Below are positions 1 through 64,000 of a stretch of DNA of 64,000 nt, piece after piece (within the stretch, counting starts at the first letter, position 1; the number at the start of each line of letters is the position of its first letter). Origin of the DNA: Fluviicola chungangensis (GTDB lineage: Bacteria > Bacteroidota > Bacteroidia > Flavobacteriales_D > Crocinitomicaceae); contig NZ_VLPL01000002.1 in assembly GCF_007558725.1 (NCBI RefSeq), positions 558,001 to 622,000 of the forward strand, in the 5' to 3' direction. The notes beneath the pieces were generated by a model that saw only the letters and a list, made by a program, of their open reading frames with translations, had not been told where the DNA came from and did not search any database. Made by a program: the position numbers and the translations under genes.

Positions 1-401
1 AGTAAGTTCCACTGTTCGTAATCCAAAGGTCCGTAATAGGCATGAACCGTTTTCAGTTCGGGGTTCTGAGCGAATAATTCCTGGAATTCCAGGTAAACAT
101 CCACGAATTCATCAATAGCCAACTCCAGTTCTTCGTTGCGCAACGGGGTACCTTCTTTTGCAAAAGGGACCTCCATATTTTGCGCCATGGGTTTATCCGA
201 ATACAAAAAGGCAACCATGCGTTCTACCTTTTCTTCCGGGATGATTAATTCCTGCGGGTTTTCTCCCGTTGCAATTCGAAGGGTGTCTGTCAGGTGTTCC
301 ACCATCCGTTGCGCAGACATTTTTCCCCATGCCGGTTGCTTTTCCGGGGTTAATTTATTCAAATGCGACAGCACTGATTCCAAATCCGTTTCAATAAACA
401 T
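1..401 (-). CDS. DUF1569 (DinB-like) family protein, 3' end outside the window
   Basis: The reading frame starts at the ATG at 401 (complement) and runs off the left edge with about 133 codons visible. The N-terminal part contains KMSAQRMVEHL, followed by an FLYSDKP segment and, near the edge, a HAYYGPLDYEQWN segment. This order is typical of the DUF1569 helical domain, which also occurs fused to oxepin-CoA hydrolases in Bacteroidota; its biochemical role is unknown. The start overlaps the stop of the upstream lipid kinase gene by 11 bases, so it is probably the third gene of a three-gene minus-strand operon. The missing C-terminus prevents checking of the last conserved His residues. Confidence 0.75.
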   Translation of the reverse strand, partial: MFIETDLESVLSHLNKLTPEKQPAWGKMSAQRMVEHLTDTLRIATGENPQELIIPEEKVERMVAFLYSDKPMAQNMEVPFAKEGTPLRNEELELAIDEFVDVYLEFQELFAQNPELKTVHAYYGPLDYEQWNL

Positions 402-1317
402 GTTCGTCTGTTTTAAGTTTCAAATGGGTAAATTCCAGGTATCCTTTTCCGCAAAGTACCGAAAGGCTGCATGGAACGATCTCTAAGTTAATTTCTTTTC
501 GCACTTCAAAAGGTTCTCCGTCGTAATGTGCCAGGGGAACTTCCAAAATAATGCGCGCTTTTTGGAAAGGAACGATGCGTATGTACCGGGATCCTTCGAT
601 CTTTTTGAAGAAAAACCTGCTGATGACTCCCATGGTTCTCCACCAGGAGAATTTGCTCAATAGTACGAGTTCCATTTGTCCGTCAACGACATTGGATTTG
701 GGAGAAATGCAGAACCCGTTTCCAAACTCGGAAGAGTTGGCAATGGAGCAGAGAAGAAAGTTTCCTTTGATTTCCTGATCGGGCAGGGAAATCTTCATTC
801 TTGGAGGTTTATATGAGAAGTATTCTTCATAGACCAATTGGGTATATCCCCAAAAACCGCGAATGTGGTACTCATCAAATCGTTTGGCAATAAAGGCATC
901 AAAGCCATAACCGCCCACTCCCAGGAAAGGTTTGTCGTTCGCAAGGCCAGTATCCATCCGGATGCTGTTCAGTTCATTGATGTTTTGGATGGCCTGTGCT
1001 GTTTTCAGCGGAATTTTCAAATGCCGGGCTAAACCATTTCCGGAACCGGTTGGAATAATGGCCAGGTGACATTTTGTTCCGATGAGTGCAGTTCCTACTT
1101 CGTGGACGGACCCGTCGCCACCTACTGCGCAAACAATGTCGATTCCTTCTTGTGCGGATTCTTCCGCGATGGATTTTGCGTGTTGTTTGTATTGTGTAAT
1201 TGCGATGTCATATTCAAACAGGTCGTGGTCCAAGTGCTCCTCGATCATTTGAGGAACCCTGGCTTTCTTGACCCCACCCGAAATGGGATTGATTATGAAT
1301 CGAATTCTCTTTTTCAT
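391..1317 (-). CDS. Diacylglycerol kinase family lipid kinase (YegS/BmrU-like)
   Basis: A 308-residue cytoplasmic enzyme of the DAGK catalytic superfamily. The phosphate-binding GGDGS motif is at residues 66-70, followed by HEVG and the GSGNGLARH motif at 91-99, the classical pair of nucleotide-binding loops. An N-terminal NPISGG segment (residues 10-15) completes the domain. The family phosphorylates diacylglycerol, sphingoid bases or related lipids with ATP; the substrate here is unknown. Length matches the family (about 300). The start overlaps the stop of the upstream sulfatase gene in an ATGA, and the stop overlaps the DUF1569 start, which argues for translational coupling. Proximity to an LTA-synthase-like enzyme is suggestive, because Gram-positive LTA synthesis releases diacylglycerol, but Bacteroidota are not known to make LTA. 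Confidence 0.88.
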   Translation of the reverse strand: MKKRIRFIINPISGGVKKARVPQMIEEHLDHDLFEYDIAITQYKQHAKSIAEESAQEGIDIVCAVGGDGSVHEVGTALIGTKCHLAIIPTGSGNGLARHLKIPLKTAQAIQNINELNSIRMDTGLANDKPFLGVGGYGFDAFIAKRFDEYHIRGFWGYTQLVYEEYFSYKPPRMKISLPDQEIKGNFLLCSIANSSEFGNGFCISPKSNVVDGQMELVLLSKFSWWRTMGVISRFFFKKIEGSRYIRIVPFQKARIILEVPLAHYDGEPFEVRKEINLEIVPCSLSVLCGKGYLEFTHLKLKTDEHVY

Positions 1318-3212
1318 CGGACAATCGTCTGATTATGGATTAGATCGTGATTATATCGTTGAATAATGGCCTTCAAACGCTTTGCCATCTTTTCCGCTTC
1401 GGCATTTTTGGCAGGCAGGAGGTTTTTCGGGTTTTTCGTACGAATGGTGAAATCGAAGAGGCTTTTGATCTCGTCGTTCGAATAAACCAGCAGTTTGTTG
1501 TTTTGGAAATAGTAATACGACCCTTCCAGGTAAGTAACCGCTTCCCGCGGATCTTTGGAAAAGTAACTGTTCCCGAAACTGTAATAATCGGTTTGGATAT
1601 TGACCAGATCCAATACGGTCGGCATGATATCAATTTGCTGGAAGATCACTTTCTCGCGCCTGCGGGGTAATTTTCCGCTCGGATCGTAGAATGCAATCGG
1701 GATGCGGTACATTTCGGTGCGCTGGTTGTAAAGTTCGCTGTTGCTTGAAGGAGTATGATCTGCCACGAGTACAAAAAGCGTCTTTTTAAACCACGGTTCT
1801 TTCTTTGCCTGTTCAAAGAATTTCCCCAAGCTGATATCGCCGTAATGAATGCTTTTACAGATCGGATGTGGTCCTTTTTTAACTTTGGAGCGCCATTCCT
1901 TCGGAACGAAATAAGGGTGATGCGAAGAGAGGGTAAACAGGTTTGCCATGAATGGAGCCTTCATTTTGGTAATTTGTTTTGCTGTCCACGGATTGAAGTA
2001 TTCATCCAGGATTCCCCAGGTTTTGTCAAAGTGCTTGTCGTTGTTGTATTCAAACCGGCCGATGTATTCCTGGTAGCCCAATTGGGAGGCGAAGCTGTTG
2101 AACCGCATGGAACCGTTTGTTGCACCATGGTAGAAGGCCGTACTGTATCCGTGTTTTATGAGGATATTCGGCAGACTTTGAACCTGGTTGTTGCAATAGG
2201 CGGATGAAATGTACGGATTATCCATCAGGGTGGGAATGGATGCCGAAATGGTCGGAACGGCCTCAATGGATTTCTTCCCGTTGGAAATCCCGTATTCAAA
2301 ATACCAGCTCTTATCCAGCAGGGAATCCAAAAACGGGGTGTAAGAAACACTGTTGTTGAATTGTCCGACCCATTCGTTCCCGAAACTTTCCAACATGATG
2401 ATCATCACATTGGTCCCGTCGGGAAGGATGTGCTGCGGATGGCTTGTCCGTTTCGGATTGAAGAGTTTGTCCAGTACATTCTCCGGGTAATAATGATGTT
2501 CGACCAAATCGTCTTTCCCGATGGATTTCAATAAGGTAAAGGCCGAGTTGAGCACCAATGCCGAATTTTCAGGTTGTGTATAAAGCGTTGCGTCGATGGA
2601 AGAGATCGGCCGAAGACCGAATCCGCCTCTTCCAACCAGAAGAAAGAGCGGTACGATAACCAGGAAAACGATCAGTTCCTTGCGCGGACTGCTATTTCCG
2701 GGATTTTTTAATTTGCGGATACTTGTCCGGTTGTAATAGCGAACCAATAGCCAGGCGCCGACCAGGAAAATGAGGATCAGCATCCAGTAATCGGAAATGA
2801 AGCTTCCAAGCAACTGGCCGATGTCATTTCCGGCGGATACGATAGCAAATAAATCTGCGGTGGAGCGTTTCAGGGTGAAATTGTAATAAGCCGTGTCCAT
2901 GAGGTTCAGGGCAACGATCAGCAATACCGGGATGAAAAAAGTGAGTGCCTGCAGGCTGCGGATGATCCAGTTGCGTTGCCATTTTTCAGGCAACAGGCTG
3001 AACACGATGAAGGGCATGAGCAGCAACCCGATGGTCGATAAATCAAACCAAATTCCGGCCAACCAATCTGTGAACTGCACGTGGGCAAAGGAATCCAGGT
3101 TGAAAAAATAGAACACGATGCGGGTAATGGTCATTAACAACAGCAGGATCGCAATCCGAAGGAACAAGCTTCTTAGTGTTACCGGAAGAGCATGACGCAA
3201 TTTTTTCAACAT
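1314..3212 (-). CDS. LTA synthase family / sulfatase-fold membrane enzyme
   Basis: A 632-residue protein with about five hydrophobic helices in the first 200 residues, followed by an extracytoplasmic alkaline-phosphatase-superfamily domain. The metal-binding IIMLESFG segment lies near residue 270. A segment NGKKS places Ser (about residue 315) where the LTA synthase nucleophilic Thr normally sits. A second metal site is visible as VADHTP near the C-terminus, and FTLSSHHPY supplies further His ligands. Family members transfer phosphoglycerol or phosphoethanolamine, or hydrolyse phosphoesters, on the periplasmic side. It is the first gene of a minus-strand operon with the lipid kinase, which it overlaps by ATGA. 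A TATTTTTG box lies four bases upstream of the start. Confidence 0.85.
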   Translation of the reverse strand: MLKKLRHALPVTLRSLFLRIAILLLLMTITRIVFYFFNLDSFAHVQFTDWLAGIWFDLSTIGLLLMPFIVFSLLPEKWQRNWIIRSLQALTFFIPVLLIVALNLMDTAYYNFTLKRSTADLFAIVSAGNDIGQLLGSFISDYWMLILIFLVGAWLLVRYYNRTSIRKLKNPGNSSPRKELIVFLVIVPLFLLVGRGGFGLRPISSIDATLYTQPENSALVLNSAFTLLKSIGKDDLVEHHYYPENVLDKLFNPKRTSHPQHILPDGTNVMIIMLESFGNEWVGQFNNSVSYTPFLDSLLDKSWYFEYGISNGKKSIEAVPTISASIPTLMDNPYISSAYCNNQVQSLPNILIKHGYSTAFYHGATNGSMRFNSFASQLGYQEYIGRFEYNNDKHFDKTWGILDEYFNPWTAKQITKMKAPFMANLFTLSSHHPYFVPKEWRSKVKKGPHPICKSIHYGDISLGKFFEQAKKEPWFKKTLFVLVADHTPSSNSELYNQRTEMYRIPIAFYDPSGKLPRRREKVIFQQIDIMPTVLDLVNIQTDYYSFGNSYFSKDPREAVTYLEGSYYYFQNNKLLVYSNDEIKSLFDFTIRTKNPKNLLPAKNAEAEKMAKRLKAIIQRYNHDLIHNQTIVR

Positions 3213-3216
3213 GGTA

Positions 3217-3224
3217 CAAAAATA
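3217..3224 (-). promoter_or_regulatory. Candidate -7 element TATTTTTG before the sulfatase gene
   Basis: On the minus strand TATTTTTG matches the Bacteroidota -7 consensus TAnnTTTG and ends four bases before the ATG. No clear -33 TTTG at the usual distance was found, so the call rests on one half-site. If used, transcription would begin at or next to the start codon. Confidence 0.4.
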
Positions 3225-3550
3225 AGGAACCTTTTTGAGGTAGGTATTGTGTTTTTGTTACTTAAAAATAGATAGAATTTCGAAATGTGACAGGAATGAA
3301 AATTCTATTTTCCCACAGACTTCAATGTGAGTGGCTTCGCGCAGGCGAAGAGCTATTGACGACATGCGATCAGTATAGGTGCACCAATGCGTATATGAAC
3401 TTCAATCGGCGAACCTTTAGGTTAAAAGAATAAAAGCTGATCACTTACTGCAGAACCATTCCATTGTAAGAAGTTGAATCCACCCTTCGGAAGGTGGTTT
3501 TCGGATTTGCCTTACATAAAAACGGTTAGGAAAGGAATTTTGAAAGTTCC
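3225..3550. other. Intergenic region between divergent sulfatase and ChaN-like genes
   Basis: About 325 bases without a convincing gene. Two short hairpins are visible: CTTCGC with GCGAAG around 3335-3351, and CCACC with GGTGG around 3480-3498. The second is not followed by a T-run that would make it a strong terminator. A short open frame on the minus strand here has no recognisable family and no start context. Confidence 0.5.
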
Positions 3551-3558
3551 TATCTTTG
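3551..3558 (+). promoter_or_regulatory. Candidate -7 element TATCTTTG before the ChaN-like gene
   Basis: TATCTTTG fits TAnnTTTG and ends four bases before the ATG at 3563, the same spacing as at the divergent sulfatase gene and at purT. A TTTG lies nearby but too close to be a normal -33 box. Confidence 0.4.
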
Positions 3559-3562
3559 GTGG

Positions 3563-4420
3563 ATGAAATACTTTTTAATCTGTCTACTTCTTTGTTCCGG
3601 TGCTTATGCACAGGAGTTGGAAGCATTCCGCATTTTTGATTCCAGGGGGAAGGAAGTTTCCTTCGGGAAAATGATGGCCCGGGTTTCACAGAACCAGGTG
3701 GTTTTGTTCGGGGAGTTTCACGATAACCCCATTTCGCATTGGCTGGAGTGGAATGTGTTGATGGAACTGAACAAAAAGGTGCAGGGTCCCAAGCTGGCTG
3801 TTGGGTTTGAAATGTTTGAATTGCACCAGGAAAAAGCGCTGAATGACTACATTGTCAATAAATCGTATCGCGTTTTGAAGGATTCGACCGAATTGTGGAC
3901 CAATTTCAAAACAGATTACAAACCGGTGCTGGACTCGGCCATTTCCCGGGGAAATATTCCTTTTGCAGCGAACGTGACCCGTAAGTATGCGAGCCTGGTC
4001 TTTAAAAAGGGCCTGAGCGCGTTGGATTCCCTCCCGGAAGACGAGAAAAAATGGATGGCGCCCCTGCCTTTTCCATTTGATTCCACGCTGACGCAGTATG
4101 TGGAACTGATCCGGATGGGAAAAGAAATGCATGCTTCGGGGATCAACTTTGCGTATGCGCAGGCGATCAAGGATGCAACGATGGGCTATTCCATTATGCA
4201 ACATCTGAAAAAAGGGGAGATGGTCTATTTCCTGAATGGTGCGTTCCATTCCGATTTTCACCAGGGAATCATGTGGTACATCGGGCAGTATGCCCCGGGG
4301 ACGAAGGTCGGAACCATTACGACGGTATCTCAGAAAGATGTGCGCAAGCTGCAAAAAGAGCACCTGAACCGGGCGGATTTCATCGTGGTGGTGAATGAGA
4401 CGATGCTTTCGACGCACTGA
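3563..4420 (+). CDS. ChaN/Tiki-superfamily exported protein (haem-binding uptake-like)
   Basis: A 285-residue protein with a type I signal peptide ending at AYA-QE (about residues 1-16). The mature domain contains VVLFGEFHDNPISHW near residues 47-61 and a C-terminal NGAFHSDFHQG segment near 225, the two conserved ends of the ChaN / DUF399 / Tiki fold. In this superfamily the N-terminal GE.H motif and the C-terminal G..H motif form a metal or haem site; ChaN homologues bind haem cofacially and are linked to iron uptake. No iron-uptake gene flanks it. The gene is monocistronic, divergent from the sulfatase operon and convergent with the HTH pair. Whether it is a protease-like Tiki enzyme or a haem binder cannot be told from sequence. 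Confidence 0.8.
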   Translation: MKYFLICLLLCSGAYAQELEAFRIFDSRGKEVSFGKMMARVSQNQVVLFGEFHDNPISHWLEWNVLMELNKKVQGPKLAVGFEMFELHQEKALNDYIVNKSYRVLKDSTELWTNFKTDYKPVLDSAISRGNIPFAANVTRKYASLVFKKGLSALDSLPEDEKKWMAPLPFPFDSTLTQYVELIRMGKEMHASGINFAYAQAIKDATMGYSIMQHLKKGEMVYFLNGAFHSDFHQGIMWYIGQYAPGTKVGTITTVSQKDVRKLQKEHLNRADFIVVVNETMLSTH

Positions 4421-4472
4421 ATTTCATTCCAGCGGTTGTTTTTTAACGTGGTGAAGTCACTTACCGGGTTTA

Positions 4473-4799
4473 TTACCCGTTGACCTTCTTGAGCAATTCG
4501 TTGTAATCTTCCAGTAACTTCAAGTACTTGTTTTTCCAGTATTCCTTTGTCTGATTGTTGTATGCATTTTCAGGATCTGCCACTGTGTTGACATTGATCG
4601 AACTCAGTTCTTTGATCTCATCCGAGAAGTCGTGGTGAATGATGTTGCCGATTGCCATGACTGTTTCCAGGTCAATTTGCGTATTGTCAAACATCAAGTA
4701 CATCCATCTCCTGCTCCTGCCCAGTTTTTTGGCAATGGTACTGATGGGGTATCCGCTTTGACGGATTGCTCGTTCTACTATTTCACCACGGTGTTGCAT
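4473..4799 (-). CDS. Small HTH DNA-binding protein, copy 1 of a tandem pair
   Basis: A 108-residue protein starting MQHRGEIVERAIR. This start is chosen because the neighbouring paralogue begins identically at its first ATG; the frame is open 14 codons further upstream. The N-terminal 60 residues hold a helix-turn-helix with ISTIAKKLGRSRRWMYLMF as the turn and recognition helix. The C-terminal third (EYWKNKYLKLLEDYNELL) is amphipathic and predicted to form a coiled coil or dimerisation helix. The upstream paralogue at 4967-5296 shares the whole architecture. An imperfect inverted repeat lies 14 bases upstream of the start, matching one at the same position before the paralogue, which suggests autoregulation. 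Targets are unknown. Confidence 0.75.
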   Translation of the reverse strand: MQHRGEIVERAIRQSGYPISTIAKKLGRSRRWMYLMFDNTQIDLETVMAIGNIIHHDFSDEIKELSSINVNTVADPENAYNNQTKEYWKNKYLKLLEDYNELLKKVNG

Positions 4800-4812
4800 A
4801 GTGACAAAAATC

Positions 4813-4830
4813 TTCACTTGACCGAGTAAA
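4813..4830 (-). promoter_or_regulatory. Candidate operator, imperfect inverted repeat TTCACT-N6-AGTAAA
   Basis: Arms TTCACT and AGTAAA (one mismatch from perfect) are separated by six bases and lie 14 bases upstream of the HTH gene start. The same spacing and consensus occur before its paralogue at 5310-5327, so the site was duplicated with the gene and kept. Confidence 0.45.
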
Positions 4831-4966
4831 ATGTTAAACACAAAATGCTCGTTTACGGGAATTGCTAGTCATATGTGGGAAATGTCAGCAAAAATAGTCT
4901 AATTGCGCAGATGTGAGCTATAAGTGAGCACGAATTTTTCTGTTTTTCTTGAGCTTTTGGACGGGA

Positions 4967-5296
4967 TTATTCCGGATTGGTTTTTTTAAGCAACGTGTTA
5001 TAGCTTTCCAGCAGTTTCAGATATTTGTTTTTCCAATAATCTTTGTTTTGCTTCGTGTATTTGGATTCCGGTTCGGAAAAGGACTCGGGATTTATGGCAT
5101 TGAGTTCCTTAATCTGCTCAGAAAAATCATGGTGTATGATCCTTCCGATCAAAATGATGGATTCGAGGTCTACTTGGGAATTATCAAACATAAGATACAT
5201 CCATCTCCTGCTTTTCCCCAATTTTCTTGCAATCTGGCTGATGGGATACCCACTTTTCCGGATCGCTCGTTCTACAATTTCGCCACGGTGCTGCAT
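4967..5296 (-). CDS. Small HTH DNA-binding protein, copy 2 of a tandem pair
   Basis: A 109-residue paralogue of the gene at 4473-4799, same strand, about 170 bases upstream of it. The first 40 residues are nearly identical (MQHRGEIVERAIR then SGYPIS and an SRRWMYLMFDN recognition helix). The middle is more divergent, and the C-terminal YWKNKYLKLLESYN helix is again conserved. It is probably a homodimeric transcription factor of an uncharacterised HTH family common in flavobacteria. A perfect inverted repeat TTTACT-N6-AGTAAA lies 14 bases upstream. The pair is a recent tandem duplication; heterodimer formation is possible but only inferred. Confidence 0.75.
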   Translation of the reverse strand: MQHRGEIVERAIRKSGYPISQIARKLGKSRRWMYLMFDNSQVDLESIILIGRIIHHDFSEQIKELNAINPESFSEPESKYTKQNKDYWKNKYLKLLESYNTLLKKTNPE

Positions 5297-5309
5297 AATG
5301 ACAAAATTG

Positions 5310-5327
5310 TTTACTTATTTGAGTAAA
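5310..5327 (-). promoter_or_regulatory. Candidate operator, perfect inverted repeat TTTACT-N6-AGTAAA
   Basis: An 18-base site with perfect 6-base arms, placed 14 bases before the start of the HTH gene. It matches the site at 4813-4830 in arms, spacing and distance to the start. Confidence 0.5.
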
Positions 5328-5582
5328 TTAATTACCAAAATGTATACAATAATGAGAAATATTTTATAGATTTGTTTCACGCCAATTAACAGAGTGATGA
5401 AAAATGCTTCTCAAAACAGGAAAATTTAAGCTCTTGGAAATATATACCGGCGGAAAATAATAGATGCAACTATTTGATTTTAAAATAGTTAAACTGTGAT
5501 AATTGAAAAGACATATGATCATGGTCGGTTAGATAGAATCAGCCGATTGGGGTGGGGATCGATATCCCTGTGTCATTCTTTT

Positions 5583-5846
5583 TTAGTTGATCGGAAAACG
5601 AAAAAGTTCACTCAAAGAAATGTCCAAAGCCTTGGAAATCTGATAGATCATGCAGGTAGTTACATTGTTTTCTCCCCGTTCAATTCGACCGATCTGCTTA
5701 CCGGAATTTCCGACCAGGAATCCCAGGTCTTCCTGGGTCATTTTTTTGGCCAATCTCAGTTCGCGCACCCTGTTTCCAAGGGCATTCAGAAAATCTTTAT
5801 CTACCACATTTTGCACATACAAGAGTGGAGGTTTAAAAAAAACCAT
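5583..5846 (-). CDS. XRE-family HTH transcriptional regulator
   Basis: An 87-residue protein with a Cro/C1-type HTH: LGNRVRELRLAKKMTQEDL, then GKQIGRIERGENN and ISKALDISLSELF, about residues 22-82. There is no effector domain, so it would act as a small dimeric repressor or activator. The start at 5846 is the first ATG; the hydrophobic first 12 residues are unusual, and a later start near residue 16 is possible with GTG or GAT context. It is divergent from the RiPP locus whose precursor begins at 6208, and no other regulator is nearby, so it is a reasonable candidate regulator of that locus. That role is inferred from position only. Confidence 0.8.
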   Translation of the reverse strand: MVFFKPPLLYVQNVVDKDFLNALGNRVRELRLAKKMTQEDLGFLVGNSGKQIGRIERGENNVTTCMIYQISKALDISLSELFRFPIN

Positions 5847-6066
5847 AAAAGCCCATGTATGGGTTATTTTTCTGTTTTTGATTACTTTTGGTCAAAGGGG
5901 AAAGGATTTAAAAAAGTAGAACTAACCGATGTTTTTGTCCACTGATAGCTACTCAATATTCTAAATAATAACCTATTAAATATGAAAAAGCACTATTCCG
6001 AAAATGACATACGTGTCACTATCTGATACACAGCGAAACAAATAACTTGAAAATAGTTGAAAAAAT
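5847..6066. other. Intergenic region upstream of the RiPP locus
   Basis: This 220-base AT-rich stretch separates the XRE gene from the structured leader. It contains TACTTTTG at 5883-5890 on the plus strand, a possible -7 box without a clear -33 partner. It also contains the inverted repeat TGACA-TACG-TGTCA at 6005-6018, a possible operator. A 14-codon open frame starting MKKHYSEND (about 5981-6025) covers that repeat; its coding status is unknown. Confidence 0.35.
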
Positions 6067-6160
6067 GGAGGTGCGGTAACACCTCCTTGCATTTCGGCAG
6101 TTTACCGGCTCCCGGCAATGCAAACACTTTGCCTTAGCAGTTGGGCCGAAAATGCTAAGG
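6067..6160 (+). promoter_or_regulatory. Candidate structured RNA leader of the RiPP operon
   Basis: Three consecutive perfect stems lie 48 bases or more upstream of the precursor start: GGAGGTG/CACCTCC (6067-6073 with 6080-6086), TTGCATT/AATGCAA (6087-6093 with 6117-6123) and CCTTAGCA/TGCTAAGG (6132-6139 with 6153-6160). The 6-base loop of stem 1 (CGGTAA, 6074-6079) is perfectly complementary to TTACCG inside stem-loop 2 (6102-6107). The loop of stem 3 contains GCCGAAA (6145-6151), complementary to TTTCGGC at 6092-6098. This combination suggests a compact RNA with pseudoknots or alternative pairings. I do not recognise it as a known riboswitch class. Positions are accurate to about one base. 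Confidence 0.45.
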
Positions 6161-6207
6161 TAAAGGTAAGGAAATAGAGTAGGCGAAATAAAATAATACA
6201 TTCAATT

Positions 6208-6417
6208 ATGAATAAAACACTTGAATCTTTACAATCGAAGAAATTTGATTCAAAAAGCCTGATTGGAATATCAGGAGGTGAAACTACCTACGGGCCGGCA
6301 CGTGAAACACGTTATGACGGATTTGGAGGACAGGACGGAGATACTGCAGCTACGACTTACAATCCGCCAAATTATCCGGCAGGAACACAAGGAACTGATT
6401 ATTTGCCTAAGAGATAA
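6208..6417 (+). CDS. Grasp-with-spasm RiPP precursor peptide (double-Gly leader)
   Basis: A 69-residue peptide. The first 24 residues form a leader rich in Leu, Lys and Ser that ends LIGISGG, a typical double-glycine site for the C39 peptidase encoded downstream. The predicted 45-residue core has no Cys but is rich in Thr, Tyr, Gly, Pro and acidic residues, as expected for a substrate of an ATP-grasp ester/amide ligase that links Thr/Ser/Lys side chains to Asp/Glu. Four T-x-Y-x-[PG] motifs are visible: TTYGP at 26-30, TRYDG at 34-38, TTYNP at 49-53 and TDYLP at 63-67. A second GG at 40-41 could be an alternative cleavage point. A strong stem-loop follows the stop. It is the only precursor seen in the locus. 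Confidence 0.82.
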   Translation: MNKTLESLQSKKFDSKSLIGISGGETTYGPARETRYDGFGGQDGDTAATTYNPPNYPAGTQGTDYLPKR

Positions 6418-6431
6418 TCGGATTTGATCAT

Positions 6432-6462
6432 AATCCCCTGCTTTAGACGAAAGCAGGGGATT
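6432..6462 (+). terminator. Strong stem-loop between precursor and processing genes (attenuator/processing site)
   Basis: A perfect 13-bp stem (6432-6444 with 6450-6462, AATCCCCTGCTTT in the left arm) with loop AGACG sits 15 bases after the precursor stop. It is followed by A-rich rather than T-rich DNA, so it is not a canonical intrinsic terminator on this strand. In peptide operons such a hairpin commonly lowers downstream expression or protects the 3' end of the precursor mRNA; that function is inferred. Confidence 0.6.
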
Positions 6463-6484
6463 CCAAAAAATAAACCAATAGAAA

Positions 6485-7384
6485 ATGAAAAAGGTACTTT
6501 TCCTGTTTGGCATGCTTGTTAGTGCCTGTTCCTACGGACAATTTAATCACATTCAATACAAAACGGATTGCGATGTGGCATACCGCTTTGCAATTGACAG
6601 TTTGAATTATTCGAAATGTTTGGGCCAATTGTCAAAAGTGAGTAAGAAATATGGAAAGCTGTATTGCGAGGAATACATTCTCATGGCCCATTGCTACAAG
6701 AAACAGGGAAAAGGAACCAAAAGTGCCAAATGTTTGAGAAAGGCGTGGTCGAATTACGGATTTGATATGGCTTGTCTCACTCAGATAAAACAGATCGACC
6801 TTGGAGAAATAAACAAGGGCTACACCGCTAAACAGCAAAAATTCGTGCAGCAGGGTTTTGACAATTTTGCGAAACTGAAAAGAAGCAATACGGATTCCCT
6901 GATGCTTGTTTTGCAGACCATGCTGGAAGCAGACCAGGTACCGAGAATGAAATTTTATTCGGATACGCCTATTGATACCGTTGCTGTTAACCGGGAAATA
7001 GCACAAACCGATTCCGTCAACATGATCGCATTTAAGGAGATTATTTACAAACTGGGTTATCCCGGTGAATGGATTTTGCCGGGCAACTCTTCCCAGGCAT
7101 TCGTGCTGCTAGTTCATTCTTCCTATAATCAGGCCTTTTTTGACGAAATGCAACCTGTTTTGCTGCATGAAGTAATACAAGGCAGGATGCCTCCGAGTTA
7201 CTATGCTTTGTGGCTGGACAGGCATAATTCTGTAAGGGATTTGCCTCAGGATTATGGAATGCTGGCGGTTCCGGCGAATTTAAATCTTACGGAAAAACAG
7301 AAGCAAGCTATTGCAGCGAACCGTTTAAAAATCGGTTTGATTAAGAATTGCCCGATTCCTACACAATTACTGATGTTCAGATGA
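6485..7384 (+). CDS. Exported DUF6624-like protein of the RiPP locus
   Basis: A 299-residue protein with a signal peptide (MKKVLFLFGMLVSACSYGQ). Cys15 and the SACS context could alternatively be read as a weak lipobox. Residues about 25-100 are Cys-rich with TPR-like helices (YCEEYILMAHCYKKQGKG). The C-terminal half has the pattern of DUF6624: LGYPGEW, FVLLVHSS, FFDEMQPVLL, YYALWLDRHNS, LPQDYGM. The function of this domain is unknown. The start follows the stem-loop after the precursor, and the stop overlaps the ATP-grasp start in an ATGA, so it is translationally coupled to the maturase. It would act in the periplasm or outer membrane and may serve immunity, folding or export of the peptide; nothing in the sequence decides which. 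Confidence 0.72.
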   Translation: MKKVLFLFGMLVSACSYGQFNHIQYKTDCDVAYRFAIDSLNYSKCLGQLSKVSKKYGKLYCEEYILMAHCYKKQGKGTKSAKCLRKAWSNYGFDMACLTQIKQIDLGEINKGYTAKQQKFVQQGFDNFAKLKRSNTDSLMLVLQTMLEADQVPRMKFYSDTPIDTVAVNREIAQTDSVNMIAFKEIIYKLGYPGEWILPGNSSQAFVLLVHSSYNQAFFDEMQPVLLHEVIQGRMPPSYYALWLDRHNSVRDLPQDYGMLAVPANLNLTEKQKQAIAANRLKIGLIKNCPIPTQLLMFR

Positions 7385-8364
7385 TACTGGTTTTTACGGA
7401 ACGGGCTGATTTGAACTCGCGGATCGTTCTTTCTTATTTGAATAACTATGAGGAACCATTTGAAGTGTTTTTGGAAGATGACGCGATTGAATTGGAATAC
7501 CTTATTAATATTAATCGGAATCAGTTTGATTACCGGATCTACAAAAACCATCGGTTCGTATGCGATTCCAGTGATTTAAAATCTGTTTGGTACAGGAGAA
7601 CGGACATCCAGGTTTATCGTTTCGGGACAGGTGAATTTTCCCAGGAAGGATTGAAAACGTATTCCCGGGAGCACATGAATACCCGGTACGAACAAATCCA
7701 AAGGTGTTTTCATGCTAAAAGATGTTTGGGAAAATTTGGATTTGGTAATTACAATAAAATTGAATTCCTGGAACAATGCATTTCTCTGAATATTGAAATC
7801 CCCGGAACACTGATTACAGGCTCCAAACAACACTTGCTGGAATTTTGGAAAAACTGCAGGGGAGGAATTATTACAAAATCACTCGCATTTCCATTTGAAT
7901 GCGTCAATTATAGTCAATCGGGAGAAGCGGACAGTTACCGGATGGGATATACTATTTCAGTGGGCGAAGCCGAATTGGAATCGCTGCCAGATTTTTTTGA
8001 TCTGAGCCTTTTCCAGGAGAAGCTGGATAAACTGTTTGAAATACGGGCCATTTATTTGAATGGTAGCGTTTATTCGGAGGCAATTTTTTCCCAAAGCCGG
8101 GAAGTTGCGGCATTGGATTACCGGTTGGGATACGACTCAGGGATGAGAATGTGCAATTATACTTTGCCGGATACCATTGAGGAACAGGTTCAAAGACTCA
8201 TGGAAAAACTGGATCTGAATTTCGGGTCGCTTGACATCGTGGTTACAACGGATAAAAGATATGTGTTCCTGGAAGTCAATCCAAACGGGCAATATGGTGC
8301 AGTTTCTCAAACAACCAACTCGAACGTCGACTACCAGGTCGCAAAATTTTTAATGAACAAATGA
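7381..8364 (+). CDS. gwsG: Grasp-with-spasm system ATP-grasp peptide maturase
   Basis: A 327-residue ATP-grasp ligase. The ATG at 7381 is preferred over an ATG 33 bases upstream because it gives MILVFTERAD and an ATGA overlap with the preceding stop. VWYRR at 69-73 resembles the segment found in microviridin-type graspetide ligases. LEQC-N-PGTLITG near 128-145 and the catalytic, metal-binding FGSLDIV and EVNPNGQYG (E298, N300) complete the fold. By family analogy it phosphorylates Asp/Glu side chains of the precursor and forms omega-ester or omega-amide macrocycles with Thr/Ser/Lys. Its neighbours, a SPASM protein and a C39 exporter, define the grasp-with-spasm class. The exact linkage pattern is not predictable. 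Confidence 0.88.
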   Translation: MILVFTERADLNSRIVLSYLNNYEEPFEVFLEDDAIELEYLININRNQFDYRIYKNHRFVCDSSDLKSVWYRRTDIQVYRFGTGEFSQEGLKTYSREHMNTRYEQIQRCFHAKRCLGKFGFGNYNKIEFLEQCISLNIEIPGTLITGSKQHLLEFWKNCRGGIITKSLAFPFECVNYSQSGEADSYRMGYTISVGEAELESLPDFFDLSLFQEKLDKLFEIRAIYLNGSVYSEAIFSQSREVAALDYRLGYDSGMRMCNYTLPDTIEEQVQRLMEKLDLNFGSLDIVVTTDKRYVFLEVNPNGQYGAVSQTTNSNVDYQVAKFLMNK

Positions 8365-8367
8365 GTA

Positions 8368-8559
8368 ATGGAAGGAATTAACACAGCGGATGCGCTTTTA
8401 TCAAAAAATTTCCCGGTTGCAGATCTTGATCAGAAAATGAAAAAAAAGGAAGAACGGGCCAGGATTGCTATCCAAAAACTAAAAATGGACCGGTTGGAGT
8501 GTTTGAACGAACCGCTGTCACCCATTTCACTGATAATTGATTATTCCAAAAAAATATGA
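8368..8559 (+). CDS. Small hypothetical protein between the two maturases
   Basis: A 63-residue soluble protein, strongly helical and charged in its middle (QKMKKKEERARIAIQKL), with a single Cys. The ATG at 8368 begins three bases after the ATP-grasp stop, and the stop overlaps the SPASM gene start in an ATGA, so it is embedded in the operon. I recognise no family. It has no leader or GG motif and no export signal, so it is unlikely to be a second precursor. It could be a leader-recognition or adaptor subunit for the maturase complex; this is a guess from size and position. Confidence 0.6.
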   Translation: MEGINTADALLSKNFPVADLDQKMKKKEERARIAIQKLKMDRLECLNEPLSPISLIIDYSKKI

Positions 8560-9641
8560 ACGCAATTAAAAACGGGCAGGTATTGAAGTTATATCCGAAT
8601 GTGATTCCGGTGAAGGGATATAATCGTTCGATGCTTGTTGATTTGCAAAAAGCAGCAGCTCATCTGGTTCCGAATGACCTGGTTGATTATTTGGAGTATC
8701 CTGCTGTTTCGGCGGTTGAAGAATATACGAATTTTATTATTGAAAACGAACTGGGTTTGTTTGTTGACCGGGAGATTGCCGCCTGTTTAACACCACTTCC
8801 AACAGATTATTATCCTGCCTCCAAAATTAATAATGCAATAATTGAACTGGACAAGAATTCTTCATGGAGCCTTCCGGCTGTTTTAGACCAATTGGATGAA
8901 CTGGGGACACAGTTCCTGGAAGTCAGATTTCTGGACTTTTATTCAGTGGTGAATAACCTCAGATTGCTGCAAGTATTTAGCAATGAAACCACCATTGAGT
9001 CCATTCAGCTGTTGGTTCCTTTTCATAAGGACCTGAAAGCTTTGTTGGATTCATCCTTGAATGAGCGCTTTTTTCGATTGAGTACGATCCTTGTTTACAA
9101 CGCTTCGGAAGGGTTTGAGCTGGAGGTGGATTTTTACAAGCTGGTTTTTACCGGACAGGAAGCGGTTTCGCAGGAACATTGCGGGAATATCTCTAGGAAC
9201 TATTTTAGACCGAATACCCAGTCATATATACGCAGCAGGAATTACAACAGTTGTTTGGCTCACAAGATCAGTGTTGATAAAAACGGATTGATTGCGAATT
9301 GCCCTTCCATGAACGTGACATTTGGTCATGTCGATCATACTTCTTTTTCAGAAGTGCTTGCAGGAAACGATTTTCAAAAAAAGTGGGGATTGACAAAAGA
9401 TAAAATCAGTATTTGTTCCGTCTGCGAGTTCCGGGCAATTTGTACCGATTGCAGAGCCTTTACAATGGATAATGCAGAAAATGGCAAGCCTTCCAAATGT
9501 GGTTATAATCCATTCATCAGTCTTTGGAAAGGGGAAGAAAACTATTTATCAGAACAGGATTGCGGTATACGCATCGAAAATGACGGGATATTTATTCCGG
9601 AAGAAAAAATCAATGAAATAAATACAAGAATATGGGGATGA
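8556..9641 (+). CDS. gwsS: Grasp-with-spasm system SPASM-domain peptide maturase
   Basis: A 361-residue protein. The C-terminal 130 residues form a SPASM domain with cysteines at about 233, 249, 287, 290, 296, 299 and 314 (ICSVCEFRAICTDCR is the core), which would bind auxiliary iron-sulfur clusters. The N-terminal 230 residues resemble a radical-SAM barrel in length and layout but have no CxxxCxxC motif, so they cannot bind the radical-generating cluster in the usual way. This is the hallmark of grasp-with-spasm systems. The protein may act as a scaffold that binds the leader and core. It overlaps the small gene before it and the OmpA gene after it. Confidence 0.85.
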   Translation: MNAIKNGQVLKLYPNVIPVKGYNRSMLVDLQKAAAHLVPNDLVDYLEYPAVSAVEEYTNFIIENELGLFVDREIAACLTPLPTDYYPASKINNAIIELDKNSSWSLPAVLDQLDELGTQFLEVRFLDFYSVVNNLRLLQVFSNETTIESIQLLVPFHKDLKALLDSSLNERFFRLSTILVYNASEGFELEVDFYKLVFTGQEAVSQEHCGNISRNYFRPNTQSYIRSRNYNSCLAHKISVDKNGLIANCPSMNVTFGHVDHTSFSEVLAGNDFQKKWGLTKDKISICSVCEFRAICTDCRAFTMDNAENGKPSKCGYNPFISLWKGEENYLSEQDCGIRIENDGIFIPEEKINEINTRIWG

Positions 9642-10390
9642 AATTATATGCATTCATACTTGTTTTGAGCCTGTTTTCTTATTCGGGCTTGCAGGCGCAG
9701 GAATTCGCTGAAATCAAATTAGCCGATTCCGTTTCCATCTCCTTTGATGTCGGAAGTTCCGTAGTGCGAAACTCAACTGCATTTTTGAATAAGGTCAATC
9801 ACCGCAAACTGGCATACGGGAAAATCAAACTTGTTGCTTACACAGATACGATCGGAAGCGTTTCATACAATAAAGCCCTCGCGTCAAAAAGATTGGGTTC
9901 CGTTTTGAAACTTGTGGAGTCATCAAATATGAAAGATTTCATCATAGACACACTGAATAAGAACGAGGAAAGAAGAACGAGCCGGAATGACGAAGAGGCA
10001 TTTCGCAGAGTGGATGTGTTTGTATACGAAATAAAGCCAACCATTAAGTACAATGTTCCGATAAACCTTCGGATCAATTTCCATTCCGGAAGCAGTAATA
10101 TCGTGAAGGGTTCCATGGAGAACATGAGAATTCTTGAAATGCTGATGAAAAGTGATACGACAATTCGCATCAAACTAAACGGGCATGTTTGTTGTGAACC
10201 GGATATGAAGCTTTCTGTGGACCGGGCGGAAAAGGTAAAAAGTTACCTGGTTGAGCAAGGAATTCAAGCAAACAGGATCAGTTGTAAGGGATATTCGAAC
10301 GAAGCGAAACTTTTTCCGGAATCCAATGAAATCAATAAAAGCAGGAACATGCGAGTGGATGTTGTTTTTATTAAATCCGAACGCAAGTGA
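9638..10390 (+). CDS. Exported protein with two OmpA-like domains
   Basis: A 250-residue protein with signal peptide MKLYAFILVLSLFSYSGLQAQ. The second ATG (9638) is chosen because it overlaps the SPASM stop in an ATGA; an ATG six bases earlier is possible. The mature chain has two tandem OmpA-C-like repeats, about 28-130 and 135-250. The second has VDRAEKVKSYLVEQGI and NRISCKGYSNE and ends in an NKSRNMRVDV segment typical of the peptidoglycan-binding helix. The first ends FRRVDVFV in the same pattern. No beta-barrel is present, so it would be a soluble or periplasmic peptidoglycan-associated protein. Its place in a RiPP operon suggests anchoring of the export machine, but this is inferred. 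The stop overlaps the GTG start of the transporter. Confidence 0.78.
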   Translation: MKLYAFILVLSLFSYSGLQAQEFAEIKLADSVSISFDVGSSVVRNSTAFLNKVNHRKLAYGKIKLVAYTDTIGSVSYNKALASKRLGSVLKLVESSNMKDFIIDTLNKNEERRTSRNDEEAFRRVDVFVYEIKPTIKYNVPINLRINFHSGSSNIVKGSMENMRILEMLMKSDTTIRIKLNGHVCCEPDMKLSVDRAEKVKSYLVEQGIQANRISCKGYSNEAKLFPESNEINKSRNMRVDVVFIKSERK

Positions 10391-12603
10391 GAGCTTTTCC
10401 AATATACATGCAGCCGGATTCTATGGATTGCGGGCCAACCTGCCTTCGGATGATTGCCAGGCATTACGGTCGTTCCATTACGCTGGATAAATTGCGGAAC
10501 CTTTCCGAAACCACCCGTTTGGGAAGCAGTCTTCAGGGAATCAGCAGCGCAGCTGAAAGGATCGGATTCCGGACACTGGCGGTAAAAATCGATTTACAGG
10601 ATCTCATTCAAAATGCCCCGATGCCTTGTATGTGTTTTTGGAATCAAAGGCATTACATTGTTTTGTACCGGATTAAAAGAAACCGATTTTACGTTGCTGA
10701 TCCGGCAAGGGGGAAATTGATTTATTCAAAAAGTGAATTCCTGAAGAATTGGATCGGGGCACATGCCGATGAACGTACTGAAGAAGGCGTTTGTTTACTG
10801 CTTGAAACTACTCCTTCATTCGGGGAAAAAGAGGCCGAAGAAGTAAGAGACGGAAATGGCTTCCGATTTTTATTCAGCTACCTCAAAAAGTACCGAAGAT
10901 TATTGTTTCAACTTAGTTTCGGATTACTGGCATCGAGTCTTTTACAGCTAATCATTCCCTTCTTAACACAAAGTGTGGTAGACATCGGAATTCAAAATAA
11001 AGACATTCACTTCCTGTATTTGATTCTTTTCGGGCAATTAGCTGTATTCCTGGGCAGGATGAGCGCCGACATTGCCAGGAGTTGGATTTTACTGCATTTA
11101 AGCGCACGGATCAATATTTCATTGGTATCGGACTTCCTGGTAAAATTGATGAAACTGCCGATCTCTTTCTTTGATGGGAAGAAAATGGGGGATCTGATGC
11201 TGCGGATCGATGATCATTCCCGGATAGAAGTACTCCTTACAAATCAAACTCTGAATATTTTATTTTCGTTTTTCAATTTTTTGATTTTCAGCCTGGTATT
11301 GATTATTTATAGTTTACCGGTTTTTTTTATGTTCCTGGCAGGAAGCGGGATTTATTTCCTGTGGGTCCGATTTTTTCTCAGGAAACGAAAAGACCTGGAC
11401 TATGAACGTTTTTCACAAGGGGGAGAAGACCGGTCAAAAATAGTAGAACTGATACAAGGAATACAGGAAATCAAATTACACAATGCAGAAAGACAAAAGC
11501 GCTGGGCTTGGGAACGAATACAAGTAAAATTATTCAAACTCCGGATAAAAAGTCTCCGCCTGGAACAATTCCAAAGCAACGGAGCAACTTGTATTCATGA
11601 ACTAAAGAACATTCTTGTAAGCTTTTATACTGCCAAATTGGTTATAGACGGAGATCTGACTTTAGGGATGATGTTATCCATTTCCTATATCATCGGACAA
11701 TTAAATACCCCGATTTCCCAGTTCCTCGGATTCATTTATTCCGTTCAGGATGCTAAAATTTCGCTTGAGCGCTTGAATGAAATTCATACCAAAGAGGACG
11801 AAGAACCGGAAGATTCCCAACGATTAAACAGGCTTCCGGAGAAAAAGGATCTGACGCTGAAAGAAATCAGTTTTCGATACACAGGAACAGAAAAGAATGT
11901 GCTGGAAGGAATAAATCTCACCATTGAATCCGGTTGTTTGACTGCAATTGTGGGTGCCAGCGGAAGTGGAAAAACGACCCTGATGAAATTGCTTTTGCGG
12001 TTTTACGAACCCACGAGTGGAAAAATCAGCATAGATTCGATGGACTTGGAAAATTTTACGCAGCAAGTCTGGAGAGCAAATTGTGGTTCGGTCATGCAGG
12101 ATGGATACATTTTTAATGATACCATAGCACATAATATTGCATTGGGAGAAGAAATGGTTGATTGGAAAAAATTAAAGCACGCCGTTGAAGTCGCTAATAT
12201 CCGGGAATTCATTGAGTCACTCCCGCAGAATTACAACACTAAAATCGGGAATGAGGGAATAGGGATCAGTGGCGGTCAGAAACAACGCATCTTGATAGCA
12301 AGGGCTGTTTATAAGAATCCAAGCTTTCTTTTTTTTGATGAAGCGACCAGTTCACTGGATTCAAGAAACGAGAAAATAATCATGGAAAACCTGGATCGGT
12401 TTTTCCGGGGAAGAACAGCGGTAGTGATTGCGCACCGGTTAAGTACGGTAAAAAATGCCGACCAAATTGTTGTATTGGATCAGGGCAGATTGGTGGAAAG
12501 GGGTACCCACAAAGAATTGATTGCGATAGGAGGTACATACTATGCACTGGTCCAAAGCCAACTTGATCTGGAAAAAAGCGGAAGCGCTGAAATCCATTCC
12601 TGA
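10387..12603 (+). CDS. C39-peptidase-containing ABC exporter (PCAT)
   Basis: A 738-residue bifunctional exporter. The start is the GTG at 10387, which overlaps the previous TGA. Residues 1-130 are a C39 bacteriocin-processing peptidase: MDCGPTCL holds the catalytic C15, with H89 (NQRHYIVLY) and D105 (VADPARG). Residues about 165-450 are the six-helix ABC membrane domain. The nucleotide-binding domain has Walker A GASGSGKTT near 522, signature ISGGQKQR near 627, Walker B FLFFDEATSSLD near 648 and the switch IAHRLST. It would cleave the precursor after GG and pump the core into the periplasm, working with the HlyD and TolC proteins encoded next. All catalytic residues are intact. Confidence 0.95.
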   Translation: MRAFPIYMQPDSMDCGPTCLRMIARHYGRSITLDKLRNLSETTRLGSSLQGISSAAERIGFRTLAVKIDLQDLIQNAPMPCMCFWNQRHYIVLYRIKRNRFYVADPARGKLIYSKSEFLKNWIGAHADERTEEGVCLLLETTPSFGEKEAEEVRDGNGFRFLFSYLKKYRRLLFQLSFGLLASSLLQLIIPFLTQSVVDIGIQNKDIHFLYLILFGQLAVFLGRMSADIARSWILLHLSARINISLVSDFLVKLMKLPISFFDGKKMGDLMLRIDDHSRIEVLLTNQTLNILFSFFNFLIFSLVLIIYSLPVFFMFLAGSGIYFLWVRFFLRKRKDLDYERFSQGGEDRSKIVELIQGIQEIKLHNAERQKRWAWERIQVKLFKLRIKSLRLEQFQSNGATCIHELKNILVSFYTAKLVIDGDLTLGMMLSISYIIGQLNTPISQFLGFIYSVQDAKISLERLNEIHTKEDEEPEDSQRLNRLPEKKDLTLKEISFRYTGTEKNVLEGINLTIESGCLTAIVGASGSGKTTLMKLLLRFYEPTSGKISIDSMDLENFTQQVWRANCGSVMQDGYIFNDTIAHNIALGEEMVDWKKLKHAVEVANIREFIESLPQNYNTKIGNEGIGISGGQKQRILIARAVYKNPSFLFFDEATSSLDSRNEKIIMENLDRFFRGRTAVVIAHRLSTVKNADQIVVLDQGRLVERGTHKELIAIGGTYYALVQSQLDLEKSGSAEIHS

Positions 12604-12605
12604 TT

Positions 12606-13895
12606 ATGGAAGAGAAAAGAGACATCGATATGGAATTGAAAAGCGAGCAGATGAATGAAATGCTTTCAAATCCGCCTTCCTGGATCGTCAGATCCGGTAA
12701 CGGAGTTCTTCTCATCGCTTTATTGGTTTTAATTGTCCTTGCCTGGTTCATTCGTTATCCCGATGAAATAAGTGGTGAAGTGTCGATAACATCGTCGCAA
12801 GCACCCATTGAATTATCGAACCAAAGTTATATTCAGTTAAAAACATTGAATGTTACGGAAAATCAGGAAGTAAAAGCTGGTGATCTGATCGCTCAGTTTG
12901 ATGTTCAGGCTAAACAGACAGACATTTTGACAGCAACGCATTACCTGGATGTGCTTGAAAGAATGAAGGGACATTTTCCAGCGTTTATTCCTGAATTTAA
13001 AGAACAAATTTATTTGGGAGCTTTCCAGGAACAGTGGGCCGCGCTCCTTTTCAATATTCGATTGTGGAATAATGAATACAAGCAAAATACAAGTGCCAGG
13101 GAATTGGCTTTCATCCGGAAAGAAATCTCCTACCGCGAACAATTGCAACTGATATCAGGAAAGAAAATCCGGCTTTCGGAAGATGAATACGAAATGATTG
13201 CAGAGCAACGGGCAGGAAGTGAACGGCTTGCGGAGCAACAAGCAATTTCGAAACAAACCCTGAACCAGGATATGCGCTTGCAGATGCAGGCAATGCAAAC
13301 TGTCCAGGCTCAAAGAGAACAACAGGTTCAAAATTTGATTGCCTTGAATGCGCTGAGAAAAGACGAGTTGCGTTTGGAACATGAGGCCAGATTGCAAAAA
13401 CTGCAAAATGCGGTTGAAATTCAAAAGAACCTGGCGGCCCTTCGGAACAGTTTTCAAAATTGGGAGAAGCATGCAGTCTGGATTGCGCCGTGTTCCGGAA
13501 GGATACTTTTTAATAAGCTTTTGCAGGTGAACCGGTTTTACAAGGCAGGCGAAGCATCCCTGGTGATTGTTCCGGAAGGAAAAGGCTACCGGGCTGTTGC
13601 GCGTATTTCCAGTTCGGGAGCAGGGAAGTTGAAAACCGGTCAGAAAGCATTTATTGAGCTCATTGATTACCCGAAAACGGAATTTGGAATGCTCGAAGGG
13701 AAAGTAAACAGTTTAACTCAAATGGATAAAGAAGGAAAATACGAAGTTCAAATAATCCTGCAACATCCATTAAAAACCACTTACAACAAAGAAATTCCGC
13801 CGAAAGTACAATTGAAAGGAAAAGTCAAGATCCTTACAAAGGACAAACGCTTGCTGGCGCGTTTCTTTGAACAATTAACCGATTTGATCAAATGA
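12606..13895 (+). CDS. HlyD-family membrane fusion protein
   Basis: A 429-residue periplasmic adaptor. A short cytoplasmic N-terminus is followed by one membrane helix at about 33-50 (GVLLIALLVLIVLAWFI). Then come the first half of the barrel-sandwich (NQEVKAGDLIAQFD), a long coiled-coil hairpin at about 130-290 rich in Gln, Glu and Arg, and the second half with beta-barrel (CSGRILFNKL, then GKLKTGQKAFIELIDYP). It links the inner-membrane ABC exporter to the outer-membrane channel. It starts two bases after the transporter stop, and its stop overlaps the TolC-type gene by ATGA, so all three are coupled. Confidence 0.92.
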   Translation: MEEKRDIDMELKSEQMNEMLSNPPSWIVRSGNGVLLIALLVLIVLAWFIRYPDEISGEVSITSSQAPIELSNQSYIQLKTLNVTENQEVKAGDLIAQFDVQAKQTDILTATHYLDVLERMKGHFPAFIPEFKEQIYLGAFQEQWAALLFNIRLWNNEYKQNTSARELAFIRKEISYREQLQLISGKKIRLSEDEYEMIAEQRAGSERLAEQQAISKQTLNQDMRLQMQAMQTVQAQREQQVQNLIALNALRKDELRLEHEARLQKLQNAVEIQKNLAALRNSFQNWEKHAVWIAPCSGRILFNKLLQVNRFYKAGEASLVIVPEGKGYRAVARISSSGAGKLKTGQKAFIELIDYPKTEFGMLEGKVNSLTQMDKEGKYEVQIILQHPLKTTYNKEIPPKVQLKGKVKILTKDKRLLARFFEQLTDLIK

Positions 13896-15169
13896 AGTGG
13901 AATGTTTTCATCGGATTTATAGTGGCCGGTTCTATTGCGTATGGACAGGGGGTACTTTCATTACAATCCTGCCTGGACAAGGTCGAAGAAAATTCCTTGC
14001 AAACGCTCACGGAAGTGAACCTGGTCAGCAGTGCGAAAGTCACGCTGCAATTCCATTGGTGGACCTTACTTCCCATGTTAAATGCAACGTCCGGAGTCAA
14101 TACCTCTTTTGGTCGAAGATTGGATCCGTTCACAAATACATTCGCCACAAGTTCCGTAAATTCCCAATCGTTTGGATTGAATTCAAGCGTTCCAATAGTG
14201 AATGGGTTTTCTTATTTCCATAAACGAAACTTCTTAAAGGCAAGCATCGAAAGGGATGAAACGGGGTTGAAAAGGAAGTTGAATGAATTAAAGATCCGTG
14301 CGGTCGAAACCTACCTGACTTTGTGTGATCTTTCAGTACGAACAGAGTTGGCGGAATTGCGTATTGAAAAATACAAGCAGATCCAGGATATTCAAAAATT
14401 GCTGATCAATGAAGGACGAATAAATGCAATAGATACCTTAAAGAGTCACTATTCGCTGCTGAACGAACAGGATGTATTGGTGAATCTTCTGCACGAAGCG
14501 AAACTAATGGAAATCGATCTGAACTTCCAAATGGGGTTGCCACTTAATACTGAACATACAGTCGATATTTCTTCTTTGTTTGTTAGCGAAGAAAAGGTGC
14601 AATTCGAAGAGGTTTACCTGGCGGAATTGGTTGAAGCGGAATTGGAATTAACGGAAAATCAATGGAAGATCGAACGGTCTAAACTGTTCCCGGTTATTTC
14701 ACTGAATGGATTGGTAGGTACCGGTTTTTCAACCAATAATAAGAACTATTTGCTGGATGGGACTCCAACAAAACCGTATCTTGGTCAGATCCGGGAGAAT
14801 TTGTATGAAGGAATCGGGTTTTACCTGAATATTCCCCTGTTCAATCGTGGCGAATGGCTTAAAACCAGGCAACTAAGCAGGATTAAGCAGACTGAATTAA
14901 CCGGTAAGGTGGAATTGACCAATCAGCTTTTGGAAAAGAGGCAGTTAGAGCACAGGCAGGCGCGTTTAAACCTGAAAGCAAAACTGGAACAAAACAAACA
15001 ACAGATTAACAATCTGGAAATGATTTACACCAAAAGCATCCTGCTCTACCGGGAAGGCCGATTAACGTATCCCGAATTGGAAGCGGCTCTGATGGAATGG
15101 CAGGTGAAGCTCGCGGAATGCGAACGGTTGAAATTGGATAACCAACTATTAGAACACTATGAATACTGA
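13892..15169 (+). CDS. TolC-family outer-membrane efflux protein
   Basis: A 425-residue protein with signal peptide MKWNVFIGFIVAGSIAYGQG. Two similar halves of long amphipathic helices alternate with beta segments, as in OEP/TolC proteins; examples are SLQSCLDKVEENSLQTLTEV in the first repeat and TYPELEAALMEWQVKLAECE near the C-terminus. It should trimerise and form the outer-membrane exit duct for the ABC-HlyD exporter. The start overlaps the HlyD stop, and the stop overlaps the next small gene by 11 bases. Confidence 0.9.
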   Translation: MKWNVFIGFIVAGSIAYGQGVLSLQSCLDKVEENSLQTLTEVNLVSSAKVTLQFHWWTLLPMLNATSGVNTSFGRRLDPFTNTFATSSVNSQSFGLNSSVPIVNGFSYFHKRNFLKASIERDETGLKRKLNELKIRAVETYLTLCDLSVRTELAELRIEKYKQIQDIQKLLINEGRINAIDTLKSHYSLLNEQDVLVNLLHEAKLMEIDLNFQMGLPLNTEHTVDISSLFVSEEKVQFEEVYLAELVEAELELTENQWKIERSKLFPVISLNGLVGTGFSTNNKNYLLDGTPTKPYLGQIRENLYEGIGFYLNIPLFNRGEWLKTRQLSRIKQTELTGKVELTNQLLEKRQLEHRQARLNLKAKLEQNKQQINNLEMIYTKSILLYREGRLTYPELEAALMEWQVKLAECERLKLDNQLLEHYEY

Positions 15170-15509
15170 CAATTCACTGAACATTTCTTTTGAGGACCTG
15201 TTTAGATTACTGATGGGTCTCATTGCGGACGATTTAAAGGTGCAGCGGCATTTGTATCACCTGAGCCTGAGCGGGTTGGACACGACTCCCTTGCAATTGG
15301 ACCTGCACCGCAGCATTTTTATCCTGGCCGGATTTAAGGAAGCCACTATTTCCGAAGAACTGGAGGAATGGTATTTTGAACAAACGCTGCGCGTGAATGA
15401 CGCAGAGCTGGTACCGGACGAACAAGCACTAACTCATTTGTCTGCAGAGATCCTGGAAGGATTGCTGAAGCGGCGGAATGAGGTATACGGCAGGAAAATG
15501 GCCAATTAA
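15159..15509 (+). CDS. Hypothetical protein, last gene of the RiPP operon
   Basis: A 116-residue acidic cytoplasmic protein without signal peptide or membrane helix. It begins inside the end of the TolC-type gene and is followed by an intrinsic terminator at 15584-15610. The sequence is mostly helical (ISFEDLFRLLMGLIADDLKVQ, then EELEEWYFEQTLRV and LSAEILEGLLKRRNEVYG). I recognise no family. Being co-transcribed with the exporter, it may be an immunity or accessory factor, but no motif supports a particular activity. Confidence 0.65.
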   Translation: MNTDNSLNISFEDLFRLLMGLIADDLKVQRHLYHLSLSGLDTTPLQLDLHRSIFILAGFKEATISEELEEWYFEQTLRVNDAELVPDEQALTHLSAEILEGLLKRRNEVYGRKMAN

Positions 15510-15510
15510 A

Positions 15511-15766
15511 GTGCGCGATACAGCGGGAATTAATCACAATTCACACCCATTCTTATTTTTTACCACAGATACGCAGATAATGGGAGGCGCTTACCAGTCG
15601 CCTCTTTTTTGGAAATCTTTTTAAATTCTTTCTATACTTGAAAAAGCGAGTGCGGTAGCCGAGCAAAAAAATCTGTGCATCTGCGGTAAAATAGAAAATA
15701 TTGTGCTTCAATAATGGCTTGGGTGGGAATAATACATATACCCTGATACAGCGCGCCTACGGGTGA
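15511..15766. repeat. Dispersed extragenic repeat, copy A
   Basis: This stretch is a mosaic of modules that recur at 60312-60860 and, in part, at 26390-26478. The block GAATTAATCACAATTCACAC (about 15524) matches a block at about 60353. The block AAAGCGAGTGCGGTAGCCGA (about 15647) recurs inverted at about 60407-60430 and 60600. The flanks CCACAGATACGCAGATA and CTGTGCATCTGCGGTAAAAT recur with small changes. It has no coding potential. It may be a MITE-like or REP-like family. Confidence 0.7.
15584..15610 (+). terminator. Intrinsic terminator after the RiPP operon
   Basis: A stem GAGGCG/CGCCTC (15584-15589 with 15599-15604), loop of nine bases, is followed directly by six T residues. It lies 75 bases after the last gene of the operon and inside repeat copy A, so the repeat appears to supply the terminator. 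Confidence 0.65.
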
Positions 15767-15950
15767 ATAATGAATAAAAACATACCGCTCATTATTTGAG
15801 CGGTTTAAAAATATTTATCTAACTTAGAAATGTTAAACCAAACTAGAATTACTGCAACTCAGACAATCCAACTATTCACCTTCTTTTGTATCTACTCAAA
15901 GAAGCCTTGCCATTGGCTTGGTTAGTGGGAATTCATTCATTTTATCACTG

Positions 15951-15982
15951 TTCTTATCAATTGATAAAACCTGTTTTTTATA
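15951..15982 (+). repeat. 32-bp direct repeat with TATCAATTGATA palindrome, copy 1
   Basis: This 32-base stretch is identical to 17609-17640. It covers the 5' end of both T9SS type B paralogues, including the inferred TTG start and the first codons (MIKPVF). A 12-base perfect palindrome TATCAATTGATA (15955-15966) straddles the start codon. The identity exceeds that of the rest of the two genes, which suggests gene conversion or a constrained regulatory site. Confidence 0.65.
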
Positions 15983-16953
15983 TCACTATTTTCCTTCTCT
16001 TGCTTGTGAAACCATTACAAGCGCAGCTAAACTTGGTTCCAAACGGGAGCTTTGAGGAATACACCGTTTGCCCAACGAGTAATGAACTTAACAATGGTCA
16101 ATTCGAACGCGTAGAAAATTGGTGGAGACCAACTGAATCCACTCCAGACTATTATAATCGCTGTAATAATGGAATCGTAGATATACCTTCAAACTTTTGG
16201 GGATATCAAGAAGCTTTCCAGGGGGACGGGTACGTTGGTTTCGGAGCAATATCCTGGAACATTACCGGTGAAAATTTAGGTAATGAATATTTCAGAACTC
16301 AATTAGTTGAACCATTAAAACCTTGTGTAAGATATAGATTTTCTATGTATGTATCGTTAGCAGAAGCCAGTAGTTATGGTGTCGGAGATATCGGAGCTTT
16401 TTTTTCCACTGATGATAATTACTTATCTACTATGCTTTCAATAATTGAAGAGCCTCAAATAATATATGACGGGGTTCCAATCATTGATACATCCAATTGG
16501 ACTAAAATCGAAGGAACCTTTATTGCAAATGGATTTGAGAGGTATCTTACAATTGGTTATTTTAGAGATAATGTCACATTGGATACTTTGTTTTTACAAG
16601 ATTTTGGACCGTCGATTCAAGTTAAAGAGGCACTATATTATGTGGATAGCATCTCGCTTGTAGAATTAAATTATGTATCTACGGAATTATGCGATGCCAA
16701 GAATATTGTTTTTCCAAATATTATTACACCAAATGATGATCATATTAATGATGAATTGGATATTTCTAATTACCTAGGGATTATCAATGAAATTATAATA
16801 TCTAATAGATGGGGAGATATTGTTACAATTCTCAATGGTGAAAATCCAATATGGAACGGAGAGGGATTATCGGATGGGTTATATTTTTACCGTTTCACAT
16901 TAGAATTAGATAACAAAATTCAAAAGACAGGTTTTATTCAGTTAATGAGATGA
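15961..16953 (+). CDS. T9SS type B sorting-domain surface protein (paralogue 1)
   Basis: A protein of 330 residues if started at the TTG at 15961, which aligns with the TTG start of the paralogue at 17619; the frame is open further upstream from an ATG at 15886. The signal peptide is IKPVFYITIFLLLLVKPLQAQ. The mature N-terminus LVPNGSFEEY resembles carbohydrate-binding jelly-roll domains, with conserved Cys and Trp residues (NRCNNG, NFWGYQE) shared with the paralogue. The last 80 residues form a gliding-motility-associated C-terminal (CHU_C, type B) sorting domain: FPNIITPNDDHIND, SNRWGD, WNGEGLSDGLYFYRF. It should cross the outer membrane by T9SS. The DNA is more AT-rich than the neighbouring operon. 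Confidence 0.82.
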   Translation: MIKPVFYITIFLLLLVKPLQAQLNLVPNGSFEEYTVCPTSNELNNGQFERVENWWRPTESTPDYYNRCNNGIVDIPSNFWGYQEAFQGDGYVGFGAISWNITGENLGNEYFRTQLVEPLKPCVRYRFSMYVSLAEASSYGVGDIGAFFSTDDNYLSTMLSIIEEPQIIYDGVPIIDTSNWTKIEGTFIANGFERYLTIGYFRDNVTLDTLFLQDFGPSIQVKEALYYVDSISLVELNYVSTELCDAKNIVFPNIITPNDDHINDELDISNYLGIINEIIISNRWGDIVTILNGENPIWNGEGLSDGLYFYRFTLELDNKIQKTGFIQLMR

Positions 16954-16983
16954 TGAAAGAAGCGGATATTTTGGAATACCTGA

Positions 16984-17238
16984 TTATAAAAGAATAGAAT
17001 CGTCTTCCAGATATTTTTTAAGAAAATCAATATCTAGTTTTAAAACAAAGCAGATTTTTAGCAATGTTACAATTGGAAGAGTAGATTCATAATTTTCAAT
17101 GCGTCGGATTTGTTTTTCATCCAAACCGGTTTCTGATGCTAATAAAGATCGTGATATAGCTAATTCTTCCCTGCGAAGCCGAATCTTTTCACTGATCTGT
17201 TTGATTACGATTCTCTCTTTTTCATTACTCACATTCAA
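16984..17238 (-). CDS. XRE-family HTH transcriptional regulator
   Basis: An 84-residue protein made almost only of a Cro/C1-type HTH: ISEKIRLRREELAISRSLLA, then TGLDEKQIRRIENYES and a C-terminal helix ending in KKYLEDDSILL. It lies antisense between the two T9SS type B paralogues and converges with the first. A 17-base inverted repeat 27 bases upstream (17265-17281) is a likely autoregulatory operator. It may control the flanking surface genes, an inference from position. It differs in sequence from the XRE gene at 5583-5846. Confidence 0.8.
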   Translation of the reverse strand: MNVSNEKERIVIKQISEKIRLRREELAISRSLLASETGLDEKQIRRIENYESTLPIVTLLKICFVLKLDIDFLKKYLEDDSILL

Positions 17239-17264
17239 AGGTGCTGTATGAAAAAAACAATAGC

Positions 17265-17281
17265 TCGGACAAAGTGTCCGA
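17265..17281. promoter_or_regulatory. Inverted repeat TCGGACA-AAG-TGTCCGA, candidate XRE operator
   Basis: Perfect 7-base arms with a 3-base spacer lie between the XRE gene start and, on the plus strand, a TATATTTG box (17289-17296) facing the second T9SS paralogue. A dimeric HTH protein bound here could control both directions. Confidence 0.5.
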
Positions 17282-17608
17282 ATTAATTATATATTTGAGT
17301 ATTAATGATGAGCGTAAATAGCTTACGTTCCCGAAAACTAATTTTGCAACGATTCACAACTGAAAACATTAAACCTTTATTTAAAACTATTCACCGGCGG
17401 AGCCATCTAACTTTAAGTTGGCCTGTCTGCGGGATGCAGGCACTTTGAAAATTCATTACCCGAATGGGCAAAGTAATCACTATTTATTAACCCTATAAAC
17501 TGAAAGTCAATGAGAAAATAATCCAACCTTTGATATATTAAGTCGTCTACCGGGTGTGGACGATTGAATCTTGAAATGATAGAGATTCTTTACTAATTTT
17601 ATAATCAA
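17282..17608. other. Long leader/intergenic region before T9SS paralogue 2
   Basis: About 330 bases with no gene. Small stem-loops are visible: CGTAA/TTACG near 17315-17330, GCCTG/CAGGC near 17421-17440, CCC/GGG near 17458 and TCGTC/GACGA near 17544-17566. If TATATTTG at 17289-17296 is the promoter, the mRNA would have a structured leader of about 300 bases. I recognise no known RNA class. Confidence 0.4.
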
Positions 17609-17640
17609 TTCTTATCAATTGATAAAACCTGTTTTTTATA
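17609..17640 (+). repeat. 32-bp direct repeat with TATCAATTGATA palindrome, copy 2
   Basis: Identical to 15951-15982. The palindrome is at 17613-17624, and the TTG start of the downstream gene is at 17619. Confidence 0.65.
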
Positions 17641-18587
17641 GTATTCTTTTTTTAACCCTATTCGCATTCCCTTTTGGTTTTGCACAGACCAACTTGGTCT
17701 ATAATGGAGGGTTTGAGGAATATTATTCCTGTCCTGTTTCAAATGATTTAAATAATGGGCAGTTGGAACTCTGTAAAGGCTGGTGGAAGCCAACCATGGG
17801 AACAAGCGATTACTTTAATCGTTGTAATAATACCGGAGTAGGTGTACCGAACAATTTTTGGGGGTATCAGGAAACGTTTGAAGGAAATAGTTATGTAGGG
17901 TTGTTCCCAATAGATTGGTATATTAATTCTGGTGAATATTTTGGTTCCGAATATATACAAACACAACTTTTGGATCTCTTAACCCCATGCGTTGAATATC
18001 ATTTTGAAATGCAGGTGAATTTTGCCAATTATTCCCGTTATGGATTTTCGAGATTGGGAGCTTTATTTACTCAGAACCCTATTCATTCGACCACCTGGGA
18101 TGCAATCACTTTAAACCCTCAAATTCTGAATAATCAAGGAATCTTGGTAGATACGCTTAATTGGGTGAAAGTTGAAGGTAATTTTATTGCCTCCGGAAAT
18201 GAACAATACCTATGTATTGGTTATTTTTTTGACAATGTACAGAATGATACAGTTAATTTTCAGCCTCCTGTTGGATTTCCCGAGGAGGGGGGGGGGTATT
18301 ATTATATTGATAATGTCTCGTTAACTGAAATCGGGGTTGTTCCGAACTGTGATTATTCGCTTCCGAATATCATAACACCAAATAATGATGGGATAAATGA
18401 CATTTGGGAATACAACTCTCCATCAGAAGGAGAACTAACCATTGTCAACAGATGGGGGAATACCGTATACCACGAAAAAGGAATTTCCTTTAGCTGGAAC
18501 GGAGGAGAATGTACCGACGGGGTTTATTATTACAGGTACAACTCTGAACTATTTTCGAAAACGGGTTTTATTCAGTTGATAAGGTAA
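17619..18587 (+). CDS. T9SS type B sorting-domain surface protein (paralogue 2, G10 tract)
   Basis: A 322-residue protein translated from a TTG start; no ATG occurs before the signal peptide (MIKPVFYSILFLTLFAFPFGFAQ). It is a full-length paralogue of the gene at 15961, sharing NGGFEEYYSCP, NRCNN, NFWGYQETFEG and the type B C-terminal domain (LPNIITPNNDGINDIW, VNRWGN, WNGGECTDGVYYYRY). A run of ten G residues at 18287-18296 encodes part of PEEGGGYYY, just before the sorting domain. A slip of one base would remove that domain and so block secretion. The next gene follows after 12 bases and is probably co-transcribed. Confidence 0.82.
   Translation: MIKPVFYSILFLTLFAFPFGFAQTNLVYNGGFEEYYSCPVSNDLNNGQLELCKGWWKPTMGTSDYFNRCNNTGVGVPNNFWGYQETFEGNSYVGLFPIDWYINSGEYFGSEYIQTQLLDLLTPCVEYHFEMQVNFANYSRYGFSRLGALFTQNPIHSTTWDAITLNPQILNNQGILVDTLNWVKVEGNFIASGNEQYLCIGYFFDNVQNDTVNFQPPVGFPEEGGGYYYIDNVSLTEIGVVPNCDYSLPNIITPNNDGINDIWEYNSPSEGELTIVNRWGNTVYHEKGISFSWNGGECTDGVYYYRYNSELFSKTGFIQLIR
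18287..18296 (+). repeat. Homopolymeric G10 tract inside a surface-protein gene
   Basis: Ten consecutive G residues in coding sequence, in frame in this assembly. Such tracts are classical slipped-strand phase-variation sites; a sequencing artefact in tract length is also possible. Confidence 0.9.
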
Positions 18588-18599
18588 CACTTATTAAAT

Positions 18600-21500
18600 A
18601 TGAAACGAATCATACTCTTGGGGTTAACAACCCTGAGTATTTTAACAACACAGGCACAGGTTGTGCCCACAATCAGCACTCCGCCCAATGGCGGGCAAAC
18701 AAACGGGGATTATTGGAGCCGGGCAGGTAACACCACAACCGGGAACAATATTTTCGGTACGATGTGGAATTCACCCATTTACACCGTTACCGGGAATACC
18801 TTCAGTTCCGGTAACAATTACAGAACCAAATTAAACGGAATTTTTTCTGGGCCAAATCAATATAATATCAATGGTTTTGGCTGGAATCAGGGGATCAACA
18901 CCACCGGCTACATGCTTTTGGGCAATAACCTGAATAATTTCTACACTAACATGGGTGCCTTTTCCCTGTTGCATTTGAACACGCAAAGCACCGGGAGCAT
19001 CCAGGAGTTCGGTTTCCGCCCGTGGATGAAAACCGGGATTACTTTAACGGGGAACTCGGATCTGTCCTATATGGGGTTGCGGCAATTGGGGACCGGGGAA
19101 GATGTTACGGAAACCACCATTGCCTGGTCAGATAATGCCGGGTCGATTTCCGGGCCGGATGAACTCACTTTCCGGTATACAGAAGGAAGCGGGAGTACCT
19201 ACAATACCAATTTTGCCAATGCGGATGATATGGACGGCAGACACATCGCCCGTTTCACAGGCGAAGGAGCTATGGGGTTGGGAAATACTTTTGGTATCAA
19301 TATCGGCAGCAGCGTAAATTATGCGCGGCCAATGTCTTTGTTGCACCAGAGTTTCCAGTTCGTTGCAGGAAACGGAGCTGAAGGAAACGGGTTTCACCAG
19401 ATCACTTACCGCAGGGCCAATGGTGCTTCCTCTGATATCGTAGGACAAGGTGAAGCCGCTACGGATGGGCTTCGATTCGGAATTGACAACGATGTATTCA
19501 ATACCGGCGGAGTTAGTTACTTAAACAGTTACCTGCGCTGGCAGGAAGCATCCAGTTTTATTGTCCAGACTGAAGACGATGCAACACCGAATATTCAGTC
19601 AAACGAACGCCTTCGGGTTACTTCTATCGGGGCACTCAGCACCAATTACAACACGATACTTTATGATGGCTTAACAGCTTCTTCCAATGCTACCCGAATT
19701 TCAATCAGCGAATCAGGGGCCGCTCCACTTCTTCGTCCTAAAAGTTTGTTACACTTGGGATACGATTATGGAGGTCTATTTAATATCCAAGGCTACCGCA
19801 AATGGATGGATTTGGGAATGTTGACAAGTAATCAACGCGACCATGTTTGGATCGGATTGAAACCACGTGATTCTATTGTATCAACAGTATCTCAAACCAA
19901 TGATAAATTAGATGCAGTTGTTGCATGGGGAACCGACAGAGAAGCCACCTCCCCAACTCAGGTAGACAACATGCGCTTTATTTTTACAGGCCATGTATTT
20001 GATGTGAATCCGGAAGGAGCACCTTCAACCAGTTATAATGGTTTGGAAATGATGCGAATGTATCCTGCAACGGTATATACCCATCCCATCTATGATGCTT
20101 CCGGTACATTGATCGGAAACGAGAAAAGCTACGGGCGTGTTGGGATCGGAGACTTTACCGCATCTGGTGTTAGCGGGGAGCCTACACAAAAATTAGACGT
20201 GGTAGGAAATGCACGTTTGCGCTATTTACCTGATCCTGCTTTTGCTAGAGACAGCACGGTGGATAAATTTGTCATGGTTGATAGCACTGGAGTTTTAAGA
20301 TGGGGGTATGCCCCAAAGGGTCTGTCTTGCTGGGATTTGAATGGGAATGGTATCCCGGAAAGCAATGAAGATATTAATAATGATGGTCAATGGGATGCAC
20401 TTGACTGCCAGGGTGATGACGGCCCGATGGGATCTTTCGGGGCACATAATGGTACATCCCTTTCAACAATCGACACAACCAAAGTTTCACTTGGACAGGA
20501 TTTGAATCAGGTCGGTTCACCAGGTAGGCTTTTAAGTAACCGTGAAATACCAATGAATAACTTTAATACAATATTCACGAATGCTCCAGGCTACGATGGA
20601 AACGCCAACCGTTTAGGATTGGGGACATCCGCACCCTCCGCTAAGCTGGATATCACAATGACTCCAACAACACCGTATTCTGTTCCAATTGCCTTAAATA
20701 TTTCTATGAATCAGGCTGCATCCAATGGACAGATTATTGGGCAGCGCATGGAACTATTCGGTAATAACACTGTTAATAGTGGTGCAAAGTGGAGTGTTCA
20801 AGCTGGACAAACACAATCAGAAGGTCATTTAGTCATGGTCCATGGGAATAGTACAAGTAATTCAAGTCATCAAGGAATAGTCGGTACTTGTGATGTTGGA
20901 GGACTGCCCATACTCAATGTTGGTGTAGCTGGTGCCGCTAGAGGAGGAAAATCTACTTATGGTGGTAATTTTAATGCAACTGGAGTTGCTGGATCAAATA
21001 TTACTGCAGGAGTTCATATACATGCACAAGGTACTGGTAATAATAAGGTTTATGGCTTACATGCTCAAATTGGTGGCTCCGGAACAGGAACTGCGTATGG
21101 GGTATTCAGTGATGTTCTGTCAACTACAGCTAATTATACCATTGGTGTTTATTCTAATATATATGGTAACACCAATAATCCTATAAATAGAGCAGGATAT
21201 TTTACAGGTCCTGTTGAAGCAACTAGCTTTATTACCACACCTTCTGATCAACAGTTTAAAACGAATGTTAATCCATTGGTTGGAAGTTTGAAATCGATTC
21301 AGGGACTTAAGCCAGTTTCTTATTATATGGATAATGTAAATTATTCGCAGTTTGGTTTTGACTCCAATTTGCAATTTGGATTTATTGCACAGGAAGTTGA
21401 AACTGTATTCCCGAATTTAGTTCATGAAAGTTTACATCCTGCGCAATACGATTCTTTAGGTGTTGAGACTTTCCCGGCAGTACCCTATAAGTCACTTAAC

Positions 21501-22361
21501 TACAATGCAATGATTCCAGTAAATACAATGGCAATCATTGAATTAAACGAGAAGGTTGATCGGGCAACACTTTCAGATCAAACCATGAAAACAAACGTGC
21601 AGGATCTAACAGGTTCATTGGACAAGGTGTTAGATATGCGTGGTGTGTCTTACGATTGGAATCATGCAGTAAATCCTGAAATGAATCTGGACAGTTTAAA
21701 TCACGTTGGCTTCATCGCACAGGAAATTGCACAGATCGATCCAAGATTAACTTACTTGGCGGATGACAGCTTATTGCATGTTGAATATGATAAGGTTGTT
21801 CCTATCCTTGCTGAAGCAATTCAGGAAATGAATGATTCAATCGAAGTAAGAGATTCTATTTTCAATATATTAATAACTGAAAACTCGACTCAGCAAACAA
21901 TTATTAATACATTATCAGCAGAAAATGCGTCTCAGCAATCTACTATTGATGATTTGAATAACCGATTAACTCAATTGGAAAACTGTTTGTCCGGAATCTT
22001 GCCTTACTTGTGTCAATTGAGCCACAGTGCAATCCAGGCAAATACACCTGAAACACAGGAAGAAGTTCGTAAGAACCTAAATGTGACATTGAGTAATCGC
22101 AATGCAATTGTATTGGATCAGAACGTACCGAACCCGTTTGCAGAACAAACCATTATCAACTTCTCTATTCCTGAAACGGTGAAGAAGGCGCAAATTCATT
22201 TCTACGATGGAAATGGTCGCTTTATGAATTCAGTTGATGTTATAGAAAGAGGCCTTGGCAGTGTGACTGTATTCGGATCTGATTTGAGTACCGGTGTTTA
22301 CACTTACACTTTGGTTGCAGATGGTCAAGTTGTCGCAACGAAGAAAATGATGAAACAATAG
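18600..22361 (+). CDS. Large tail-fiber/S74-like T9SS type A surface protein
   Basis: A 1253-residue protein with signal peptide MKRIILLGLTTLSILTTQAQ. The long N-terminal region (about 20-870) is Gly/Asn/Thr-rich beta structure. It includes an Asp-rich, possibly calcium-binding stretch near 580-600 (DLNGNGIPESNEDINNDGQ). Two segments near 880 and 990 look like chaperone-of-endosialidase (peptidase S74) domains: SDQQFKTNV with FGFIAQEVE, and SDQTMKTNV with VGFIAQEIA. A coiled coil follows (about 1085-1130, repeated SQQ/TLSAEN), then a T9SS type A tail (VPNPFAEQT to KKMMKQ, about 1170-1253). This layout suits trimeric fibre proteins whose S74 domain aids folding. The stretch 20860-21230 is clearly more AT-rich than the start of the gene. 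Confidence 0.85.
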   Translation: MKRIILLGLTTLSILTTQAQVVPTISTPPNGGQTNGDYWSRAGNTTTGNNIFGTMWNSPIYTVTGNTFSSGNNYRTKLNGIFSGPNQYNINGFGWNQGINTTGYMLLGNNLNNFYTNMGAFSLLHLNTQSTGSIQEFGFRPWMKTGITLTGNSDLSYMGLRQLGTGEDVTETTIAWSDNAGSISGPDELTFRYTEGSGSTYNTNFANADDMDGRHIARFTGEGAMGLGNTFGINIGSSVNYARPMSLLHQSFQFVAGNGAEGNGFHQITYRRANGASSDIVGQGEAATDGLRFGIDNDVFNTGGVSYLNSYLRWQEASSFIVQTEDDATPNIQSNERLRVTSIGALSTNYNTILYDGLTASSNATRISISESGAAPLLRPKSLLHLGYDYGGLFNIQGYRKWMDLGMLTSNQRDHVWIGLKPRDSIVSTVSQTNDKLDAVVAWGTDREATSPTQVDNMRFIFTGHVFDVNPEGAPSTSYNGLEMMRMYPATVYTHPIYDASGTLIGNEKSYGRVGIGDFTASGVSGEPTQKLDVVGNARLRYLPDPAFARDSTVDKFVMVDSTGVLRWGYAPKGLSCWDLNGNGIPESNEDINNDGQWDALDCQGDDGPMGSFGAHNGTSLSTIDTTKVSLGQDLNQVGSPGRLLSNREIPMNNFNTIFTNAPGYDGNANRLGLGTSAPSAKLDITMTPTTPYSVPIALNISMNQAASNGQIIGQRMELFGNNTVNSGAKWSVQAGQTQSEGHLVMVHGNSTSNSSHQGIVGTCDVGGLPILNVGVAGAARGGKSTYGGNFNATGVAGSNITAGVHIHAQGTGNNKVYGLHAQIGGSGTGTAYGVFSDVLSTTANYTIGVYSNIYGNTNNPINRAGYFTGPVEATSFITTPSDQQFKTNVNPLVGSLKSIQGLKPVSYYMDNVNYSQFGFDSNLQFGFIAQEVETVFPNLVHESLHPAQYDSLGVETFPAVPYKSLNYNAMIPVNTMAIIELNEKVDRATLSDQTMKTNVQDLTGSLDKVLDMRGVSYDWNHAVNPEMNLDSLNHVGFIAQEIAQIDPRLTYLADDSLLHVEYDKVVPILAEAIQEMNDSIEVRDSIFNILITENSTQQTIINTLSAENASQQSTIDDLNNRLTQLENCLSGILPYLCQLSHSAIQANTPETQEEVRKNLNVTLSNRNAIVLDQNVPNPFAEQTIINFSIPETVKKAQIHFYDGNGRFMNSVDVIERGLGSVTVFGSDLSTGVYTYTLVADGQVVATKKMMKQ

Positions 22362-22402
22362 ATTTGATAAAATAGGAGGAAATTCCCTGCATTCATTCTA
22401 TA

Positions 22403-22439
22403 AAACCCATCTTTGTGAATTACACCACAAGGATGGTTT
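22403..22439. terminator. Hairpin between convergent genes
   Basis: Arms AAACCCATCTTTGTG (22403-22417) and CACAAGGATGGTTT (22426-22439) form a 14-bp stem with one bulged C and one G-T pair. It is placed 42 bases after the fibre gene and upstream of the convergent barrel gene's end. The flanking T/A tract is short, so the terminator is plausible rather than certain. Confidence 0.5.
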
Positions 22440-22515
22440 ATCAAACCAGGGCGGTAATAGCTGGGGGCGTCACCACATGAGCGGGCGCCTCTGCTGTTTT
22501 ATAAACAGATTGATT

Positions 22516-23361
22516 TTACCACTGAAATACTTTCTTTGCCTTCGGGTCTTTTTCTTTTTTCGTCCGGGTTTTTTCGGATTCCGGGAAATGGACAGCCATT
22601 CCGAAGCGAATATTGAGGGCATTCAGCCACTCTTTGTGCGGTTCCTGTTTCCCGTAAATATTGGTTAAGCCCAGGGAATAGCAGGGAATGAGGTAAGCCG
22701 AAAAGTATCTTGAAAAACGGTACTGGATCCCTGCGGAGAACAGGAGGTTGATCCCTGCACTGTTCAATCCTTCGATGGTTTTTGCATCCTCCGGGCTCAC
22801 GTCGCTCCCCAGTGAATCGAGGATGGTTGTTTTCGTTTTCATACTTAGCGGAATATAGGGCTGAATGCCGGCACCTGCCAGGAACTGCACACGTTTTCCG
22901 TAGGTGAAGTACATTTGGATCGGGAGTGCAAGCATGTTGTATGCACGGTCGTAGGAATAGGCACTGTCTGAGGTCGTGGATTCGTATTTGTATGATTCCC
23001 CGTAGCGGTCGATTGCCAGTCCGGCCTCAAACGTCCAGAAGCGGTGAATGCGGTTGCGGACACCGACCTGGTAGGTCCAGCGGTTGATCATGTTTTCGTC
23101 GGCTCTTTTTCCTACCGGCCTGCCAAACAAGCCTTCGTTTGTTTCAATTTTGTGAGATCCGATACTGTAACCCGCTCCGATGAACGCAGTGAAATCCATC
23201 AATCCGGCATCCGGATCGTATTTTTGAGAAGGATCTTTGTCTGCTTTACCCGATTCGGTTGCGTTTTTCTTTTTAGCGTCTTCTACCTTCCCGGTAGAGA
23301 TTTGCGCATGATTCGCAAAGGGGCTAAAAATTAATAAGGCCAGGACTGCTAATTGTTTCAT
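22516..23361 (-). CDS. Outer-membrane beta-barrel protein
   Basis: A 281-residue protein from the ATG at 23361, chosen because it gives the signal peptide MKQLAVLALLIFSPFANHAQ; the frame is open 26 codons further upstream. After a charged linker (KKKNATESGKADKDPSQKYD), alternating aromatic and polar strands such as FTAFIGAGYSIGSHKI, YQVGVRNRIHRFWTFEAGLA and LFSAGIQYRFSRYFSAYLIP indicate an eight- to ten-stranded barrel of the PorT/OmpW-like outer-membrane class. The C-terminus (KTRTKKEKDPKAKKVFQW) is very basic and lies outside the barrel, which is unusual. No function can be assigned. It is divergent from the AsmA gene. Confidence 0.72.
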   Translation of the reverse strand: MKQLAVLALLIFSPFANHAQISTGKVEDAKKKNATESGKADKDPSQKYDPDAGLMDFTAFIGAGYSIGSHKIETNEGLFGRPVGKRADENMINRWTYQVGVRNRIHRFWTFEAGLAIDRYGESYKYESTTSDSAYSYDRAYNMLALPIQMYFTYGKRVQFLAGAGIQPYIPLSMKTKTTILDSLGSDVSPEDAKTIEGLNSAGINLLFSAGIQYRFSRYFSAYLIPCYSLGLTNIYGKQEPHKEWLNALNIRFGMAVHFPESEKTRTKKEKDPKAKKVFQW

Positions 23362-23438
23362 GAAAAGCTTATTTTTGGTAGAATTGTAAAGATACAATCT
23401 TTGGTTAAAAAAAATGGTTACACTTAAAATACCTATCA

Positions 23439-26348
23439 ATGTCTAGAAAAGAAAAATTGCCTAAAAAGAAGAAAAGTTTCATTCGCAGACTTTTCAAATG
23501 GACAGGATTTACCCTGTTATTCTTATTGATCGCAATCATCCTGATCCCTATCATTTTCAAGGATGAGATTAAGGAAATGGTCTTGAAAGAAGTGAGTAAG
23601 TCCCTGAAGGCTGATGTAACTATCAAAGACTTTGATCTGACCTTTCTGTCCACGTTCCCCAATGTCACTATCCAATTGTATGACACGAAGGTAACAGGTA
23701 GAACGGAATTTAAGGGCGTAGAGTTGGCAAGTGTCAAAACTATTGAGGCACATGTAGGTTTATGGGATGTAATCGGTGGCGATGAGATCGAAATTGACGA
23801 GGTGCATATCTCGGATGCGAAGTTCGATGTGCGCGTGGACCCGGACGGAAAAGCGAACTACGATATCGTTATTCCAACAGAAGACCGGCCGGTTGAAGAC
23901 CAGGAGCCGTCCAAGTTCAAACTATCTTTGCAGGAATACTCGCTGAAAAATATTGAGATCGTTTACGACGACCAGGCTTCCGATATGTATGCCAATATCC
24001 AAAACCTGAATCATACGGGATCCGGTGATCTGACAGCTGATATCATAGATTTTGAAACCAGTACGCAGATGGATGAGCTGACCTTCGAAATGGAAGGCCT
24101 GAGCTATTTGTCGAAAGTAAAAACAGACGCAGACGTGAATTTATTGATGGAATTCAAGGAGGATGATTCCAAGTTCACTTTAAAAGAGAACAGTTTCAAA
24201 CTGAATCATTTCAATATGTCACTCGACGGGTTCTACCAAATGCTGAAAGATCACGACCAAATGGACCTGAAATTGAATACGAAAGAAATCAGCTTCAAAG
24301 ATTTATTGTCGCTGGTGCCGAGCTTCTACCAAAGCGGGTATGAGAGCATGGTGGCAAAGGGAGATCTGAAGATGAACGGGGAAGTCAAAGGCCGTTTGGA
24401 CGAGAAAAACCTTCCGGGCTGGGATTTCGGTCTGAATGTGAAAAAGGCGATGATCCAATACGCGGGACTGGGCTCTATCAGCAACATTACGGTGGATGCC
24501 GGCTCCAAATTTGCCGGAGGTTCGAACCTGGACAAAATGACACTGGATGTAACGAAATTCCACTCCGAGTTTGTTGGAAACCTGATTGACGCGAACCTGA
24601 AATTGAGAAATCCGATGACAGACCCGCTGATTGATTCCAAACTGAAAGCCAAGGTCAATCTGGCAACTATCGGTAAAGTCATGCCACTGGCAGAAGGAGA
24701 GTCTTACAAAGGGAAACTGAATGCCGATGTGGCATTGAACGGCCGCATGAGCTCCATTGAAAAAGAGCAGTATGAGAAATTCAATGCGAAGGGACTGATC
24801 GAGTTGTTCGACTTCCTGTACAAATCCAAGGATCTGAATGAAGATGTGAATGTGAAAGACCTGACTTTCCGTTTCAGTCCGCAAAACCTGTCATTGGAAA
24901 AAATGCATGCGAGTATGGGGAAATCCGATTTTGCCATGGATGGAACCATTGACAATTACCTGGGCTACCTGTTCGGAACAAAAAAAGAAGACCAGTTGCT
25001 GAAAGGAGCATTCAACTTCAACAGCAACAACCTGGATCTGGATCAGATCATGGGAGTTTCTTCAAGCAGCACTGCAGCTGCAGATCCGGCATCCGCAGAA
25101 CCTGCCCCGGTTGACCCGAATGCGGAACCCCTGTTAATTCCCGAGAACGTGGATTTCAACCTGAATACGAATGTTCAGAAACTGCACTACAATGGAATCG
25201 ACATCCATAACATGAAGGGAAATGTGAACGTAAAAGAAGAGGTGGCTTCCCTGAATGGGTTGACCATGAATACAATGGGTGGAACAGTTGGCCTTCACGG
25301 AAGCTATAGCTCCAAGGACCACAACAAGCCTGCAATTGATTTGGGTTACAAATTGAAAGAGATCGATATCCAGGAAATTACTTCCCACTTCTTAACGATC
25401 GGGAAATTGGCGCCGGTTGCCAAATATGCAAAAGGGAAATTCAGTTCCGACCTGAATATGAAGGGGGACCTGACAAAAGCCCTGGAACCGATATACAATT
25501 CCCTGAGCGGAGACGGAGATTTCTTTACGAATATGGTCACCGTAAGCGGGTTTGAACCTCTGAAGAAACTGGGAGATGCATTGAGCATGGATAAGATTTC
25601 CAACCAGACATTCAAAGATGTGAAGGCATTCTTCAGCTTTAAGGATGGAAAGATGAGCCTGAAAAAGCCGCTGAAGATCAAACTGAGCGGCATTGATACC
25701 GAAGTGACGGGATCTACTGCATTTACCCAGGAAATCGATTACAAAATGGTGATGCAGGTGCCGAAAACTATGATCCCGGGAGGAATTATCAAAGCGGCTG
25801 AGTCGGGAATCGCAAAAGTGAATGGTATTTCTCCGAAATTGAATATCGGATCTATTCCGGACATCATTCCGGTCAATGCATTGGTTGGCGGAACGGTGAC
25901 CAAGCCGGTGATCAAAACCGATTTCAAAGAAGCCTTATTGAAAGCAACCGGGAACCTGAAAGACAACCTGAAGGAGAAAGGAAAGGAGCTGGTCGATAAA
26001 GCGAAGGACTCTGTGAAAACCCTGGTAAAAGACAAGGTGGATGAGGTGAAAAAAGACCTGGTCGCAGAGAAGAACAAGATCCTGGCCGATGCGCAGAAAG
26101 AAGCGGACAAAGTGAAAGCGGAAGCGAAGAAAGCGGGTGACCAGATCCGTGCGGAAGCAGACAAGCAATGTACTGCGGCAATGGATGAAGCGGGAGGAAA
26201 CATTGTGAAAAAGAAACTCGCGGAAGGTACGTGTAAAGAGCTTAAAAAGAAAGCTGATAACAGCGCAAACAAATTGGACCAGGAAGCACAGACCAAGGCT
26301 GATAACATCATGAAAAAGGCCCAGGAAAAAGCGGATGCTTTGAAATAA
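23439..26348 (+). CDS. AsmA-family protein with long charged C-terminal helix
   Basis: A 969-residue protein with a basic N-terminus, one membrane helix at about 17-42 and the family-typical LKADVTIKDFDLTFLSTFPNVT segment just after it. The remaining beta-rich chain to about residue 830 matches AsmA/TamB-like proteins, which form periplasmic lipid-transport bridges. Residues about 835-969 are a nearly pure Lys/Ala/Glu helix (KDKVDEVKKDLVAEKNKIL, then DAQKEADKVKAEAKKAG), with Cys residues at QCTAA and GTCKEL. This tail is not part of the usual AsmA domain and could be a coiled coil that spans the periplasm or binds a partner. The gene stands alone and ends near a noncoding repeat. Confidence 0.85.
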   Translation: MSRKEKLPKKKKSFIRRLFKWTGFTLLFLLIAIILIPIIFKDEIKEMVLKEVSKSLKADVTIKDFDLTFLSTFPNVTIQLYDTKVTGRTEFKGVELASVKTIEAHVGLWDVIGGDEIEIDEVHISDAKFDVRVDPDGKANYDIVIPTEDRPVEDQEPSKFKLSLQEYSLKNIEIVYDDQASDMYANIQNLNHTGSGDLTADIIDFETSTQMDELTFEMEGLSYLSKVKTDADVNLLMEFKEDDSKFTLKENSFKLNHFNMSLDGFYQMLKDHDQMDLKLNTKEISFKDLLSLVPSFYQSGYESMVAKGDLKMNGEVKGRLDEKNLPGWDFGLNVKKAMIQYAGLGSISNITVDAGSKFAGGSNLDKMTLDVTKFHSEFVGNLIDANLKLRNPMTDPLIDSKLKAKVNLATIGKVMPLAEGESYKGKLNADVALNGRMSSIEKEQYEKFNAKGLIELFDFLYKSKDLNEDVNVKDLTFRFSPQNLSLEKMHASMGKSDFAMDGTIDNYLGYLFGTKKEDQLLKGAFNFNSNNLDLDQIMGVSSSSTAAADPASAEPAPVDPNAEPLLIPENVDFNLNTNVQKLHYNGIDIHNMKGNVNVKEEVASLNGLTMNTMGGTVGLHGSYSSKDHNKPAIDLGYKLKEIDIQEITSHFLTIGKLAPVAKYAKGKFSSDLNMKGDLTKALEPIYNSLSGDGDFFTNMVTVSGFEPLKKLGDALSMDKISNQTFKDVKAFFSFKDGKMSLKKPLKIKLSGIDTEVTGSTAFTQEIDYKMVMQVPKTMIPGGIIKAAESGIAKVNGISPKLNIGSIPDIIPVNALVGGTVTKPVIKTDFKEALLKATGNLKDNLKEKGKELVDKAKDSVKTLVKDKVDEVKKDLVAEKNKILADAQKEADKVKAEAKKAGDQIRAEADKQCTAAMDEAGGNIVKKKLAEGTCKELKKKADNSANKLDQEAQTKADNIMKKAQEKADALK

Positions 26349-26389
26349 TAATAAGTAGTGTCCCAGAATATAGGTGATAAACAATTTTT

Positions 26390-26478
26390 CACGCAGATGT
26401 CGCGGATTACGCAGATAATATATAATCAAAATCTGCGCTCCGACCATGTCGGAGTCCATATAATCTGCGTGCTCTAAA
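26390..26478. repeat. Dispersed extragenic repeat, copy B (palindromic)
   Basis: Outer arms CACGCAGAT and ATCTGCGTG enclose further CGCAGAT/ATCTGCG modules and a perfect hairpin CTCCGAC-CAT-GTCGGAG (about 26436-26452). The same CGCAGAT words occur in copies A (15.5 kb) and C (60.3 kb). No coding potential. Confidence 0.65.
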
Positions 26479-26527
26479 AAAATCACCTAAACTTTAGGAC
26501 AATGCATAATAATAATATTAAATTCAA

Positions 26528-26565
26528 AAATAGTATGGGCGCGATTAATCGCGCCCATACTATTT
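26528..26565. terminator. 38-bp perfect palindrome, probable bidirectional terminator
   Basis: Each arm is 19 bases (left arm AAATAGTATGGGCGCGATT) and there is no unpaired loop in the DNA. The GC-rich core flanked by A and T runs on either side suits a terminator working in both directions. It lies between the convergent AsmA and DUF4956 genes. The core GATTAATCGCGCCC also occurs near 60840 in repeat copy C, so it belongs to the dispersed repeat family. Confidence 0.6.
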
Positions 26566-26580
26566 AAAATGGTTTCGTAA

Positions 26581-27246
26581 TTACTCCGAATCAATTGGTC
26601 CGGATCCGGTACCGAATGATTGAATGTCTCCATCGTAGAAGATCATCAATTGCGCCACATCGCGTAAGAAATCAATTTTACCGATTTCAATGCGGTTAAT
26701 CTTTAAACCGGTTCTTTGCTGAACGTCCGCCATCATTTCGTGGTATTTTTCCGGTTGGATCAGATCAATGCGATCATATAATATGATCTTCCGGGTTTCG
26801 TGTTTTAAGAGCCACAAGTATTCCAAACCGGCTGTTAATAAAATCAGGCAGCCATTCATCAAAGCCATTTCGGACATGGAGATTTTATTGGAGGCCAAGG
26901 CATTGATCACCGAGAGCCCGATTACCAGGAACAGGTAAGTCATTTCCTTGATCTCAATTCCTTCCGTGCGGTACCTCAGGATTCCGAAGATGGCAAAAAG
27001 TCCGAGTCCCATTCCGGTGTCGATATCGAGTTTTTTCAATCCGAAACACAGGAAGAAAGTAATCATCCCGATCAAAAAATAGGTGAACAGGTAGTCTTTT
27101 CGGCGTGCCTTGGTGTAATACATGAACCTGATCAGGATGAGCAGAACCACCAAATTGACGGTCATTCTGAATAGAAGCGCATACAGGTCTTCATTGAAAA
27201 AGGAAATGCCGAATAGTTTATAGTCCGGCTGATGGGAGAGCAACAT
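26581..27246 (-). CDS. DUF4956 membrane protein
   Basis: A 221-residue protein with four hydrophobic helices in the first 130 residues (LLFRMTVNLVVLLILIRFMYY, YLFTYFLIGMITFFLCFGL, and two more). The conserved GLGLFAIFGILRYRTEGIEIKEMTYLF segment is the signature of DUF4956. The cytoplasmic C-terminal part is soluble (IILYDRIDLI, then RTGLKINRIEIGKIDFLRD). It overlaps the end of the VTC-domain gene by 29 bases, and this pair is a recurring arrangement in bacteria. DUF4956 probably provides the membrane part of a polyphosphate-related system; this is family knowledge plus inference. Confidence 0.85.
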   Translation of the reverse strand: MLLSHQPDYKLFGISFFNEDLYALLFRMTVNLVVLLILIRFMYYTKARRKDYLFTYFLIGMITFFLCFGLKKLDIDTGMGLGLFAIFGILRYRTEGIEIKEMTYLFLVIGLSVINALASNKISMSEMALMNGCLILLTAGLEYLWLLKHETRKIILYDRIDLIQPEKYHEMMADVQQRTGLKINRIEIGKIDFLRDVAQLMIFYDGDIQSFGTGSGPIDSE

Positions 27247-28018
27247 GTGATGAATTGTTTATTAGTTTTTGTATCAGTAGCTTTTTTGCTTTGAACCTGT
27301 TTGCCTTTAACCGGTCTTCTTCGTAGAGGTCAATCATGCCGAAGCAAAATTTAGATATGCGAAAGGGTCGGATCAATTCGCGTTTCATTAATTGATAGAA
27401 AGGAGAAGTCCGATCAAGTTTGGGTTGTTTTAATTCTGCGATAACAACATCCGAAAGTGTCTGATTCTTGCATTCGGGTGCCTCGAGTGTGCCATTCACA
27501 ATGTCAAAATCAATGGTTAAACGCTCTTCGGCCAGTTTATTCACCAGGGTGATCCGTCGATAACTGTTAACCATGACGGGTTTCAAATCCATCTTCCTTC
27601 GCAGCCTGTCCATTAAGAACGAACGGTGGTGTTCTGAGAAATCAGAAGTGAAACCATCAATATTGATGCGGTTCTTGTCCGTTCTTCCTTTGATTTTTTC
27701 TTTGACTTCCAGATAGGATTTGTTGCTGTCCAGGTATGTACGGATGCGCACTTTGAAGCGATTGGGAATGGATTTGTGATGATCCTGGAAAAAGGAATAG
27801 CTGGAATTGTCGAAATACTGGCTGGTATAATCAAAGATTACTTTTCCGTCTATATTCAAAACATCGTAATAAGGACGCATTTCATCCAGGAAAGCCTCCA
27901 GTTTACTGATCGGGAAAGCAAACTTTTCGTCCACACGGTTCATTAAGGGAGCACGAGACAATTCTTCCAATGAAATGCCATGGTAAGTATGTAATAAATC
28001 AGTTAATTTTCCCTTCAT
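27218..28018 (-). CDS. VTC-domain polyphosphate polymerase-like protein
   Basis: A 266-residue soluble protein of the VTC/CYTH tunnel fold. Basic residues for phosphate binding are visible in RVDEKFAFP, RFKVRIRTYLDSNKSYLEVKEK, KNRINIDG and YRRITLVN, and acidic metal ligands in LTIDFD and VIAELKQPK. In yeast VTC4 this domain makes polyphosphate from ATP. Gene coupling with the DUF4956 membrane protein supports a membrane-associated system. Length fits bacterial single-domain homologues. A TATATTTG box lies eight bases upstream of the start. Confidence 0.85.
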   Translation of the reverse strand: MKGKLTDLLHTYHGISLEELSRAPLMNRVDEKFAFPISKLEAFLDEMRPYYDVLNIDGKVIFDYTSQYFDNSSYSFFQDHHKSIPNRFKVRIRTYLDSNKSYLEVKEKIKGRTDKNRINIDGFTSDFSEHHRSFLMDRLRRKMDLKPVMVNSYRRITLVNKLAEERLTIDFDIVNGTLEAPECKNQTLSDVVIAELKQPKLDRTSPFYQLMKRELIRPFRISKFCFGMIDLYEEDRLKANRFKAKKLLIQKLINNSSHVALPSAGL

Positions 28019-28026
28019 GCTAATTT

Positions 28027-28034
28027 CAAATATA
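28027..28034 (-). promoter_or_regulatory. Candidate -7 element TATATTTG before the VTC gene
   Basis: TATATTTG on the minus strand matches TAnnTTTG and ends eight bases before the ATG. No convincing -33 box was found. Confidence 0.4.
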
Positions 28035-28164
28035 GTTAATATTACATATGACGTGATTTTCCGCCAAAAGTTTATTCAATTTACTTCAATAGTTCAATAT
28101 AGATTTCCTTAAAACACCTTTGAACTTTAGTTTAACCCCTTTCCAATTTTTAAACTCTTTACAC

Positions 28165-28172
28165 TACTTTTG
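28165..28172 (+). promoter_or_regulatory. Candidate -7 element TACTTTTG before purT
   Basis: TACTTTTG ends four bases before the ATG at 28177, the same spacing as at two other genes in the window. It supports the chosen start and suggests a very short or absent leader. Confidence 0.4.
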
Positions 28173-28176
28173 TGTC

Positions 28177-29343
28177 ATGCAAAAGAAAATTTTACTCCTG
28201 GGTTCGGGTGAACTTGGAAAGGAACTGGTAATAGCCTTACAACGTTTGGGTCAGACAGTTATTGCTGTTGACAGTTATGAAAATGCTCCGGCCATGCAGG
28301 TTGCAGATTCGTTTGAAGTCATCAATATGCTGGATGCGGTTTCACTGGATGCCATTGTTGCAAAACACCGTCCTGACTTGATCGTTCCGGAAATCGAAGC
28401 AATCCGTACGGAGCGTTTCTACGAATACGAGAAAATGGGAATCCAGGTCATTCCTTCTGCAAAAGCAGCTAATTTCACTATGAATCGCAAGGCAATCCGT
28501 GACCTGGCGGCTAAGGATCTGGGAGTAAAAACAGCTAATTACCTGTACGCAAAAACAGGAGCGGAATTTGAACAGGCAGTCCTGAAAATTGGTATTCCAT
28601 GTGTGGTAAAACCGCTGATGTCGAGCTCCGGAAAAGGCCAGTCCGTAATCCGTTCGAAAGAAGAGATTTCCAACGCATGGACTTATGCTATTGAAGGTTC
28701 ACGTGGTGATTTAAAAGAAGTAATCGTAGAAGAATTCATTCCGTTCGATTACGAGATTACACTTTTAACCGTAACACAGCATAACGGTCAGACCTTGTTT
28801 TGCGCTCCAATTGGTCACCGGCAGGAACGCGGAGATTACCAGGAAAGCTGGCAGCCTATGCCGATGAATGAGGAACATTTGAAGGAAGCCCAGGAAATGG
28901 CAGCTAAAGTGACGAAAGCACTTGGTGGGTCAGGTTTGTGGGGAGTAGAATTCTTTATCACAAAAGATGGGGCTTATTTCTCCGAATTATCGCCACGTCC
29001 GCACGATACGGGTATGGTAACACTTGCCGGGACACAAAATTTCAGTGAATTTGAATTACATGCACGGGCCATTCTCGGATTACCGATCCCTTCTATCGTT
29101 TCTTTAAAGAACGGTGCAAGTGCTGTTGTTTTGGCCGATAAAGAATCCAATCATGCACCTACTTTTTCCGGTTTGGAAGAGGTATTGCAGGAGGAAGGTT
29201 CGGATGTACGGATTTTCGGAAAGCCTACTACGCGACCGTACAGAAGAATGGCTGTTGTATTGTATTCGGGTGATCAGGAAGTGGATCTGGTTACTGATAA
29301 AGCGAAAGAATTGGCGAAGAAGATCACGATTAATTATCGCTGA
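28177..29343 (+). CDS. purT: Formate-dependent phosphoribosylglycinamide formyltransferase
   Basis: A 388-residue cytoplasmic ATP-grasp enzyme of purine synthesis. It converts GAR, formate and ATP to formyl-GAR. The ATG at 28177 gives [17 protein letters not shown], the conserved N-terminal substrate-binding loop; an in-frame ATG 57 bases upstream would precede the promoter-like box. [15 protein letters not shown] (about 147-161) is the ATP-binding loop. [14 protein letters not shown] and the metal-binding [23 protein letters not shown] follow in the expected order. Length matches E. coli PurT (392). The next gene starts one base after its stop. Confidence 0.95.
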
Positions 29344-29344
29344 T

Positions 29345-30511
29345 TTGAAACGTGTACTAATTATTGGCGGCGGACCTGCGGGTCTAATGGCTGCAACCCA
29401 ATTGCTGAAAAGCGATTGTGAAATTCTTTTGCTGGACCACAAAGCAAGCGTGGGACGCAAATTCCTGGTGGCCGGTGATGGCGGATTTAATTTAACACAT
29501 TCGGAAACTCCGAGTGAATTCCGTGACAAATACGATTCCGAATGGATCAGGCAAACAATCAGGCAGTTTTCGAACAAGGACTGGATCAAATTCCTCAAAC
29601 AGATTGGTGTTGAGACCAAAATCGGGTCATCGGGCAAAATTTTTCCGGCGGATGACATCAAACCGATCCAGGTCCTGAATGCCTGGAAATCGTTCCTGGA
29701 ACCGAAGGTGCAGTTTTTACTGAATACCCGGTTTGTGAACTTCGATCACAAACAAGCAGTGATTGAGCGAGAGGGAAAATCCGAAAAAATGGATTTTGAC
29801 TACCTGGTTTTGGCTCTTGGCGGTAAATCCTGGCCGGTTACGGGTTCGGATGGGGCATGGACAGCTGTTTTCGAACAGAAAATGATTGAATTAACTCCGT
29901 TCCAGGCGAGTAACTCCGGTTTGGTGTTGTATGAAAACTGGTTGGGGGACCTGGAAGGGAAGATCCTGAAAAATATCCGGGTTACCTGCGGGAACCAGAG
30001 TTGCTCCGGCGATTTGGTCTGCACAAGTTACGGTCTGGAAGGGAAACCGGTCTATGCGGTCAACGGAGCTTTGCGGAAAATGGAAAAACCGGTATTTAAA
30101 GTCGACCTCAAACCTCAAATGAGCCTTGAGAAAGTCTTCGAAGTGCTGAAAAAGGCCAAGAATCCGTCGCAAGGACTGAAAGAATTGAAATTGGGAGAAG
30201 TAGCCATTTTCTGGATCCGGAATTTTGTTTCCAAGGAGCGTTTCTTAAACCCGAAAGAATTGGCGAAAGCAATCAAGGAATTTCCGATTGGCATTCGCGG
30301 TTTCCGTCCGATCGAAGAAGTGATTTCCTGTGCCGGCGGAGTTTCGGTCTCCGAAATTTCAGCGTCCGGAGAATTGAACCGCTTTCCGAACGTATTTGTG
30401 GCAGGTGAAATGATCGATTGGGATGCGCCTACCGGTGGCTACCTGATACAGGGATGTGTTTCGAGTGGATACGTTTCTGGCAAAGCCATAAAATTATCAA
30501 TTATGAATTAG
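29345..30511 (+). CDS. NAD(P)/FAD-dependent oxidoreductase (YhiN/HI0933-like)
   Basis: A 388-residue flavoprotein. The best start is the TTG at 29345, right after the purT stop, which gives LKRVLIIGGGPAGLMAATQL, a complete FAD-binding GxGxxG motif; no ATG lies before it that does not overlap purT. GRKFLVAGDGGFNLTHSE and FPADDIKPIQVLNAW follow. YLVLALGGKSWPVTGSDG marks the second glycine-rich region, and FVAGEMIDWDAPTGGYLIQ is the family C-terminus. Substrate is unknown; some homologues are linked to RNA modification. It is probably co-transcribed with purT, with no evident functional link. Confidence 0.87.
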   Translation: MKRVLIIGGGPAGLMAATQLLKSDCEILLLDHKASVGRKFLVAGDGGFNLTHSETPSEFRDKYDSEWIRQTIRQFSNKDWIKFLKQIGVETKIGSSGKIFPADDIKPIQVLNAWKSFLEPKVQFLLNTRFVNFDHKQAVIEREGKSEKMDFDYLVLALGGKSWPVTGSDGAWTAVFEQKMIELTPFQASNSGLVLYENWLGDLEGKILKNIRVTCGNQSCSGDLVCTSYGLEGKPVYAVNGALRKMEKPVFKVDLKPQMSLEKVFEVLKKAKNPSQGLKELKLGEVAIFWIRNFVSKERFLNPKELAKAIKEFPIGIRGFRPIEEVISCAGGVSVSEISASGELNRFPNVFVAGEMIDWDAPTGGYLIQGCVSSGYVSGKAIKLSIMN

Positions 30512-30513
30512 AT

Positions 30514-30542
30514 AATTATCAAGAAGAACAAGCTTGATAATT
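30514..30542. terminator. AT-rich hairpin between convergent genes
   Basis: Arms AATTATCAAG (30514-30523) and CTTGATAATT (30533-30542) form a perfect 10-bp stem just after the flavoprotein stop. It is AT-rich and lacks a clear T-run, so termination is only plausible. Confidence 0.4.
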
Positions 30543-30562
30543 GATCAGTCAAAAATTGATAA

Positions 30563-30943
30563 TTACTGGTCGATCCGCGGCAAATTAATTTTCTCTTTTA
30601 CGATAAATCCGGTGGGGAATTGCGAAGCAGTGGCTGCTTTTACTTTTTCAGCTTCCAATTGTGTCCGGAAATCACCAACCTTCAGGAAGTAATGTGGAGC
30701 AACAAATTCGACGTAGGTATCGACCTTTGGAAATTGCGCTGAGAAACGTGAGCGTGCATCATCGATAAACGATCTATTCGAATCGAATGCCAGTTGTAAG
30801 CGGTATCCGTTGATTTCCTGCATTGCTCCCTGCCCTTGGGCGTTTACCAATTCGTCAATTCTACTGTCTTTTACAATCGTAACCTGTGCATTTCCGGAAT
30901 ACGAAAAAATGCATAACGCAGAGATCAAAATCACCTTTTTCAT
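30563..30943 (-). CDS. Exported SPOR-domain protein
   Basis: A 126-residue protein from the ATG at 30943, chosen for its signal peptide MKKVILISALCIFSYSGNAQ; the frame is open 17 codons earlier. A short linker (VTIVKDSRIDELVNAQG) precedes a SPOR-like domain from about residue 50: GYRLQLAFDSNRSFIDDARS, PHYFLKVGDFRTQLEAEKV, then a C-terminal GFIVKEKI strand. SPOR domains bind denuded glycan strands of peptidoglycan, often at division sites. On the minus strand TAACTTTG lies 15 bases before the start and may be its -7 box. Confidence 0.85.
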   Translation of the reverse strand: MKKVILISALCIFSYSGNAQVTIVKDSRIDELVNAQGQGAMQEINGYRLQLAFDSNRSFIDDARSRFSAQFPKVDTYVEFVAPHYFLKVGDFRTQLEAEKVKAATASQFPTGFIVKEKINLPRIDQ

Positions 30944-31188
30944 ACAAATAGCTTTTGACAAAGTTAATTGATTTTTTGCATGTGCCTTATTCAATCGGTA
31001 TTTGCTGAATTCATTGAAAAAAATCGTGCCAAAAAACGGAGGCTAAAGTGTCCGAAACAGATGTAAGTTGTAGCAAATTAGGGGATTGTTAAGAAATGTG
31101 AAAGAAGGGAGTTATTTAGAATCATTTTAAATTAAAAAATCGGGTGCAGAAATTGTCATAAAACTGTCACAGAAACCCCTTATTCTTC
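30944..31188. other. Divergent intergenic region before the respiratory operon
   Basis: About 245 AT-rich bases with no gene. A TAACTTTG box for the SPOR gene lies close to 30943. The repeated words TTGTCATAAAACTGTCAC near 31153-31170 precede the act promoter candidate and could be a regulator site. I see nothing else. Confidence 0.4.
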
Positions 31189-31196
31189 TAAATTTG
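31189..31196 (+). promoter_or_regulatory. Candidate -7 element TAAATTTG of the act-cox operon
   Basis: TAAATTTG matches TAnnTTTG and lies about 70 bases before the actA ATG, giving a normal leader. No good -33 TTTG is seen at the expected distance; CTGTCA is present there instead. Confidence 0.4.
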
Positions 31197-31265
31197 CCAT
31201 CGTTAATTGCTGTATTAACATGGCATTGACAACTTATTGTAGAAACAAAAATATCTAATAATCAG

Positions 31266-32606
31266 ATGTTTAGAAGTATAAAACAATGGTGTATCGGTGC
31301 GCTTTCGACAGTTTTTGTTGTTGGTGCATTTGATAGTTTCGCTGCGACTCCGGATGGTGGAGCGCTTTTCAAGGCAAAGTGTGCTACTTGTCACTCTCCG
31401 CACAAAGATGGTACCGGACCAAAATTATTCCACGTTCGTGAGAAATGGGCGGCTGAAGGAGCAAAGGAAGGATCGATTTACCAATGGGTAGCGAACTGGA
31501 ATGCGGCTGCGGCGGCTGATCCGTATGCGAAAAAGATCTCGGGTTTGAAGTCGACGGCAATGAATACATTCCCGGATCTGGCTGGAAAAACCGAAGAAAT
31601 CGACGCAATCTTTAATTGGGTGGATGAGCAGCCTGATCCATCCGCTGGTCCGGCTAATGGTCAAAGTGTTGCTGCGGGTGCTGCTGCCGAAGAAGTGGAA
31701 GAAGACAGTCTTTCCTGGGTCTGGATACTGATGGGAGTTGTGTTCGTTGTAATCATTATGGCTGTTGGTGGTGTTCGCCGTCAATTGAGAAATGCAACGA
31801 GAGAGCACGATGGACAGTCTGTTGACGATGATCTTTCATTCGGACAGGAGTTCAAGGCATGGGCTTGGAAATACAAGAGTTATGTAGGTCTTGGAGGATT
31901 GGTGATCACGTTCTCTTTAATTGTATCCTTATTTCTTTCGTTGTATTCAATCGGGGTGTTGGAAGATTACCAACCGTCTCAGCCGATCGAATTCCCGCAT
32001 GACATTCACGCCGGTAAGAACGGAATTGATTGTAAGTATTGTCACAATTCGGCAATCGATGGAAAAACTGCAGGGATTCCAACGGTAAACGTATGTATGA
32101 ACTGTCACAAGCAGATCAACGGAAATACTCCTGAACAACAAGAGAAAATCGCTAAGATTTACGCTGCTGCAGGTTATGATCCTGCAACTCAGAAGTACTC
32201 CGGGAAAACAAAAGAGATTATCTGGAACAAAGTTCATGTTTTACCTGATCACGTTTATTTCAATCACAAACAGCACGTAGTTGCAGGTCAGGTGGATTGT
32301 AAGCAGTGTCACGGTGATATGACCAAAATGAATGAAACTGCGAAAGTTCAACCGGTTTCCGAATTGAACAAAGTAGAAGGAAACGTTCCGTTGACAAAAG
32401 CAACGTTGACAATGGGATGGTGTATCGAATGTCACGCTGAGAAAGAAATTTCTTCCGGGTCATTGGATTCAAAAGGAAGCAACTATTACAATGAAATGCA
32501 TAACCGTTTGTTAAAAGACAGAAAATTATACAACAAGTTCCTTGAGGACAAGAAAATAACGGTTAAAGAATTAGGTGGTTGGGAATGTGCTAAATGTCAC
32601 TATTAA
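31266..32606 (+). CDS. actA: Alternative complex III subunit A, multiheme cytochrome c
   Basis: A 446-residue protein with signal sequence MFRSIKQWCIGALSTVFVVG. Six CxxCH haem sites are visible: CATCH at 39-43 in an N-terminal monohaem cytochrome c domain, then CKYCH, CMNCH, CKQCH, CIECH and CAKCH in the C-terminal pentahaem region. Two membrane helices (about 155-175 and 205-228) separate the two parts. In ACIII the pentahaem ActA carries electrons from quinol oxidation towards the oxidase; the N-terminal monohaem domain is an addition to the pentahaem core. It heads a tight plus-strand operon, 27 bases before actB. Confidence 0.92.
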   Translation: MFRSIKQWCIGALSTVFVVGAFDSFAATPDGGALFKAKCATCHSPHKDGTGPKLFHVREKWAAEGAKEGSIYQWVANWNAAAAADPYAKKISGLKSTAMNTFPDLAGKTEEIDAIFNWVDEQPDPSAGPANGQSVAAGAAAEEVEEDSLSWVWILMGVVFVVIIMAVGGVRRQLRNATREHDGQSVDDDLSFGQEFKAWAWKYKSYVGLGGLVITFSLIVSLFLSLYSIGVLEDYQPSQPIEFPHDIHAGKNGIDCKYCHNSAIDGKTAGIPTVNVCMNCHKQINGNTPEQQEKIAKIYAAAGYDPATQKYSGKTKEIIWNKVHVLPDHVYFNHKQHVVAGQVDCKQCHGDMTKMNETAKVQPVSELNKVEGNVPLTKATLTMGWCIECHAEKEISSGSLDSKGSNYYNEMHNRLLKDRKLYNKFLEDKKITVKELGGWECAKCHY

Positions 32607-32633
32607 TCAATCTCGAACAGTAGAACAAAGATT

Positions 32634-35600
32634 ATGGCTATGTCAAAAAAATATTGGAAAGGTCTTGATGAATTGCATGAAACACCTGCATTTGTTGAGT
32701 CAAGAGATCGTGAGTTTTCTCCGTCTGTTTCTGTTGACGAATTCTTGAGTGATGATCAACTTGCTGAAACATCTACGGCACGTCGTGACTTCTTGAAATT
32801 CTTAGGATTCAGTGTTGCAGCTGCTACAGTTGCGGCATGTGAGGCTCCGGTTACAAAAGCTATTCCTTACGTTGTGAAACCGGAAAACGTGACACCTGGT
32901 GTTGCTACTTGGTATGCGTCCACTTATTATGATGGGAATGCGTATGCAAGTATTGTTGTTAAAACGCGTGAGGGTCGACCTATTTATATCAAAGGAAACC
33001 GCGATTTCGGATTTACACAGGGAGCTTTAACTCCTCAGATCGTATCGTCTGTTCTTTCTCTTTACGATAATGCGCGTTTGAAAACGGCACAAGCGAAAGG
33101 TGGAAAAGATATTTCATGGGATAAATTAGATGATGCTGTAAAAGCAGCATTGGCTAAGATCAAGAAATCAAACGGGAAGGTTGCTTTCGTTGCAAATTCG
33201 GTTATTTCTCCTTCCATGCAAGGTGCCATTGCAGATTTGTCTACAAGCATCTACGGAGAAGTGAAAGATGCAAACGGAATGCCGACAGTTCACCCGAACT
33301 TTAACTTTATTCAATACGATGCGATTTCGTATGCAGGAATGCGTGAGGCGAATATGGAATCATTCGGAATGCGTGCGATTCCTGATTACGATTTCACACA
33401 AGCTAAGACCATTGTGAGTATCGGTGCAGACTTCTTAAGTACCTGGTTGCTTGGAAATGCATTCTCTGCTGATTACGGAAAACGCCGTAACCCGGACGGA
33501 GAATGGATGAGCAAACACTTCCAGTTTGAGTCGACCATGTCTATTACCGGTTCGAACGCAGATTACCGCGGAATGATCAAGCCTAGTGAGCAGGCAAATG
33601 TATTGGCTTATATCTTGGGCAAATTCGGAGTAAATGCCGGAGTTTCCGCTACTTTACCGAAAGAAGCAATGGCTGTTGCTGATAAAGCAGTAAAGGCCCT
33701 GAAAGCTTCCAAAGGTATGTCAGTGGTTGTTTCCGGGTCTAACAATAAAGCGATCCAGATTCTTACGAACAAACTGAACAGCGTGTTGGGGGCTTACGGA
33801 AAGACTATTCTTTTTGATAAGCAACTTCAAATGTTCCAATCGGAAGATGCGAAAATGCAGCAGTTGGTTTCTGATGTGATCGCAGGAAAAGGACCGGATG
33901 CTGTATTCTTCTTAGGAACAAACCCTGTTTACAACTTGCCGAACGGGAAGGCGTTTGCAGAGGCTCTTGATAAAGTAAAATTGAGTGTTTCACTATCCGG
34001 TTACGGAGACGAAACAGCCAGCAAGTGTGCATACATTGCTCCTGATCACCATGCATTGGAGTCTTGGATGGATTACAATCCGAAAGCAGGACATTATGCG
34101 ATCGCACAACCGACTATTCGTCCTTTATTCGATACGGCTTCTGCTATGGAGTCCTTATTGGTTTGGGCAGGAAAAAGTCATCGTGGGGGGAAAGACTCAC
34201 GTGTAGCTTACGAATACATTCAAAAGAATTGGGAGATCTACGGATTCCCGATGCAAACAAAATACACGGATTTTAATACATACTGGGAAATGGCTATTCA
34301 CAATAGCTGTAACGAAGATTTCGTAATGCCTGGTGCTCCTGTAGCGTTTAACGATGCTGCGATGGGTAAAGTAGCAGGTAAATTACCGAAAGGCGGTGCT
34401 CTTGAAGTTGTATTGTACCAAAAAGCAGGGATCGGAAACGGAGATATGGCAGGTAACCCATGGTTACAGGAGATGCCGGACCCGATTTCCAAAGTGACTT
34501 GGGATAACTACATTACCATGTCTCCTGAAGAAATGAAAAAAGGTGGTTATACCACTTATTACGATCAGGAGAACGGATTGAACATGGCAACTGTAAAAGT
34601 TGGTGGTGAATCGATCACACTTCCGGTTTATCCTTCACCGGGACAAGCTCCGGGTACCATCGGTATCGCTCTGGGTTACGGACGTGGAGAAGGAAATGAA
34701 AACATCGGTAACGCAGCATTCGTAACCAAACAATACGGAGGTTTCGAAACAGATGCTAACGGGAACCGCGTTTCAGTTGGTAAAAATGCTTACCGCTTCC
34801 TGACTTGGGAGAACGGAACTTACCAAAACAATGTAAGCGGATCTATTTCAAAAACAGGAACTGATCTGTATCCGATCGCAGCAACACAAATTCATCATAC
34901 AGTAATGTCCCGTAACTCTATCGTTAGAGAAACGACATTGGATATTTACCAGAATGAAGAGCCCGGAACATACAATCACAAGCACGTGTTACATACACAC
35001 GAAGGTGAAGTTCCGATCTCGGAATTCGACTTGTGGGATGCTCACCCGGTAGAAAATATCGGTCACCGTTGGGGAATGACAATCGACTTAAACCAGTGTT
35101 TTGGTTGTGGTGTTTGTATCATTGCCTGTCAGTCTGAAAATAACATCCCGGTAGTTGGTAAAGACGAAGTACGCAGAGGTCGTGAAATGCACTGGTTGCG
35201 TATCGACCGTTACTTTGCTTCCAGCGAAGAGGCTGCTGTAGGTACACGTAAGGATCCTGTTTTAGGACATTTGGATTATGTTGAATCTGAAATCCCTACT
35301 GCAAATCCTGCTGTAGTTCACATGCCGATGATGTGCCAGCAATGTAACCACGCTCCGTGTGAAACGGTTTGTCCGGTTGCAGCGACAACGCACTCCAATG
35401 AAGGATTAAACCAAATGACTTATAACCGTTGTATCGGTACTCGCTACTGTGCGAACAACTGTCCTTACAAGGTTCGTCGTTTCAACTGGTTTAACTACCC
35501 ATCTTATAAGAAATTTACAGAAATCAACCCGGCACAGGACGATTTAGGACGTATGGTATTAAATCCTGACGTTACCGTTCGTACACGTGGTGTGATGGAG

Positions 35601-35945
35601 AAATGTTCATTCTGTGTTCAGAAAATCCAATCTGTGAAGCTGGATGCGAAAACTCAAAACAGAACCGTTCAGGATAATGAACTGGAGTCTGCTTGTTCGG
35701 AGGCTTGTCCTGCGGGAGCAATTGTATTCGGTGACTGGAATGATGTGAATTCTAAGATTCGTAAGGTTTCAGCTGACAAACGTTCTTACCAGGCACTGGA
35801 AGAAGTAGGTGTGAAACCAAATGTTTGGTACCAGGTTAAGATCCGTAACAACGAAAACGCTGATCTGGATAAACTGGTAGCAGAAGCGCATCATGGAGGC
35901 CATGAAGCACATGCTGAAAAACAGGAAAGTAAGTCAAATCATTAA
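32634..35945 (+). CDS. actB: Alternative complex III subunit B, molybdopterin-like/ferredoxin iron-sulfur protein
   Basis: A 1103-residue peripheral subunit. A twin-arginine-like TARRDFLKFLG motif at 48-58 and a lipobox-like AAC with Cys69 indicate Tat export and membrane anchoring. Residues about 75-780 resemble the catalytic chain of molybdopterin oxidoreductases; in ACIII this part has no cofactor. Residues about 810-1030 hold four cubane-type clusters: CFGCGVCIIAC, CQQCNHAPCETVC, CIGTRYCANNC and CSFC with CSEAC. The C-terminal tail is His-rich (HHGGHEAHAE). It passes electrons between ActC and ActA. Either the ATG at 32634 or the one two codons later may be used. Confidence 0.93.
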   Translation: MAMSKKYWKGLDELHETPAFVESRDREFSPSVSVDEFLSDDQLAETSTARRDFLKFLGFSVAAATVAACEAPVTKAIPYVVKPENVTPGVATWYASTYYDGNAYASIVVKTREGRPIYIKGNRDFGFTQGALTPQIVSSVLSLYDNARLKTAQAKGGKDISWDKLDDAVKAALAKIKKSNGKVAFVANSVISPSMQGAIADLSTSIYGEVKDANGMPTVHPNFNFIQYDAISYAGMREANMESFGMRAIPDYDFTQAKTIVSIGADFLSTWLLGNAFSADYGKRRNPDGEWMSKHFQFESTMSITGSNADYRGMIKPSEQANVLAYILGKFGVNAGVSATLPKEAMAVADKAVKALKASKGMSVVVSGSNNKAIQILTNKLNSVLGAYGKTILFDKQLQMFQSEDAKMQQLVSDVIAGKGPDAVFFLGTNPVYNLPNGKAFAEALDKVKLSVSLSGYGDETASKCAYIAPDHHALESWMDYNPKAGHYAIAQPTIRPLFDTASAMESLLVWAGKSHRGGKDSRVAYEYIQKNWEIYGFPMQTKYTDFNTYWEMAIHNSCNEDFVMPGAPVAFNDAAMGKVAGKLPKGGALEVVLYQKAGIGNGDMAGNPWLQEMPDPISKVTWDNYITMSPEEMKKGGYTTYYDQENGLNMATVKVGGESITLPVYPSPGQAPGTIGIALGYGRGEGNENIGNAAFVTKQYGGFETDANGNRVSVGKNAYRFLTWENGTYQNNVSGSISKTGTDLYPIAATQIHHTVMSRNSIVRETTLDIYQNEEPGTYNHKHVLHTHEGEVPISEFDLWDAHPVENIGHRWGMTIDLNQCFGCGVCIIACQSENNIPVVGKDEVRRGREMHWLRIDRYFASSEEAAVGTRKDPVLGHLDYVESEIPTANPAVVHMPMMCQQCNHAPCETVCPVAATTHSNEGLNQMTYNRCIGTRYCANNCPYKVRRFNWFNYPSYKKFTEINPAQDDLGRMVLNPDVTVRTRGVMEKCSFCVQKIQSVKLDAKTQNRTVQDNELESACSEACPAGAIVFGDWNDVNSKIRKVSADKRSYQALEEVGVKPNVWYQVKIRNNENADLDKLVAEAHHGGHEAHAEKQESKSNH

Positions 35946-35965
35946 TTGCTTAAAATTAAAGTCTA

Positions 35966-37411
35966 ATGCATAAGGAAGCTGCAATTCGTGAACCCCTCAT
36001 ATTAGGTCACAAAACGTATCACGAGATTACCGAGGACGTCTGTAAACCGATTGAGGATAAAGCACCGCGCATGTGGTACATTTTATTCGGTATCGCTTTA
36101 GTTATCGGATTATACGGAGTAGGATGTATCTTTTACTTGTTAGGAACAGGTATCGGAGTTTGGGGTCTTAACAAAACCATTGGTTGGGCTTGGGATATCA
36201 CCAACTTCGTATGGTGGGTAGGTATCGGTCACGCCGGAACCCTGATCTCAGCCGTGTTGTTATTGTTCCGTCAAAAATGGAGAATGGCGATTAACCGTTC
36301 TGCTGAAGCGATGACCATCTTCGCGGTATTCATGGCAGGTTTGTTCCCGTTAATTCACATGGGTCGTTTATGGGTAGGTTACTGGACACTTCCATTGCCA
36401 AACCACTTCGGTTCATTATGGGTTAACTTCAACTCGCCGTTGTTATGGGACGTATTTGCGATCTCAACGTATCTTTCGGTATCCCTTGTTTTCTGGTATA
36501 TCGGTTTGATTCCCGATTTCGCAACTATCCGTGACCGCGTGAAAAAACCGATTCCAAAGAAGATGTATTCCATTCTTTCTTTCGGATGGTCCGGGCGTGC
36601 GAAGCACTGGAACCGTTTTGAATTGGTTTCTTTGGTATTGGCGGGTGTTGCGACACCGTTGGTATTCTCGGTTCACTCGATCGTATCCTTTGACTTTGCC
36701 ACATCGGTAATTCCGGGATGGCATACAACTATCTTCCCTCCGTATTTCGTTGCGGGAGCCGTATTCTCCGGGTTCGCGATGGTACAAACGCTCCTTCTTG
36801 TTATGCGTAAGGCAATGAAGCTGGAAGCTTACATCCACACAAGACACGTAGAATACATGAACATCGTAATCATGGTTACAGGTTCGATCGTAGGTACTGC
36901 ATATATTACCGAGTTATTCATTTCCTGGTATTCAGGTGTGGAATACGAAGCATACGCATTCTTCAACAGAGCAACAGGACCATACTGGTGGGCTTACTGG
37001 TCAATGATGACTTGTAACGTGGTTTCACCTCAGTTGATGTGGTTCAAGAAATTGCGCAGAAGCTTATTGTTTACATTCGTCATTTCGATTGTTGTAAACA
37101 TCGGTATGTGGTTCGAGCGTTATGTAATTATCGTGACATCTATCCACCGCGATTACCTGCCATCTTCCTGGTCTATGCATTACCCGAGTCACATCGACTT
37201 AGGTGTCTATATCGGAACGATCGGTCTGTTCTTCGTATTCTTCTTATTGTTTGCCCGTTTCTTCCCGGTATTGGCGTTGAACGAATTGAAAACAATCTTG
37301 AAATCATCCGGTGAATCATATAAGAACGATACCGCTCCGGTTCACCCTTATTTTGCAAAAAACGGTCATGGCAGTCATGGACACGATGACCACGATACTC
37401 ATAATCATTAA
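35966..37411 (+). CDS. actC: Alternative complex III subunit C, NrfD-like quinol-binding membrane protein
   Basis: A 481-residue integral membrane protein of the NrfD/PsrC family with about ten helices. Typical segments are WDITNFVWWVGIGHAGTLIS near 75-94 and FPLIHMGRLW near 130, which form part of the menaquinol site. The last 25 residues are strongly His-rich (HPYFAKNGHGSHGHDDHDTH) and may bind metal or lie at the cytoplasmic face. It starts 20 bases after actB and ends nine bases before actD. The role is oxidation of menaquinol within ACIII. Confidence 0.94.
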   Translation: MHKEAAIREPLILGHKTYHEITEDVCKPIEDKAPRMWYILFGIALVIGLYGVGCIFYLLGTGIGVWGLNKTIGWAWDITNFVWWVGIGHAGTLISAVLLLFRQKWRMAINRSAEAMTIFAVFMAGLFPLIHMGRLWVGYWTLPLPNHFGSLWVNFNSPLLWDVFAISTYLSVSLVFWYIGLIPDFATIRDRVKKPIPKKMYSILSFGWSGRAKHWNRFELVSLVLAGVATPLVFSVHSIVSFDFATSVIPGWHTTIFPPYFVAGAVFSGFAMVQTLLLVMRKAMKLEAYIHTRHVEYMNIVIMVTGSIVGTAYITELFISWYSGVEYEAYAFFNRATGPYWWAYWSMMTCNVVSPQLMWFKKLRRSLLFTFVISIVVNIGMWFERYVIIVTSIHRDYLPSSWSMHYPSHIDLGVYIGTIGLFFVFFLLFARFFPVLALNELKTILKSSGESYKNDTAPVHPYFAKNGHGSHGHDDHDTHNH

Positions 37412-37420
37412 TAGAGAAAC

Positions 37421-37957
37421 ATGGCAGAGAAAGTAATTTATGCAATGTATGACGACGACGATGTGCTAAAAGATGGTGCAAAGAAGTTAGTCGCTAAAGG
37501 AGTTAAAGTAGCTGACGTGTTTTCTCCGTTCCCGATTCACGGTATTGATCCGATTATCGGTGTAAAGCAGACACGTTTGGGAATTATGGCATTCTTATAT
37601 GGTTTGACCGGTACCACATTGGCAACTTTGGGAATGAATTATTTCATGATTCACGACTGGCCGATGAACATTGGGGGTAAACCAAGTATGACCTATTTAG
37701 ATAACGTATTGGCGTTCATTCCGATTACGTTCGAGTTCACGGTATTGTGTGCTGCTCACGGAATGGCGATCACTTATTTATTATTGAATAGGACTTTGCC
37801 GGGAATGCCAGCAACAAATCCGGATCCTCGTACAACAGATGACAAATTCGTAATGGAGTTACGTTTGTCAGACAACGGTCAGTTTTCCGAAGGAGAATTA
37901 ATGGCCATGTTGAATGAGACAGGAGTGATAGAAGTAGATCAAAAAGATATTCATTAA
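37421..37957 (+). CDS. actD: Alternative complex III subunit D (DUF3341)
   Basis: A 178-residue membrane subunit. The N-terminal soluble domain (IYAMYDDDDVLKDGAKKLVA, VADVFSPFPIHGID) is the DUF3341 signature. Two membrane helices follow, at about 62-85 and 100-125. The C-terminal part (NPDPRTTDDKFVMELR) is again soluble. ActD is a structural subunit without cofactor. It is placed between actC and actE as in other ACIII operons. Confidence 0.93.
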   Translation: MAEKVIYAMYDDDDVLKDGAKKLVAKGVKVADVFSPFPIHGIDPIIGVKQTRLGIMAFLYGLTGTTLATLGMNYFMIHDWPMNIGGKPSMTYLDNVLAFIPITFEFTVLCAAHGMAITYLLLNRTLPGMPATNPDPRTTDDKFVMELRLSDNGQFSEGELMAMLNETGVIEVDQKDIH

Positions 37958-38002
37958 TTAACTGTAGATCTTAAGTCTTACAGAGTTTAAAGACCAATAC
38001 AG

Positions 38003-38749
38003 ATGAAAGTAAAATTCAAGGCATTTGCACAGTTTTCTTTGGTAGCGTTGCTGGCGGCAGCGTGTACTTCTGATCCGGATAGTGCAGGTTTGGAATACAT
38101 GCCTGATATGTATCGTTCTCCTGCGGTTGAACCATATGTTGATTATGGTGAAGTTCGCGGTCAGATCAATGACGAAATGAAAATGCGTCGCTCCGCAATG
38201 GTTCCGCCGCGTTACGCAATTCCTTATTGGGGTACTGATTCGGCAACTGTTCATACCTTACTTCCATACCACCGTATGCCGGGTAGATTGTTTGCAGAAA
38301 CGCACGGTTTGTACCAATATGATTTGTCTTCCAATGAAGATGCGGATTATGAATACAAAATGGCAGCTTCCGATGTGAATCCATTGAAGTTAACTTCGAA
38401 AGAAGTGGCGGATAAGATATTCGCAGACGGGAAAGCATTGTACCAGGTAAACTGTAATCACTGTCATGGTGAGAAAGGTGACGGAGAAGGACCGATGGTG
38501 AAGTCCGGAGCGTATACCGGTGCAGCTGTATTGAGTGGTTTGGCGATCCAGGAAGGACAAATGTTCTATTCCATTTACTACGGTAAGGGAATGATGGGGT
38601 CTCATGCATCTTTATTGAACAAGAAGGAAATCTGGACTTTGGTGCACTATGTAAGAAAGTTCCAGGATCCGAAGTACGGTACATTTGATGCAAACGGCGC
38701 TCCTGCTTGGGGTGCACTTGCAGCACCGGTTGCTGATTCAATAAAATGA
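38003..38749 (+). CDS. actE: Alternative complex III subunit E, monohaem cytochrome c lipoprotein
   Basis: A 248-residue exported protein. The lipobox LLAAAC with Cys21 marks a lipoprotein anchored to the membrane. The N-terminal part of the mature chain (GLEYMPDMYRSPAVEPY) is typical of ActE. The haem site CNHCH is near residue 150, followed by GEKGDGEGPM and a probable Met ligand in the MGSHASL region. ActE delivers electrons to the oxidase. A gap of 45 bases precedes it and 34 bases separate it from actF. Confidence 0.93.
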   Translation: MKVKFKAFAQFSLVALLAAACTSDPDSAGLEYMPDMYRSPAVEPYVDYGEVRGQINDEMKMRRSAMVPPRYAIPYWGTDSATVHTLLPYHRMPGRLFAETHGLYQYDLSSNEDADYEYKMAASDVNPLKLTSKEVADKIFADGKALYQVNCNHCHGEKGDGEGPMVKSGAYTGAAVLSGLAIQEGQMFYSIYYGKGMMGSHASLLNKKEIWTLVHYVRKFQDPKYGTFDANGAPAWGALAAPVADSIK

Positions 38750-38783
38750 ATGTAATATTTACTAAGAAAGAAAACGAATAAAA

Positions 38784-39986
38784 ATGGAATTCAAAGTTTC
38801 ATCAAAAGCAAAATCCCTTACGGTAATCCTGATGTTGTTAGGAGTGATCGGCATCTGTTTAGGTGTTTGGGTGGAGTTTACAGAGTCTCATCATCACGGA
38901 GCGCATTTTCAAACACGTTTCTTAGGAAACTTGTTGGTGGATAGTTTCTTCTTCTTCGCGATCGGTTTGGGAGCATTGTACTTCTTAGCGCTGCAATATG
39001 CAACGGAAACAGGATGGTACGCATCTGTAAAGCGCATCATTGAAGGAGTAGCAGGTTACCTGCCTTATGGTATCGCATTGATGTTGATTACTCTTTTGAC
39101 TCTTTCGTTAACAAAGGGTGGAGGAATTTACATTTGGATGGATAACGAGCATGTTCAACATGATCCGATCTTAGTAAAGAAAAGTGCGTATCTGAACCAA
39201 ATTTTCTTCTGGATCAGAACATTGGCTTACATGGGAGTTTACTTCATCTTCTGGAGAGGTTTCAAAATGCGTTCCTTGGAAGAGGATCGTGTAGGTGGAA
39301 CAGCCATTCACTTTACGAACTATAAAAAAGGAGCATTGTTCCTGGTTTTCTTTGCGGTATTTTCCTCTACGTCTGCTTGGGACTGGATCATGTCAATTGA
39401 TGCACATTGGTTCTCTACGTTATTCGGATGGTATGTATTCGCCGGAATGTGGTGTTCAACGATGGTTGTTTTGGTAACCTTGACATTGTATTTGAAAAAG
39501 CAGGGGTACTTGAGTAAGGTAAATGAAAACCACATCCACGATTTAGGAAAATGGACATTTGCAACTTCTTTCTTATGGTCCTACTTGTGGTTCTCTCAAT
39601 TCATGTTGATTTGGTACGCAAATATCCCGGAAGAGGTAACATACCATTTGACTCGTATTGAAGATTTCAAAATGCTTTACTTCGGAATGTTCTTCATCAA
39701 CTTCGCATTCCCGATGTTGTTGTTAATGTCCCGTGATGCAAAAAGACACGCTGGTGTATTGACCGGAGTAGGGGTAATCATTTTCGCAGGTCACTGGGTT
39801 GATGCCTACCTGATGGTAATGGGAGGTTCTATGGGGAAACATGCTTACATCGGAGCGATGGAAATCGGAATGGCGTTATTGTTCTTGGGATTCTTTATCC
39901 GAATTATTTTGATGAACCTGACGAAAGCTCCATTGATGCCGGTAAATCACCCATTCCTGGACGAAAGTATTCATCACGAAATTTAA
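38784..39986 (+). CDS. actF: Alternative complex III subunit F, NrfD-like membrane protein
   Basis: A 400-residue integral membrane protein with about ten helices, distantly related to ActC. Recognisable segments are ESHHHGAHFQTRFLGNLLVDS near 30-50, FSSTSAWDWIMSIDAHWFST near 190-210 and FAGHWVDAYLMVMGG near 333. It forms the second membrane wing of ACIII and stabilises the complex with the oxidase. It lies 33 bases before the oxidase subunit II gene, so complex III and the oxidase are transcribed together. Confidence 0.92.
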   Translation: MEFKVSSKAKSLTVILMLLGVIGICLGVWVEFTESHHHGAHFQTRFLGNLLVDSFFFFAIGLGALYFLALQYATETGWYASVKRIIEGVAGYLPYGIALMLITLLTLSLTKGGGIYIWMDNEHVQHDPILVKKSAYLNQIFFWIRTLAYMGVYFIFWRGFKMRSLEEDRVGGTAIHFTNYKKGALFLVFFAVFSSTSAWDWIMSIDAHWFSTLFGWYVFAGMWCSTMVVLVTLTLYLKKQGYLSKVNENHIHDLGKWTFATSFLWSYLWFSQFMLIWYANIPEEVTYHLTRIEDFKMLYFGMFFINFAFPMLLLMSRDAKRHAGVLTGVGVIIFAGHWVDAYLMVMGGSMGKHAYIGAMEIGMALLFLGFFIRIILMNLTKAPLMPVNHPFLDESIHHEI

Positions 39987-40019
39987 TAAGGCACTTGTTG
40001 TTACGATAAAATAAAAAAC

Positions 40020-41294
40020 ATGACAAAGCTAATCGTATTAATAGTTATCATTTTAGGAGTTATTGCCGTAGCACAGTTAGTGCGTATGTATGAGCTTTCT
40101 TCTAAATTAAGAAACCGTCGTGAGGAAGATATTCCGAATCGCGATAACCGTTTAAACGCAACCTTATTACTGGTGTTTATGTTGGCGTTTTTCGCGTCAG
40201 TATTGTACCTATTTGTTGAGTATGGGTTCACTGGTCGTGGAGAAGCTGCTTCGGTTCACGGAAAAGGAACAGACTGGTTGATGGATTTGAACCTGTGGAT
40301 CATTATTGCAGTATTCTTCTTAACGAATGCTTTATTGTTCGGATTCGCATTTAAGTATGTTCGCAAGCCGGGAGTAAAAGCATATTGGTTCCCGCATGAC
40401 AACCGTTTGGAGTTGGTTTGGACAGTAGTTCCGGCAATCGTTTTGGCAGTGATTATCATCTTAGGTTTGAGATCATGGAACGAGCAAACGGATAATGCTT
40501 CCAAAGAAGCGATCAGAATTGAATTGTTCTCCAAGCAATTCGACTGGACAGTTCGTATGTCTGGAGACGATAACACATTGGGGTATTTCGATTACAAATT
40601 GACGAACGAGAACAACCCGATGGCTTTGTTGACTACCAAGACTATCCAGGATGCGATCGACAGTATGGAAAACAGTTCAACCGGAATTCGTGCATTGGAG
40701 GCTAAACTGAACAATCCAAAATTGATCTTTGTTCCTGAGGACCACGATTTGATGGTGAAAGATCTGGCTAGAAAAGAGCGTATGGTGCGTATGTTGTACC
40801 AAATGAAAGCGCGCCATAACAGTGCAATGGATGCACGCGCAATGGATGATATCGTGTTCAATGCCAATGATACTTTATTCTTGTGTAAGGACCAGGATTA
40901 CGAATTCAACTTCCGTTCAAAGGATGTGATCCACTCTGCTTACTTCCCTCATTTCCGTGCACAGATGAACACGGTACCGGGACAAACGACACGCTTTAAG
41001 TTTACACCTTCCATCACTACATCGGAAATGCGCGAGAAAATGCACAATCCGAAGTTCAACTATGTATTGATGTGTAACAAGATCTGTGGTTCTTCCCACT
41101 ACAAAATGAAGTTGATGGTTGTCGTATTGGACAAGCCGGCTTACAAGAAGTGGTATAAGAAAGTTTCTAAGTTGGACCCGAAAGCAGCAGCTGACTGTAA
41201 AACGTTCAGAAACATTTACCCGGTTGGTAAACCAAAAGCTGCTCCGGCTGATTCAACTGCTGTAGCACAAGATACTGTTCCTGCGGTAATGTAA
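40020..41294 (+). CDS. coxB: Cytochrome c oxidase subunit II
   Basis: A 424-residue subunit, longer than the usual 250-300. It starts with a hydrophobic helix (LIVLIVIILGVIAVAQLVR), and two further helices precede the periplasmic domain. The CuA site is complete: His near 304 in DVIHSAYFPHFRAQ and the CNKICGSSHYKM loop near 351-362 (CxxxCxxxHxxM). An insertion of about 100 residues between the last helix and the CuA domain (ALLTTKTIQDAIDSMENS, then DHDLMVKDLARKERMVR) is helical and charged, a known Bacteroidota feature. It receives electrons directly from ACIII or ActE. Confidence 0.94.
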   Translation: MTKLIVLIVIILGVIAVAQLVRMYELSSKLRNRREEDIPNRDNRLNATLLLVFMLAFFASVLYLFVEYGFTGRGEAASVHGKGTDWLMDLNLWIIIAVFFLTNALLFGFAFKYVRKPGVKAYWFPHDNRLELVWTVVPAIVLAVIIILGLRSWNEQTDNASKEAIRIELFSKQFDWTVRMSGDDNTLGYFDYKLTNENNPMALLTTKTIQDAIDSMENSSTGIRALEAKLNNPKLIFVPEDHDLMVKDLARKERMVRMLYQMKARHNSAMDARAMDDIVFNANDTLFLCKDQDYEFNFRSKDVIHSAYFPHFRAQMNTVPGQTTRFKFTPSITTSEMREKMHNPKFNYVLMCNKICGSSHYKMKLMVVVLDKPAYKKWYKKVSKLDPKAAADCKTFRNIYPVGKPKAAPADSTAVAQDTVPAVM

Positions 41295-41341
41295 TCATGC
41301 AATAATTAATTAAGTAAACAATAAAGTAAAAAAATAAAATC

Positions 41342-43150
41342 ATGGCAGCTCACGAAGCACACGCACATCACGACGCTCATGGACATCACCACCATGAAGA
41401 AGGTTTTATTTCTAAATATATTTTTAGTCAAGACCATAAAATGATTGGAAAGCAGTTTTTGATGACTGCTGTATTTATGGGGGTAGTAGCAATGTTATTA
41501 TCTATCTTGTTCCGTATCCAGTTGGCTTGGCCGGGTGAGGAATCGGATTTCTTATCATTTTTCCTTGGTGAAACATGGGCTCCGGGAGGAGTTATGAAAG
41601 AGAGTATGTACCTGGGATTGGTTACGATCCACGGTACGATCATGGTATTCTTCCTGCTGACAGGTGGATTGTCCGGGACTTTCTCCAACTTACTTATTCC
41701 GTTGCAGATTGGTGCGCGTGATATGGCTTCCGGTTTCCTGAATATGTTGTCATACTGGATGTTCCTGATCTCTTCATTGATCATGTTGGCTTCTTTGTTC
41801 ATCGAAACAGGACCTGCATCTTCAGGTTGGACGATTTATCCTCCTTTATCCGCATTGCCTCAGGCAATTGAAGGTTCAGGTTTGGGTATGACCATGTGGT
41901 TGGTTTCAATGACGATTTTCATTGCTTCTTCCTTATTGGGTTCATTGAACTATATCGTAACGATCTTCAACTTACGTACAAAAGGAATGAAAATGACTCG
42001 TTTGCCGTTGACAATCTGGGCATTCTTCATTACTGCGATCCTAGGGGTATTGTCTTTCCCGGTTTTATTATCTGCTGCATTGCTATTGATGATGGACCGT
42101 TTGGCAGGAACTTCTTTCTACCTTTCTGATATCATTGTTGGTTCGGAAATGTTGGAAAACCACGGCGGATCTCCATTGTTGTATCAACACTTATTCTGGT
42201 TCTTAGGTCACCCGGAGGTATACATTGTATTATTGCCTGCATTGGGTCTGACATCTGAAATTATCTCTACGAATTCACGTAAGCCGATCTTCGGTTACCG
42301 TGCAATGATCGGTTCCATCCTGGCAATTGGATTCTTATCCTTTATCGTATGGGGTCACCACATGTTCATTACAGGTATGAACCCGTTCATCGGATCGGTA
42401 TTCGTATTTACTACTTTGTTGATTGCAATTCCTTCTGCCGTGAAAGTGTTTAACTACATTACAACGATCTGGAGAGGATCCAACATCTACACTCCTGCGA
42501 TGTTATTCTCGGTAGGCTTGGTTTCTACGTTCATCACCGGTGGTGTAACAGGTATCATCCTGGCGGATTCTGCATTGGATATTGCGGTTCACGATACGTA
42601 TTTCGTTGTGGCTCACTTCCACATTGTAATGGGGATGTCCGCTGTATTCGGAATGTTTGCCGGTGTTTACCACTGGTTCCCTAAAATGTACGGACGTATG
42701 TTGAACACCCGTTTGGGATACGCTCATTTCTGGGTTACGATCGTTGGAGCATACGGAGTATTCTTCCCAATGCACTTCGTAGGATTGGCCGGAGCTCCTC
42801 GCCGTTATTACGATTACTCCGTATACGGTGATTTCGACAAGCCGACACAAGACATGATTATGGATTTGAATGTGATCATTACCGTTTTTGCGATCATCGC
42901 AGCATTCGGTCAGTTGATTTTCTTGTTCAACTTCTTCTATAGTATTTACAGAGGTCCAAAAGCGGTTCAAAACCCTTGGAGATCCAATACATTGGAGTGG
43001 ACAACCCCGGTTGTACATATACATGGAAACTGGCCGGGAGCTATTCCGGAAGTTCACCGTTGGCCATATGATTACTCCAAGCCGGGAGCTGAAGAAGATT
43101 TCATTTCTCAGGTTGTTCCTTTGGCTGAAGGAGAAGAAGGAGATCATTAG
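41342..43150 (+). CDS. ctaD: Cytochrome c oxidase subunit I
   Basis: A 602-residue haem-copper oxidase core subunit with 12 membrane helices. CuB and haem a3 ligands are visible: H290 in LGHPEVYIVLLP, including the Tyr crosslink partner, HH near 338 in WGHHMFITGMNP, and HFH near 425-427 in VVAHFHIVMG. The His-rich N-terminus (HEAHAHHDAHGHHHHEEG) is unusual in composition and may bind copper. It is the last gene of the act-cox operon and is followed 20 bases later by a strong terminator. No subunit III or assembly gene follows in the window. Confidence 0.96.
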   Translation: MAAHEAHAHHDAHGHHHHEEGFISKYIFSQDHKMIGKQFLMTAVFMGVVAMLLSILFRIQLAWPGEESDFLSFFLGETWAPGGVMKESMYLGLVTIHGTIMVFFLLTGGLSGTFSNLLIPLQIGARDMASGFLNMLSYWMFLISSLIMLASLFIETGPASSGWTIYPPLSALPQAIEGSGLGMTMWLVSMTIFIASSLLGSLNYIVTIFNLRTKGMKMTRLPLTIWAFFITAILGVLSFPVLLSAALLLMMDRLAGTSFYLSDIIVGSEMLENHGGSPLLYQHLFWFLGHPEVYIVLLPALGLTSEIISTNSRKPIFGYRAMIGSILAIGFLSFIVWGHHMFITGMNPFIGSVFVFTTLLIAIPSAVKVFNYITTIWRGSNIYTPAMLFSVGLVSTFITGGVTGIILADSALDIAVHDTYFVVAHFHIVMGMSAVFGMFAGVYHWFPKMYGRMLNTRLGYAHFWVTIVGAYGVFFPMHFVGLAGAPRRYYDYSVYGDFDKPTQDMIMDLNVIITVFAIIAAFGQLIFLFNFFYSIYRGPKAVQNPWRSNTLEWTTPVVHIHGNWPGAIPEVHRWPYDYSKPGAEEDFISQVVPLAEGEEGDH

Positions 43151-43170
43151 AAATTTTGACGGATATTTAG

Positions 43171-43199
43171 AAGGCGGTTCGAAAGAGTCGCCTTTTTTT
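43171..43199 (+). terminator. Intrinsic terminator of the act-cox operon
   Basis: A 10-bp stem (43171-43180 AAGGCGGTTC with 43185-43194 GAGTCGCCTT, two G-T pairs) closed by a GAAA tetraloop is followed by five T residues. It starts 20 bases after the ctaD stop. This is a textbook Rho-independent terminator. Confidence 0.88.
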
Positions 43200-43618
43200 G
43201 GTGCGATACTTTTAAGTTAATAAGGTATTTACAAGTATATACCAATTATTAGTAAGTGCAGGAGTCTGGTGATGCAGCATGCCTTTTGGCGAACGTTTGG
43301 AATATCCCTCATTTGCCCATAAGAGGAAATACATCAAAACCAAATGGAGTTCCAAATAGAATTCCAAATAGAATACCTGCCCTATTCGTTGAGTTGCCAG
43401 GGCCGTAGGTAATAATGTTCCGTCCGAAAAGGAGTTCGGAATCCTAAAAAAAGCCTTATCCGCAATGATGGACAAGGCTCAAGAGTTTCGGAATTATTTC
43501 CACAATTCCAGGATATATTCTTCTTTTTCTGCGTTTTATACTAAATGATTACTCAGTCATTTCCGGCAGAATTGCTGAAGCACGTATAAACGGATGTTTT
43601 TTCATAATATTTTTAAAA
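43200..43618. other. Intergenic region between convergent operons
   Basis: About 420 bases. It holds the minus-strand terminator at 43446-43479 and tandem words GGAGTTCCAAATAG/GAATTCCAAATAG near 43342-43370. An 87-codon minus-strand open frame here matches no family I recognise and overlaps the terminator, so I do not call a gene. Confidence 0.5.
43446..43479 (-). terminator. Intrinsic terminator on the minus strand after the metal-uptake operon
   Basis: On the minus strand AGCCTTGTCC (43470-43479) pairs with GGATAAGGCT (43452-43461), ten pairs with one G-T, eight-base loop, followed by seven T residues. It lies 140 bases beyond the lipoprotein stop. Confidence 0.72.
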
Positions 43619-44185
43619 TTATTGAATTTTGGTCGGGAAAACGACACTTATATCTGTCTCTCCCGAAGTACATGTTCCATCCTTTGTTCCAGGTTGGTGA
43701 CGTAACTCTACCTGCATTGTACCTGATCCGGTACCGGATGTTCTCCACTTTGACTGAAGTCCGACCGGAAGACCATTGCCATCTAGATCTGTAATTTGAA
43801 CAGTAGCGCTCACTCCAGCAGGTGTAAAGCAGAATTTATGATCGTTGGCTTCCTCTAAAACGTCATTGGAAACGGTATCAATTGGTGAAACGGTTTCATT
43901 TAGCAATAAAATACTTGTATACCAAGTCTTATTAGGCTGTAGGATGATCGTATCGAAGATGTCGAAGCTTGTGCCCCCATCGCCATCAGGATCACGGAAA
44001 GTAGCGTAATAAACATTCGAAGCGTTGGAAGAATCCACAAACATTAACTTCATAGTTGTAATTACTTCGGGTTCATTTTCCACCGGTTGTGGGACCGGAA
44101 CCAGGTCTTTGTCCTTTTTACATGCGGTTATAACAGAAGCTGCAACTAGCCCGATAACCAGCAATCTATTTAGTTTTTTGTTCAT
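43619..44185 (-). CDS. Lipoprotein downstream of a TonB receptor
   Basis: A 188-residue lipoprotein from the ATG at 44185. The signal peptide NRLLVIGLVAASVITACKK has a clear lipobox (ITAC). The mature domain is beta-rich with acidic loops (DPDGDGGTSFDIFD, TDLDGNGLP) that could bind calcium or another metal, and only a few Cys (HKFCF, GTCTSG). I recognise no named family. It follows the TonB receptor by 31 bases and should be co-transcribed with it, so it is probably an outer-membrane partner of the receptor. The substrate is inferred to be a metal or metal chelate from the operon content. Confidence 0.72.
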   Translation of the reverse strand: MNKKLNRLLVIGLVAASVITACKKDKDLVPVPQPVENEPEVITTMKLMFVDSSNASNVYYATFRDPDGDGGTSFDIFDTIILQPNKTWYTSILLLNETVSPIDTVSNDVLEEANDHKFCFTPAGVSATVQITDLDGNGLPVGLQSKWRTSGTGSGTMQVELRHQPGTKDGTCTSGETDISVVFPTKIQ

Positions 44186-44216
44186 TGCGTTTGTTTTTAA
44201 ATTATTGATATCATGA

Positions 44217-46565
44217 TTATTTGAATCCAAAATGGAAAGGTATTTTAATCCGGCCCAGGACATTTATTCCGGGCTGATCTGCGAAATATCGGAATCGATC
44301 CAGGTAATCGCGGTAAGATTGGTTCAATGCATTCTGTACACTCAAACCAAACTCAATATCTTGTTGAGCGATTTTGACGGTAATTGAAGCATTTGCGCCT
44401 AAAAGAAAATACGCAGGTGGTGGTGGTGCAAAATCTACATTTTGGGGGACGCGCCATTGCTTATTTACATAGAGTGCCGATACAGACAAATAAGCTTTCT
44501 GAATTTTTCCGTGCGATTTAAACCGGTAAATGGCCTCTAATTCTCCGCGATCCGCAGGCATCATGATCAGCCAATTATCCTGTGTCTTGTTCCAAGCTCT
44601 TAAAATTGATGCTTTTCCTGTTAATTCAAAGCGTTTAAAGATTTTGTAATTTGCGTAGAAATCACAACCTTTCAGAATGGCATCTGTCTGAACATAATTA
44701 AATCCGGGAAATGCTCCACGAATAGTTAAAACAGGTTCTTCCGTTGGCTGACGGTAGATGAAATTGTGGATGAAATTATAATACGGAGAAACTTCTATAA
44801 ACAATTGGTCTGATGGTTGGTACCGAATTGCAAGAATTGCATTGTATGCTATTTCTGATCCCAATGCCGGGTTCCCGTATTCAATAGCCGCGGCACCATG
44901 GTGAAGACCTGAGCTGTATAACTCGCTTACTGAAGGTGCACGCCAAGCCGAACTGACGTTGAGTGATACATTGAAACTGGAATCCTTTTTGTAAATAGCT
45001 CCGAGATTCCCGGTTACATTTTCGAAATGATGGATCGGTGAAATGAGTTCATAAGTTGCATTACCGATATATTCATATTTGTAAATACGCAACCATTTAT
45101 AGTCGTAGCGTGCGCCCGCTTCCAGCTCAAAGTGCTTTTTCTTCCAACGCTCAATCCAGAAGATCCCACCGCTATAATTACGAAAATTGGGAATAAGCGC
45201 ACGCCCCTCGTAAGTGTTGCCTTGAGTGATCCCGTTTATACCGATACTTCCTGCAATATGCCTTGCAGTTCGGTGTTCCCAGATAACATCTGTTGTATGC
45301 GTAGTTATTTCAAATTGCAGATCGGGCTTATTTAAAGCTGCCAGCGAATCGTTAAGCGGAGGATGCTTATCGTATTCGTAGCGAAGATTATACTGACGGG
45401 AATAGATAATCGTTAGTTTCCCTCTTTTTCCCGTATCGAAATAGCACTTTGCTTTTAGGAGTTCGTGCTCAATATGTTGATACGGACGTCCGATTTTATA
45501 AGTAAATTTGCCGGTTTCAAGAGGGACAGAACTGTGAAATGCTTTGTCAAGGTCCGTTAGATTTCCAATGTGTGAAGCACCAAAAATGCCTAATGTAGTA
45601 TTGAATTGACTATAGTAAACCTCAGCTCCGTAATGTTGTTTTTTCCAGCCCAAGGCATAAGAAAAATTATATTCTTTCAATCCGGTATTTATGAGATTGT
45701 ATTTTGGGGTGGATAATGTTCCATTCTGTTTCAGTGTTCCTTGTACGCGCCACGAAAACGCGGGTAGCTTGCGGAAATTCCCATCAAAGAAGGCAGAGGC
45801 TGTTCCTCCGCGTCCATTAGTTGCGCCAATCAAATTTACTTCACCATTTATTCCTGCGGAATCCCGCAGGGGTCTTGGATCAACAAGTACAACTCCTCCC
45901 ATTGCGTCAGAACCATACCGAACGCTGTTCGCACCTTTAATAACAGACAGTTTGCCTGCAATGAACGGATCTATTTCGGGGGCATGTTCTATTCCCCATT
46001 GCTGTCCTTCCTGACGAATTTCGTTATTGAGGATCAAGATTCTGTTGCTGTGTAGTCCGTGAATAATGGGTTTGGAGATAGAGTTCCCCGTATTCAGCGT
46101 ATTCACACCGGGAACGGTCTTCAGTGCGTCACCCAGCGAAAGTCCTTTTGTCTGGTCCAGCTTTTCCGGTGATACTTGATCTTTCGGCTGGGTGGACTGT
46201 GATGTTAATCTTTGGGCTTGTATCGTCACTGATTCAAGGTCCATAATACGCTGTTCCGGGTAAAACGAAACGATGGTTTCTCCCTTAACGGTTACTTTTT
46301 GTCGCAGAGGATCACACTCTTTATGACGGACGAGAAGGATATAGTCTCCGTTGCAGATACTATCCAAACGATAATTCCCGTTTTCATCGGATTGAACCGT
46401 TTTTTTTAATCCCTGGATAGAGATTACAGCAAGTCCTAGTGGCGAACCATCGTGTTCGTCAATGACTTTTCCGGAAATTGATCCATTACAATTTTGAGCA
46501 TGCAATTGATGCGAAATCAAAAGGAAAGGCACTGACAAAATAAACCAATTTAGTCGTAAGATCAT
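44217..46565 (-). CDS. TonB-dependent receptor with carboxypeptidase-like N-terminal domain
   Basis: A 782-residue outer-membrane receptor from the ATG at 46565, which gives the signal peptide MILRLNWFILSVPFLLISHQLHAQ. Residues about 27-110 form a carboxypeptidase-regulatory-like domain (GSISGKVIDEHDGSPLGLAV). The plug follows at about 125-230 (LGDALKTVPGVNTLNTG, IIHGLHSNRILILNN, EGQQWGIEHAPEIDPF, VRYGSDAMGGVVLVDP). The rest is a 22-stranded barrel. The HGLHSNR and QQWGIEHAPEI plug segments resemble receptors for zinc or other metals in Bacteroidota. The small His/Cys-rich gene upstream and the lipoprotein downstream support metal uptake; the metal is not proven. Confidence 0.85.
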   Translation of the reverse strand: MILRLNWFILSVPFLLISHQLHAQNCNGSISGKVIDEHDGSPLGLAVISIQGLKKTVQSDENGNYRLDSICNGDYILLVRHKECDPLRQKVTVKGETIVSFYPEQRIMDLESVTIQAQRLTSQSTQPKDQVSPEKLDQTKGLSLGDALKTVPGVNTLNTGNSISKPIIHGLHSNRILILNNEIRQEGQQWGIEHAPEIDPFIAGKLSVIKGANSVRYGSDAMGGVVLVDPRPLRDSAGINGEVNLIGATNGRGGTASAFFDGNFRKLPAFSWRVQGTLKQNGTLSTPKYNLINTGLKEYNFSYALGWKKQHYGAEVYYSQFNTTLGIFGASHIGNLTDLDKAFHSSVPLETGKFTYKIGRPYQHIEHELLKAKCYFDTGKRGKLTIIYSRQYNLRYEYDKHPPLNDSLAALNKPDLQFEITTHTTDVIWEHRTARHIAGSIGINGITQGNTYEGRALIPNFRNYSGGIFWIERWKKKHFELEAGARYDYKWLRIYKYEYIGNATYELISPIHHFENVTGNLGAIYKKDSSFNVSLNVSSAWRAPSVSELYSSGLHHGAAAIEYGNPALGSEIAYNAILAIRYQPSDQLFIEVSPYYNFIHNFIYRQPTEEPVLTIRGAFPGFNYVQTDAILKGCDFYANYKIFKRFELTGKASILRAWNKTQDNWLIMMPADRGELEAIYRFKSHGKIQKAYLSVSALYVNKQWRVPQNVDFAPPPPAYFLLGANASITVKIAQQDIEFGLSVQNALNQSYRDYLDRFRYFADQPGINVLGRIKIPFHFGFK

Positions 46566-46779
46566 ATAGTTCTTAAATGAGAGCAATTGAAGTATCACTA
46601 TTCTGATACAGCCTTAAGCTCCGTAATAAAAAAAGAGAAATTGTTATTTTAAGACCGGCAAATAACTCCGTAGCTGGCATATCCGCCCGAATAGGAGAAT
46701 TCACTTCGGCAATTATAAGAGCTGCAGAAAAAGGTCGTTGAGTCGTTAAACCCAATACCAAACGTGTTTTTAATGCAGT

Positions 46780-47100
46780 TTAAGCAACTACAGGAGGAGC
46801 CCTTAGGGAAAAATAAAATGCGGAGTGGGTGTTTGGAGGAAATTGCAAGAGTGTACAAACACGATCATTCACCACTACTTCCCCGGTTAGTTGAAATTGG
46901 CGATTTTCAGTTGGTAAAGAAGGTGAAAAAACAAATGAGCAAATACTACAGTTCTCATGTTTTCCACAAAAGTGAAGCACATTATCATCGCAATGCGAAA
47001 CCTCATGATGCTCAGTCAATTCATGCACAGCTTGCATGGTGGTTGGAAAAAGAACCAACCCTACAAACAGTATTGCAAGATAACCGACCAATTTTTGCAT
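46780..47100 (-). CDS. Small exported His/Cys-rich protein (metal-related)
   Basis: A 106-residue protein with a signal sequence or membrane helix (MQKLVGYLAILFVGLVLFPTTMQA). Its first mature third is full of potential metal ligands: HELTEHHEVSHCDD, FCGKHENCSICSF, with six His and four Cys in 30 residues. The C-terminus is plain (FYFSLRAPPVVA). It heads the minus-strand operon with the TonB receptor, about 215 bases upstream of it. Such small proteins often precede metal TonB receptors in this phylum, but I know no formal family name. An A/T10 tract and an inverted repeat lie upstream. Confidence 0.7.
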   Translation of the reverse strand: MQKLVGYLAILFVGLVLFPTTMQAVHELTEHHEVSHCDDNVLHFCGKHENCSICSFVFSPSLPTENRQFQLTGEVVVNDRVCTLLQFPPNTHSAFYFSLRAPPVVA

Positions 47101-47137
47101 CGGCTAAAAGTATACTTTTTTTTTTATAAACAGGAAA
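47101..47137. repeat. T10 tract in the promoter region of the His/Cys-rich gene
   Basis: Ten T residues (47116-47125; A10 on the coding strand) lie between the candidate operator and the start codon. Homopolymer length here could change promoter spacing or leader structure, but the tract is short. Confidence 0.4.
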
Positions 47138-47162
47138 ATTATTGCAACATTGTTGTATTAAT
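47138..47162. promoter_or_regulatory. Zur/Fur-like inverted repeat upstream of the metal-uptake operon
   Basis: Arms ATTATTGCAAC and GTTGTATTAAT, separated by ATT, are complementary at 9 of 11 positions. The size (25 bases), AT content and TGCAAC core resemble binding sites of Fur-family metal regulators such as Zur. It lies 38-62 bases before the start of the His/Cys-rich gene. Confidence 0.5.
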
Positions 47163-47426
47163 GTTTCTGTCGGTCTTAGATTTGTGAACTCCTAGATTGC
47201 TTTTAAAAACAGAAATTAGAGATAAATTCAGAATAGGTAATAGGATAATTACGGATCAATCGAAACAATTTTTGACAGGCAGTTCCTGCTTATCCAAAGA
47301 GTAGGTATGATTTTTTTCTTAAATCCAAAGGACTTGTGAGATTTAACTATATTCTTTTGAATAGGGACGAAAGGTCGAAGAATAACACATAGCTATTATG
47401 TGACTCGAAGATCATTGCATATTTTG
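47163..47426. other. Divergent intergenic region between metal operon and ruvB
   Basis: AT-rich, about 265 bases, no gene and no strong repeat found. Only a TATTTTTG box just before ruvB is notable. Confidence 0.4.
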
Positions 47427-47434
47427 TATTTTTG
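47427..47434 (+). promoter_or_regulatory. Candidate -7 element TATTTTTG before ruvB
   Basis: TATTTTTG matches TAnnTTTG and ends nine bases before the ATG at 47444. No clear -33 box. Confidence 0.4.
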
Positions 47435-47443
47435 TACTTGTAC

Positions 47444-48463
47444 ATGGAAGAATCATTCGACTATAGATCCGAAGCATCGAATCCCGAAAAGGAATACGAT
47501 AAAGTATTGCGCCCGAAGTTATTGAATGATTTCGCGGGACAGCCACAGGTTGTGGAGAACCTGGAGATCTTCGTTCAAGCTGCTGTACAACGAAATGAAC
47601 CCCTGGATCATGTGTTGTTACACGGTCCTCCCGGACTTGGAAAAACCACATTGGCGAACATTATTGCAAATGAACTGAATGTCGGATTTAAAGTCACCAG
47701 TGGTCCTGTTTTGGATAAACCGGGAGATCTGGCGGGGCTTTTAACAAACCTGAGCAAAGGGGATGTACTTTTTATTGATGAAATCCATCGTTTGAGTCCG
47801 GTTGTGGAAGAATACCTGTATTCCGCCATGGAAGATTACTGCATCGATATTTTAATTGATTCAGGAGCCAATGCGCGGACAGTTCAGATCAGTTTGAATC
47901 CATTTACATTGATTGGGGCCACAACACGTTCAGGATTGCTTACAGCGCCATTAAGAGCCCGTTTCGGGATCAACTCCCGCCTGGAATACTATAACGTGGA
48001 AACCCTGGCTTCGATCATTGAACGCTCGGCAGAATTATTGGATATTCCTATCCAGGATGAAGCTGCATACGAAATTTCAAGACGCAGCAGGGGTACTCCC
48101 AGAATTGCGAATTCCATTTTGCGAAGAGTGCGTGATTTTGCACAGGTAAAAGGTGATGGGACAATTACATTGGCAATTACTCAGCATGCTTTAGATGCGC
48201 TGAATGTGGACAAATACGGGTTGGACGAAATGGATAACCGTATTCTGAAAGCGATCATCGATAAATTCAAAGGCGGACCGGTTGGTTTGACCACCATTGC
48301 TACTGCCATAGGAGAGAATGCAGGAACCCTGGAAGAAGTGTATGAACCGTTCTTAATCCAGGAAGGATTTTTAATGAGAACACCCAGAGGAAGAAAAGCG
48401 ACCGAAAAGGCATTTAAACATTTGGGATTTGAATTGGGGTGGCAGCAAGGAGGATTGTTCTAA
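47444..48463 (+). CDS. ruvB: Holliday junction branch migration ATPase RuvB
   Basis: A 339-residue AAA+ motor. The ATG at 47444 is chosen; an in-frame TTG 12 bases earlier lies inside the promoter-like box. Walker [10 protein letters not shown] is near residue 61, Walker [10 protein letters not shown] near 109, sensor 1 LIGATTRSG near 163. The C-terminal winged helix ends [22 protein letters not shown] near 310-330. It drives branch migration with RuvA during recombination repair. The queG gene follows after nine bases, a pairing common in flavobacteria. All motifs are intact. Confidence 0.97.
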
Positions 48464-48472
48464 ACCCAAACC

Positions 48473-49414
48473 ATGCAGCAGGACCACGTTAAGAAACTGA
48501 TTCGAAGAAAAGCGGAAGAAATAGGCTTTTTGCATGTAGGTTTTTCCAAAGCAGATTTCCTTGCCTCCGAAGAACCCCGGCTGATCAATTGGCTGAAGGC
48601 CGAAAAGCACGGGAAAATGGGATACATGGAAAACCACTTCGATATGCGATTGGACCCGCGTATTTTAGTGCCTGGGGCAAAGACGGTCATTTCATTAGCC
48701 TACAATTACTTTCCGAAAGAAACACAGCGCTCCGATACCTTTCATATTTCCAAGTATGCTTATGGAAAAGACTACCACGATGTGGTCCGATCCAAATTGA
48801 AGCAATTGGTTTCCGAATTGCAACAGGAAATCGGGGAAATAGAAGGACGGGTATTTGTTGACAGTGCACCGATACTGGAAAAAGCCTGGGCAGAGAAAAG
48901 CGGGGTTGGCTGGGTAGGAAAGAACGGAAATTTAATTCAGCCGAAAACCGGTTCCTTTTTCTTTCTCGCTGAAATTATCTGTGACCTGGAATTGGAACCC
49001 GATGGCCCGATACGCGATTATTGCGGTTCCTGTACGAAATGCATCGATGCCTGCCCCACGGATGCTATTGAAGCACCTTACGTAGTGAATGGGTCCAAAT
49101 GTATTTCCTATGCAACCATTGAATTGAAAGAGGCAAATTTACCGGAGCTGTTTCGCGGCAATATGCATAACTGGATATACGGCTGTGATATCTGCCAGGA
49201 TGTGTGTCCATGGAATCGGTTCTCAAAACCACATTCCGAATCCGAATTTGAACCGAAAGCACCCATTTTATCCTTTTCAAAGCAAGAGTGGCTGGAACTG
49301 GATGAATTGGCTTTCCAAACCATTTTCAAAGGAAGTGCAGTAAAAAGAACCAAGTTTTCGGGTTTGAAACGGAACATCCTTTTTGTACAGTCTGAGGACA
49401 AAGAATCGAATTGA
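48473..49414 (+). CDS. queG: Epoxyqueuosine reductase QueG
   Basis: A 313-residue cytoplasmic iron-sulfur and cobalamin enzyme that reduces epoxyqueuosine to queuosine in t[27 protein letters not shown] (about 129-152) contains the catalytic Asp region and the cobalamin site. Two [4Fe-4S] motifs are present: [12 protein letters not shown] near 184 and [11 protein letters not shown] near 238, with a partner Cys in SKCISY. Length is near the short end of the family because the C-terminal HEAT-like extension is absent, as in many Bacteroidota. Likely co-transcribed with ruvB. Confidence 0.95.
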
Positions 49415-49479
49415 TTCATTTTATTTTAATAATGAATTAAACTTTTGATAATAAACAGTATCAAAAGGAAAACTACAAC

Positions 49480-51750
49480 ATGAAGCAAACTATCTTATTG
49501 GTTGCACTCGCGTGCAGCTTTTTCGCCGGATCATCTCGTGCTCAGGGATTTTATGACCGCTCTACTGTCCAAAAAATTGAAATATTCTTCGGCTTTTCGA
49601 ATTGGGATGCTCAGCTGGATGCACTTGCTTCCACAACGGAAGATTATTTGCTCGCAGATTCTGTCCGGATCAACGGAACCACATTCGACAGTGTCGGGGT
49701 AAAATACAAGGGAAATAGTTCCTATAATGCAAACAACAACAAAAACCCGATCCATATCGAATTGGATTATGTACATGGAAGTTATGATTACCAGGGTTAT
49801 ACGGATATCAAACTCCAGAATGGCTACCAGGATCCTTCCATGATCCGGGAAGTGCTTTCCTATGCTGTTTTGGAGCAATACATGGATTGTCCGCAGGCAA
49901 ATTTTGCCAATGTGTACATCAACGGAACATTTCGGGGAGTTTACTCCAATGCTGAATCCATCAATGCGAAATTCAATGGAGATCATTATTATACTTCAGA
50001 TGGTTCATTCTTTAAATGCAATCCGGTTGGAGGAGCAGGTCCGGGTGCTGGAGTCAGCCCGGATTTAAAGTACCTGGGTTCCGATAGTTCGCTTTATAGC
50101 AACGGATACGAACTAAAGTCGGACTATGGATGGAACGACTTGGTGGATTTGACCAATACGCTAAACAATAACTTTTCAGCGATTGATTCCAAACTGGATG
50201 TTGATCGTGCTTTATGGATGCTTGCATTTAACAATGTGCTTGTTAACCTGGATTCTTATTCAGGAGCATTCAGACAAAACTACTACCTGTACAAGGATTT
50301 GAACGACCGGTTTATTCCGACAGTATGGGATTTGAACATGAGTTTTGCAGGTTTTCCCGGAGGTCCGGCTCAAGGTCAGTCGTACACAGCTACTACACTT
50401 GATCCGTTTTCAAACAGTACTTCCGCAAACCATCCCCTGATCCAGAAAATGATTGCAGATCCGATGTACAAGCGGATGTATATGGCGCACCTAAGAACAA
50501 TTGTCCAGGAAGTTTTTGCTTCGGCAGATTATGTAACTACTGCAAATGCATTGCGGACGACAATTGATGCTTCTGTTCAGGCTGACCCGTACAAGTTTTA
50601 TACGTATGCCCAATTCCAGAATGGACTGACGACTTCGGTAACGGGAGGCGGAGGGCCGGGTGGAGGAAGTTCCATTCCCGGAATTCAGCAGCTGATGGAT
50701 GCACGTGTAAGTTATTTTCAGTCGAATGCCGATTACACCCTTTCTGCCCCGTCGGTTACTGCGTATGCAGCAAGCAACAATTCTCCGGTATATGGAGAAA
50801 CAGTAACTATTACTGCGACGTGTAGCAATGAGACTGCGGTATTTCTCGGCTATCGATTAGAACATCCGTTGCGCTTTAACCGCGTTCAGATGTTTGATGA
50901 CGGGATGCACAATGACGGTGCAGCGGGCGACCACCTATATGGAGTGGATGTGGTGTTGAACGGAATTACCCTGGAATATTACATTTATGCAGAAAACGCC
51001 AGTGCAGGTATTTTTAGCCCTGCTCGTGCGGAACACGAATTTCATACACTGAATATCACCCTTGTTTTACCTGCAATAGGAGACATCCTGATCAATGAAC
51101 TGATGGCGGATAATGGTTCCACCGCATATGATTCAAACGGTGAAAACGACGATTGGGTTGAATTATACAATCATACCTCTGTAGCAAAAGACCTTTCCGG
51201 GCTGTACCTTTCCGATGATGTAACCAATTTAACCAAGTGGCAGATTCCATTGGGAACGGCAATCAATGCAAATGATGTGTTGATCATCTGGACGGATAAC
51301 GATTCGGAACAAAGCGGGTTACATGCCAATTTCAAACTAAGTGCTGCCGGTGAATCCGTAATTCTTTCAGACGGAAGTACGATTTATGACCAGGTCGATT
51401 TTGGCCAGCAGACACAGGACGTTTCCTATGAACGTTGTCCGGACGGAGGAACATTTACTTTTGCTGACCCGACATTCGATGCTTTGAACAATTGTGCTTT
51501 AGGACTGGACGAATTCACCGGCAGTTCAATACTGATTTATCCCAATCCAAGTAACGGTAATTTCACTATTCAAAGTGATGTGAACGCTGTTTATACGGTG
51601 TACGATTTATCGGGGAGATCTGTAACAAACGGTACCTTGGAAAATAAGGCGACGGTATTGGATGCACAGCAATGGCAGGCAGGAAATTACCTGGTACAGA
51701 TTCGTGACGAAAAAGGAAATACCAAAACTGTTCAGCTGATCAGGTATTAG
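49480..51750 (+). CDS. CotH-kinase/lamin-tail protein with T9SS type A tail
   Basis: A 756-residue secreted protein with signal peptide MKQTILLVALACSFFAGSSRAQ. Residues about 25-400 match CotH-type kinase-fold proteins (GVKYKGNSSYNANNNKNPIHIE, FANVYINGTFRGVYSNAESI, FIPTVWDLNMSFAGFPGG). In spore formers CotH phosphorylates coat proteins; the role in this phylum is unknown. A beta-sandwich (about 425-520) and a lamin-tail domain (ILINELMADNGST to SYERCPDGG, about 535-660) follow. The C-terminus is a T9SS type A sorting domain (IYPNPSNGNFTIQSD). It lies upstream of the DUF1800-DUF1501 pair. Confidence 0.87.
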   Translation: MKQTILLVALACSFFAGSSRAQGFYDRSTVQKIEIFFGFSNWDAQLDALASTTEDYLLADSVRINGTTFDSVGVKYKGNSSYNANNNKNPIHIELDYVHGSYDYQGYTDIKLQNGYQDPSMIREVLSYAVLEQYMDCPQANFANVYINGTFRGVYSNAESINAKFNGDHYYTSDGSFFKCNPVGGAGPGAGVSPDLKYLGSDSSLYSNGYELKSDYGWNDLVDLTNTLNNNFSAIDSKLDVDRALWMLAFNNVLVNLDSYSGAFRQNYYLYKDLNDRFIPTVWDLNMSFAGFPGGPAQGQSYTATTLDPFSNSTSANHPLIQKMIADPMYKRMYMAHLRTIVQEVFASADYVTTANALRTTIDASVQADPYKFYTYAQFQNGLTTSVTGGGGPGGGSSIPGIQQLMDARVSYFQSNADYTLSAPSVTAYAASNNSPVYGETVTITATCSNETAVFLGYRLEHPLRFNRVQMFDDGMHNDGAAGDHLYGVDVVLNGITLEYYIYAENASAGIFSPARAEHEFHTLNITLVLPAIGDILINELMADNGSTAYDSNGENDDWVELYNHTSVAKDLSGLYLSDDVTNLTKWQIPLGTAINANDVLIIWTDNDSEQSGLHANFKLSAAGESVILSDGSTIYDQVDFGQQTQDVSYERCPDGGTFTFADPTFDALNNCALGLDEFTGSSILIYPNPSNGNFTIQSDVNAVYTVYDLSGRSVTNGTLENKATVLDAQQWQAGNYLVQIRDEKGNTKTVQLIRY

Positions 51751-51885
51751 TATTAGGTTCGGGCAACTTTAATTGTTGAGATCTGTATCAATCCGGAATA
51801 AACTGGTTGAAAATTGAAAGATGCAAGATTCGGTTTGTCTGTTCCGGCTTTTTATATTACATTTCCTTCGCTAAAACGTACTATT

Positions 51886-53496
51886 ATGATTCCTGAAGAA
51901 AACGTACAGGAGCCCATTTCATTAAGTTTAACGCCTTATACAGGTACCTGGACAAAAGCAGAAGCTGCTCATTTGTTAAGAAGGACTATGTTTGGTGCAA
52001 CACTAACCCAGATTACACAGGCTGTAACAGACGGGATGAATGCAACTGTAGCTCAATTATTGACACTTCCAAGTGTTTCACCACCATTAGCTTTTCACCC
52101 GGACGAAGCTGTTACTGCCATTGGGTCCACCTGGATCAACGATGTGTATCCTGCAAGTCCCGGACCAACGAATAATGCACGCCTGTATTCACTGGGAGCC
52201 TGGTTCATGCAACGGATCAATCAACCGACAGTAAGTATCCAGGAAAAAATGTGCCTGTTCTGGGATAACCATTTCGGTGTAGACGGAACAAACGAAGCGA
52301 AAGCAGTTTATGGAATGCATGAAAAATACCGCTTGAATTGCCTTGGGAACTTCAAGCAACTGGTAAAAGACATGACAGTCGATCCCATGATGCTTTTGTT
52401 CTTAAACGGGGCAACGAATAACTTGTTCTCACCGAATGAGAATTATGCCCGTGAGTTGCTGGAACTATTTACGGTTGGAAAAGGTCCGCAAGTGGGGACC
52501 GGTGACTATTCCAATTATACGGAAGCGGATGTTGCTGCCGGAGCTAAGATTTTAACGGGGTGGACTGTAACCGATTTATACAGTACTTCTGCAAGCCAGC
52601 CATCCAGTGTGTTTTATCCGGTATTACACGATACATCCAGCAAGACATTGAGCTCATATTTTGGTTCGGCTGTCGTTCCGGATGCCGGGAATATGGAATA
52701 TGCAAACTATGTCGACATCATTTTCAGTCAGCCGGACATGGCGAAGTATTTGTGCCGTAAGATCTATCGCTGGTTTGTCAATTATGATTTAACACCGAGC
52801 GTAGAAAGTACGGTAATTGCAGATATGGCTTCGACACTGACTTCCAATAATTTCGAAGTGCTGCCTGTTATAGAACAACTCCTGAAAAGTGAACATTTTT
52901 ATGATATTTCCGTTCGTGGGGCTATCATCAAGAATCCGCTGGAGCTATTGTTTACCATGCTGAATGCATCCGGTTCGGTCCCGGGGTATTCGGTTCCGGT
53001 TAATTATGAAATTTACCTGAATCTCTACTATATGGCCCAGGTAATGGGAATGGAATACTTGCGGGCTCCAAGTGTAGGAGGCTGGACCGCATATTATCAG
53101 ACTCCGGCTTTCACCCGATTATGGGCCAATTCCAGCTTGTTGAAGCTCCGCTTTGATTTGGGAGCAATGATGACTGTTACCAACGGAATCGTGGTGAATG
53201 GAAACGCATTTAAGCTCAATGCTCTGAACTTCCTCGATAATTTGAGTTTGCCATCGAGCGCACCGCAGGTAATTGATGATATTTTGACGGTCTTTACCTG
53301 TAAAGGAGTTTCTGTTACTGAAAAAGTCGTTTTGAAATCCATTTTGACAAATGGCCAGCCTGATTTTGAGTGGACGATGCAATACAATGATTATATAGCC
53401 GATCCGGGAAATTCTACTTTGAGCGGACCAGTTCGTCAACGGGTTGAACTGGTACTTTATCGATTGTTCCAGTTGCCTGAATCACAAGTAATGTAA
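51886..53496 (+). CDS. DUF1800 domain protein
   Basis: A 536-residue protein. The ATG at 51886 gives MIPEENVQEPISLSLTPY followed at once by WTKAEAAHLLRRTMFGAT, the N-terminal signature of DUF1800; an alternative frame start 72 bases upstream is weaker. Further marks are MCLFWDNHFGVD near 130, NENYARELLELFTVG near 185 and the C-terminal RVELVLYRLFQLPESQVM. No signal peptide is evident. DUF1800 genes are regularly next to DUF1501 genes, as here, 21 bases apart. The function is unknown; a role in surface polysaccharide or protein handling is only speculated. Confidence 0.87.
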   Translation: MIPEENVQEPISLSLTPYTGTWTKAEAAHLLRRTMFGATLTQITQAVTDGMNATVAQLLTLPSVSPPLAFHPDEAVTAIGSTWINDVYPASPGPTNNARLYSLGAWFMQRINQPTVSIQEKMCLFWDNHFGVDGTNEAKAVYGMHEKYRLNCLGNFKQLVKDMTVDPMMLLFLNGATNNLFSPNENYARELLELFTVGKGPQVGTGDYSNYTEADVAAGAKILTGWTVTDLYSTSASQPSSVFYPVLHDTSSKTLSSYFGSAVVPDAGNMEYANYVDIIFSQPDMAKYLCRKIYRWFVNYDLTPSVESTVIADMASTLTSNNFEVLPVIEQLLKSEHFYDISVRGAIIKNPLELLFTMLNASGSVPGYSVPVNYEIYLNLYYMAQVMGMEYLRAPSVGGWTAYYQTPAFTRLWANSSLLKLRFDLGAMMTVTNGIVVNGNAFKLNALNFLDNLSLPSSAPQVIDDILTVFTCKGVSVTEKVVLKSILTNGQPDFEWTMQYNDYIADPGNSTLSGPVRQRVELVLYRLFQLPESQVM

Positions 53497-53517
53497 GTGT
53501 AACCAAAATCAGAAACT

Positions 53518-55071
53518 ATGAAAAGAAGAAATTTTGTCCAGTCGGTTGCACTTTCATCTATTGGAGCGCCACTGGTTTTAAAGAACTTTAAGTTTGGAGC
53601 TGTCACGGAGGACCTGTTCAAGACATCCAGATCCGCTGAAGACCGGGTTCTGGTCATTATTCGTTTGAATGGTGGAAATGACGGTTTAGGGACGCTTGTG
53701 CCTTTGGACCAATATGCCAATTTGGCCATTCAGCGACCGAATATCCTGATCCCGCAGAATCAGTTGCTTACGATCACGCCGACCATTGCTTTGCACCCGG
53801 CTATGTCTGGGATGAGAGACATGTTCAATAATGAGCGTTTGTCCATAATCCAAAATGTGGGATATCCGGAGCAGAACCGTTCACATTTCAGATCCATGGA
53901 TATCTGGACTTCCGGTATGCTGGACCCGAATGCAACGCGTGGCTGGTTGGGCAGATACCTGGACCAGGAGTTTCCAAACTTTCCGGATGATTATCCGAAC
54001 ACGGCAAATCCGGACCCGTTTGCGATCAGCATGGGATATGAAGTCTCTGCAACTTGCCAGGGACTGGCTGCAAATTTTTCTGTTGCCATCAATAACCCGT
54101 TTGACAGTTACAACCTGGTGGAAACGGGACAAGTAAACGATGGTACGTATTACGGTTCCCATATGGAATACTTATCGACCCTGATAGTTCAGGCAAATGC
54201 ATACGGAGCCCAGGTGAATGCTGCTGCAAATGCCGGGAACTCGCTTTCCACCATGTACGATCCGAACGATGAGATCTCGAAAAATTTAAAATACATTGCC
54301 CAGATGATTTCTGGCGGATTAAAGACGAAAATTTACATTGTCAATGTGAATGGGTTCGATACACACAATGCCCAGGTTGTTGACGGGGCTCCTGCAACGG
54401 GAGAACATGCCAATTTACTTTCGCGCGTATCAACAGCGATTGCGGCTTTTCAAAACGATTTGAGCCTATTGGGCCTTGAAAACCGGGTAGCGGGAATGAC
54501 TTTTTCCGAATTTGGAAGGCAAATTGCTTCCAACGCCAGTGATGGAACGGATCACGGGGATGCTGCGCCATTGTTCCTGTTCGGTTCCTGCATCAGCAGT
54601 GGGATAATCGGGCCGAACCCGGTTATTTCCGATACGATTGTTGATCAGGCGGGTGTCCCGATGCAAATTGACTTCAGAGACGTATACGCGTCCATTTTGA
54701 GGGATTGGTTTGAGGCAGATACGACCGAGATCCAGGGAATGTTCGAACAGACGATCAATTTTATCTCTGTTTTGGATTCCTGTAACCTTGGATTAGACGA
54801 AAACTCATTGGAAAACGATGTGTTGGTATTCCCGAATCCATGCGTGGACCAAACCACCCTGAAATTTAAATGTTCCGGTGAAAAAGTAACCATTCGAATT
54901 TACGATACAGCGGGAACGCTGATTCGTGAAGTGTGCTCGAAAGAGTTCCAGCCGGGCGAACATTTGGTTCCGATTGAGCTGGAGGGAACACCTTCAGGAA
55001 ACTACCTGGTGATGGTTCACAAGAATTCAGGAACGTTTACCAAGAAGTTCATCAAGCTGAAAAATATCTGA
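53518..55071 (+). CDS. DUF1501 protein (sulfatase-like fold) with T9SS tail
   Basis: A 517-residue exported protein. The N-terminus MKRRNFVQSVALSSIGAPLVL has an RR pair and hydrophobic stretch like a Tat signal. The DUF1501 domain (about 40-420) shows VLVIIRLNGGNDGLGTLVPL, LHPAMSGMRDMFNNERLSI, VNGFDTHNAQ and the metal-site-like FSEFGRQIASNASDGTDHGD. Residues 435-517 are a T9SS type A tail (VFPNPCVDQTTLKFKC). The DUF1800-DUF1501 pair is seen in many Bacteroidota and Planctomycetota. A very strong terminator follows six bases after the stop. Confidence 0.9.
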   Translation: MKRRNFVQSVALSSIGAPLVLKNFKFGAVTEDLFKTSRSAEDRVLVIIRLNGGNDGLGTLVPLDQYANLAIQRPNILIPQNQLLTITPTIALHPAMSGMRDMFNNERLSIIQNVGYPEQNRSHFRSMDIWTSGMLDPNATRGWLGRYLDQEFPNFPDDYPNTANPDPFAISMGYEVSATCQGLAANFSVAINNPFDSYNLVETGQVNDGTYYGSHMEYLSTLIVQANAYGAQVNAAANAGNSLSTMYDPNDEISKNLKYIAQMISGGLKTKIYIVNVNGFDTHNAQVVDGAPATGEHANLLSRVSTAIAAFQNDLSLLGLENRVAGMTFSEFGRQIASNASDGTDHGDAAPLFLFGSCISSGIIGPNPVISDTIVDQAGVPMQIDFRDVYASILRDWFEADTTEIQGMFEQTINFISVLDSCNLGLDENSLENDVLVFPNPCVDQTTLKFKCSGEKVTIRIYDTAGTLIREVCSKEFQPGEHLVPIELEGTPSGNYLVMVHKNSGTFTKKFIKLKNI

Positions 55072-55075
55072 TAAT

Positions 55076-55108
55076 AAAAAACCCCGGTAGTGAATACCGG
55101 GGTTTTTT
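55076..55108. terminator. Bidirectional intrinsic terminator
   Basis: A 14-bp stem: left arm 55076-55089 (six A then CCCCGGTA), right arm 55095-55108 (TACCGGGG then six T), loop GTGAA. The A and T tracts make it work for both the DUF1501 gene and the convergent DUF4412 gene. Confidence 0.92.
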
Positions 55109-55125
55109 ATTTGATGTTGGGAATA

Positions 55126-55785
55126 TTACATTCCTCCACCCATATTTTTCAAGTCTTCTTCCGTTACCACTGTATATTCTTCAGGGACTTTTAAACTGAA
55201 AATCTTTTTGTCTACTTTCTTCGTGAACTTGGTAGCAATAAAATGAATGGTCATCCCATTGTTTACAGTAGTGAATTCCAAAGGAACGCCATTGATATTA
55301 GCTCCTCCGAATTGTTGTTGACCAGCTAAAGAAGCTTTCAAATCCGTTGCAACCCACATGATCATTTCGTTTCCGTCCGCATCGCGTGTAATGGTTTTCG
55401 TACATTTATAACCAACGATCTCCTTCGTTTCAGAGGTTACTTCAACCTTAGGTGCATCGGCTGTTTCTTCTTTTTTCGCTTTTGATAATGAGGTCAATTC
55501 AGTAGCAGTCTTGTTTCCCATAATTTCCATCAACATCAAGCCTTTATCAGCTTTAACATCAGCCACGGTATTCATTTTCATAAAAGTACCCATTGTCATA
55601 TCGATTTTGGATTTGTTAGGTATGAAATACAATTCCATTGTTGATCCCTGCATCATCGGAAGTGCCATAGCCATGTCAGGATTGTCACTGGAGAAATCCA
55701 ATGAATAAGAGATTTGCCCTGTCGTTTGAGCTATAGAAGTTCCAACTACAGCCAAAAATAAAATTGATAATAGTAAATGTTTCAT
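55126..55785 (-). CDS. Exported DUF4412 protein
   Basis: A 219-residue protein from the ATG at 55785, which gives the signal peptide MKHLLLSILFLAVVGTSIAQ; the frame is open 12 codons upstream. The mature chain has the DUF4412 pattern: TGQISYSLDFSSDNPDMAMA, a central IVGYKCTKTITRDADGNEMIMWVATDL and a C-terminal KKIFSLKVPEEYTVV. It is Met-rich (MAMALPMMQGSTM, LMLMEIMG), which might reflect metal or oxidant contact, a speculation. Function of the family is unknown. It converges with the DUF1501 gene and stands alone. Confidence 0.8.
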   Translation of the reverse strand: MKHLLLSILFLAVVGTSIAQTTGQISYSLDFSSDNPDMAMALPMMQGSTMELYFIPNKSKIDMTMGTFMKMNTVADVKADKGLMLMEIMGNKTATELTSLSKAKKEETADAPKVEVTSETKEIVGYKCTKTITRDADGNEMIMWVATDLKASLAGQQQFGGANINGVPLEFTTVNNGMTIHFIATKFTKKVDKKIFSLKVPEEYTVVTEEDLKNMGGGM

Positions 55786-55908
55786 GTGTTTCTTTTTACA
55801 AAAATGGCATAAATCTTTCAACTTATATCACTATTCGTGTATTTCGTGAAATTTAATTTCCTATGGTTCAATGGTTCAAAATAGATGCTGTTTGAACTCT
55901 GCGCCGAT

Positions 55909-55922
55909 GCTAAAGCTTTAGC
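55909..55922. repeat. 14-bp perfect palindrome GCTAAAGCTTTAGC
   Basis: This lies just after the rseP stop and upstream of the DUF4412 gene. It has no T-run. It could be a weak terminator or a binding site; no evidence decides. Confidence 0.4.
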
Positions 55923-55943
55923 GCAAGCATTTTGAACATTTTT

Positions 55944-57281
55944 CTATCCCGTAATTGCTCCGATCAGATCTTTTCCGTTTGCATAAAGGATAAGCCCGAG
56001 TAATAAGAAGAACCCGACGTATTGCGCATATTCCATGAACTTTTGTCCAGGAGCACGACCGGTAATCATCTCATATAATAAGAACATCACATGGCCACCA
56101 TCCAGTGCAGGAATAGGAAGCAAGTTCATAATAGCAAGCATCATGGAAAGGAAAGCCGTTAATGTCCAGAATGCTTGCCAATTCCAGGTTGCGGGGAACA
56201 ATTTCCCGATAGATCCTACACCACCGACAGATTTCGCTCCTTTTGCCGTGGCAACATATTTGAATTGAGCCACATTCATGTACATGGTTCGAAGGCCTTT
56301 TCCGAATCCGGAGGTAAATGCTTCACCGAAAGAATAGTTCTGTGTATAAAAAGCACTGGTGTCGGTACTGATTTTTGGCTTTTGGAAATGAACACCCAAT
56401 ATTCCGTCTTGTCCGATGAATGCCTCTTTCTCCATTTCTTTTCCATCTCTCAAAATAGTAAGGTGTGCCTTTTTCCCTTTGCTATGGTATAATTGAGAGG
56501 TGAGCTGATCGCGAAATTCCAGATCCTGATCATTTATTTTTAGAAACCGGTCGTCTTTTTTCAAGCCAATCCGTTCTGCTGCGGATTTTGGATCAACACT
56601 ATCAACTGCCGACATGAAGTACCTGAAATCGAAGGTGTTTTTTTCAGCGCCGTTTTCCCACATTTTATTTCCAATGTCTTCAGGGAGCACAATCGTTTCC
56701 ATTTTCCCGTTTTGGTGTTTTACCTTGAAATGACGCATATTGAAGATCAGGATTTCTCCACCCAATTGCTGTAATTCATCCAGTTTCTTCCCATCAACGG
56801 CTAATACTTTATCTCCCTGCTGAAAACCGAATTGTTCCATATACGGATGAACGGCCATCCCATTAACCATTTTGGTTTGGTCGATTTTTTCTTCGCCCCA
56901 AACGGCCAATACCATGATGTAAAGCGCAAAACAAACGATCACGTTTACAATGATCCCACCCAACATGATAATCAAGCGCTGCCATGCCGGTTTTGAACGG
57001 AATTCCCACGGTTGTGGTGGTTGGGCCAGTTGTTCTTTGTCCATGGATTCATCTACCATCCCTGCGATTTTCACATAACCACCCAGCGGAATCCAGCCCA
57101 ATCCCCATTCCGTTTCACCGATCTTTTTCTTGAACACGGAAAAATAAGGGTTAAAGAACAAGTAGAATTTCTCCACCTTGGTATTGAACCATTTTGCAGG
57201 TAGATAATGCCCGAATTCATGTAATACGATTAAAAGTGAGAGTGATAAAATCAGCTGAGCTGCGCGAACCCAAAAATCCAT
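55944..57281 (-). CDS. rseP: RIP metalloprotease RseP (site-2 protease)
   Basis: A 445-residue intramembrane zinc protease. HEFGH at 21-25 in the first helix gives the zinc ligands and catalytic Glu, and LDGGHV near 395-400 gives the third ligand. Two PDZ-like domains lie between (FQQGDKVLAVDGKKL near 155, and AAERIGLKKDDRFLKINDQDL near 240). It cleaves anti-sigma factors or signal-peptide remnants in the membrane. A 58-bp tandem repeat and a TATATTTG box lie upstream, so its expression region is unusual. No anti-sigma gene is adjacent. Confidence 0.95.
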   Translation of the reverse strand: MDFWVRAAQLILSLSLLIVLHEFGHYLPAKWFNTKVEKFYLFFNPYFSVFKKKIGETEWGLGWIPLGGYVKIAGMVDESMDKEQLAQPPQPWEFRSKPAWQRLIIMLGGIIVNVIVCFALYIMVLAVWGEEKIDQTKMVNGMAVHPYMEQFGFQQGDKVLAVDGKKLDELQQLGGEILIFNMRHFKVKHQNGKMETIVLPEDIGNKMWENGAEKNTFDFRYFMSAVDSVDPKSAAERIGLKKDDRFLKINDQDLEFRDQLTSQLYHSKGKKAHLTILRDGKEMEKEAFIGQDGILGVHFQKPKISTDTSAFYTQNYSFGEAFTSGFGKGLRTMYMNVAQFKYVATAKGAKSVGGVGSIGKLFPATWNWQAFWTLTAFLSMMLAIMNLLPIPALDGGHVMFLLYEMITGRAPGQKFMEYAQYVGFFLLLGLILYANGKDLIGAITG

Positions 57282-57301
57282 AGTTTTTATTTAAAGTGGA
57301 A

Positions 57302-57309
57302 CAAATATA
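57302..57309 (-). promoter_or_regulatory. Candidate -7 element TATATTTG before rseP
   Basis: TATATTTG on the minus strand ends 20 bases before the rseP ATG, with the tandem repeat immediately upstream where a -33 box would lie. Confidence 0.45.
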
Positions 57310-57316
57310 AGAAAAA

Positions 57317-57481
57317 GCGAAGCTTTTGAAGACTAAATTACGACAAACGTCAGAGCGGAAGTAATTTGGGAGAAGCGAAGCTTTTGAAGACTAAATTACG
57401 ACAAACGTCAGAGCGGAAGTAATTTGGGAGAAGCGAAGCTTTTGAAGACTAAATTACGACAAACGTCAGAGCGGAAGTAAT
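57317..57481. repeat. 58-bp tandem direct repeat, 2.8 copies
   Basis: Three units begin at 57317, 57375 and 57433; the first two are complete and the third ends after 49 bases. The units are identical over the compared length. Each unit contains inverted arms AAATTAC and GTAATTT enclosing about 19 bases, so it can form a stem-loop. The array sits between rseP and the upstream minus-strand gene. Confidence 0.92.
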
Positions 57482-57490
57482 CCGGGGAAA

Positions 57491-57547
57491 GGCAATAGCA
57501 AAGAGGCAAGGACCATTAGTCCGTTGACCTCACTAATCACTATTGCC
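57491..57547. repeat. Inverted repeat GGCAATAG/CTATTGCC around a small hairpin
   Basis: Perfect 8-base outer arms (57491-57498 and 57540-57547) enclose an inner GGAC/GTCC hairpin. It is directly downstream of the 57560-57919 gene on the minus strand and may end its transcript. Confidence 0.4.
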
Positions 57548-57559
57548 TGATGCCTGAAA

Positions 57560-57919
57560 TCAGGGTTGTACATGTTTGGTAGAATAACCATGATGTTCAA
57601 AGTATTCCAAAATGGCTTCCTTCATAAAAGCCTGTTGTTCTTCTTCGCTTAAAGGAGGAAGTTCTTTCAGGAATTCGAAATGCGGCCAATTGTCCGCATC
57701 TCTTCCTTTGAAGGCATAATATCCGTAAGGTTCTAACAAGGTACAGATTGCAACGTGCATTAAATCTGTCTTCTCGTGTTTTTTAAATAATTTATATCCA
57801 ATGCCCAATTCCTCTACTCCAATCAAAAAAAGCATCGCCTGAAGGTCGATACCCGGCCCGAAAGTAGGCTCTAATTGTTTGGTGAGGTTTTGGTAACGTA
57901 ATTCCAATGCGTAATCCAT
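57560..57919 (-). CDS. Conserved hypothetical protein
   Basis: A 119-residue soluble acidic protein. It starts MDYALELRYQNLTKQLEPTFG and is mainly helical, with a central IGVEELGIGYKLFKKHEKTDL and a DADNWPHFEFLKELPP segment. No signal peptide, membrane helix or catalytic motif is visible. I do not recognise a named domain. It is probably cytoplasmic and monocistronic; the tandem repeat separates it from rseP. Confidence 0.68.
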   Translation of the reverse strand: MDYALELRYQNLTKQLEPTFGPGIDLQAMLFLIGVEELGIGYKLFKKHEKTDLMHVAICTLLEPYGYYAFKGRDADNWPHFEFLKELPPLSEEEQQAFMKEAILEYFEHHGYSTKHVQP

Positions 57920-57975
57920 AACTGTAAAATTACTGATTTAAGACGAATTGTCCTTTTGGGATTTTGGGATATTAA

Positions 57976-58031
57976 GACATTAAGATTTTAGGAAGGGGAT
58001 TAAAATCTTAAAATCCCGGAGTCTTAATGTC
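57976..58031 (-). terminator. Long AT-rich inverted repeat after the hydrolase-like gene
   Basis: The core stem TAAGATTTTA/TAAAATCTTA (57981-57990 with 58001-58010) is nested with GACATTAAG/CTTAATGTC (57976-57984 with 58023-58031). It begins right at the stop codon of the minus-strand gene at 58032. The low-complexity words are typical of flavobacterial intergenic DNA; a terminator role is plausible. Confidence 0.45.
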
Positions 58032-59447
58032 CTAATGAATGTATCCGGGTTGTCCTTTTTGGATTCTGTCAAAGATCCAGTCGTAGCTATAGACCATGTG
58101 GGAATGAACAAAGTGCTTGTTAGGCCAGTTGTACGGAGAACAAACTCTTCCCACGTGATTGGATTGCTGTTTATTTATTCCCCAAACTGTGGCCTGAGGT
58201 GCAACACCGTCCTGGAAGCACAGCGGATCGGCATCTTTTTGTCCCAGGTTGGAACCGTATTGCCAAACTTGTTCAAATTGGTTCCAATCCATTCCCTTGT
58301 AGCCTGCATTTTCAGGGGCAAGTAGATACAGTTTGCCGAAAACTACCTGGCCTTTTAATGTTTCCAGTAATCCGAGCGTATAAGCATAACCCATACTATG
58401 GCACACAATGTCAATGGTATCTTTTACCAGGTAACTGTTCGGAGTATTGCGGATTTCATTCAAAAAAGCTTTTCCAACCAATACACCACGGGAATAGCGA
58501 TAGTCGAAACCTTCCGGGTTGGAGACCAGGTTCAGGCGCTGGTATTTTTTATTGGAAATGCGTGAATGCACCGAACGCAGGTAACTCCATCCGAAACCGA
58601 GTTTTGAATGGTGGTTAGAGGTCTTTACCGGGAAACTGCCGTCCAGGTAGAAGCTGGTATCGGGATGCAAACGTTTGATGAAGCGATCGTCTATTTTGAA
58701 CCAATAATTGGTGCGGTCATTCATGTAAACTTCATTCCTGCTTTCCTGCTTATCGTATCTCGGGCCCCGGTAACCGTTGACAAAGACCAGGTATCGTTGT
58801 GCTTCCGGTTGGTGTTTTTGAATGATCTCGTTGCTTAATTCCTCTCCCGAATAGGCAAAAACATGCTGGAAAGCCGGAGACTGTCTTGGTCCGCCTGCGT
58901 TGTCGCGCAGAAAATACGAAACCATGCGGTAGGTGCTGTTTTTAATAAGCACGTTATCCTGGTGATTCAGATGCAGATTGATTCCCGAAGACACAAAAGA
59001 CAATTTATCCTCAAAGGAAACAAAGTTCAGGACCAGTCCTCCGTTGTAACTGCGCCATTTACCATTGCGTTTGATATAAATAACCGTTTGAGGTTCAGTA
59101 GGATACACGCATCGGAAGACCGATTTGTTGCCATGAAGTTTTTTTGTGAATTTGTCTTTCAGCTTGTAACTTCTGCCGATTACCAAAACCTGCTTCATAA
59201 AAGAAGTGTCGCTTAATGTACACTTTTTGGAGGATTTCAGGGTGTCGATCAAAACCACCCGGTTCAAACTGAATGGGGCGTAGGTCCGTGATTTGACAAT
59301 AGCTCCATCTTCATTTTCTTCCCAGAAATAGTAATAAACCAAACTGATTTTTGTCTGAAACTTTGGTCTGTGAATCGCTTTATCCTGTCCAAACGCGGAA
59401 AGCACGGTCAAGCTGAAAATTGCAAAAAGTACCACTGCGAGCTTCAT
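58032..59447 (-). CDS. Exported alpha/beta-hydrolase-like protein
   Basis: A 471-residue protein with signal peptide [21 protein letters not shown]. The C-terminal half shows features of an alpha/beta hydrolase: [15 protein letters not shown] near 240 as oxyanion loop, [18 protein letters not shown] near 348-365 as nucleophile elbow (HSMG with Ser351 or so), [13 protein letters not shown] as the strand with the acid, and a His-rich C-terminus ([14 protein letters not shown]) for the catalytic His. The N-terminal 200 residues have no known domain. It would be a periplasmic or secreted lipase or esterase; the substrate is unknown. It is divergent from yebC. Confidence 0.68.
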
Positions 59448-59524
59448 TTTGTAAATATATTAACTTTTGAAATTGAAAGGAGAGAATGTAAAAGTGAAAA
59501 AATGAGAAAGTTTAGAACTTTTCA

Positions 59525-59542
59525 TTCCGATAATTATCGGAA
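59525..59542. repeat. 18-bp perfect palindrome TTCCGATAATTATCGGAA
   Basis: It lies midway between the divergent hydrolase-like gene and yebC, upstream of the yebC -7 box. It could be an operator or a REP-like repeat. Confidence 0.55.
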
Positions 59543-59570
59543 CACAATTTTACATTTTCAATTAAAGAAT

Positions 59571-59578
59571 TATTTTTG
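59571..59578 (+). promoter_or_regulatory. Candidate -7 element TATTTTTG before yebC
   Basis: TATTTTTG fits TAnnTTTG and ends 22 bases before the ATG at 59601, a normal short leader. Confidence 0.45.
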
Positions 59579-59600
59579 CGATCATAATAAATCAACAGAA

Positions 59601-60311
59601 ATGGGAAGAGCATTTGAATATCGTAGAGCAGCAAAAGAAAAGCGTTGGGGCAAAATGTCCAAATTGTTTCCAAAACTAGGTAAAGCGATTACTATGGCAG
59701 CAAAGGAAGGCGGACAAGATCCTGCTACCAATGCCAAGTTGCGTACGGCAATTCAAAATGCGAAGGCAGAGAATATGCCGAAAGACAATATCGAAGCTGC
59801 AATCAAACGGGCCTCTCAAAAGGATATTGCCGCATTCACCCAGGTGGATTACGAAGGAAAAGGACCGCACGGAGTATTGGTATATGTGGAATGTGCTACG
59901 GATAATCCGACGCGTACTGTGGCGAATGTGAAATCCTATTTTAATAAAGCCGGAGGAAGTGTTGTTCCCAATGGACAATTGGAATTCATGTTCAACAGAA
60001 AATCGGTGTTCGAACTAGAAAACACGGGATCAATTGATCCGGAAGAACTGGAATTGGAGCTGATCGATGCCGGGTGTGAGGAAATTGAAGTAACAGACGA
60101 CCGGATTTTTATTTACGGAGACTACACGGCTTTCGGAACCATCGGATCGGCTTTGGAAGAGCGGGGAATAGCCGTGCTTAAATCGAACTTGGAACGTTTC
60201 CCGACAACCCCGGTTGAATTTACAGAAGAGCAATTGGCAGACATCGAGAAAATGATGGATAAATTCGACGACGACGACGACGTACAGCAGATTTTTACCA
60301 ATATGGGGTAA
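59601..60311 (+). CDS. YebC/PmpR-family protein
   Basis: A 236-residue protein. The ATG at 59601 begins [20 protein letters not shown], the family N-terminus; an open frame extends 77 codons upstream but overlaps the divergent gene. The conserved [31 protein letters not shown] and [20 protein letters not shown] segments follow. Members bind DNA or act on ribosomes at difficult peptide motifs (YebC2/TACO1 type). The C-terminal tail ends in DDDDDV, an acidic run. Immediate neighbours give no clue to its target. Confidence 0.93.
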
Positions 60312-60860
60312 CGATTAAAAAAAATAGAACAGTGGGTACACGATTAATCGCGAATTAATCACAATTGACACCCAGACTTAATTTTTACCGCAAATGCGCA
60401 AATTTTAGCTCGGCTACCGCACTCGCTTTTGAATTGTGTAAACACATAGTTTTATGAGTCATTGCAAGACGAAGAGGCGACTGGTAAGGGGAATTATGTA
60501 CTTTAAACAGGTAGTGCCAAAATATCTCTGGGTGCTTCAGCATTTCAGTGCCTGCTGGCAGGCACTCTTTATCTTTCCCACAGATGCACAGATTAACTGC
60601 TCGGCTACCGCACTCGCCTAAGTGGCGACTGGTAAGCGCCACAAATAATCAGCGCATCTGTGAGAAATTATCACTTAGATTCTTGGAGAAGATTTTTCAA
60701 AAAGAACCTATTTCATAAGTTACCTGTGTTAAGTACATAACTCCCACTGGTAAGCGCCTCCAATATTTGTGCATTTGTGGTAAAATATAACACAGTTTGT
60801 ATTATAAAATAGTTTGGGTGCGAATAATACGTATACCCCGATTAATCGCGCCCCCACTTT
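60312..60860. repeat. Dispersed extragenic repeat region, copy C
   Basis: A mosaic of about 550 bases without genes. The block CGAATTAATCACAATTGACA (about 60352) matches copy A. CTCGGCTACCGCACTCGC occurs twice here (about 60411 and 60600) and inverted in copy A. The words GGCGACTGGTAAGCGCC, CACAGATGCACAGATTA and CGCATCTGTGAGAAAT are diverged forms of modules in A and B. TGCCTGCTGGCAGGCA (about 60550-60565) is a perfect hairpin. CGATTAATCGCGCCCCC near 60840 resembles the 38-bp palindrome at 26528. The arrangement suggests nested copies of a mobile palindromic element without transposase. Confidence 0.65.
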
Positions 60861-60947
60861 GTTTTCCACCAGGTGTTTAACAATGCCCCGTTTGTATCTT
60901 TCCCGACCTTCAAAATTTCTCCCATCGATATTTCCCAATTTTGGGAC

Positions 60948-61601
60948 ATGAATTTTCTGGACATACTTATCCTGATACCAATAGTTTATGGCGCTTATAA
61001 AGGGTTTAAGCATGGTTTTGTAATCGAGCTGTTTACCTTATTGGCCATTTTAGTGGGAATTTATGTGGGAATCCATTTCTCGGATTACACTGCCAACTGG
61101 ATGAAGAAAACCTTTGAGTGGGATTCCGAATATTTGCCGGTTATTGCATTCACGCTGACTTTTCTGGCAGTCGGAGCAATGATTTTTTTCGGGGGTAAAA
61201 TGATCGAAAAGATGATCAAGGTGGTTCAGTTATCCCCCCTGAATAAATTTTTGGGAGTCTTGTTCGCAACCATCAAATCCTTGTATATCGTGAGCGTTTT
61301 GTTGGTACTGATTGAATCCTACGATGAAAAGAGCAACTTTTTCCCGGAAAAAACAAAAAATAGTTCGCTGCTGTACAAACCGGTGAAAGCTGTTTCAACA
61401 GAAACTGTTCCTGCACTTGGAGAAAGTACCATCTTCCTGAAGAATGCCCTGCACAGTGAGACGGACAGCACCGGACTCACAGTCGACCAGGTCCTGCGTG
61501 CAAAAGAGATTGCGGATAGTTTGGGGATAGACGCCAATGACGCAAAGCAAATTTTGGAGATCCACCAAAAATATGGTGATAAGGAACCGGCTGTCAAATG
61601 A
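60948..61601 (+). CDS. CvpA-family membrane protein
   Basis: A 217-residue protein from the ATG at 60948 (MNFLDILILIPIVYGAYKGF); an in-frame ATG 75 bases upstream lacks the family start. Four membrane helices cover residues 1-150. YKGFKHGFVIELFTLLAILVGIYVGIHFSD and SPLNKFLGVLFATIKSLYIVS are typical of CvpA. The C-terminal 60 residues are soluble (TETVPALGESTIFLKN) with a UBA-like helix ending in EIHQKYGDKEPAVK. CvpA proteins affect envelope integrity and colicin V export. The next gene begins about 95 bases on. Confidence 0.87.
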   Translation: MNFLDILILIPIVYGAYKGFKHGFVIELFTLLAILVGIYVGIHFSDYTANWMKKTFEWDSEYLPVIAFTLTFLAVGAMIFFGGKMIEKMIKVVQLSPLNKFLGVLFATIKSLYIVSVLLVLIESYDEKSNFFPEKTKNSSLLYKPVKAVSTETVPALGESTIFLKNALHSETDSTGLTVDQVLRAKEIADSLGIDANDAKQILEIHQKYGDKEPAVK

Positions 61602-61640
61602 TAAGCGCGCTCTTTTAGATGATTTTGATAAACAAAACAA

Positions 61641-61648
61641 TATATTTG
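61641..61648 (+). promoter_or_regulatory. Candidate -7 element TATATTTG before the sprE-like gene
   Basis: TATATTTG fits TAnnTTTG and lies about 50 bases before the ATG at 61698. A TTTG occurs 13 bases upstream, slightly too close for a standard -33 box. Confidence 0.4.
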
Positions 61649-61697
61649 CCATTTGTTAGTTAATCTTTAATCACATCGGCGCAGATTTTTCATTCGA

Positions 61698-64000
61698 ATG
61701 AAGAAAATACATTTTTTAATTTACTTAGGAATTCTTTCCTTGATATGGGCATGTTCTACTGAGAAGAATACGATGCTTAGCAGAGCATATCACGGCACTA
61801 CAGCACATTATAACGGATACTTTAACGCGAATGACTTGCTGGAAGAAGCAATGAAAACATTTCGTGAAAATCAAAAAGAAGATTACTACAATGTCCTTCC
61901 GATCCTTCAGTTGCCCAATGAAGAAGAAGTGAAGAATATGTATTCACCGATCGATACAGCGATTTCAAAATGTACCAAGGTTATTCAGCGACATGCCATG
62001 CCATCGATGGAAAAACCGGCTTCCAAAAAAGAAGAGCACAACCGCTGGATCGACGAAAACTGGATCACGATCGGGATTGCGAATTTCTACAGACGCGATT
62101 ACGACCTGGCATTTAAGAATTTTGAATATACGAAGAAGTTTTTCTCTACGGATAAGTCTTCCTATATCGCAGAAATGTGGATGGCAAGAACCTACATGGA
62201 GCAAGGTAAATTTACCGAAGCGAACTATGCGATCACCAACCTGGAGAAAGCCCAGAAAGCAATGGAAGATGGTGATTCAAAAGGATCCAAAGGAGGTAAA
62301 AATTCCAAATCATCGAAATCAAAAAAGAAAAAAAACAAGAAGAAACAAAAGGAAATTCCTCCCTTTCCTAAAAAATTGCGCTATGACCTGGCAATAACCA
62401 GAGCCTTGTTTGCTGAAAAGAAAAAGGATTCGGAAAGTGAGATCAAGGCACTGACAAAAGCTTTGGAATATGCAAAAAAGTCAAAAGACAAAGCACGAAT
62501 TAATTATATTTTGGGGCAGTTGTATGAAAATGCGGGAGACAGGGGAAAAGCCGCTTACCATTACGATCGCGTAAAGAAATACAATGCCGGTTACGAAATG
62601 AGCTTCAATGCCAATTTGAAGAACGCCTTGAATGCCGGTGGAGAAAAAGTGCGCAAGAACCTGAAAAAGATGCTTCGGGATACCAAGAACGCGGAGTTCA
62701 AAGATCAGATCTATTATACACTTGGTAAAATGGACCAGATTGAATCAAATGAAGACGGTGCAAAAGCGAATTATACGCGCTCGGCATTTTATTCCACGTC
62801 AAATAACCGTCAAAAGGGAATGGCATACGAGAAGCTCGGAGACATGAGTTTTGCGAAAAAAGATTATTTGAGTGCGCAAAAGTATTACGACAGTTGTGCG
62901 AAAGTGATTCCCGAAACTTACCCGAATTACGAAGGAATCCAAAATAAAGCATCCAAGTTGCAAAGCCTGGTCAATGCATTGGAGGTTGCGCAATACGAAG
63001 ACAGCGTGCAGCGTATTGCAAAACTTTCGCCTTCCGATCAATTGGCTTTCGCGGATGGAGTGATCGAAAAGATGAAGAAGGACGAGGAGGAGCGCAAAAG
63101 ACAGGACGCCATTCGTTTAGCAGCCCTGCAGGAAATTCAAAACAAGAAAACTTCCGGAGGGAATGGGAATAAATTCTATTGGAATAACGAAAAAGCGAAA
63201 AACGAGGGATTCGAAGAATTTAAAAAACAATGGGGACAACGTGCCAACGAAGACGATTGGAGGCGGTCTGACAAAGTAGTCTTCGCAAGCTTTACGGATC
63301 CTTCGGATTCTACGGCATCTTCCGATAAACCGGATCCCTCTTCGGAAACCACAGCCTTGGATTCGTTAACACCCGAAATGCTGGTTGCCAAACTTCCGCT
63401 TTCCGATTCCGCTTTACAGGTATCGCGAGACAGGATGATGAACGCCTATTTTGATGCGGGAGGGATTTACGACGAACAATTAAGCGAAACAGCGCTTGCT
63501 GAAAAACAATACCGTACGATGCTGGGGCAGGATTTTGAACACAACATGAAATTGCTGGCGGCTTACCAGATTTATAGTTTGCATAACCCGGAAGATCCGG
63601 CTGCAGTGGAGCAAAAAGAGTATATCCTGATCAATTATCCGACGTCGGATTATGCCGGATACCTGCGTGACCCGGATTATTTCCTGAAGAAAAAAGAACG
63701 GGAGAAATTGACCCAGGAAGCATACCTGACGGATTTGGACCGCTATGAGAGAGGCCTGTACTATCCGGTCATCATGAAGGCAAACGGAGTCATTGCGAAC
63801 GAAAAGGACAATCCATACAGAAGCAAGTATATCTTGTTAAAAGCCATGGCACAGGCCAAAATGACAGAAGATAAAAAGCTGATTTTGCCGACTTTGGACA
63901 CCTTGATTGCGCTGTACCCGAAAACGCCGGAAGCTGAAAAGGCACTTGAAATGAAAAAGATTATCCTGAACGGGTATTCTGCGAATGAAGCAATTGATTT
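61698..64000 (+). CDS. sprE: T9SS/gliding-motility TPR lipoprotein SprE/PorW, 3' end outside the window
   Basis: The frame is open from the ATG at 61698 to the window edge, 767 codons. A lipoprotein signal (MKKIHFLIYLGILSLIWACS) with Cys19 is clear. The mature chain starts with NTMLSRAYHGTTAHYNGYFN, the conserved N-terminus of SprE/PorW. TPR-like helices follow (WITIGIANFYRRDYDLAFKNF, INYILGQLYENAGDRGKAAY, GMAYEKLGDMSFAKKDYLSA), with a Ser/Lys-rich insertion at about 193-217 (SKGGKNSKSSKSKKKKNKK) and an FYWNNEKAKNEGFEEFKKQWG segment near 492. It is needed for T9SS secretion and gliding, in line with the five T9SS cargo genes in this window. The C-terminus is missing here. Confidence 0.9.
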   Translation, partial: MKKIHFLIYLGILSLIWACSTEKNTMLSRAYHGTTAHYNGYFNANDLLEEAMKTFRENQKEDYYNVLPILQLPNEEEVKNMYSPIDTAISKCTKVIQRHAMPSMEKPASKKEEHNRWIDENWITIGIANFYRRDYDLAFKNFEYTKKFFSTDKSSYIAEMWMARTYMEQGKFTEANYAITNLEKAQKAMEDGDSKGSKGGKNSKSSKSKKKKNKKKQKEIPPFPKKLRYDLAITRALFAEKKKDSESEIKALTKALEYAKKSKDKARINYILGQLYENAGDRGKAAYHYDRVKKYNAGYEMSFNANLKNALNAGGEKVRKNLKKMLRDTKNAEFKDQIYYTLGKMDQIESNEDGAKANYTRSAFYSTSNNRQKGMAYEKLGDMSFAKKDYLSAQKYYDSCAKVIPETYPNYEGIQNKASKLQSLVNALEVAQYEDSVQRIAKLSPSDQLAFADGVIEKMKKDEEERKRQDAIRLAALQEIQNKKTSGGNGNKFYWNNEKAKNEGFEEFKKQWGQRANEDDWRRSDKVVFASFTDPSDSTASSDKPDPSSETTALDSLTPEMLVAKLPLSDSALQVSRDRMMNAYFDAGGIYDEQLSETALAEKQYRTMLGQDFEHNMKLLAAYQIYSLHNPEDPAAVEQKEYILINYPTSDYAGYLRDPDYFLKKKEREKLTQEAYLTDLDRYERGLYYPVIMKANGVIANEKDNPYRSKYILLKAMAQAKMTEDKKLILPTLDTLIALYPKTPEAEKALEMKKIILNGYSANEAID

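Follow-up and report, generated by a model that had tools for sequence, protein, structure and literature searches.

What does the ten-gene locus at 6208–15509 of the window, a 64,000-nucleotide stretch of the Fluviicola chungangensis genome, produce, and how is that production set? The account that we regard as probable when the whole of the evidence is considered is a grasp-with-spasm graspetide operon, in which a structured leader RNA controls the precursor gene. All ten genes lie on the plus strand, with the double-glycine precursor gene adjoining the enzyme genes; a gap of 67 nt separates the precursor from the DUF6624-like gene, and the junctions after the latter measure, in order, −4, +3, −4, −10, −4, +2, −4 and −11 nt (minus denoting overlap). 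The ten-gene set with tight junctions that a sequence-only reading of this DNA had described is thus confirmed: from the DUF6624-like gene onward there are only overlaps or gaps of 3 nt or less on a single strand. The gene order from the precursor to TolC is retained in loci of relatives at 50–87% protein identity, completely in L001 and L003 and as far as a contig end inside TolC in L002, and the F. chungangensis genome itself holds two additional SPASM loci.

That the genes amount to a grasp-with-spasm system equipped with a dedicated exporter is likewise supported. The SPASM protein scores above the TIGR04193 cut-off, and both a C39 peptidase and an ABC domain are matched. The locus belongs to a class already described, the "branch 5" grasp-with-spasm graspetides of Bacteroidota (PMC8939145), and it is apparently the "group 14" of PMC13097080. 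It shares with branch 5, as described there, the ATP-grasp and SPASM proteins, the double-Gly precursor, the C39-ABC exporter, HlyD and a small protein encoded immediately 5' of SPASM; it differs in having an OmpA gene within the operon, a precursor without cysteine and a SPASM protein found to lack the radical-SAM motif. No mention of a leader RNA was found in the accessible portions of either account of these graspetides.

The precursor (6208–6417, plus strand) is a 69-residue peptide with a leader, residues 1–24, that ends in GG, and a cysteine-free core of 45 residues. HMM searches returned no family match for it, and its family is present in 6 of the 14 genus genomes. Branch 5 precursors lack the Phhx(1,2)h motif in their leaders, according to PMC8939145. 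In the core, positions T/S27, T34, D45, T50 and D64 are conserved in all seven sequences. The best family of the ATP-grasp protein (7381–8364, plus strand) is TIGR04192 (8.7e-55, 186.2 bits), followed by MvdC at 124, GRASP_SAV_5884 at 108 and MvdD at 105 bits, with RimK at only 28; its placement within the peptide-maturase families, as earlier proposed, is therefore upheld, yet at a score below the TIGR04192 cut-off of 230. Its PDB relatives are 5ig8, 7m4s (AMdnB), 5ig9 and 7mgv (CdnC), all of which we take to be graspetide ligases. The alignment covers 24–325 with 5ig8 and 125–324 with AMdnB, a resemblance to the microviridin-type ligases (MvdC/MvdD), from which the present system differs in that a SPASM protein and a small protein accompany the ligase. 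ATP-grasp enzymes also perform linear ligations, and this, together with the score short of the equivalog cut-off, is what would favor an enzyme that joins something else, such as an amino acid or another peptide, to give a product that is not ring-closed. Against the character of the PDB relatives and the presence of Thr and Asp among the conserved core positions, such a reading appears very unlikely. Rather, family and conservation suggest that the ligase would close ester (or amide) rings joining T27, T34 and T50 with D45 and D64. When viral contigs were searched using the ATP-grasp alignment, four loci with weak scores came back.

A second question concerns the SPASM protein (8556–9641, plus strand), which passes TIGR04193 at 9.8e-72 and 242.2 bits against a cut-off of 175. 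The radical-SAM motif CX3CX2C occurs in none of the 35 full-length family members, the window's included, and is also absent from 14 of 14 SPASM loci examined across the phylum (two with broken ORFs); Radical_SAM is not among the Pfam matches (E ≤ 1) of the 35 members, and a comparison of the SPASM profile with the PDB gave four chance-like matches and no radical-SAM structure. One SPASM cysteine quartet is conserved in 35/35 members; the other is all-or-none, being wholly present in 23 and wholly absent in 12. The window's protein has all eight of the cysteines that presumably belong to the auxiliary clusters. AlphaFold, given four close sequences, yielded no usable model (pLDDT 38.8). The protein could still be a catalyst, its Fe-S clusters acting on the core by redox or radical chemistry to add a second modification, and the universally retained quartet speaks for this, as does the suggestion in PMC8939145 that such enzymes form carbon-carbon, carbon-oxygen or thioether bonds. 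We nevertheless consider this unlikely, with the SAM-cluster motif missing throughout and the second quartet lost as a unit in a third of the family. Thioether formation, in particular, is ruled out, there being no SAM motif and no cysteine in the precursor to supply it. In light of the missing motif and the loss of the second quartet as a unit, the role of a partner would fit the protein better than radical chemistry: it is not a radical-SAM enzyme, and it retains cysteines for a putative iron-sulphur site.

The candidate for a second partner is the 63-residue protein encoded at 8368–8559 (plus strand), in the "LPL" position immediately 5' of SPASM, with which it overlaps by 4 nt. Its best family is DUF4840 at an E of only 0.033, below the cut-off. 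A small ORF lies directly 5' of SPASM in 37 of 40 loci, in 32 of the 40 with the ATP-grasp end motif just upstream, and several of the small proteins in this position have in common a C-terminal PIS-like motif (19/40 loci by the pattern used). Pfam searches of the window proteins and of the 35 SPASM family members detected no leader-binding domain. The 63-residue protein might conceivably provide a leader in trans. The most likely role of the SPASM and 63-residue proteins together would be that of a partner or scaffold to which leader and ligase bind; contact of the small protein with the ATP-grasp enzyme is a possibility raised in PMC8939145. A parallel might be struck with rosaritide, a partner-dependent graspetide of PMC13097080, in the concept of a ligase that depends on a partner protein; the group 21 clusters of that source have a predicted PPIase, whereas the candidate partner here is the SPASM protein.

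Processing and export would fall to three further genes. The C39 peptidase/ABC exporter (10387–12603, GTG start; PF03412 1.1e-35, PF00005 2.1e-29), the HlyD-type adaptor (12606–13895; TIGR01843 1.5e-22, 80 bits, below cut-off) and the TolC-type outer-membrane protein (13892–15169; OEP, PF02321 9.8e-20) belong to families from which we infer that the C39 domain would cut after GG24 and that an ABC-HlyD-TolC machine of type I would export the product. The DUF6624-like protein (6485–7384) matches PF20329 below cut-off (E 1.3e-4, 22 bits, gathering 27), resembles a signal peptide at its N-terminus by eye, and likely corresponds to the "cluster 23" of PMC8939145; its AlphaFold model, from four close sequences, reached a pLDDT of 47.1. 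It may work outside the cytoplasm, as may the OmpA-like protein (9632–10390). The latter is an ordinary OmpA-family protein (PF00691 1.5e-15), so that one of the four genes previously counted as poorly known leaves that list. The 116-residue protein (15159–15509), encoded like the other five on the plus strand, has no family match; its family occurs in 7 of 14 genus genomes, and it also turns up outside such operons, in three genomes of the genus that gave no SPASM match. Since the family is found away from grasp-with-spasm loci, this gene is unlikely to be a dedicated part and is probably a passenger. The extent called complete, from the DUF6624-like to the 116-residue gene, is thus probably too wide at its right end, and its left edge is the leader RNA.

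The earlier reading passed over both this conserved RNA (6064–6196) and a 13-bp hairpin at 6432–6462 on the plus strand. The latter lies between the precursor and the next gene (fold z −4.60); its position is occupied by a hairpin in all eight loci examined, with differing sequences in the more distant ones, and it is probably an attenuator or 3'-end stabiliser.

How the precursor may be controlled is addressed by the RNA itself, a structured 5'-UTR element with two pseudoknots on the plus strand (models R1/R2, 111.9 bits; fold z −3.74 for 6058–6200) that ends 11 nt before the precursor ATG. Its P1 hairpin, GGAGGUG/CACCUCC (6067–6086), presents a loop CGGUAA (6074–6079) that pairs with UUACCG (6102–6107) in a kissing pseudoknot. 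The P3 hairpin (6127–6165; arms 6127–6139/6153–6165) bears a DUF805b-like loop GCCGAAAA (6145–6152), the GCC of which pairs with the GGC of GAGUAGGC (6177–6184), a segment that ends 23 nt 5' of the ATG. With duplicate elements counted once and the R1 matches without the conserved core (L120, L121, L134, L135) excluded from this count and from that of downstream ORFs, a perfect kissing complement of at least 6 nt is present in 27 of 29 elements, as opposed to 9% in the swapped-sequence and 3.5% in the shuffled control. Alignment A10 covers every distinct core-bearing element except L113 and L141, 27 of 29 in total. Both pseudoknots are supported by covariation: 94.4% of alignment cells are paired in the kissing and 97.5% in the second, and double changes occur in 20 of 29 pairs, against 12.2 ± 1.9 after shuffling (0/500) and at most 11 in slid controls. 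Counted over the 20 rows from which the first model was not built, pairing holds in 111 of 120 cells of the kissing and in 58 of 60 cells of the second pseudoknot. The block sits between a divergent XRE-type HTH gene (5586–5846) and the precursor, and regulators likewise bind palindromic arms, so that it might be thought to act as DNA, as a promoter or operator for that regulator. This is highly improbable: the crossing pairings covary, G-U pairs are present, the unpaired loops rank among the most conserved parts, the orientation and start-codon distance are almost fixed, and the element of the relative L123 matches, over its 3' half, an RNA of Rfam. The precursor mRNA would carry, in the RNA reading, some 135 nt of structured RNA 5' of the start codon, with a kissing hairpin and then a DUF805b-type hairpin. 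The formation of the second pseudoknot, which joins the P3 loop to the GGC some 23 nt upstream of the start codon, may set the level of precursor translation.

The Rfam RNA in question is DUF805b (RF02914, Cis-reg, clan CL00115). No family reaches its gathering score in the window; against DUF805b, the window copy scores 12.9 and that of L123 23.3 bits, the former far below and neither reaching the gathering score of 35.6, and the other matches of the window element (mir-184, MALAT1 etc.) are implausible. The likeness lies in features that the window RNA possesses, namely a hairpin with the GCCGAAAA loop, then AGAGUAGGC and a GCC/GGC pseudoknot joining them, near a start codon; unlike DUF805b, it has an extra 5' kissing-loop hairpin and a much longer P3 stem. 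As the GCC/GGC pseudoknot also covaries in canonical DUF805b (A11, 18 of 20 loci, with L156 and L160 left out), we infer that it is a feature of that family. No ligand or function of DUF805b was found in the literature, as far as this could be searched.

The leader RNA is almost limited to the Crocinitomicaceae, the family of the window's organism. In relatives it also stands ahead of peptide genes that are unlike one another, and this hints at a switch, so far undescribed, that these products would have in common. Upstream of genus SPASM loci, the RNA or DUF805b is found in 12 of 14, with 0.046 expected, and in five of the seven loci outside the model; two of the 14 have none detected at E ≤ 0.05. 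Among 399 genomes, 22 have both the RNA and a SPASM locus, the two sets numbering 33 and 32 genomes (Fisher p 1e-20, a test that ignores shared ancestry and assumes the same 399 genomes behind both searches). Core-bearing R1 matches outside the training loci end 4–12 nt before a short double-glycine ORF in 17 of 21 cases; the second model, R2, gave such an ORF in only 5 of 14 further loci checked, two of which reach a contig end. The RNA also stands before non-RiPP proteins (L117, L122, L128), and canonical DUF805b in the genus lies 14–23 nt before mostly diverse proteins and only two GG-leader peptides (14 of 20 loci with a parsable core). The peptide genes may thus be merely part of a larger DUF805b regulon, the RNA serving secreted products in general, a reading that is quite possible, if somewhat doubtful, the extended form, with kissing hairpin and P3, being followed by a GG ORF in 17 of the 18 core-bearing matches that lie outside the genus, as against 1.2% (66/5400) for the same ORF rule at random positions of the R1 loci. 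A more specific proposal, to which we give slightly less than even odds, is that the two-pseudoknot RNA with the DUF805b core serves across the Crocinitomicaceae as a shared switch for the translation of RiPP precursors, and that the ATP-grasp enzyme has a non-radical SPASM protein as its partner. Were this so, an unchanging RNA before the start codons of precursors whose cores differ between loci would mean that one signal, be it a metabolite, an ion or a protein, induces chemically unrelated secreted peptides together.

Two points thus extend the earlier picture, the SPASM protein without a radical-SAM motif and the leader RNA at 6064–6196 before the precursor. The first changes the chemistry to be expected of grasp-with-spasm systems from radical crosslinks to the loss of water, with a partner protein involved. 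The second bears on precursors that are hard to find in this class because their sequences diverge even among close relatives: an RNA at a near-fixed distance from the start codon would flag them independently and open a way to inducing them, and a regulon that takes in peptide precursors as well as other proteins makes the function of DUF805b itself testable.

The ten plus-strand genes at 6208-15509 and their junctions are as the sequence-only reading described them when it called the locus a complete grasp-with-spasm operon. They lie in a genome of 4.27 Mb (the window being G000:C12:558001-622000), and Fluviicola is placed in the Crocinitomicaceae, Flavobacteriales. The SPASM protein matches TIGR04193 at 242.2 bits, over the cut-off of 175, the best curated model for the ATP-grasp is TIGR04192 at 186.2 bits, under the cut-off of 230, and the remaining assignments by curated models are to the OmpA, C39-ABC, HlyD and TolC families. 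Within the genus, operons of this type have seven ATP-grasps, counting the window's, that reach 185.8-201.3 bits with TIGR04192, and an eighth (G085) that is split; among the 49 matches from all 18 genomes in the search, 23 pass the cut-off. That all seven fall below it points to a probable side branch rather than a different kind of enzyme. At the G085 locus (L045, contig C42), the ATP-grasp and the C39-ABC each align as two overlapping pieces, at about 9072-9081 and 11949-11959, as if frameshifted; assembly error or decay would both fit.

A search with the ATP-grasp returned three loci: in a Fluviicola MAG (85% identical), in a Flavobacteriales MAG (83%) and in CP034120 (77%). L001 and L003 keep the order of the nine genes (precursor, DUF6624-like, ATP-grasp, 63-aa, SPASM, OmpA, C39-ABC, HlyD, TolC), as does L002 as far as a contig end inside TolC, at 50-87% protein identity across these three. 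The record CP034120.1 (L003; genome G130) is titled Glaciecola amylolytica (Gammaproteobacteria), but the genome set places the same locus in the window's genus, and it is probably mislabelled. The window's own genome holds two more SPASM loci: one, at C18:2844 (L034), has the same gene set, with the small gene assigned from its position alone and a precursor that is 55% identical to the window's in the aligned part; the other, at C18:144701 (L035), is more distant, and DUF6624, OmpA and the 116-aa protein have no tblastn match there. The 116-aa protein of the window has no Pfam or NCBIfam match; its family is present in 7 of 14 genus genomes, three of which (G052, G127, G360) are without a TIGR04193 match. 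In four loci (L107-L110), a family member occurs without other operon genes in the stretch, except for an OmpA match about 10 kb off in L109; the member in L107 lies at 5470-5817 on the minus strand, away from such operons.

Divergent from the precursor, an 87-aa XRE-type HTH protein (5586-5846, minus strand; HTH_3, 1.4e-11) is a possible regulator, and L001 has an 87-aa minus-strand ORF at the equivalent position (8210-8473). On the 3' side of the operon, 15886-22361 encodes two CHU_C proteins (type IX signal) and a Peptidase_S74 (endosialidase chaperone) protein of 1253 aa; in L117 and L122, elsewhere in the genus, tail-fibre-like proteins have the leader RNA discussed below.

The precursor consists of a 24-residue leader with GG at its end and a 45-residue core with 8 Thr/Ser, 6 Asp/Glu, 1 Lys and no Cys, in which Thr/Ser 27, Thr34, Thr50, Asp 45 and Asp 64 are conserved in seven sequences from seven loci. 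The halves of the core start with T/S-Y-G and T-Y-N, which makes two ring modules plausible. A 13-bp hairpin 3' of the precursor gene (fold z -4.60) recurs at the equivalent site in 8/8 loci examined, with differing sequences in the more distant ones; among 200 shuffles, none folds as well in seven of the eight loci and two do in L041. Such a hairpin would suit an attenuator that keeps precursor levels above enzyme levels.

PMC8939145 names the class of the SPASM protein a radical SAM enzyme and suggests carbon-carbon, carbon-oxygen or thioether bonds, and the passages of PMC13097080 covered here hold no statement that the radical-SAM part is missing. None of 35 full-length family members, among them the window's, has CX3CX2C, and their Pfam matches at E <= 1 include SPASM in nine and Radical_SAM in none. 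The CX3CX2C motif is also found in none of the 14 phylum-search loci with a fetched locus and E < 1e-15, of which nine have both of two Cys patterns, three the second only and two broken or truncated ORFs. We conclude that the SPASM protein does not carry out radical-SAM chemistry; it may act as a partner or scaffold. Across the 35 rows of the SPASM alignment, cysteines equivalent to the window's C287, C290, C296 and C315 are kept in all, and those at C209, C233, C249 and C299 behave as a unit, complete in 23 rows and missing altogether from 12, none being mixed; we take the two sets to be the AuxII and AuxI ligands, respectively, of known SPASM enzymes.

When eight loci were aligned over their upstream regions, a block of about 135 nt stood out as conserved (seven copies, with a mean column identity of 75%); it is represented in the window by a leader RNA at 6064-6196 on the plus strand (fold z -3.74). 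A 5' hairpin, P1, has a loop complementary to a downstream strand, and this kissing complement is perfect over at least 6 nt in 27 of 29 elements even as the loops vary (CGGUAA, CGGCAA, CUACAA, CUGCAA, CUGUAA and longer forms), as against 9% for loops and targets taken from elements that differ in their loops and 3.5% with shuffled targets. The P3 hairpin bears a GCCGAAAA-type loop, the GCC of which pairs with the GGC of GAGUAGGC near the start codon. When 27 elements are aligned by MAFFT blind to structure, the 29 pairs of these helices have 87.2% of cells paired (77.4 shuffled), double changes at 20 pairs (12.2 +/- 1.9) and a covariation of 0.350 (0.186 +/- 0.011), values reached by 0/500 shuffles in each case; sliding the partner by 1-3 columns gives a covariation of at most 0.118. 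The weakest helix is P3, at 79.5% paired. The first model, R1, built from seven copies, holds in its automatic structure P1 and some other pairs and neither pseudoknot; in the 20 rows outside its training, 111/120 kissing cells and 58/60 cells of the second pseudoknot are paired.

At E <= 0.1, R1 matches 7 of 14 genus and 18 of 120 family genomes; four of its matches (L120, L121, L134, L135) do not have the conserved core and were set aside for the features given above. Once the near-copy L113 is excluded, there are 21 core-bearing matches outside the training loci, and 17 of them stop 4-12 nt ahead of a short ORF whose leader is of the double-Gly (GG) type; outside the genus 17 of 18 precede one (exception L128), compared with 66 of 5400 random positions under the same rule and in the same loci. 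Within the genus, L117 and L122 have a tail-fibre-like protein instead of a GG ORF, and L123 has no GG-leader ORF start within 40 nt of the element. The 17 predicted cores and the window's yield just one of 153 pairs similar by blastp at E <= 0.01.

At 12 of 14 TIGR04193 loci in the genus, the same strand carries the RNA or DUF805b (RF02914) no more than 4.5 kb upstream, against 0.046 expected; seven of the 14 built R1, and the other seven have one or the other in five. The second model, R2, matches 33 of 399 genomes from the order, of which 32 belong to the window's family; of 395 genomes from the phylum it matches 4, all except the own genome weakly (E 0.004-0.008). Genomes with R2 (33) and with TIGR04193 (32) overlap in 22 (n=399; Fisher p 1e-20, with no correction for kinship and on the assumption that both searches drew the same genomes). 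Against a RiPP link, a GG ORF follows only 5 of the 14 loci newly given by R2. Some weaker matches have another loop in place of the GCCGAAAA core, which may pair with a stretch before the start codon: of 2000 shuffles, 5 are as good in L174, which stands well above them, and 63 in L176, a fair result, with L175 (346) and L173 (1250) not distinct from shuffles.

An Rfam scan of the window gave no family at gathering score. Against DUF805b, the window copy scores 12.9 bits and L123, a relative of the leader element, 23.3 bits (E 9.1e-5; gathering 35.6), at GCCGAAAA and AGAGUAGGC. Canonical DUF805b matches at E <= 1 in 14/14 genus genomes, 8 over gathering, and in 14/14 control genomes, none over gathering. 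It lies 14-23 nt before an ORF in all 14 of the fetched loci (20 in total) that have a parsable core; the ORFs of these 14 are varied, with many that look secreted on inspection by eye and two that are GG-leader peptides. Its pseudoknot covaries at 3/3 pairs (18 of the 20 loci aligned). The window RNA thus shares the core and would work like DUF805b, but by Rfam's cut-off it is not a member; it adds a kissing hairpin and a long P3. In the other flavobacterial families covered, a comparison by eye of the matches listed places DUF805b mostly away from the grasp loci, with G606 and G542 as exceptions. In L178 (G106:C1) and L182 (G385:C158), the extended element and, apart from it, a DUF805b-like core stand, by eye, in tandem before one GG-leader ORF, as if pseudoknot modules could be stacked.

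Among the papers covered by the literature search, none names 'grasp-with-spasm', none is on a riboswitch with RiPP precursor and Bacteroidetes, and none is on Fluviicola and structured RNA; papers on DUF805 were, by titles and abstract starts, on other subjects, the original motif description lying outside this search, and DUF805 was absent among the matches listed for RNA motifs in Bacteroidetes. The operon itself is a further member of a published kind. Two findings make it a new variant worth testing: a DUF805b-like leader RNA, in extended form, ahead of RiPP precursors that differ from one another, and the lack of a radical-SAM site in the SPASM partner across all full-length members examined.
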